From a virus: a stretch of 28,424 bases of DNA. Shown piece after piece: positions 1 through 28,424 of this stretch. The translations under genes and the position numbers were made by a program. The stretch is from positions 1 to 28,424 of the IMG/VR virus record IMGVR_UViG_3300033153_002137; one strand, given 5' to 3'. The notes under the pieces were generated by a model. The model was not told the DNA's origin. It worked only from the letters and a program-made list of their open reading frames with translations, and did not search any database. How positions within the stretch are numbered: position 1 is the stretch's first letter; the number at the start of each line of letters is the position of its first letter.

Positions 1-3000
1 CTGGATTATTTTCATCTTGTTTGAAATCTACCAAAAGAGTTTGAATAAATGGATTCTCTAACAGTTCCTCACTGTACTTATGTTTACCCCTTTTAATATC
101 TTCTAACTGTTTGAAAATAGAAGTCTTAGGATTGTTAAGTAAATTACTTACCATTTTGGTTGTCATACCTAAACCATCTACTTTATCTGAAAAGAAACCA
201 CTTATCAAGTAACTGAATGTCTCTTGCATTAAATTGTTTATCACAGCCTTATTAGCCCTTTTACCAGATGCTGAAGCGTACAATAATGTACCAAATATTT
301 CATTAAATCCATTTGTAGCAAAAACACTCTTCGTAGAAAGTATACGTCTAGTATATAACATGGAATTTTTTAACAACCTAGGTAACATAGTACCATCTTT
401 TACACTCTCTCCTTTAGAAGATAAGAGTCTAGGTAAATTAATCCATTTATTACTTTCTTCTACTTCCTTCATCTTAGCTAAAAACAAATTCTGTTGGGAT
501 GGATTAATACCAAATTTCTTTGTATCTATTTGAGATACTCTAACTAAATCAGAAAGTGACTGTCCGTCAGCATTGATTTTATTAAAATGATATAATACAG
601 ACATTTGCCTGATGTAATAATCTGAGTTTTTTATATCAGTAGTTGAATCAGAACGTAATCTATTTATGTAATTCATATTAAGAATAGTACTTAAAGGGAT
701 TGGTTTAAAATCCTTTTTCACTAAATCTTCAGCTGCTAAACCTGTATCTATAGCTTTCTCTGCCCAGAAACTCCATATCTGATCAAATGTTTCTTTTTCA
801 AAACTCCTTTTACCCATATTATTAAAATACTCTAAAGCATAATGTTGTAATATAGGTTGTGCTATATAATCAAAACTTACTTCACCAACTCCAGCTCTAA
901 CTAATAATTCTAAAGGATTATGAGTAGCCTCGTTAACATTTAATTTAACAATATAATTATCTGTAGGAGCATCCACGTGAGCATCTACTAACGTTGACAA
1001 CCAGGTGGTTATAAACATATCATCTTGACCACGTATTAAATCAAATTGAATGATTCCTTTTTTATTAGTCTTTAAACCTAGATTAAGAGCTGTTTTAAGA
1101 GCTATATTAGCTTGTTGTGTTAAAGCATGATGAGCATTACCTAAAGCATGTGGACCAATACCCTTACCAGAACCTATGTATAAGAATTTCATCAAATTCT
1201 GGAATCGAGGAGTACCCATCTCTAAGGCTTTCATTTCCCCACGTATACCTATAGAAGATGCTTTATTATAAAACTCAGCTTTATCTTTTAACAAACTTGT
1301 AGATTCACCAAGAGGTGTTGATGTAGCTAAATAATGCTTACTATCAGACAATACAGAAAAGAAGATATCTAACAATCGATTCTCATTAGCCTTCCTAGTG
1401 TTTTGTTCAGACAACGAACTCTTTTTAAATTCATCAAAAGGTTTAATAACCCCTTCTTTAACCAACACATCTTTCACAGATTCTAAAACAAACTTTTTCT
1501 GTACAGCTGTCATTATAGTTAACTCATTGTTTATTTCATCAATGCTATCCTCTATATAAGATTTTTCAAACTCAGCCTTATCTATAGATTCATTCAATGA
1601 TTCTATAACCTCTGTATTCTTAGATTCATTTAATTTCTTGTACAGAACTTCTAACTTATTCACAACAGTCTCTAGTTGTTGTTCTTCTGTATAATGTTCT
1701 CCTTCATCTTTATCAGCTCTAACTGTAATCTCTTTACTCTTTTTAGAATAGATAGTTAAATCACGAATTTGATTTTTTAACTTCTTACTAAAAAAGTTCG
1801 GAGTATTTTTATAAATGAGATATAATTCTTCTAATTTATCTATATACCTTTTATAAGCAGACTCATCATCCACCTTATCAGAATATTCTATTTTTGTATA
1901 ACCGTTTTTATCACTATTGTAGTTATATCTAGCGACATATAATTTATCAATGTCAAAGTCAGAACCAGTTAACTTAGTAAATTCTAAAGGTAACTGTATT
2001 ACATCACCACTGTTTTCACGTAATACTTGAACTACTTTGAGAAGAACTACTGAGTTTTGTCCCTGTGTTGGAATTCTATAACCAAGTAATTTTAATTCTT
2101 TTTTTAAGAACGCTTGTTGTTGTTTAAAAGTCAACCCTTTTGGAAGAATGTTTTTAAAGAGTCTAACAGATACTCTAACTTCCATTTCAATTACTTCAGT
2201 TCCATTCTCATTGAATACATTCCAACCAAGTTCTTTTGAAGTAGATTTTTTACTACTACCATAATCTGAAACCTGAATTAATTGGTTTCCAGGAAGATTT
2301 AAGTCAATAGTTTTCTTATTAATCATTGTGATCAAGCGTGTATACACCCAATCTTTATTCATAAAAGAGTCTATTTCTAAATAAGGTTGACCAGTATCAC
2401 TGTCAACTCCTTTAACTAGAGCTTGTCTAAAGTCATCTGATTTTCCAGAAACTTTAGCATCCATCTCTAACATTCTGATTAAAAGCTTATCATTAATACG
2501 TCCGTTTTTAATACCTAATTTAGCTTCTATATAATGTTTACCCAGATCACTTAAAGCCTCTCTAGAAGAAGTTAAAGCATTTAACAACTCCCTACCATCT
2601 TTAAATCCTTTATAGGGCTTATCAACCCTTATATCTGAGGAACCAGCTTTATACACCTGTGTACCAAACATTTGATGTGTTACATTGTGTACAGCCGTAA
2701 CAGGTTGATATCTTAAATTATCAAAGGTTTGAGTATGTACTAGAACTTCAGATAAATCACTTATTTTATCTCTTTTTTGAGGATCAACAAACATATCTGT
2801 ACCTAACATACCTCCTGCTTTAACAGCCGATGCAAATTTAAAAGCATATATAGGTTTAAGATTTGAATATTTACCTTTAGCTTCCATCCTATCTAAAACT
2901 TCCTCCATGTGGGTATCTTTGACTTGACGTCTAAATATTGTAACCATGGCCATTTTATCATAGATCAACAAATCAATATTATTATGATTATGATGTCCTA

Positions 3001-6000
3001 TATAAACTGTCTTAAAAGGATTAAATATAACATTAGATGCTTCAACCTCTTGTGCAGGACTTAATTCTTTATCTGACTGTAATAAGTTATAAGCTTTTTC
3101 TTGTGCATCTCCCCACAATCCTAATCTATTGGACATAGATTTATACATAGCTGGACTTACTAACATAGTACCGTCTGTAGGATCTGTCTTGTTATAACTT
3201 TCCCTAATTGTTTTATTTGCTAAGAAAGCTGCTAAACGATCAGCTTCTTCTTCTGTTTCTCCTTTTTCTAATAAATATTCTTTATGTATTTTCTTTTGAT
3301 AAGTATACATGGTCTCTATATGCTCACTCTCAAAAATAGGATCATTGAAAGTAGCTACAGCAAACCCATCCCCTTCATCATTATATTCAGAGTTAAATTT
3401 ATCACCTGTTGATCCAGCTCCAAACCATCTCTTATATAAATCATCATACACATCTATTTGACTAGTCTTATTTCTTTTAAATATAGCAGGATCTGCCAAA
3501 AATATTTTTTCTGATTCAAATACAGACATTTGCATATTGACTAAATATAAAGACAATATATGTAAAATACTGTGAGTATAATCATTTACATCTTCTGCAT
3601 ATCGTTCATCATTCTTCCTATCTATTAAACTCATAGGTAAAAGAATATTACTTAAACCTTGTTCATCTTGAACTATAACATTAATAGAAGACGCATGATC
3701 AATTTCTTCTTGAAGTCTCTCATTTAAAACTTCTGATATTGCCACTCTTGCTTGGTCTTTATTTAAAGTCAAAGACAAACCTTTAAAATGAATTAAATTA
3801 TAGGCATTACCTAAATTAACATTAATACCAGCTTCAGTCTCAATATAATGATAATTTTTAACCATATCACCTTTAACTTTCATTAAAGATTCATAAGCTT
3901 CTTTTTTATTTTCATCTGAAGCCTTATCATATTCTTTTTTAAGAGTGTTATATAAAGTTCTTACTTTTTTAGCTTCCCTTATCCTATTTACTTCATCTTG
4001 ATAGTACCCATAAAACATATCGAGCACTTCATCTGTAAAAACAACTTTACTACCATCTGAACTTTCAATAGCATCCTTTATTACAGGAGCCCCTTTCATC
4101 ATACTGTAAGTACCCCTGTTAGACATTACAGGCATAGGTAAGATATTTAAATCACTCGTGATAGCTCCTAACCTCATTAAATAATCTTGAGCTCTTGTTA
4201 TATCAGTATAACTAGACCCTTTATCAGTTACTTTTTTAGTCCTTCTCCTTTTAATAGTACTTAAAGTCAGTAACTCAAAACTATCCCTAAACTCTTGACT
4301 AGCAGGTGAAAAATTACCATCCTCATCCCTTTCAGAAGCTCTAGATAAAATTCTAGAATTACCATTATTTATCATCCCTAACTTTTCCTCAGCCCATTCT
4401 GGATCACGTTGTATTTTATTAGATTCTTCTGTAAGTAAATTATGTGAAGAATAACCAAAATATTTATTACCTCCAGGCCCTAAATGCATATCACTCGCTT
4501 CTTCTGGATGTGCTTTAGCATAAGCTTTACTTAAATCTGTGGCTATGGGATTTTTTATAAGATGGTCATCAAAGATTTCCACTACATATAACTTCTCTAA
4601 TTCTAAAAGCATGTCTTTCATACGACCTGCTGAATCTTCATTAGAAAATTTATCTAAAAGATAAGTATTTAAAGTTGTAACATCCACATGTATATTAATT
4701 TGACTAAGCATATTAAGAGCTGTTAGTTTTGCTTGATGCAAATCTCCTGTAGTGATAGTACCATCTGCCTCATGGGTAGCTATAACATCTATTAAATCTC
4801 TAGAACGTTTCTGTAAATCTTCAAAAGCTTTTGTATTAATCTCACGTTCTATAATCAATCCTCTTTTACCTTGTTTAGATGTAGTAGTAGATAGATCTTC
4901 ATTAATATTCAACATTTCTCCCCACTTCAAAGCATTACCTCTAGATAATTCGTAATAACTAGAATCTTCTAAAAAGAAAGTAATACCTCTAGAACTACTT
5001 TGTTGATATATGAAGTTAATATAATTATGTTTATGCCTTCTAAAAGTTGTTAGAAACTGTGACTTCATTATATAACTCTCTTTTCTAAGAGAGTTTACCA
5101 ATTCTTTATATGGTCCTATCTGGTACTCATCTGCTATACTCTCTATTTCATCTAACATATCCTCTATATTAGTATGAAAATGTATATCAAACAATAACCT
5201 ATGCCACATAGCTGTAAAATCTACATACTTTCTCAAACCTGTTGTTTCATCTCTAACATTAACAAGTTCTCCTTGCTCATTAAATTTAGTTTCATACAAA
5301 GTAGAAATCATAAACTTAACACTTGATAAAGCATTTTCTTTAAGATCTATCTGATAGGAATTCTTATCATAATTATCTGAATTACCTATTACTTCTTCTT
5401 CATCAATAGCATCTAAGGATTCTACATTAGAATCTTTTCTACGCCTTACTCCAAGAAAGGACATGTAATCTTCCATAAAATCCCTAAAGATTGGAAAAGT
5501 ACCATATGTACCGTCTTCTAACTTTTCACCTAAAACTTCTTTAAATAAGTCATGTACTCTAATTGCTTTATCCACTTTAGCCTCATCTGTAGACCCCTCT
5601 ATTACTTTAGCTGAGGATTCTATTACTGCTTCTAAATAATCAATTAGTTTACCCCATACATTTTTATTTAATTTCTTAATACTATTTATATCTGTACCTT
5701 TTATTTTATTCAAGGTAAACATCTTAGTAGTTAACAGTTTAGTAATGTTTAACATCGACTTTCTGTTAGCTATAGTATTAAATTCAATCCCCCTATATAT
5801 CCTAGCCCTGGCTAAATAATCACCTTCAAGGTTCCGTATGTTTTCCTTACGTACCCTAGATACACTAAAACGTCCTTTATTTATTTGAGTAAATAAATAA
5901 TTAACATCTCCTTCTCTTAATCTAGATCTACCCGTAAACCAATTCTTGATATGTTGTAGTATTCTAGAAAACCATCTCTTTATGTTACTTTGTAATTTTT

Positions 6001-9000
6001 TCTCTTCTTGCAATAATACAAACTCTCTAAACTCTTCAGCTAATTTCTCTTCAACTTGTCTATCCGTATACTTCTCTTCAGACATCTTATACATCACTCT
6101 AGCCTTCTTATAAAGAGCAGTACGTTCTTCTAAAGTTAAATACCCCATACTAACTCTGTGAAAAGCCTCGTGATATAAAGTACCTACCTCAGCTGCTTCG
6201 TATAAACGTATGGCAGAATGACTATATAAAGCAAAATTAGAACGTCCTTGATAAACTAGATCTTCCAATTCTTTAACAAGTTCTACTTTATCTCCTTTTA
6301 TATTTACTCTATCTAAAAGCCACCCTAATTCTTTTTTAAGATCCTGAACTTCAAAGTCAGGTCTCTCACTAAAAGGTCTAGGTAAAGGACCGCCTTTATC
6401 TTCTAGATCATCTAATATAGCATCTATGTCAGGAACCTCCTCCTGTTTCTCTTCTTCTTTAACTGGTTCTTTTGTATCAGGTTTACCTTCTTCTTCTTCA
6501 TTCAAAGCAGCTTCATCCTCAGGTATTTCATAATAACCATCATCCGGTCTCTCTAAAGGTTTAGTTTTAGACTCTTCTTTTTCAGCCTCTGTTTGAAGAT
6601 TTTCTCTATCCTGTTTATTCTCAATATCTTTACTTTTATCCTCTACTGTAAGGTCTCTAGTTAAGGTAACAGCCCTGGTATTATCAGTATGTAAATAAGC
6701 TTTACCTGTCTTATCAGAACTTAAATTAAGATCTAAAGTAGGAGCATGGAATATTAAACCATTGTCTCCTTGTTCAGCATCTGTAGTTAAGAATCCATTC
6801 TTTAATACAAATTCAGAATAAGTTTCTTTACCATCTCTCTCAATTGGATTCTTACCCTTTCCTTTTTCACCTATCCTAAATTTACGACCTTTCAAAAAGT
6901 CCCCGTTTAATTCTAAGTTAAGCATTTTATGATGTAGATGACTAGCATATGTTTTATGCTTCATCATCCATGCTATAAAGATAGGTTCGAACTTTCTTAT
7001 ATCATCTATATCTAACAGATTTATCCTCGTAGAATCTTTTCCAAATACTAGATAAGTTGTATTCTTAGCCTTATCTACTTCTAAAAATAATTTTTTATTT
7101 TCTAGAACAGTCTTGTGTTGATCAGTAAGATTAGTTAACTTATACCTACTATCATTTACATCTGTTCGTTTCTTACCACTTACAACAAGTAGATCTATAA
7201 GTTCTCCTACACTTAAATTCCATACTCTAGTATCCCCTTTATAGAATTTACTCTTGTGTCTCCCTACTATACCTTTACCTTGTAATTCATCTTTTAGAGT
7301 CTTTTTTACATAAACTCCTTTTCTCTTATTCCAAACATATTCAGATCTCCCCATTATAGCAAAAGCATCAAACAATAATTTTGCATGTTCTGCACTAACT
7401 GTAGAGTTATTTAATTTTAAACCATAAGCATCTCCATTTATAGTACGTTTAGTTATCAAATATGTACCACCTGGAGAACCAAAACCACGAGTGTTTCGTT
7501 CAGTTGTTTTTTCTGAAGTAAACAAGTCTCCTTTATAGTAACGACCTTTAATGTTTGGACTACCCTTTACAATACCTAATTTAATAGTATCACCTTTCTT
7601 AAAACCTAATTCAACCAAAGGATTTCTTTTACGTTCATCAACAGGTAAACTCTTATCTATAGTTCTTGGAGCTCCCCTACCAACTTTTAAACTAGTTGTA
7701 AAAACCTCTTTTATACTAGGGTCTAAAATAGCAGACAAAATCTGAGTTCTTAATTTACGAGATTGACTTTTTACAGACATTCTGTAATCTAATTCGGCTT
7801 TTTTACCTTTGTTTTTTACAGTTCGTGGAATTTTTATTCCATTATAACCACTTTCATGTAGCCATAAATCTTTAGTGTAAGACTTACCATCTATAACAAC
7901 TCTAACTGATATTTTAAGATTATCTACTAAATCATAATAACCTGTTCCAGTATTAGTTTTAAGAATATTAGCAACATCCCCTAAAGTTAATCCACTTGGT
8001 GTTTTAAGTTTTCTAAGTAATGCTAATTGTGATTTAAATTTCTCCAGAGGATTTTTAAGGTTCTTTTTTGCAAGAACGTCCCCTTCCTCTTCTTTTTTCT
8101 TATTGCTTAAATCCTTTAGTTTATTTTCTGCTGACTTCAAATTCTTCCTTAGAGTAACTAAATGTTCTTCTATAGTATCCTTTGTTATATAATAATAAGC
8201 TCTTGATTTAGCAAACGATGTTTTTGGATCAGACAATATCTGATTAAGTTTCTCATTTCTAATTTCAATTATTCTAGAATCGTTTTCAGCTACATTACTA
8301 TAAGACAGTTTAGATAATGGCTGTAATGGTCCACTATCCTCTTCAGTTTCCCTAGCATGAGTAATTGTAGTACCAGCAGCCTCTTCTTCTGCTGTAGACA
8401 AACCTTCAAATGACTCTTCTAAATTTAAAGCATTAGATACCTTACCTAACAATTCAATGTCTTGACCAGACTTTTTAATAGGGTCACCTATAGGCACCCC
8501 AGTCTTACTAATAGGTTGTATTGTATATATATCATCTGATGGTTGAGAACCTTTTGTTTTAATATCTATACCATCTATTTTTGCTAAAACCTCATTACCA
8601 TCTTTATCTTTAAACCTTACTATATCATCTAATTCAGGTTCTCCATCCTCTTTAGGATCTTCTCCTGGTTCCCTTTCAGGTTCTTTTTGAATATATTTAC
8701 CTTCCCGAAAACGTTTCATCTCCTCTTCCATGGTAGCAATAGAAGCTTCAAGAGTATCTATCTCCCCACGTGCTGTCAAATATTCAGAAATTCTAGGATC
8801 TACCGGATCCCCATTTTCATCTTTTGTAGTTAATATCTTACCTTCATCCTTTTTTCTATCTGCCTTACTATAATCTTTTATTGATTTTTTATGTTCTGTT
8901 TTAGCCTGCTCTAACTTATATTCTTCTGAAGCTAAGACAAATTTATCCATAGCTTTTTCCCAAGCTCCCGCATTAGGATCATCTTTAGTTATTTCAACCT

Positions 9001-10789
9001 TATCCCTAAAACGTTTAACATTCTTTTCTATAGCTTCTACAGCATGTTTTGTTCTAAAAGCTGTTTTACCACTAGATGTTAAACCACCCTCTTTTTCATC
9101 TGCAAATAATTCTTTAATATCAATATTTTCCAGACGTTCTTTAGACCCTTTTAAAGCCTCTCTATTACTATCCAAGAGGTATTGATTTAAAGTCATGTTC
9201 CTAGTAAATGTAGCAAGATCTTCTTTTTTTACTTTAGGATTCTTAAAACCTTCGTTTTGAAACCTGTCATAATTCTTAGACACTTCCTTAACACTCTTAA
9301 TAAGTTTATCAGCAGCTTTAGGATTCTCTGATATAAAACCCTTACCCTCTTCATTAATACCATGTGTTATCAAAGTATCATCATTTGGGTTTTTCATAGC
9401 TTCAATAAAATCAATAATGTGTTGTTCAACACCCCTTTCTTTAGAGGATAAAGCCAAAGAACCTAAAGCATTATTTAAAGCATTTTCTATTTTAATAGGA
9501 TCACCGCTCTTCAAAGCAGCAGTATATATTTGGTAAGCTTGATTATAAGAAGGTCCAAACTTTTTAACTTCTTTAACAGCTGCTGAATTCTTTTGTTGAA
9601 TCATTTTGGCATTAAGACCTGCAAAACCAACTTGCATTGTACCAGCTCCTAAAGCTCCCATTACAGCAGATGTCCATAACTCACCATCTCCATAATTATC
9701 CTTTAGTGAATCTAAAAAAGAATATTTAAAATTAGGATCATCTCCATGTCTAGCTAATACTTTAGATTGTTCATTAACTAAATACTGATAGATTTCTTCA
9801 CCACCTTCTCCAACCATATCCTTAACAATACGAGCTGCCTTTTTTCCACTACTTTTAAAAGCATCAGCTCCTAAAGCTTTCATCACTCCTCTACTAGTAT
9901 TAGTAGTACTAGGTCCTAATCCACCTAATTTATTTAACAACAAATACTGTGGGATGTCTTGCATCAACATTAACCATTGTTTGTTATAAGTATTAGAAGC
10001 ACCTAAAGACGCTCGTTTCTTAGCATCCTCTTCACTCATACCTAATCTCTTAGCTTCTTGATATAACTCATCCCAAACACCAGAGGCTTCCATTACATTC
10101 TCCATATGTCTAGATACAGTCGCTTGACCAATCCCTCTAGCCATCCAACTAGCGGTTTTACCCATTTTCTGACCTATATTAAGAGCCTTACCTAACATAG
10201 ATACTCCACGAACTGCACCAGCTGCTGGTATCATCAAAGATATAGTAGAAGCTACAGATGGAGCATTTTTCATCCACCAACTCCATGAACCAGGATCAAA
10301 ATCAGGAGCGTTAGGGCTAACATAAACAGGAGTTGCCTCCCTAGTCCAAGTTTTTAAATCTTTACCTATATCACTAAGCCAATTCCCCCACTCTTGTTCA
10401 GTATTATTTACCAAATCTGCATATTGTGGTAAATCTCCCAAATAACCAATTCCTTCTAAAGTCCCACCAACTATTTCTCCTACAAGGGCTTGATTTAAAA
10501 AACTAACAAATTGTCCAGCAGCAGTTTGCTCTCTAGATAATTGTTCTTGCATAAAATCAGGACCTAAATTTGGATGATATCCAGCATCCCCTAAAGTTCT
10601 AATTGCAGCTTTAGGTACACTACCTGTATAAACATTTACAGGACTACCAATAGTAGTCCTATACCTAAGCTTTTCAGCCACAATCTCATCTCTTGTTAGT
10701 CCAGTAGTAGGATCTAAATCCTCAGTTCCGAGTGTTTTAGATTTACCTATTTCCGTTGCTCCTTGTAAAGCAGTTAAATCAACTCCCAT
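1..10789 (-). CDS. Giant crAss-like virion RNA polymerase polyprotein (3' end outside window)
   Basis: At least 3,596 codons from ATG at 10789, open to the left edge. Residues about 165-390 are helical with hydrophobic stretches, as in phage ejection proteins; about 470-700 are charged and coiled-coil-like; about 1416-1466 form an acidic linker; HEAFH at 1540-1544 and AEEF at 1584-1587 form a gluzincin-like zinc site. The C-terminal part is the polymerase: an FGTQVYK stretch that may belong to the first double-psi barrel, RIPTQ at 2905-2909, and DFDID at 2944-2948, the magnesium-binding loop of the second barrel. From memory, the phi14:2 enzyme gp66 is about 2,180 residues with the same loop, so roughly 1,500 N-terminal residues look extra here. 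In the family the enzyme is packaged in the virion and transcribes early genes after entry. It is the last gene of the block, 15 bases after its neighbour. Polymerase identity is very firm; N-terminal functions are inferred. Confidence 0.94.
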   Translation of the reverse strand, partial: MGVDLTALQGATEIGKSKTLGTEDLDPTTGLTRDEIVAEKLRYRTTIGSPVNVYTGSVPKAAIRTLGDAGYHPNLGPDFMQEQLSREQTAAGQFVSFLNQALVGEIVGGTLEGIGYLGDLPQYADLVNNTEQEWGNWLSDIGKDLKTWTREATPVYVSPNAPDFDPGSWSWWMKNAPSVASTISLMIPAAGAVRGVSMLGKALNIGQKMGKTASWMARGIGQATVSRHMENVMEASGVWDELYQEAKRLGMSEEDAKKRASLGASNTYNKQWLMLMQDIPQYLLLNKLGGLGPSTTNTSRGVMKALGADAFKSSGKKAARIVKDMVGEGGEEIYQYLVNEQSKVLARHGDDPNFKYSFLDSLKDNYGDGELWTSAVMGALGAGTMQVGFAGLNAKMIQQKNSAAVKEVKKFGPSYNQAYQIYTAALKSGDPIKIENALNNALGSLALSSKERGVEQHIIDFIEAMKNPNDDTLITHGINEEGKGFISENPKAADKLIKSVKEVSKNYDRFQNEGFKNPKVKKEDLATFTRNMTLNQYLLDSNREALKGSKERLENIDIKELFADEKEGGLTSSGKTAFRTKHAVEAIEKNVKRFRDKVEITKDDPNAGAWEKAMDKFVLASEEYKLEQAKTEHKKSIKDYSKADRKKDEGKILTTKDENGDPVDPRISEYLTARGEIDTLEASIATMEEEMKRFREGKYIQKEPEREPGEDPKEDGEPELDDIVRFKDKDGNEVLAKIDGIDIKTKGSQPSDDIYTIQPISKTGVPIGDPIKKSGQDIELLGKVSNALNLEESFEGLSTAEEEAAGTTITHARETEEDSGPLQPLSKLSYSNVAENDSRIIEIRNEKLNQILSDPKTSFAKSRAYYYITKDTIEEHLVTLRKNLKSAENKLKDLSNKKKEEEGDVLAKKNLKNPLEKFKSQLALLRKLKTPSGLTLGDVANILKTNTGTGYYDLVDNLKISVRVVIDGKSYTKDLWLHESGYNGIKIPRTVKNKGKKAELDYRMSVKSQSRKLRTQILSAILDPSIKEVFTTSLKVGRGAPRTIDKSLPVDERKRNPLVELGFKKGDTIKLGIVKGSPNIKGRYYKGDLFTSEKTTERNTRGFGSPGGTYLITKRTINGDAYGLKLNNSTVSAEHAKLLFDAFAIMGRSEYVWNKRKGVYVKKTLKDELQGKGIVGRHKSKFYKGDTRVWNLSVGELIDLLVVSGKKRTDVNDSRYKLTNLTDQHKTVLENKKLFLEVDKAKNTTYLVFGKDSTRINLLDIDDIRKFEPIFIAWMMKHKTYASHLHHKMLNLELNGDFLKGRKFRIGEKGKGKNPIERDGKETYSEFVLKNGFLTTDAEQGDNGLIFHAPTLDLNLSSDKTGKAYLHTDNTRAVTLTRDLTVEDKSKDIENKQDRENLQTEAEKEESKTKPLERPDDGYYEIPEDEAALNEEEEGKPDTKEPVKEEEKQEEVPDIDAILDDLEDKGGPLPRPFSERPDFEVQDLKKELGWLLDRVNIKGDKVELVKELEDLVYQGRSNFALYSHSAIRLYEAAEVGTLYHEAFHRVSMGYLTLEERTALYKKARVMYKMSEEKYTDRQVEEKLAEEFREFVLLQEEKKLQSNIKRWFSRILQHIKNWFTGRSRLREGDVNYLFTQINKGRFSVSRVRKENIRNLEGDYLARARIYRGIEFNTIANRKSMLNITKLLTTKMFTLNKIKGTDINSIKKLNKNVWGKLIDYLEAVIESSAKVIEGSTDEAKVDKAIRVHDLFKEVLGEKLEDGTYGTFPIFRDFMEDYMSFLGVRRRKDSNVESLDAIDEEEVIGNSDNYDKNSYQIDLKENALSSVKFMISTLYETKFNEQGELVNVRDETTGLRKYVDFTAMWHRLLFDIHFHTNIEDMLDEIESIADEYQIGPYKELVNSLRKESYIMKSQFLTTFRRHKHNYINFIYQQSSSRGITFFLEDSSYYELSRGNALKWGEMLNINEDLSTTTSKQGKRGLIIEREINTKAFEDLQKRSRDLIDVIATHEADGTITTGDLHQAKLTALNMLSQINIHVDVTTLNTYLLDKFSNEDSAGRMKDMLLELEKLYVVEIFDDHLIKNPIATDLSKAYAKAHPEEASDMHLGPGGNKYFGYSSHNLLTEESNKIQRDPEWAEEKLGMINNGNSRILSRASERDEDGNFSPASQEFRDSFELLTLSTIKRRRTKKVTDKGSSYTDITRAQDYLMRLGAITSDLNILPMPVMSNRGTYSMMKGAPVIKDAIESSDGSKVVFTDEVLDMFYGYYQDEVNRIREAKKVRTLYNTLKKEYDKASDENKKEAYESLMKVKGDMVKNYHYIETEAGINVNLGNAYNLIHFKGLSLTLNKDQARVAISEVLNERLQEEIDHASSINVIVQDEQGLSNILLPMSLIDRKNDERYAEDVNDYTHSILHILSLYLVNMQMSVFESEKIFLADPAIFKRNKTSQIDVYDDLYKRWFGAGSTGDKFNSEYNDEGDGFAVATFNDPIFESEHIETMYTYQKKIHKEYLLEKGETEEEADRLAAFLANKTIRESYNKTDPTDGTMLVSPAMYKSMSNRLGLWGDAQEKAYNLLQSDKELSPAQEVEASNVIFNPFKTVYIGHHNHNNIDLLIYDKMAMVTIFRRQVKDTHMEEVLDRMEAKGKYSNLKPIYAFKFASAVKAGGMLGTDMFVDPQKRDKISDLSEVLVHTQTFDNLRYQPVTAVHNVTHQMFGTQVYKAGSSDIRVDKPYKGFKDGRELLNALTSSREALSDLGKHYIEAKLGIKNGRINDKLLIRMLEMDAKVSGKSDDFRQALVKGVDSDTGQPYLEIDSFMNKDWVYTRLITMINKKTIDLNLPGNQLIQVSDYGSSKKSTSKELGWNVFNENGTEVIEMEVRVSVRLFKNILPKGLTFKQQQAFLKKELKLLGYRIPTQGQNSVVLLKVVQVLRENSGDVIQLPLEFTKLTGSDFDIDKLYVARYNYNSDKNGYTKIEYSDKVDDESAYKRYIDKLEELYLIYKNTPNFFSKKLKNQIRDLTIYSKKSKEITVRADKDEGEHYTEEQQLETVVNKLEVLYKKLNESKNTEVIESLNESIDKAEFEKSYIEDSIDEINNELTIMTAVQKKFVLESVKDVLVKEGVIKPFDEFKKSSLSEQNTRKANENRLLDIFFSVLSDSKHYLATSTPLGESTSLLKDKAEFYNKASSIGIRGEMKALEMGTPRFQNLMKFLYIGSGKGIGPHALGNAHHALTQQANIALKTALNLGLKTNKKGIIQFDLIRGQDDMFITTWLSTLVDAHVDAPTDNYIVKLNVNEATHNPLELLVRAGVGEVSFDYIAQPILQHYALEYFNNMGKRSFEKETFDQIWSFWAEKAIDTGLAAEDLVKKDFKPIPLSTILNMNYINRLRSDSTTDIKNSDYYIRQMSVLYHFNKINADGQSLSDLVRVSQIDTKKFGINPSQQNLFLAKMKEVEESNKWINLPRLLSSKGESVKDGTMLPRLLKNSMLYTRRILSTKSVFATNGFNEIFGTLLYASASGKRANKAVINNLMQETFSYLISGFFSDKVDGLGMTTKMVSNLLNNPKTSIFKQLEDIKRGKHKYSEELLENPFIQTLLVDFKQDENNP
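1946..1960 (-). other. RNA polymerase catalytic loop DFDID
   Basis: These five codons encode Asp-Phe-Asp-Ile-Asp (residues 2944-2948 of the giant protein) in the context LTGSDFDIDKLYV. This DxDxD form is the metal-chelating active-site loop of the double-psi-barrel RNA polymerases of crAss-like phages and YonO-like relatives. All three aspartates are present, so the enzyme is predicted to be active. The upstream RIPTQGQNS motif (residues 2905-2913, about nt 2051-2077) sits at the expected distance. Confidence 0.93.
6158..6172 (-). other. Zincin-like metallopeptidase motif HEAFH
   Basis: The codons encode His-Glu-Ala-Phe-His (residues 1540-1544) in the context GTLYHEAFHRVSMG. A downstream AEEF (residues 1584-1587) could supply the third, glutamate, zinc ligand about 40 residues after the second histidine, as in gluzincins. 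HExxH alone occurs by chance, but the helical context, the preceding aromatic residue and the downstream glutamates make a real metallopeptidase domain likely. The substrate is unknown. Confidence 0.72.
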
Positions 10790-10804
10790 GTGATATATAT
10801 GTTA

Positions 10805-12955
10805 TTAATAATTTCTTTTAAGTCCCAAAAAATCTGATTCTAATTCAACCAAATCTCCGACTAATTTATCCAGATTAGCAGATACTGCTACTGGTGTAGG
10901 GGCGTCTCTATAATAAGTATTATAAACACCGTTCTCATATTTAACTTCAAATTTTTCTTGTCCTACATTTCTCCCAAAAATAAAAGTACCATCTTCTGTA
11001 ACACTTTCAACACGACTTAATAAATCATAAGTTGTATTTTGATTTTTACCTCGTCCATTTTCCTCAACGTCACTTCTTATTCTAATTGATCCAACTGAAT
11101 GAGCTCCTTCAAAATCCTCCTGTCTTGTTAGATCATATATCAAAGCTCCTATTTGAGATTTTTGAGTAGCTTGTAATTGTACTTCTACAGTTTTTCTATT
11201 ACCCCCCTCTTTTGGTTCAACTACATAATAAACACTTACTGAACCATCTGAATTAGGTATTTCTTTAATATTATCTAAAGTTACTAAATTATTAGAATTT
11301 TTTAAAGCAGTATTTATCTTCTTTCGATTACCATAATCATTACTATAAGTAGCAAAATTTGTTGGAGTTGAAGTTAAAGGATCTGTTATATTAGAAACTA
11401 TAGCAGATTCATAAGGTTTTTCATTAGAGTCTAAATATTGATAAAAAGGATGTTCTCCTGTACCTGTAACTTTTTTCTGACTTAAACCTATCCTATCGGT
11501 TTGAGTTACACTAGACTTTCTTTCAGTAAAAGTAGTTTTTAAATTTCTGTTTTGTTTTCTTTTAATTTGAGCCCATTCACTTTGAAATTCTGCAAAGATT
11601 TCTTCTGTATCTGGATCTCCAAAATCAAAAACTTTTGTAATAGCTTCCCCTGATCTTTTAAGAGATTTTATAATACTTTTACCTGGACCTGTTAAAGCTC
11701 CACCAAGATCTATATCTTCCTTAAAATCTTCTTTACTCCAATTTAATTCAAAAAATTCATCATACTCTTCTTTTTCACTTTCAGTAGTATAATCATCTAA
11801 CATTTTAATAGCTTCAACTTCTGTAATACCTGTTTGAATTAACTTAGGTAAATAATCTTTTTTTAAATCAGCTTTTAATGGTTCATATTCTTTAGAAACA
11901 TCATTGATAATAGTATCCCATTCATCTTGTAATGATTCATACTCATTTTTAACTTTTGTTACCAATTTTTCTTGATCTTCTATACTACCTTCATCATACT
12001 CATTAGGTCTTTTTTTCATTTCATCTAAAAGAGTAGTTGCTGAATCTTGAATTACTTTAGCTTCTTCTAATTCTTTTTCAGTCTCCCTTTTTACTTGACG
12101 ACTCTTTTCAGTATCAGCTGCTGGAGTAATTCTTATTGGAACAGGTGGAACATATGTACCTGAACCAGAACCACTAGGATATCTTTGACCTATTTGATTC
12201 CTACGTATCCATTGTTGTGCATAATCATTCATTATTTCACTAGCTATAGCAACATCTCCTAATTCATCTTCTTCAGGATGTGCCATACGCCAGAGTTTTA
12301 TTTCATCTTGCCCACTAGGAGTACTAGCATATTCATTAGCATCTCTACCGACTATAAGATCTATATCATCTTGTGTTCTACCACTAATCATATAACCTTC
12401 ATCATCTCTACGTATATTACGGTTTGTAGTAGCCATCCCTTTAAAATACCTAAATAATTCATCTTCTTTATTTAAATATGCTCCAGGTTGATAATCGTAT
12501 ATTTCACCAACTCCACCCCAGTTAGGATCATTAGCAGGATCTGTATCTAAAGCAGGATTGTACATACGTTTAGCCCTTAAATCTTGTTTGTATTTTTGAG
12601 CTAATGTGTATTTATCATAATTTTCATTGAGTTGTTTAATAACTCCTGGTTTAGCCTTAGTTCTAATTTTTTGATTTAAAGAACGTATAACAAAAGGATC
12701 TGAAAAATCAGAACCTGCAAATTCATCCCTGATATCATACATATCTTTTACAAGTTGATCTCGTATATCAGCTTGTTTACCAGGAATAGCATTGATATTT
12801 TCAGCATTAGCAAGACTTTGATCAAAAGCTGCAGCTCCTTTATCATACCTTTCTTGTTTCATAGCTCCCGCTTGAACCATTTGTTCAAATGGAATAGGAA
12901 CATATGTATTCATAAATTGAGCCGCTATAGGCTTTTCATATCTATTTGTTGCCAT
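10805..12955 (-). CDS. Putative virion cargo/ejection protein (716 aa)
   Basis: This 716-residue protein lies between the muzzle-side genes and the RNA polymerase, where crAss-like phages encode proteins carried inside the capsid or tail and released with the DNA. The N-terminus (MATNRYEKPIAAQFMNTYVP) is of a kind I associate with crAss-like proteins at this position; that is recollection. The first 140 residues look helical, about 285-400 are strongly charged and coiled-coil-like (many E, K and D), and the C-terminal third looks beta-rich. There is no signal peptide or clear membrane segment. The ATG shares one base with the stop of the upstream gene (TAATG). An AAGGGGGG run just before it is part of that gene's Gly-Gly codons and may act as a ribosome site only by chance. 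No catalytic motif was recognised. Confidence 0.6.
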   Translation of the reverse strand: MATNRYEKPIAAQFMNTYVPIPFEQMVQAGAMKQERYDKGAAAFDQSLANAENINAIPGKQADIRDQLVKDMYDIRDEFAGSDFSDPFVIRSLNQKIRTKAKPGVIKQLNENYDKYTLAQKYKQDLRAKRMYNPALDTDPANDPNWGGVGEIYDYQPGAYLNKEDELFRYFKGMATTNRNIRRDDEGYMISGRTQDDIDLIVGRDANEYASTPSGQDEIKLWRMAHPEEDELGDVAIASEIMNDYAQQWIRRNQIGQRYPSGSGSGTYVPPVPIRITPAADTEKSRQVKRETEKELEEAKVIQDSATTLLDEMKKRPNEYDEGSIEDQEKLVTKVKNEYESLQDEWDTIINDVSKEYEPLKADLKKDYLPKLIQTGITEVEAIKMLDDYTTESEKEEYDEFFELNWSKEDFKEDIDLGGALTGPGKSIIKSLKRSGEAITKVFDFGDPDTEEIFAEFQSEWAQIKRKQNRNLKTTFTERKSSVTQTDRIGLSQKKVTGTGEHPFYQYLDSNEKPYESAIVSNITDPLTSTPTNFATYSNDYGNRKKINTALKNSNNLVTLDNIKEIPNSDGSVSVYYVVEPKEGGNRKTVEVQLQATQKSQIGALIYDLTRQEDFEGAHSVGSIRIRSDVEENGRGKNQNTTYDLLSRVESVTEDGTFIFGRNVGQEKFEVKYENGVYNTYYRDAPTPVAVSANLDKLVGDLVELESDFLGLKRNY

Positions 12956-13950
12956 TAGTTTAACCCCCCTTTTTGTCTAATTTGTTGTAATAATGCCATC
13001 AATTCTGGTTGAAATTGAGATGTTCCAAACATATCTGGATATATCTTAGCCAACATAGCATCATGTTCTTTTTGATTACCCATTAATTGCTGAGTTTGAC
13101 TATATTTTGAAGCATCCTCCATTGATTGACCTAAAAATGCATTCCTAGCAGCTTTATTTCTATCATTCATATCTTTAACACCAAGATTAATAGCAGCTTC
13201 TTGTTGCCCAAGTTGTAATTGTTGTTGACCAAATTGGTTATAAGCACCTGATACATCTCTTCTACGACCTATTTCATTCTGTAAATCCTGATTAATAGCA
13301 CCACTTGTTATATTACCACGTTGTCTAGTACCTTCAGCACTAATAACTTGTGATCTAGCAAACTGTGCTCCTCCACTTGCAGACCCTAATCTAGTTTGAT
13401 TACGTCTAGCTATATTTTCACCAACTGTAGTTTGAGCCATTTGAGCACTTGTATCTACATTTCTAGATTCAGATAAAGCTCCCATAGCTTGTCCCATGTA
13501 TGGATTCTTCTTATATCGATTCTGATAATCAGAAGCTTTTAAAGTATCTGCTGGAAGTAAACCTTTGACAGCATTATATCCCATAGGTAAGAATTGAGCA
13601 GCTTGTTCCCAATCTGGTTTATTAATTTGGTCAGATAAATTTTGGTTACGTTCTGAAGAAGATGTAACATCTTGTAATGGTGGGGCCTTAAAACCTAAAG
13701 AACTACCCATCTGAGAAAGGAAATTTCCAGCTCCCAAACCACTTAACATACCAGCCCCTGGTTCAGTAACATTACTAACCATATCAGTTAATCCTGTAAA
13801 CATACCTCCACCAATCATTTTAGGAGATTTTACTTTCCCACCTTTTTTAAATTTCTTTAAACTTTCTTGCTCGTCATATATAGCACCTAACTGTCTTTCA
13901 AGTTTCGCTATCATTAACCTAGCTGAGTTCTTTTCAGTCATTGTTGCCAT
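12955..13950 (-). CDS. Putative internal virion/ejection protein, Gln/Asn-rich (331 aa)
   Basis: The protein begins with a short charged helix and a lysine/glycine segment (KKFKKGGKVKSPK, then GGGMF at about residues 35-52), followed by a small-residue-rich stretch. From about residue 150 it becomes long, helical and rich in Gln, Asn, Ala and Arg. This composition resembles DNA-ejection proteins of podoviruses (T7 gp14 or P22 gp7/gp20 type) in character only; I do not claim homology. It starts one base after the stop of the upstream gene and its stop overlaps the next ATG, so it is probably translated in a coupled way with both neighbours. A role as virion cargo is inferred from position between muzzle and RNA polymerase genes. 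Confidence 0.55.
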   Translation of the reverse strand: MATMTEKNSARLMIAKLERQLGAIYDEQESLKKFKKGGKVKSPKMIGGGMFTGLTDMVSNVTEPGAGMLSGLGAGNFLSQMGSSLGFKAPPLQDVTSSSERNQNLSDQINKPDWEQAAQFLPMGYNAVKGLLPADTLKASDYQNRYKKNPYMGQAMGALSESRNVDTSAQMAQTTVGENIARRNQTRLGSASGGAQFARSQVISAEGTRQRGNITSGAINQDLQNEIGRRRDVSGAYNQFGQQQLQLGQQEAAINLGVKDMNDRNKAARNAFLGQSMEDASKYSQTQQLMGNQKEHDAMLAKIYPDMFGTSQFQPELMALLQQIRQKGGLN

Positions 13951-13951
13951 A

Positions 13952-14761
13952 TTAACTTAGTATTTTTTTATATTTATCAATCTGTTTTTTGATTTTTTCT
14001 GCTTCCTGAGCAGCTGTCTTACCAGAACTTAATATAACTCTATCACTGTATACTTCAGTACCTGGTTCTAAATTCATTGGTACCCCACCTTGAGCATGTG
14101 TTGGACCATCTACTTGACCAATTTGACCTTGTGGAGTTCTAAATACCTCTTCCTTTTCTAATTCAACATTAGGAGACTCTGCCATACCACCATATGGAAA
14201 AGTAGTTCCAAATGGAGTAGCGTATGTACTTCCAGTTTGTCCTTCTGTGATAGCCTCATTCTCTGCTTTTAATGCATACCGTTCTTGCATATGAGCTGCT
14301 TGTTTCTGATGAACTTTGTTGAATATACCCTTTACTATACTTATACCCGCAGTTATAAGCCCACCTATTGGATATTTTGGTACTTCCCCACCATAGGGTC
14401 TTTTTAAAGGACCTACTCCAGTATTTGTTGGATTTTGATTAAATCGTTTTATTGCAGGAGGATTAAGATCATATAATCCTGGACCAAAAGCATTAGCACT
14501 AACAGTATCTGTTGCAGCAACCCCTTGGTTACGATTTTTAATATTATTTATAGCACTATAGTATTCATTTACATTACCCATAGTTTCAGGTTTATTAGGA
14601 TTATAACCTAAAGCTTTCCATAAGTTATCACCTTGTAACATACTACCTGTACTATCATAAGCATTTTTCAATTGATCTTTATAATCATAAAAAGTATTAA
14701 CTGCCTTTGTATATGTTTTATCTCCTACTTTTCCACCTTGTGGATATTTTTTTGTTCTCAT
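13952..14761 (-). CDS. Putative crAss-like cargo protein with repeated GG motifs (269 aa)
   Basis: This 269-residue protein directly follows the muzzle gene, the position of a packaged cargo protein in crAss001-type genomes (from memory). A short motif recurs: YPQGG (6-10), YGG (123-125), YPIGG (130-134), FPYGG (188-192) and HAQGG (222-226). The last lies in a conserved-looking block with THAQGGVPMNLEPGTEVYSD. Residues 135-150 form an amphipathic helix and the C-terminus is a charged helix rich in Lys. No enzyme motif is visible. The ATG at 14761 lies two bases after the muzzle stop. A structural or internal virion role is inferred from position and composition. Confidence 0.6.
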   Translation of the reverse strand: MRTKKYPQGGKVGDKTYTKAVNTFYDYKDQLKNAYDSTGSMLQGDNLWKALGYNPNKPETMGNVNEYYSAINNIKNRNQGVAATDTVSANAFGPGLYDLNPPAIKRFNQNPTNTGVGPLKRPYGGEVPKYPIGGLITAGISIVKGIFNKVHQKQAAHMQERYALKAENEAITEGQTGSTYATPFGTTFPYGGMAESPNVELEKEEVFRTPQGQIGQVDGPTHAQGGVPMNLEPGTEVYSDRVILSSGKTAAQEAEKIKKQIDKYKKILS

Positions 14762-14763
14762 AA

Positions 14764-17700
14764 TTATCTATGTGAAAGTCTATAATTCGTTTTAATAAAT
14801 GGACATGAAAATTTATAATTACCATCATCATTATCATAAGTAAAATCAACAATTAAATAATTATCTCTCATACGTGCCTTAAATAATTGTGTATCGTCTA
14901 AATTAATCAGATTGAATATATCAGAATTTGTATTAACATCTTTATCAACAACATCTCTAGGTATAGTCATTTTCCAAACACGTTCTTTCCTTACTATATT
15001 AGTATCAGGAGTTAACGTAATCCAATCTGTGTTTTGATAATCATTATAAGCTCTAAACTCAGTAAATGTTTTATCAAATATATTAATCCCTGTTGAATTT
15101 ACAGTAGTGCTTATATAAGATATATTATCAAACACTTTATTATAAATATATTTATCATTAACCATGAATTTAATAGTAGCATTTTCTAACACGTTGTATA
15201 AATTACTTCTACCAACACTTAAACTATCATGTAACCAAGCATTAGTTTCCATAGTTTTAACTGATAAAAACCTATCATTATATAATGTAATATAATGTTG
15301 CACGGGATAACTATAGAATGTAGAAAATGAATCTAACACTTCATTATATGCAATAGTTTCAGGACTTGTTTTAACAATAGTAAAAATAGCTTCATTATAT
15401 TTATTGTCATATACAGAAACTATGCCATCTCCTTCAGTAAATGAATTTCTAAACCATGAATCCATACCTTTAATTTTTGATAAAGGTGTTTCATTACCTG
15501 TAAATTGATATAAGGTTTTTTCATTATCATAAAGCCAATAAATACTATTAGAAGAATTACACATACCAAATTTATGCATATTACCAACTGTAGTAGACAT
15601 ATAATCAAATCTATCTAATACATCTCCAGTACCTAACACTAAAGCTCCAGGATTATTATCCTGTATTAAAGCCCTTTGATTTACAGATACCGTACCAAAA
15701 GCATGATCTTGAAAATATAAAAGTTGATCTTTAAATACATGTAAATTATTTATAGAACCATATCGTGCATCAACATCTATATATTCATTAACTCCAAATC
15801 TTGTCCATGAATCTAAAGCTTCTCCATTAATTTTAACATTAGATGCTTTGATTCTAGTATCATATGATTCGATACTATTAAAATCAAAAGGAGTAGGATA
15901 ATATACATTAGTAGTAATCTCTTGAGAAAAGACAGTATTGTATTGATATAAATCTCCTTCTTGATTATACTCCCTATCAAATCCAGCTGTTACTTCATGT
16001 AAGCCATTATATTCTTGCATCAATTCATAAAAATTTATATCTTGAACCATACTATCGTGTGGATCATGTCTTAGATCTAAATTTATACTAGTTTCAACTG
16101 GAAAATAAACAGCCTCATGTAATGAATCATGATCATTACCAGGATCTGTATAATAAGCTTTGGTTAAATCCCAAACAAGTGACATATAATCAAAGTAACT
16201 AATAAAAGTATCTCCATTATAAGCAACAATATTAGTATTTATAGTATCTTGTTTCTTACTAACCGGTATATAAGAACTATTTTTACGAGCTTCATGACTA
16301 TGACCCCCATAATGACTACCGTATAAATTACGTCTATATTTTATAACAGGCCAATCAAATCCAGCTGGTGCCCAAGCAGTCCATGTAGCATTATTAGGAG
16401 CTATAACTAATGAAGTACCTCCATATGCTCCTTCACTACCACTATAATTTCTATACGGTACAGAATTAATATATTGTATTTTCTCATCTACTGAAACTAA
16501 TGATAAATCATCAATATCAGATCTATCACTAACTGCTATAGAAGCTCTATTAGAATATATTCCTTGTGCTTTAACTCTTTGATAACTATTTGCAGAACCA
16601 AGCCCACCTGTTCGGTCTGTAAGTACAGTAAAATATCCATTATATTCTAGAGCATCTCCTGCTTGTAAAACAATATTTCTATTAAAATTTACTTCAGGAG
16701 ATAAAAATCTAATAAGTCCATCTGTAAAAATTGGAAATATAGATCCATACATTTGTGTTGGTACACGTACCGAACTTTCTAAAGTTATAGAACCAACAAT
16801 CCCATGAGCTAATATAGTTCTGTTATTTCCTTCTCTTTTAGAACGAACTACTCTAAATGAATTAACCCCTGTTGGAAAACTATTAATTATTTCTACAGAA
16901 GGATATAATGCCGTTCCTTTAGATCCACCGTTATAATGATAAAAAGCAGTTGTTACATCTATATCATTTAACATCCTTAAATCATTCAGCCATTTAACAT
17001 AAGACCATCTACCTTTTTCATCCTCGAATTGTACTCCAACTCGATACATTTCATCTACTTGCCAGCTTCTTTTTTCCCCTGACATCCAAGGACTAGCATA
17101 ATTATTATAACTAGTAGAAGTAGCTGTTGTATGTATTTCATTGGTATTACCTGTATCTATGTCAAAAACTTCTTCAACAAATGATATTTTAAAATTCAAA
17201 CCTTCTGCTCCAAGAGTACTACCATCTGATTGAAATTTATATCTAAGCCCTGCAGTTGTATCATTATTTAAATCATTATATTTATTTATACAATCTGCGG
17301 TTTCTGGTATTGACCAATCATTTCCACTACAGTTAACACCATCAATCCAATATGTTTCTCCATTATCCCAAGTGATAATACCTGAACCAGTAATAGTAGT
17401 ACTTGTATTACTAACTATAGTATCATTGATATTATCTGAAAGATTACGAATAACATAACCTGCTAATTCATTTGTACTCCATGTTTTTGTACTATCTGTT
17501 AATACATTAGATGTTCCTCCAGTATGAGTACCAAAATTATAACCTAAATCAAAACGTTCCCAATCTCCTAAAACAGCTGGTTCTTGTTTACCGGATGTAT
17601 TTCCAGTACTATTATATAATTGATAATAACTACCATCTTCTTCATATACTTCTGATCTACCAATAACATCAAATCTATAAGTTCTAGTATCAAAAGCACT

Positions 17701-18756
17701 TACATCAAAATATTCCTCTTTTATATTAGCTGCAAAAAGAATATTATTCTTTGATTCTAAATCTTCTGCTTTAAACAAAGTAGTTCCAATTACAGCAAAC
17801 TCCTCTAATGTATATTCCCCTAGATTAGTACCAATATCTACAAACGTAAAAACTCCACCTTCTTGTTCAATGTTAAGTTCTCCTGCTATTCGTATAGTAG
17901 GGTTAGCATTATACTCACTGTAATGTATTGCAACAATTCTACACCTATTAAAATAAGTACCAGAAGTATTATCAATACTTAAAACCATACCTTTACCTGA
18001 ATTTTCAGTTGGTAAAGCTCCTTCATAATCTCCAGAATCAGTTCCAAAATCACTTGTTATAGTTAAGTGATACAAACCACTTAGATTAGAAAAAGTTGTT
18101 TCACTGCCATGTAATTCATACAGTTGATAAGCATATTGTATTTTTCCAACTGGTATATTCCCACTAATTATATTCTCTAATTCTGGTGCGATTAAATCTA
18201 CATTGGATAAAAATTCAAATCTATCTGTAGTTAAATAACTATTAGAAGCACTTTTGATTAAACCATCTGTAGTTAAATAACCTGCTACGTTAGCATATCT
18301 TATATTATTATAATCATCAACCCAATAAATCTTTTTAACTTCTTCATTCTCATATCTACCTAAAGCTTTTATTTTGTTACCTAAACAAAACATAAGACCA
18401 CCATCATACAATATATATTTAGTAACAGTCTCAGCATCTGTATCTATAACAAACTTTAAAATAGCATCTCCTTGACCATCCTCTGAGGGTGTACTTGTTG
18501 AATTATTAGTAACAAAAACAAACAATTCATCTCTAATAAAAGCATGTCCATTATAATAAGCATCTCCTAAACCTTGTATAGTAAAATCTAAAAAGGTTAC
18601 GTTACCGTTTATATTTTCAAGACTAGCACTAGTACCACCTTTATCAGTAACTAATCTAAAATTATAAGCTTCTAAATAAGATCCTTCTGGTTGTACAGAC
18701 TTATCAAAATCTTGTATCATACCTTTATTAAATGTATTTACTATCTCTTGTCCCAT
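14764..18756 (-). CDS. crAss-like tail muzzle / stabilisation protein (1,330 aa)
   Basis: This large, mostly beta-structured protein has the N-terminal pattern NTFNKGMIQDFDKSVQPEG, which I recognise from crAss-like proteins annotated as stabilisation or muzzle protein (crAss001 gp44 by recollection), distantly like P22 gp10 tail needle-hub proteins. In crAss001 the muzzle closes the distal tail opening and gates DNA and cargo release. The C-terminus (VDFTYDN, then FIKTNYRLSHR) is an intact conserved-looking ending. Residues about 409-472 look like an inserted module, described separately. The gene lies between a ring-type protein and the putative cargo genes, as expected. The start is ATG, one base after the upstream stop, without a Shine-Dalgarno. 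The tail-component call is solid; the muzzle label rests on motif memory and synteny. Confidence 0.82.
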   Translation of the reverse strand: MGQEIVNTFNKGMIQDFDKSVQPEGSYLEAYNFRLVTDKGGTSASLENINGNVTFLDFTIQGLGDAYYNGHAFIRDELFVFVTNNSTSTPSEDGQGDAILKFVIDTDAETVTKYILYDGGLMFCLGNKIKALGRYENEEVKKIYWVDDYNNIRYANVAGYLTTDGLIKSASNSYLTTDRFEFLSNVDLIAPELENIISGNIPVGKIQYAYQLYELHGSETTFSNLSGLYHLTITSDFGTDSGDYEGALPTENSGKGMVLSIDNTSGTYFNRCRIVAIHYSEYNANPTIRIAGELNIEQEGGVFTFVDIGTNLGEYTLEEFAVIGTTLFKAEDLESKNNILFAANIKEEYFDVSAFDTRTYRFDVIGRSEVYEEDGSYYQLYNSTGNTSGKQEPAVLGDWERFDLGYNFGTHTGGTSNVLTDSTKTWSTNELAGYVIRNLSDNINDTIVSNTSTTITGSGIITWDNGETYWIDGVNCSGNDWSIPETADCINKYNDLNNDTTAGLRYKFQSDGSTLGAEGLNFKISFVEEVFDIDTGNTNEIHTTATSTSYNNYASPWMSGEKRSWQVDEMYRVGVQFEDEKGRWSYVKWLNDLRMLNDIDVTTAFYHYNGGSKGTALYPSVEIINSFPTGVNSFRVVRSKREGNNRTILAHGIVGSITLESSVRVPTQMYGSIFPIFTDGLIRFLSPEVNFNRNIVLQAGDALEYNGYFTVLTDRTGGLGSANSYQRVKAQGIYSNRASIAVSDRSDIDDLSLVSVDEKIQYINSVPYRNYSGSEGAYGGTSLVIAPNNATWTAWAPAGFDWPVIKYRRNLYGSHYGGHSHEARKNSSYIPVSKKQDTINTNIVAYNGDTFISYFDYMSLVWDLTKAYYTDPGNDHDSLHEAVYFPVETSINLDLRHDPHDSMVQDINFYELMQEYNGLHEVTAGFDREYNQEGDLYQYNTVFSQEITTNVYYPTPFDFNSIESYDTRIKASNVKINGEALDSWTRFGVNEYIDVDARYGSINNLHVFKDQLLYFQDHAFGTVSVNQRALIQDNNPGALVLGTGDVLDRFDYMSTTVGNMHKFGMCNSSNSIYWLYDNEKTLYQFTGNETPLSKIKGMDSWFRNSFTEGDGIVSVYDNKYNEAIFTIVKTSPETIAYNEVLDSFSTFYSYPVQHYITLYNDRFLSVKTMETNAWLHDSLSVGRSNLYNVLENATIKFMVNDKYIYNKVFDNISYISTTVNSTGINIFDKTFTEFRAYNDYQNTDWITLTPDTNIVRKERVWKMTIPRDVVDKDVNTNSDIFNLINLDDTQLFKARMRDNYLIVDFTYDNDDGNYKFSCPFIKTNYRLSHR
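17341..17532 (-). other. Inserted adhesin-like beta module within the muzzle protein
   Basis: This segment encodes muzzle residues about 409-472. It has the pattern GGTSNVLTDSTKTW, then ELAGYVIRNLSD, TSTTITG and WDNGETYWI. Similar Thr/Ser-rich modules recur in unrelated tail and surface proteins of environmental phages, in my recollection. It interrupts otherwise muzzle-like sequence, suggesting an exchangeable surface-exposed domain. The boundaries are approximate. Confidence 0.5.
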
Positions 18757-18757
18757 G

Positions 18758-19684
18758 TTAATTAGCGTTGTAAATTACTTGTCTCGATCCTGTTGTAGAA
18801 AATCCAGTACTATGATCTCCTAATTCTGGAACAATTTTATGCCAAGTATTCATGATACTTTCCATTTGATCTTTGTTAGGCATAAGAGCATTCCCATAAG
18901 CTTGTTTAGAAAAGTAATTCCAAGAACGTCTAGCATCATAATATACTGCATCTCTCACTTGACCAGACTTCCATTGTGGATATAATAATTTCATATTTAT
19001 ATACCAGTACAAAGCTTCAAAAAAACTTTCATCATCTGGTATCATTGGATATCCTTCCTTATCTAAAGGTATAGCTTGATAAGCTAATGTTATATATCCA
19101 TCTATTACATTTGTTTTTATATAATTGTTATTAATTATATAAGTATAATCTGTAGTAGTTCCCCCTTCTATAGATTGTATATTTGATAAACTAGTAATAC
19201 TTGTACCATCCATTTGATTAAGCATACCATTTAAAGTACCTCTCATCGATGGATCATTGTTTATTAAAATTAGAGCAGCTTCATAATCTAAATCATATAA
19301 TCGCATAGCAAGTACAATCAAATCTGAATCAGGATAAGTTGAATCTGTTGATTCAGAAGCATCGTTTGTCACAGAACCTGAATCAAAACTACCAGTAGCA
19401 TATCTTATTGCATAAAATGGACCTGTCGCAACTTTTGAATAAGATGCTTGTATCATCCTATGGAAATCATTTGGTAATTTAGCTTGATAGTTAGTAACTT
19501 CTAATATAGGATTACCATCTCTGCCTGCAACCTTATTTAAAAAAGATGGAAACGCCCCTATCTTTTTTAGAGCTTCACCACACCATTCTACCATATCATT
19601 GATTCTGTGATCACCTTCTTGTAAATCAAGATCCGTAAATACTTTAGCTATAACTTGTTTAACGCTAGTTGTTTTGTATATCAT
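18758..19684 (-). CDS. Putative crAss-like tail ring/tubular protein (308 aa)
   Basis: The 308-residue protein starts MIYKTTSVKQVIAKVFTDLD and continues with a helical block ending in DMVEWCGEALKKIGAF. This is the style of phage neck and tail-tube (gp4/tail tubular A-like) proteins that stack as rings between portal and muzzle; in crAss001 several such ring proteins form the tail barrel. Near the C-terminus there is a helical block with ALYWYINMKLLYPQW. A Ser/Thr/Asp-rich segment at about residues 100-125 may be an exposed loop. The gene is immediately upstream of the muzzle gene (one-base gap). The assignment to ring proteins is by synteny and fold style; which ring it is cannot be decided here. 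Confidence 0.66.
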   Translation of the reverse strand: MIYKTTSVKQVIAKVFTDLDLQEGDHRINDMVEWCGEALKKIGAFPSFLNKVAGRDGNPILEVTNYQAKLPNDFHRMIQASYSKVATGPFYAIRYATGSFDSGSVTNDASESTDSTYPDSDLIVLAMRLYDLDYEAALILINNDPSMRGTLNGMLNQMDGTSITSLSNIQSIEGGTTTDYTYIINNNYIKTNVIDGYITLAYQAIPLDKEGYPMIPDDESFFEALYWYINMKLLYPQWKSGQVRDAVYYDARRSWNYFSKQAYGNALMPNKDQMESIMNTWHKIVPELGDHSTGFSTTGSRQVIYNAN

Positions 19685-19689
19685 TTCTG

Positions 19690-20157
19690 TTATTTTTCAA
19701 AATAATCATAATCACCAGACTTTATCAGTTTGGCTAATCTTCTTTTATTACTTCTTGTCATAACTAATCTATATAAATATAAATTAGTTACACGTTTACC
19801 TTTTTTATTCCATTGAAAGTTATATTTAAATCCACTGGTATGTTCATTTAAATGATAAACATTTTTACCTATTTCATTAGTAGTCTTCCAATCTAAACCG
19901 GAAGTCTTTAATTTCAATAAATCTACTTTTCTTTTTAAAACACTCAGCTCACCTAAATTATATGGTAATTTAAACGACCCTGATTTCTCTAAAATATGAT
20001 CCATCATACTTTTATAAAAATCAGAATTTATATCAACGTATTCTTGATACTCACATTCATAAGTATTGTTACCTTCTACACCTTCCATATAAATAGGATA
20101 CATATCCCTGAACGTATAAGGATCAACTACTTTATTTTTACCTCTACCAAAATACAT
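19690..20157 (-). CDS. Conserved crAss-like small virion protein (155 aa)
   Basis: This small basic protein starts MYFGRGKNKVVDPYTFRDMY and ends with a Lys/Arg-rich helix (MTRSNKRRLAKLIKSGDYDYFEK region). Proteins with a similar hydrophobic-strand-plus-basic-tail ending occur beside ring proteins in crAss-like genomes, as far as I recall; I know no specific function. The basic tail could contact DNA or an acidic partner in the neck. The ATG shares its first base with the stop of the upstream gene (ATAATG), and a five-base gap separates it from the next gene, so it is part of the tail-assembly operon. No enzyme motif was found. Confidence 0.6.
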   Translation of the reverse strand: MYFGRGKNKVVDPYTFRDMYPIYMEGVEGNNTYECEYQEYVDINSDFYKSMMDHILEKSGSFKLPYNLGELSVLKRKVDLLKLKTSGLDWKTTNEIGKNVYHLNEHTSGFKYNFQWNKKGKRVTNLYLYRLVMTRSNKRRLAKLIKSGDYDYFEK

Positions 20158-20888
20158 TATCCTCTATTATATTGTGTGTATTTAATATCTGGAGTAGGAG
20201 CACTAACCCCATGAGCAGCATCATTTGTGATATCACTAAAAGCCTGTGATTCCATACCCATTTCTTTTTGTAAAATCATCTCCTTTAATGTTGGAACCAT
20301 GTTTGCAGGAATAGGATACTTACTTGATAAATCAAAATAAGGTTGGTTTGTTATAGGATTAATAAACCTACTTACTTCTGAAGGTATTTCAAATATTCCA
20401 CGTATTGTTAAATACTCAATTGGTTCTGAATGTTTAGCATATAAATGTCCATTTCTTAAAAATACTAATGGATCATCCATAGTGTATTTTTTATAACGTT
20501 GCCATCTTATCCTACTTTCTGGTACGAATTGAAGTTCATCACCAGCTGGAGTACCTATATACATAAAACCAGATTTAAAATTTAAATCCAAAGTTTTAGG
20601 TACTTCTAAAGTAGATTTAAACATAAAATATCCAGTTTCTATACCAAAACTTGTAACATCTTCTCCTGCTAAATCTACTGCTTCTAAACGTAGTTGATTA
20701 ATTTCTTGTATATAATCTGGATTAGGAACTTTACCTTTATCCATATCTCTTTTTAAAAGTAACGCTCTATACTCATGTACCCATTCTTCTAATTGTCTCT
20801 TAGATATTGGTTCACTAGATGATACGTTAGCACCTCTAATAATATTTAACAAATCTGTTGTTATTGTATCTAATGTTATAAATTCCAT
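20157..20888 (-). CDS. Putative crAss-like tail-barrel ring/adaptor protein (243 aa)
   Basis: This 243-residue protein starts with a helix (MEFITLDTITTDLLNIIRGA) and a second helix with QLEEWVHEYRALLLKRDMDK. A beta-rich middle follows (residues about 80-170, including LQFVPESRIRWQRY), and a C-terminal helix carries VPTLKEMILQKEMGM. This helix-sandwich-helix layout is typical of head-to-tail connector and ring proteins in crAss-like phages, where R1-type proteins sit against the portal or muzzle. It opens the neck/tail block after the second fibre cassette, twelve bases from the upstream stop, with an A-rich leader instead of a Shine-Dalgarno. The family call is by memory of layout; the exact ring is undetermined. 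Confidence 0.64.
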   Translation of the reverse strand: MEFITLDTITTDLLNIIRGANVSSSEPISKRQLEEWVHEYRALLLKRDMDKGKVPNPDYIQEINQLRLEAVDLAGEDVTSFGIETGYFMFKSTLEVPKTLDLNFKSGFMYIGTPAGDELQFVPESRIRWQRYKKYTMDDPLVFLRNGHLYAKHSEPIEYLTIRGIFEIPSEVSRFINPITNQPYFDLSSKYPIPANMVPTLKEMILQKEMGMESQAFSDITNDAAHGVSAPTPDIKYTQYNRG

Positions 20889-20900
20889 TTTTTATCTATT

Positions 20901-21299
20901 TTAAACTTGATAAATATAACTTACGTTAATATTTACAGTAGCGATTTCAGCAGCATCATCTGATATATCAAGTCTGGCATTAAAATCTTCAGTTGGTGGA
21001 GTACCAAATAATTCTATTTCTACAGTAAAACCTCCTGTATGAACAGTACCTCCATTTATCCTAAACCACTCAACACCATCACCTGTATCATATTTAACAC
21101 AAGTAGTATCTACATTACCTGGTAAAACTGTTATAATACTTGAATCTGTAGTATTACTTCCATTATCTATCTGCAAATTAGCAGCTTGTGATTCTATGGA
21201 GTATTCTATATCTAATCCATCTACCATAACACCAGTTGTAACACCATCTATACTAGCTCCAGTTTCTATTCCGTTTATACCTACTATTGAACCTGCCAT
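20901..21299 (-). CDS. Small beta-rich fibre partner, copy B (132 aa)
   Basis: This protein is a clear paralog of the one at 25355-25765. Over the last 90 residues both share CV/CTR then DTGDG, W(F/Y), HTG(G/D)FT, FGT(P/L)PTE, R(L/I)DISDDA and VSY(I/S)Y. The region reads as a beta sandwich. The first 40 residues (MAGSIVGINGIETGASIDGV) are Gly/Ile-rich and unlike the other copy. It lies six bases after the second tail-fibre gene, just as the other copy follows the first, so a role as fibre-tip subunit, fibre adaptor or assembly partner is inferred. No signal peptide or enzyme motif is visible. Confidence 0.62.
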   Translation of the reverse strand: MAGSIVGINGIETGASIDGVTTGVMVDGLDIEYSIESQAANLQIDNGSNTTDSSIITVLPGNVDTTCVKYDTGDGVEWFRINGGTVHTGGFTVEIELFGTPPTEDFNARLDISDDAAEIATVNINVSYIYQV

Positions 21300-21305
21300 A
21301 TTATA

Positions 21306-23027
21306 TTAATTTTCAAACCAATCAGGTGAACAATTTACAAAAATATGATCATTATCTATAATCCAACCTACCACTTGAAGTTGATGACCTGTTGTTGTTG
21401 GAGGAGTTACATCAAAACCACCAGCTGTTTCAGTTAAAAATAATGTCTTACCCCAATTTCCAGTAGGAAAACTCCAATTATCATTTCTAATTACACCATA
21501 AAGTACTATGGTTACATCATTACCATCGGTACCAGAACCTGCTGCTATTCCTCTAGCTGGATAAGTATCTGTACCATTAGCATCAGCTAAATACATTTCT
21601 CCATCTGTCACTGCTTTATATACTACATCTCCTATAGAAAGATTTACACCAGCTGTAAATTCCATTGTTATAGCATTAGATGATAAATTTGTACTAGGTA
21701 ATGAAAACTCCACTTTTTCAGGTACAGCACCAGCAACACTATCCGCATAAGATTTAACTGATGCATAATCAGGTATCCATCTATCATCAGCTTCCCCAGC
21801 TGTTGAGTAATCAGTAGAATAAACAAGACCTTTTGAAGAAACCCCGTCTGTTACTTTCATTTCTGCACTATTGAGTCTTATAGTTTTACTTGCACTACCA
21901 TCATTATACATTATTTCAATGTAGGTTCCTCTAAACATCATTAACTGAGAATATGGATTAGAATAAGAATGAGCAGTAGTAGAATGTGAAGCCCAATACT
22001 GTGTATCATAATCATGTCTAAATCTACTAGATAAGGAAGCTCCATCATCTCCTTCTATAACCATAGCGTATGTTGATTGAACAATGGTTGCAGTAGCATC
22101 TAATGTACCACCAAGATCTATATTATTAGAACCATCTACTGTAATACCAGAACCTGAATTATAAGTAGTTCCACCAACACTATCAGCATAAGCTTTCACT
22201 GCAGCGTAATCTGGAATCCATCTGTCATCTGCTTCTCCTACTGTAGAATAATCCGTAACATACACAAACCCTTTTGAATTAGTACTGTCTGTTACTAACA
22301 TTTGCGAAGCATTTATATATATAGATGAAGTATCTACTCCGTCGCTATATGCTATTGTAATCGAAGCCGATGTTGTATTAAGATATGTATTATCACCAGT
22401 AAGTCCAGAACTACTATAATTTCTTATCATTGTTCCATTCTGATCATACCCCATCTCGAAATAACCAGAATATGAACTATCATCCCATTCTAATCGAAAA
22501 TCAGCATCATTATTACCACCTAATCCATCTGATATTGTTATTGTTGTAAGTAAATCTGTTAATGTACCACCAAGTTTAACTGTACCACTTGACTCTGTTA
22601 AACCATTTTCAAAGGTATAAGATCCACCACCAGATGGAGTACTCCAATTTCCAGTACCATCCATGTATTCAGTTACTGTATTTGACAACACTGAAAGCAA
22701 ACCTGTATTACTTGTGGTAGCTACAGGAATAATATCAGTACTTCCAGAAATATGTGTTGAGGCATGTGTTAAAGGAGTCTGTCCATCTGCTAACAAACCA
22801 CTTAAACCAACAATACTGATTTCATCAGTACCTCCGTTCTCATGTGTAATAGCGTGTAATGAAATGGAACCCCCGACTAAATCAGCTAATGTCTGATACC
22901 CTGACGCACTATCTTCAAAAAACAAAACACCAGTATTTCCACCAACGTAAACTTTGCCATTGTCAGTTTCAAATTCATGATAAGCTTTATTCTTTAAATG
23001 CTCGTATTTTCTTTTTATAGTAGTCAT
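21306..23027 (-). CDS. Tail fibre / receptor-binding protein, copy B (573 aa)
   Basis: The N-terminus (MTTIKRKYEHLKNKAYHEFE) is probably the virion-attachment part. Next come His/Thr/Gly motifs typical of phage fibres (HAITHENGGTDEIS at about 58-71; THASTHISGSTD at about 87-98). Two related modules of about 140 residues follow (141-286 and 293-433), each ending with YST(V/A)GEADDRWIPDYA and VK(A/S)YADSV. The C-terminal module (about 445-573; GVIRNDNWSF, a PP-T-T-T-G-H-Q segment, NCSPDW) matches the end of the fibre at 25765-28424. Function is probably host-surface binding. The ATG overlaps the holin stop by one base, so a late transcript couples lysis and fibre genes. Confidence 0.78.
   Translation of the reverse strand: MTTIKRKYEHLKNKAYHEFETDNGKVYVGGNTGVLFFEDSASGYQTLADLVGGSISLHAITHENGGTDEISIVGLSGLLADGQTPLTHASTHISGSTDIIPVATTSNTGLLSVLSNTVTEYMDGTGNWSTPSGGGSYTFENGLTESSGTVKLGGTLTDLLTTITISDGLGGNNDADFRLEWDDSSYSGYFEMGYDQNGTMIRNYSSSGLTGDNTYLNTTSASITIAYSDGVDTSSIYINASQMLVTDSTNSKGFVYVTDYSTVGEADDRWIPDYAAVKAYADSVGGTTYNSGSGITVDGSNNIDLGGTLDATATIVQSTYAMVIEGDDGASLSSRFRHDYDTQYWASHSTTAHSYSNPYSQLMMFRGTYIEIMYNDGSASKTIRLNSAEMKVTDGVSSKGLVYSTDYSTAGEADDRWIPDYASVKSYADSVAGAVPEKVEFSLPSTNLSSNAITMEFTAGVNLSIGDVVYKAVTDGEMYLADANGTDTYPARGIAAGSGTDGNDVTIVLYGVIRNDNWSFPTGNWGKTLFLTETAGGFDVTPPTTTGHQLQVVGWIIDNDHIFVNCSPDWFEN
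21729..22607 (-). repeat. Duplicated module inside tail fibre B
   Basis: Two tandem, diverged protein modules (residues about 141-286, nt 22170-22607; residues about 293-433, nt 21729-22151) have the same order: LGGTL, then a variable beta region, VTD, SKG(F/L)VY, TDYST, EADDRWIPDYA and YADSV. The ends are almost identical while the centres have diverged, which suggests duplication followed by diversification of the receptor-facing part. Confidence 0.75.
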
Positions 23028-23437
23028 TATTTTTTATCTTTACGTCCTATTGAAACATCCATGTTATTAACCACCTTCTCTAATGATCTACCACCAATGT
23101 AACCACCAATACCAATTTTAAGTAATCCCCAAAATTCAGTAGGTACTTCATTTAAATGTACATCATAAAACGTAGATACTACAACTACACCAGCAAATAT
23201 TAACATAAGGGTAGGTCTCCAACTACGTTGTAACCAATTCCCTTGTACTTCTGCTAATACAACTTCCTTTTGTGCATCTATAGTAGTTGTAGCAAATTCT
23301 GTAACTATTCCAGTTATCTCAGTTTTTGCCTTTAACTTTTCTTCTTTAGATGTTATATTTTTATCTAAGGCATCTCCAACAGATGATACTACATCTTTTA
23401 TAGCAGAGCCAAATAACTTTTTTAAACTAAATGCCAT
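23027..23437 (-). CDS. Holin, three-transmembrane GTA-holin-like (136 aa)
   Basis: The protein has a basic, amphipathic N-terminal region (MAFSLKKLFGSAIKD), a charged helix, then GNWLQRSWRPTLMLIFAG leading into a hydrophobic segment (about 72-90) and FWGLLKIGIGGYIGGRS (about 98-118). The WLQRSWRP and GGYIGGRS motifs are those of the GTA_holin_3TM family. It would permeabilise the inner membrane so the peptidase at 24174-24674 reaches the wall. I chose ATG at 23437; a longer frame would begin with TTG at 23455 and overlap the upstream gene by 29 bases, against 11 here. The stop shares a base with the next start (TAATG). Confidence 0.82.
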   Translation of the reverse strand: MAFSLKKLFGSAIKDVVSSVGDALDKNITSKEEKLKAKTEITGIVTEFATTTIDAQKEVVLAEVQGNWLQRSWRPTLMLIFAGVVVVSTFYDVHLNEVPTEFWGLLKIGIGGYIGGRSLEKVVNNMDVSIGRKDKK

Positions 23438-23876
23438 CTTTTTCTTTTTTACCAAAGTTCCTTAAATAATCTTCATCATAATTAAGATACTTTACTTGTT
23501 TATAATCACCTTTAAAATCAACATAATGATACCCCCTCCATATTGGAGAGTATACTGCTTCATACATTTCCACATGGCCGTTTAAAACAAAAGCCCACTC
23601 TGCTTCTAGAGTATCACTTTCAACAACCATGCCACATCTTCTAATTTCTATATCTACCATACTACCATCTATCTTGACAATACCAGTAGCTTTTAAATCC
23701 ATGAGACTTCTTAAAGCAGAATGAGATGTTTCTGTAAACGTTTCACTCTTTTGAATCTCATCTAACAGAGTAGGTATACTAAGTCTAAGATTTATATTAA
23801 ATCCTAAAGCGGCTAATATAAGAACTATTAATCCAGCTCTCTTCCAATACTTCTCTATACTAGCCCAAGTAATCAT
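23427..23876 (-). CDS. One-pass membrane protein of the lysis block (149 aa)
   Basis: The protein has a short basic N-terminus (MITWASIEKYWKR), one hydrophobic segment at about residues 14-30 and a soluble C-terminal domain of about 115 residues. Positive-inside logic puts that domain in the periplasm. The domain mixes a helix (SALRSLMDLKATG) with beta strands (IVKIDGSMVDIEI, YHYVDFKGDYKQV). It sits between a conserved small protein and the holin and ends in a TAG stop inside the holin start region. An inner-membrane spanin component or an antiholin is conceivable from position and topology, but there is no long coiled coil and no family was recognised. Confidence 0.55.
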   Translation of the reverse strand: MITWASIEKYWKRAGLIVLILAALGFNINLRLSIPTLLDEIQKSETFTETSHSALRSLMDLKATGIVKIDGSMVDIEIRRCGMVVESDTLEAEWAFVLNGHVEMYEAVYSPIWRGYHYVDFKGDYKQVKYLNYDEDYLRNFGKKEKDGI

Positions 23877-24184
23877 TAATTAAATTTTTTGTATAAGCTA
23901 AATTGATCAAGACTTAATTCATCTTTATCAGACAAGTCTTTAAATTTACTTTTAAGTATTTCCGTTTGTGCATCAGAAAAGTCTATAGTAACTGGTACAA
24001 CAGCTTTCTGATTCCATCGAATTGCTTTTTCATCTTGTACTATTTCAAACTCTTTGACTTCTTTTTCTGTCGGATATAATTTAACCCTCAGACTCTCAAC
24101 AGCTGACATAGTATCAAAGTTACCTTTTTCTGGTAACAGTCCAACAAGAACTAAACGTTCTTGGATATTCATTTTAATTTTCAT
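23876..24184 (-). CDS. Conserved phage hypothetical protein (102 aa)
   Basis: The start NIQERLVLVGLLPEKGNF and the end LDQFSLYKKFN resemble a small family of unknown function scattered across phages near lysis or tail genes, in my recollection. The middle is acidic and lysine-rich and looks like a compact alpha/beta fold (KEFEIVQDEKAIRW, VTIDFSDAQTEILKSKF). No membrane segment or catalytic motif is present. Two starts are possible: ATG at 24184 (11-base overlap with the peptidase gene) or ATG at 24172, one base after that gene's stop (TAAAATG), which fits the spacing used elsewhere here. The conserved block begins with NIQ, which both starts include. Confidence 0.62.
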   Translation of the reverse strand: MKIKMNIQERLVLVGLLPEKGNFDTMSAVESLRVKLYPTEKEVKEFEIVQDEKAIRWNQKAVVPVTIDFSDAQTEILKSKFKDLSDKDELSLDQFSLYKKFN

Positions 24185-24674
24185 TTTTATTCATTATTAG
24201 TTCAACGTGAGGAAGATCATCAAAATTTTGATCGTAAATGATTTCACCATCAGAATCCCAATTTCCACCCCATCGGATTTTATGTGTAATTTCTCCTTCT
24301 TCATATAGTTTGTTAGCTACACATAATAAATTAGCAGCTACAAATATTAAATGTTTATCATCGTAAGCCAGTTGTTTCTTACCTGGTATCCAAACATAAA
24401 AATCAAAGGCCCTAGCAGGTTGGTAGTTATGCATACTTAATTGCTTATAACCATCCACGTAGGTAATTACCTTTGATTTATTTACGATAATCCATTCCCC
24501 TTCTATTTTTTTTCTGCCTTTCTTATAGTACTCAAATTGTACTTCAGGACTTCTGTAACCATGGGCTAATCCAAAATCAACAGCAGAACATTGCAAAGCC
24601 CTATCTATAATCTTACGTAAATCTTCGTGTAAGGTTTCATAAACCACCTTCGAAGTTATTCCTAATTTATACAT
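24174..24674 (-). CDS. Endolysin, M15-family peptidoglycan peptidase (166 aa)
   Basis: This is a single-domain zinc peptidase of the M15 (D-Ala-D-Ala carboxypeptidase / L-Ala-D-Glu endopeptidase) type. The hallmarks are GYRSPEVQFEYYKKGR (39-54), SMHNYQPARAFDFY (80-93) with zinc ligands H82 and D91, and DLPHVEL (153-159) with D153 as candidate catalytic residue and H156 as third ligand. The length matches single-domain phage endolysins. There is no signal peptide or membrane anchor, so export depends on the holin at 23027-23437. It would cut peptide stems of the Gram-negative wall during lysis. Neighbours in the same block are small membrane proteins. A virion-borne peptidoglycan-opening role is less likely given this location. 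Confidence 0.88.
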   Translation of the reverse strand: MYKLGITSKVVYETLHEDLRKIIDRALQCSAVDFGLAHGYRSPEVQFEYYKKGRKKIEGEWIIVNKSKVITYVDGYKQLSMHNYQPARAFDFYVWIPGKKQLAYDDKHLIFVAANLLCVANKLYEEGEITHKIRWGGNWDSDGEIIYDQNFDDLPHVELIMNKNEN

Positions 24675-24676
24675 TT

Positions 24677-25054
24677 TTAATTAATTCTAAATATTGCACC
24701 TATAAATTCTCTAAACTCCTGTATTGTAAGAGCATATCCTAAAGCAAACAATGGTATTATTATCCATTTGTTAGTAGTTAAGGTACGCCAGAATTTAGTT
24801 TCTTTTTCAAGTTTCTTAATCTTATCAGAATTTCTTTCTCGTTCAATTGTAGCAACCCTTTCTGTAACCTCTGCTACTGAACCGTTAGTTTTAATAACTT
24901 GAACTAAGATCTTATCTATCTTCTCATTAGTATGATCGTGTTGACCTATAGCATCTTTTTTAGCTACTTCAATATCTTTTCGGATCACCTCTAATTTTAA
25001 ATTAAGATTCTCCTCTTCTAATACTTCTAATTTGTTATCCATAAATCTGCACAT
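24677..25054 (-). CDS. Coiled-coil, tail-anchored membrane protein of lysis block (125 aa)
   Basis: The first 90 residues form a charged coiled coil (NKLEVLEEENLNLKLEV; then TNGSVAEVTERVATIERER), followed by a basic stretch and one C-terminal hydrophobic segment (about residues 93-112, WIIIPLFALGYAL). The topology and the NGSVAEVTERV pattern resemble XhlA-type holin partners and other phage lysis accessory proteins, but this is likeness in layout, not a confirmed family. The start at 25054 is one base after the upstream stop (TAAAATG); a second ATG at 25042 (MDNKLEV) is possible. A role in anchoring or timing lysis is inferred from the neighbouring endolysin and holin genes. Confidence 0.58.
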   Translation of the reverse strand: MCRFMDNKLEVLEEENLNLKLEVIRKDIEVAKKDAIGQHDHTNEKIDKILVQVIKTNGSVAEVTERVATIERERNSDKIKKLEKETKFWRTLTTNKWIIIPLFALGYALTIQEFREFIGAIFRIN

Positions 25055-25055
25055 T

Positions 25056-25340
25056 TTATAATTCTATCATGTAATGAGTCTTACATATATTGTTGAAATG
25101 TTGTATAACGTCATGGAGTTCATCTGTAGTAAAAAAATTTTTAGTTTCATAATCTACACCACGATCAAAATAATCTACTAATATCCTAAGTAAATATTGT
25201 AATATTCTAAAATTAGCTTTGTAACATTCAATATCACGTCTACCTAAACGTTGAAACTTAGATAACATATTACCATAATCTACAAAACCTATTCTCACAT
25301 TAAAGAGAAATACATTTATATCATTTGCTGTTGCCGCCAT
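25056..25340 (-). CDS. Conserved hypothetical protein of Bacteroidota phages (94 aa)
   Basis: This small helical protein (MAATANDINVFLFNVRIGFV, then YKANFRILQYLLRILVDYF and ELHDVIQHFNNIC) has the even hydrophobic spacing of a soluble helical bundle, with no membrane segment. I recall similar small proteins beside lysins in Bacteroidota phage genomes, with no known function. The start is preceded by the AT-only leader described at 25341-25354 and no Shine-Dalgarno. The gene opens the lysis block; a lysis or tail-assembly link is guilt by association only. Confidence 0.58.
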   Translation of the reverse strand: MAATANDINVFLFNVRIGFVDYGNMLSKFQRLGRRDIECYKANFRILQYLLRILVDYFDRGVDYETKNFFTTDELHDVIQHFNNICKTHYMIEL

Positions 25341-25354
25341 TATTTATTTATTTA
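25341..25354 (-). promoter_or_regulatory. AT-only translation leader (TAAA repeats)
   Basis: The 14 bases between two genes read, on the coding strand, as repeats of TAAA directly before the ATG at 25340. There is no Shine-Dalgarno. A-rich unstructured leaders of this kind are what Bacteroidota ribosomes favour. I see no promoter or terminator in this gap. Confidence 0.4.
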
Positions 25355-25765
25355 TTATGTGAAGTATGAATAACTAACGCTGACCGATTTTGTAACTGCG
25401 TTTGAAGCATCATCACTAATGTCAATTCTTGAGAACAAGTTTTCTGTTGGAAGAGTACCAAAATTAATAACTGTTAATGTAAAATCTCCTGTATGTCCAA
25501 TTCCTGTAGTCATTTTATACCATGAAGTACCATCACCAGTATCAACTCTCGTACAAGTAGTTGTCATACTATCAGGAGTTACATTTATACTTGAAGAATC
25601 AGAATCGCCTCCTTGATTATTTAAATATAAATTATTTGATGATTCAATAAGAGCTGCTGAAGGCCAAGTTATTGTATTTACATTAACTATATTAGCTGCT
25701 GTTACAGTATTTACATTTACTGTATTAGCTGCTGTTACTGTATTTATGTTTACTACATCAGCCAT
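25355..25765 (-). CDS. Small beta-rich fibre partner, copy A (136 aa)
   Basis: This protein is a paralog of the one at 20901-21299: the last 90 residues share a CTR, DTGDG, WY, HTGDFT, FGTLPTE, RIDISDDA, VSYSY series. The N-terminus is different and consists of an 11-residue repeat, VN(I/V)NTVTAAN(T/I), twice and then VNVNTITW, which could form a beta stem. It follows the first tail-fibre gene with a one-base stop/start overlap. A fibre-tip, adaptor or assembly role is inferred from repeated pairing with fibre genes. No enzyme motif or signal peptide is seen. Confidence 0.62.
   Translation of the reverse strand: MADVVNINTVTAANTVNVNTVTAANIVNVNTITWPSAALIESSNNLYLNNQGGDSDSSSINVTPDSMTTTCTRVDTGDGTSWYKMTTGIGHTGDFTLTVINFGTLPTENLFSRIDISDDASNAVTKSVSVSYSYFT
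25691..25756. repeat. 33-bp tandem repeat in small fibre-partner gene A
   Basis: Two adjacent 33-base units (25691-25723 and 25724-25756) each begin ATTAGCTGCTGTTAC on the plus strand and differ at a few positions. A partial third copy precedes them (about 25671-25690). On the coding strand they give the 11-residue VNVNTVTAAN-type repeat. The unit is a multiple of three, so copy number can change without breaking the frame. Confidence 0.8.
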
Positions 25766-28424
25766 TATACTTGAATTTGATCTAAGCTTGGATTAAAATA
25801 AATAGCATCCAATTCTAAAGCTACACCTATTTTTTGTACTTGATCTCCTGAACCACCTGGTGGTGTTTGCGTTAACCAATCTCCTGTTGATGAAGTATTA
25901 ACGTAAATATCTCCTCCTATAGCCCAAGACCAATCATCATTTCTAACTACTCCTAACAATAGTACTTCTTGTACACCTGTACTTGTAGTAGTAGCTAAAG
26001 CTATACAAGGCATAGTTGATGCATTGTTTGCATCACAAACAGCTAATGTATTTGCTGTACCATTTGAATACATTGGTGTACCTACATCTGGTATTGTACC
26101 AATTGTAGTTATTGTCATACATACTCCTTTTACTGTTTTATTAGCAATAGGAGTTCCGTCAACAATTAAATTTCCACCTATTTCTAAATCAGCATATAAA
26201 GAAACTAAACCAGTAGATTTAGTTAATTGAAGAATGTTGTTAGTCCCATTATTTATTTTAAATTCATCAGATGTACCTACACTTAAATACCAATGTAATG
26301 TACTAGTTTCATAAAAATACACACCAGATGCTTTTCCAACTCCAGCAACCATACTTATATAAGCATGATCAGTTTCTCCTACAAATTCAGCTAATCCGTA
26401 TAGAGCAGTATGAGTACCTGAAACTATCATTGTACTTGCATTGGTTGAAGATGCTCCAACAAATAATTTATCTGCTAAATATCCTTTACCATTTGCATCT
26501 ACAGAAAACATTGTATTAGAATCATTATCTGCAGATATTAAAAAGTGTGTTCCGGCTGCACCAGTACTAAGTCCTAATACTGGACCAGTAGTATTTTGAT
26601 TATATAAACGTGCTACATAATTAGAAGAATTATCCCATGTTATATATAATTTTTTATCAGTAAGAGCCGAAGCACCGATACCAACGTTATCACTAGAATT
26701 AACTAATGATAACCCGTACTGAGTTTCCCACCATAAAGCAGACCAGAATAAACCTGTAGTCTGACCACTTAGAGAAGTAAGAGTATAATATTGTGTACCT
26801 ACTGCTAATCTTGCCTCATCTGTATCATATGTCCAAATATCACCTTTAGTTGTTAAAGGAGAACTTACACCCCCTCCTGTTAATAAAGTTCCACCAGCAT
26901 AAGCATTACCAGCATAATCAACATAGAATTTACTAACACCATAATTTGTAAGATGTAATAAATAATTACTAACCATTGTAGTATAACTATTTAATACAAA
27001 AGCATGTGTATTTGAAACATCACTTTGAAATGCGCCATCACTATAGAAGGTGTGCCAGAATCTAATACCCGATCCTCCAGCATCCCCTAAGACTAGGTTA
27101 TCAGTAGAATAAAAAGCTAAAGTATTTAATACGATAGAAGCAGTAGATGCTGTGATCTGTAATTGGTTAGATGCTGAAAAAAAATATATGTTATTAGTAG
27201 TTGGGCCAATATCAATATGGGTAGCTTCTAGAATTAAAGTAGCAGCGGCAGTATGTCCTTGAATATTGTCTACATATAAATTTCCATCCAGATCAGTACT
27301 ACCTGATACTGAGAGTTTATGGGTAGCACTAGAACCTACTCCTATTCCTACATTCTTTGCAGTAGTAAAAAGAACTACCCCCTCCGTATCAGTTTTCCAG
27401 AGGTCTGCCCAATACATTCCTGTAGATGGGCCAGATGTATCTGAAATTAATGTTTGTCCAGTAGTACCTGCTGGTACTGCTGCATCAACTGTTGAGAATC
27501 CCCATAATTGTCCCTTAGTATCTAAAGGAGATTCAAATATATCTACTTCAACTATGTTTCCACTACCATCTACTTGCAAAGCATATGTACCTGTTCCAGA
27601 AAATGTGTTTACTCCATACAAATTAAAAATTATTTCTCCATCGTGATTTATTTTTAATTTAGTTGCCGTAATACCTGCATTAACTGTCTGAAATTCTAAA
27701 CGTCCAGTCTCACTTCCTGAAGTTGGAGACGTAATAACTGATTTAATATATCCGTACAACTGTTCATTTGCTGAAGAATCTTTCATAACAAATGTCAACC
27801 CAACCTCAAAATCTGCTGTTGCTATATCTCTATGCAAAGCCAAAGGCGATACGGCACTATAACCAAATTCAAGTTTTTTATCACCCGCAATATACCAGCC
27901 TAAATGGTCATCTGTAACTTCCTGAACATAAGTGTCTCCGTCTCCCCACTTAATCAATTCCGTTGTTACAGCTAGTAAAATATCATCACCAGAAGTCGCA
28001 GGTGTTAAATCCGTACCAGTTTTATCCCAATAAGAAGAAGAACTTCCTGAATAAGCTAATGTAACAACTCCACCTGCAGAATATGTAGCTGTAATATCTG
28101 TACCACCTACTATATCTAAATCTCCACCTGAAGTAACAGTTGTTCTTTGAACATTGTCTGTCTTCAAATTAAAAGAAACATAATTATCATATGTTGGAGC
28201 GTTTGATATATAACTCCAATCCATCTTACTATCTTGTAAAAGTACTCCATCAATAGTTACCCCATTACCCGAAGCTTGATATTCTTCTATAGTATCTGTT
28301 TGAAATTCATATGATGTACCTACCCATTCTGAAGCTGCAGTCATATCTCCTTCAAGAATATATATACTTTCATGTCCAAGTCTAAATTGATAACTTGTTG
28401 ATACTGCAGTAGGTTGAACTTGAG
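25765..28424 (-). CDS. Long tail fibre / receptor-binding protein, copy A (5' end outside window)
   Basis: The frame is open to the right edge; an ATG exists at 28344, but 26 more in-frame codons upstream encode fibre-like sequence (TSYQFRLGHESIYILEGD) resembling what follows (TSYEFQTD), so the true start is probably outside. At least 885 residues. It is beta-rich and Ser/Thr/Gly/Asn-rich, as in trimeric fibres. Two related segments (numbered from the ATG at 28344: residues 271-347 and 495-568) share SPL, TKG, W, TG(M/L)(Y/F)W, LW and NVGIG. The C-terminal module (about 735-856; GVVRNDDWSW, PPGGSG, FNPSLDQI) matches the other fibre at 21306-23027. It is probably a host-binding protein, followed by its small partner with a one-base overlap. 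Confidence 0.78.
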   Translation of the reverse strand, partial: QVQPTAVSTSYQFRLGHESIYILEGDMTAASEWVGTSYEFQTDTIEEYQASGNGVTIDGVLLQDSKMDWSYISNAPTYDNYVSFNLKTDNVQRTTVTSGGDLDIVGGTDITATYSAGGVVTLAYSGSSSSYWDKTGTDLTPATSGDDILLAVTTELIKWGDGDTYVQEVTDDHLGWYIAGDKKLEFGYSAVSPLALHRDIATADFEVGLTFVMKDSSANEQLYGYIKSVITSPTSGSETGRLEFQTVNAGITATKLKINHDGEIIFNLYGVNTFSGTGTYALQVDGSGNIVEVDIFESPLDTKGQLWGFSTVDAAVPAGTTGQTLISDTSGPSTGMYWADLWKTDTEGVVLFTTAKNVGIGVGSSATHKLSVSGSTDLDGNLYVDNIQGHTAAATLILEATHIDIGPTTNNIYFFSASNQLQITASTASIVLNTLAFYSTDNLVLGDAGGSGIRFWHTFYSDGAFQSDVSNTHAFVLNSYTTMVSNYLLHLTNYGVSKFYVDYAGNAYAGGTLLTGGGVSSPLTTKGDIWTYDTDEARLAVGTQYYTLTSLSGQTTGLFWSALWWETQYGLSLVNSSDNVGIGASALTDKKLYITWDNSSNYVARLYNQNTTGPVLGLSTGAAGTHFLISADNDSNTMFSVDANGKGYLADKLFVGASSTNASTMIVSGTHTALYGLAEFVGETDHAYISMVAGVGKASGVYFYETSTLHWYLSVGTSDEFKINNGTNNILQLTKSTGLVSLYADLEIGGNLIVDGTPIANKTVKGVCMTITTIGTIPDVGTPMYSNGTANTLAVCDANNASTMPCIALATTTSTGVQEVLLLGVVRNDDWSWAIGGDIYVNTSSTGDWLTQTPPGGSGDQVQKIGVALELDAIYFNPSLDQIQV
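26641..27534 (-). repeat. Two related modules inside tail fibre A
   Basis: Two diverged protein segments (nt 27304-27534 and nt 26641-26862) have the same order of motifs: SPL(D/T)TKG(Q/D), then W, SG-x-x-TG-(M/L)-(Y/F)-W, LW, and NVGIG with a following K-L strand. They are separated by about 150 residues of variable beta-rich sequence and suggest an ancestral module duplication in the fibre shaft. Confidence 0.65.

What the first reader, a model, noticed from the sequence alone, without database searches (positions are those of the whole stretch)
1..10789. Giant RNA polymerase fused to a large extra N-terminal virion region
The open frame exceeds 3,596 residues, and the DFDID loop falls at residue 2944. 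From memory the stand-alone phi14:2 enzyme has its loop near residue 1361 of about 2,180. If that is right, about 1,580 residues are added here before a normal-length polymerase. The extra part has ejection-protein-like helices, coiled coil, an acidic linker and a protease motif. A one-chain protein that could enter the host, process itself and start transcription would be notable.
Basis: partly seen in the sequence, partly recalled or inferred. Interest (0 to 1): 0.75.

Follow-up and report, generated by a model that had tools for sequence, protein, structure and literature searches.

The report
Giant fused virion RNA polymerase chain
A crAss-like phage carries an RNA polymerase fused to the protein that normally sits next to it in the virion; related phages keep these parts as separate proteins, and wherever they do, each facing end carries one lone cysteine, which suggests that the pieces are joined end to end so that they enter the host cell as one train.

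Summary
ORF 2..10789 (-) is open for 3,596 residues to the contig end, with DFDID at residue 2944. Residues ~1680-3596 are a normal crassviral RNA polymerase (R, phi14:2 gp66 family). Residues ~1-1680 are not new: they are the neighbouring virion protein U (phi14:2 g067, crAss001 gp47, p-crAss gp45, the last annotated as fused to a zincin protease). The same U-R fusion is intact in complete Suoliviridae genomes (cr4_1, 4,491 aa) and in many IMG/VR loci, so it is neither an artefact nor unprecedented.

Comparing ~160 loci showed something that I found in none of the papers read. The U-R-C block is cut into genes at different places, and the proteins are nearly cysteine-free (the window ORF has none). 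At 177 of 186 gene boundaries both facing ends carry exactly one Cys, and the nine exceptions have explanations. Fused junctions and outer ends have none. Splits inside U or inside the polymerase obey the same rule. Most likely the split chains are joined end to end by disulfides, so that U, R and C are threaded into the host as one train, and the window's fusion is the peptide-bond version. The pattern is shown; the bond is inferred.

The parts
2..10789 (-). Fused U-R chain, 3,596 aa, cut off by the contig end; contains no cysteine
5750..10789 (-). U part (about aa 1-1680): ortholog of phi14:2 g067, crAss001 gp47, p-crAss gp45
   Evidence: tblastn; hhalign (E 2e-49 and 7e-34); blastp with stand-alone U proteins
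9410..10612 (-). Conserved all-helical N-terminal domain (aa 60-460)
   Evidence: alignment; AlphaFold2 mean pLDDT 79; no PDB match
6398..6577 (-). Acidic linker (aa 1405-1464, net charge -19)
5870..6322 (-). Zincin-like region (aa 1490-1640)
   Evidence: His, Glu and a distal Glu invariant in 23 relatives, second His nearly invariant; fold not confirmed
6158..6172 (-). HEAFH motif, aa 1540-1544
   Evidence: aligned relatives
2..5752 (-). R part (about aa 1680-3596): catalytic RNAP, phi14:2 gp66 / 6VR4 family, C-terminal end missing
   Evidence: phmmer 6vr4_A E 1.5e-30; hhalign E 6e-138 over 1,873 columns
1946..1960 (-). DFDID catalytic loop, aa 2944-2948
   Evidence: aligned to 6vr4
10805..12955 (-). 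716-aa protein, zero Cys, in the place of cargo protein C2 (role by position only)
   Evidence: synteny
12955..13950 (-). 331-aa protein, zero Cys, cargo region
13952..14761 (-). 269-aa virion-type protein, zero Cys
   Evidence: phrog_15413 E 1.8e-11, phrog_36695 E 7.5e-6
14764..18756 (-). Muzzle-type virion protein (crAss001 gp44 position)
   Evidence: phrog_28748 E 1.4e-141

Best explanation
SHOWN: the ORF is one chain made of two orthologous crassviral virion proteins, U (helical N-terminal domain, acidic linker, zincin motif) followed by R (catalytic RNA polymerase). A third protein, C (g065/gp49 family), follows R in relatives. The chain is almost free of cysteine. Across relatives the same U-R-C series is cut into genes at different positions. 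At each real cut both facing ends carry exactly one cysteine, in a short terminal tail. At fused junctions and at the outer ends there is none. INFERRED: the facing cysteines form a disulfide (in the virion or in the periplasm), so U, R and C are one physically continuous polymer. It is threaded N-end first through the <50 A tail channel, U leading and towing R and then C, with the DNA behind. In the reducing cytosol the disulfides open, the chains fold, and R starts early transcription. A gene fusion such as the one in this window is the peptide-bond equivalent of that link. Avoiding all other cysteines prevents wrong bonds on the way. The zincin may later cut the peptide-bonded version apart; that step is speculative.
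For: Orthology. Fusion in complete genomes. Boundary rule: 186 junctions, 177 with Cys on both sides, 180 of 180 Cys-bearing ends on each side with exactly one; interior 12-mers have Cys in 1.05%. R end versus a downstream partner: 113/113 with Cys, 0/32 without; the two apparent misfits have a partner cut by the contig end that starts MSCTLED or MACRLDV. U|R split: 71/71 R starts with Cys; fused: 0/55, plus L080 and L098, which are split inside U and carry Cys on both sides. Splits inside the RNAP (L081, L083, L091) are flanked too. Cys at R ends lies within 9 residues of the end in 98/101 and never in the next 31 positions; other genes of the loci: 13% at C-ends, 7% at N-ends. On an RNAP tree, independent split/fused contrasts all go the same way: 6:0 and 6-7:0. 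In crAss001 and DAC15, where U is not adjacent to R, the Cys are still there. Triple fusions of 5,472-5,639 aa have zero Cys. Terminal Cys codons use TGT and TGC in background ratio. crAss001 virions contain disulfides in the tail barrel, and gp47, gp49 and gp50 are virion proteins (PMC10172136). N4-type vRNAPs lack Cys, argued to be needed for passage through tail and periplasm (PMC3715699, PMC3915230, PMC2784036).
Against: No chemical evidence for the bond; the crAss001 study ran reduced and non-reduced samples but reports nothing on cargo disulfides. Some R chains have interior Cys. Three U proteins have their only Cys 18-32 residues from the end rather than within 12. Packaging occurs in the reducing cytosol, so when the bond would form is unclear. 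R has Cys at both ends and could instead close on itself. The window shows only the fused, Cys-free half; its R end and the C gene are missing.
Confidence: 0.7

Rival explanations
1. The terminal cysteines do not form a covalent link; they bind a metal or dock the subunits non-covalently in the RNAP complex inside the host, and fusion makes them unnecessary.
For: Cys at protein ends can be metal ligands; only chains with partners have them.
Against: Exactly one Cys per end (180/180) gives two ligands per junction, too few for a typical Zn site. The tails are short, low-complexity and lysine- or acid-rich, with no conserved His seen near them. The Cys follows splits at non-homologous positions, where a pre-formed metal site is unlikely.
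Confidence: 0.17
2. One reading: a one-chain machine whose zincin processes the chain after entry and releases the polymerase.
For: HExxH plus a distal Glu is conserved just before the U/R junction in fused relatives and in crAss001 gp47; N4 vRNAP also carries HExxH (PMC12633501).
Against: phi14:2 g067 lacks HExxH. In split phages the zincin sits in U although no cut is needed there. No PDB fold match. No cleavage data.
Confidence: 0.1
3. The cysteine pattern is an artefact of start-codon choice, overlapping gene ends or sample relatedness.
For: Starts were called by rule; the sequences are related.
Against: The start rule ignores Cys, and GenBank-annotated starts agree (MACK, MSCK, MSKRC, MAKKC, MSCG). 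C-ends need no start call. The pattern persists when genes are not adjacent and in phylogenetically independent pairs. Codon use is as in the background.
Confidence: 0.02
4. The long frame is an assembly or frameshift artefact joining two genes.
For: The contig is a fragment.
Against: The same unbroken frame in more than 50 loci and in GenBank complete genomes.
Confidence: 0.01

Closest known systems
Suoliviridae giant RNAP ORFs (cr4_1 KNV51_gp26, 4,491 aa; cr50_1, cr118_1, cr55_1, cr10_1, cr52_1, cr109_1)
   Same: Same U-R fusion, same gene order (muzzle, cargo genes, U-R, C), DFDID, zincin motif.
   Different: About 26% identity over the tblastn match; cr4_1, cr52_1 and cr109_1 need TAG read as sense, the window does not. 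Annotated as hypothetical protein, DNA helicase, DprA-like or nuclear-pore-like.
phi14:2 virion RNAP gp66 (PDB 6VR4) and its neighbours g067 and g065
   Same: R part aligned over 1,873 columns; U part aligned to g067.
   Different: Three separate proteins, ends MACK..ECK..NTIC and MSCK..; g067 has no HExxH.
crAss001 gp47, gp50, gp49
   Same: Orthologous U, R and C; U has the zincin motif; virion proteins by mass spectrometry (PMC10172136).
   Different: Three proteins, with U on the opposite strand; single Cys at the facing ends.
p-crAssphage gp45 and gp44
   Same: U (annotated as fused to a zincin protease) then R.
   Different: Cut between U and R (..SCM | MSC..), with R and C fused instead.
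N4 virion RNAP (Schitoviridae)
   Same: Giant ejected RNAP with an HExxH domain; cysteine-free, as are ejected gp51 and gp52.
   Different: T7-type polymerase, different domain order, one chain, no end cysteines.

Membership tests
Crassviral virion RNAP (phi14:2 gp66 / 6VR4) | Sequence homology along the catalytic protein | tested here: met
   phmmer 6vr4_A E 1.5e-30; hhalign E 6e-138 over 1,873 columns
Crassviral virion RNAP (phi14:2 gp66 / 6VR4) | DxDxD catalytic loop | tested here: met
   DFDID aa 2944-2948 aligned to 6vr4
Crassviral virion RNAP (phi14:2 gp66 / 6VR4) | Two double-psi beta barrels in one chain | not tested
   No structure predicted for the R part
Crassviral virion RNAP (phi14:2 gp66 / 6VR4) | Packaged in the virion and active in vitro | not testable with these tools
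   Inferred from orthology only
U family (g067 / gp47 / gp45, RNAP-associated virion protein) | Homology along the N-terminal ~1,100 residues | tested here: met
   hhalign E 2e-49 (Steigviridae) and 7e-34 (Intestiviridae); blastp to 1e-61 with stand-alone U
U family (g067 / gp47 / gp45, RNAP-associated virion protein) | Position directly before R in the block | tested here: met
Zincin metalloprotease | HExxH plus a third ligand | tested here: met
   First His, Glu and a distal Glu invariant, second His nearly invariant
Zincin metalloprotease | Zincin fold | tested here: inconclusive
   Model pLDDT 78.5, no significant Foldseek match
Zincin metalloprotease | Proteolytic activity | not testable with these tools
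   -
N4-type vRNAP | T7-like single-subunit polymerase homology | tested here: not met
   Only 6vr4 matched at E<=1 in the PDB search
Proposed cysteine-coupled U-R-C train | One Cys at each partner-facing chain end, none at fused junctions or outer ends | tested here: met
   Met across relatives; in the window only the Cys-free fused half is visible, its R end is missing
Proposed cysteine-coupled U-R-C train | Disulfide between the chains | not testable with these tools
   Needs virion biochemistry or mass spectrometry

The most novel reading that the evidence does not exclude
Crassviruses join their giant ejected transcription proteins end to end through a single cysteine at each chain terminus, so that several proteins of 150-280 kDa are pulled into the host as one covalent train; gene fusions such as the one in this window are the permanent version. 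I know of no other virus that couples ejected proteins in this way.
Probability: 0.68. Interest if true: 0.92.

Novelty: new variant of a known kind. Interest (0 to 1): 0.76.

Why it matters
The fused polymerase itself is ordinary for its phage family. The cysteine rule it led to would, if the bond is real, answer how crassviruses, the most abundant viruses of the human gut, deliver several huge proteins through a narrow tail in order and in equal numbers. It gives a sequence-only test for which proteins travel as one chain, and it makes a sharp prediction: a ~690 kDa gp47-gp50-gp49 species in crAss001 virions that falls apart on reduction. It could also show where true chain starts and ends lie in badly annotated crassviral genomes.

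Tried and rejected
Pfam gave nothing and PHROGs only a sub-threshold E 0.085 match for the giant ORF. Structure searches of the zincin region and of the N-terminal domain gave no significant PDB match, so no fold claim is made. Iterated HMM labelling of the loci timed out and was replaced by BLAST label propagation, in which U and C labels mix in places, possibly because C proteins carry HExxH regions too; the boundary statistics do not depend on that split. Exceptions to the cysteine rule were followed one by one. L013 and L016 have miscalled starts, with MSC downstream. L142, L213 and L185 (two breaks) are overlapping-frame breaks, two of them near A-rich runs, read here as frameshifts. L113, L182 and L156 have their single Cys 18-32 residues from the end. 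G002's break contains ambiguous bases. Considered and rejected: the Cys as a by-product of nucleotide overlap or codon constraint; intein or trans-splicing, for which no evidence was seen (not searched for specifically). Literature searches found Cys-free vRNAPs in N4-like phages, but no mention of terminal cysteines in the crassviral papers read. The library lacks most subscription papers; the phi14:2 RNAP paper (PMC12127119) is not held.

Full report
WHAT IS THERE. The window is a linear 28,424-base IMG/VR fragment. On the minus strand one frame runs from an ATG at 10789 to the contig end at position 2: 3,596 residues, no stop. DFDID is at residue 2944, HEAFH at 1540, and an acidic stretch (net -19) at 1405-1464. 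Upstream in the same direction lie a 716-aa, a 331-aa and a 269-aa protein, then a muzzle-type protein (phrog_28748, E 1.4e-141), which is the usual crassviral order.

THE POLYMERASE. phmmer against the PDB finds one relative, 6vr4_A, the phi14:2 virion RNAP (E 1.5e-30), with the DFDID loops aligned. Profile comparison of the last ~1,950 residues (with five relatives) and 16 Steigviridae polymerases gives E 6e-138 over 1,873 columns, from about residue 108 of gp66. So this part is a normal-length R that lacks only its end.

THE EXTRA PART. It does not match the polymerase (probability 3%), but it matches the separate protein U that lies before it in other crassviruses: g067/gp47 at E 2e-49 over 1,095 columns and the p-crAss gp45 group at E 7e-34 over 555 columns. 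Residues 60-460 match stand-alone U proteins directly at E down to 1e-61. The region 60-460 is predicted all-helical (pLDDT 79) without a known structural match. The HExxH region has an invariant His-Glu pair, a nearly invariant second His and an invariant distal Glu in 23 relatives, and crAss001 gp47 has the same motif 185 residues before its end. The fold could not be confirmed, so 'protease' remains a motif-level statement.

IS THE FUSION NEW? No. Seven complete Suoliviridae genomes carry the same U-R ORF of 4,328-4,946 aa, annotated as hypothetical protein, DNA helicase, DprA-like or nuclear-pore-like. The review PMC10136315 states that crAss-like RNAP genes reach ~6,000 aa, and PMC7886860 describes the transcription block as several large multidomain proteins. 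The window's RNAP groups with L031-L034, all of them fused where the start is visible. A frameshift origin is excluded by more than 50 loci with the same open frame.

THE CYSTEINE RULE. While checking chain ends I noticed that phi14:2 g067 (1,797 aa) has a single Cys, its last residue. crAss001 gp47 (2,341 aa) has one, three from the end. gp66 has two, at position 3 and second from the end. g065 has one, at position 3. The window ORF has none; at the Cys rate of the other same-strand genes (4.9 per 1,000) that would be expected with probability about 2e-8. Three scans of IMG/VR gave 186 loci, 144 of them non-redundant with a readable RNAP ORF. With starts called by a rule that ignores Cys, U|R splits have Cys at the U end in 53/55 and at the R start in 55/55; R|C splits in 98/101 and 88/91; fused U-R starts 2/48; C ends 2/82. 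The misfits strengthen the case. L080 and L098 are split inside U, with Cys on both sides of that different cut. L081, L083 and L091 are cut inside the polymerase, ~280 residues before DFDID, again with Cys on both facing chains. In L126 the C gene is displaced but still starts MSCK. Over all 186 junctions, 177 have Cys on both sides, always exactly one per end, against 1.05% of interior 12-mers. By arrangement, 113/113 R ends with a partner have Cys and 0/32 without one; the two apparent misfits have a truncated partner starting MSCTLED (L109) or MACRLDV (L190). For U|R, 71/71 split and 0/55 fused; this count accepts a later ATG for L013 and L016. On a tree of 161 RNAP cores, split/fused contrasts on independent branches agree 6:0 and 6-7:0 (quick LG+G4 tree, so modest power). 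Triple fusions of 5,472-5,639 aa have zero Cys.

HOW IT MOST LIKELY WORKS. Known: crAss001 gp47, gp49 and gp50 are virion cargo, must pass constrictions under 50 A partly unfolded, gp45 is expected to leave N-end first, and the virion's tail barrel holds disulfides (PMC10172136). Known for N4-like phages: the giant vRNAP has no Cys, explained by passage through tail and periplasm (PMC3715699, PMC3915230, PMC2784036); I find the same for N4 gp50, gp51 and gp52. Inferred here: crassviruses share this avoidance and keep one Cys only where two chains must be joined. Since U has it only at its end, C only at its start and R at both, the simplest pairing is U-R-C. The cut and the fused states behave as interchangeable, which is what one expects if the function is a continuous chain. 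The bond is likely but unproven; metal binding or non-covalent docking is the main rival.

LIMITS. The window shows only the fused, Cys-free part; its own R end and C gene are missing, so the rule is a prediction for it. Label propagation between U and C is imperfect. The library lacks most subscription papers, including the phi14:2 RNAP study, so I cannot exclude that terminal cysteines were noted there.

NOVELTY LABEL. The fused ORF alone would be a new member of a known kind. I chose 'new variant' because the fusion turns out to be one state of a chain-joining scheme that I have not found described; the covalent reading would be categorically new.

Noticed in passing
L061, L075, L078 (5,636, 5,639 and 5,472 aa ORFs): U, R and C fused into one protein of about 5,500 residues with no cysteine at all.
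   Followed up: partly
L081 9322-16885, L083 9340-14341, L091: The RNA polymerase itself is cut ~280 residues before DFDID, with a small ORF of about 160 aa in between in L081 and L083, and a Cys on both facing chains.
   Followed up: partly
L217 (phage N4): The three ejected proteins gp50, gp51 and gp52 (3,500, 644 and 150 aa) have no cysteine, while most other N4 virion proteins checked do; the major head protein also has none.
   Followed up: partly
GenBank records cr50_1, cr118_1, cr52_1, cr56_1, cr109_1, cr113_1: The giant U-R RNAP ORF is annotated as DNA helicase, nuclear pore complex protein-like or DprA-like: probable misannotations.
   Followed up: no
window 23027-23455 and 24174-24674 (-): A holin (phrog_3427, Pfam GTA_holin_3TM) and an endolysin (phrog_465) sit between the tail-fibre-like genes.
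   Followed up: partly
window 20901-21299 and 25355-25765; 21306-23027 and 25765-28344 (-): Two look-alike pairs of a small beta-rich protein and a large fibre-like protein; the two fibres share a C-terminal phrog_12121 match (weak in one).
   Followed up: no
L020 (G002), near 15822-15845: The break in the U-R frame of this contig coincides with ambiguous bases and has no flanking Cys: sequence artefact.
   Followed up: yes
L176 1150-12889: Unusual order: a chain starting MSSCPNI, typical of C proteins, holds the RNAP and is followed by a chain starting MACKYVY.
   Followed up: no
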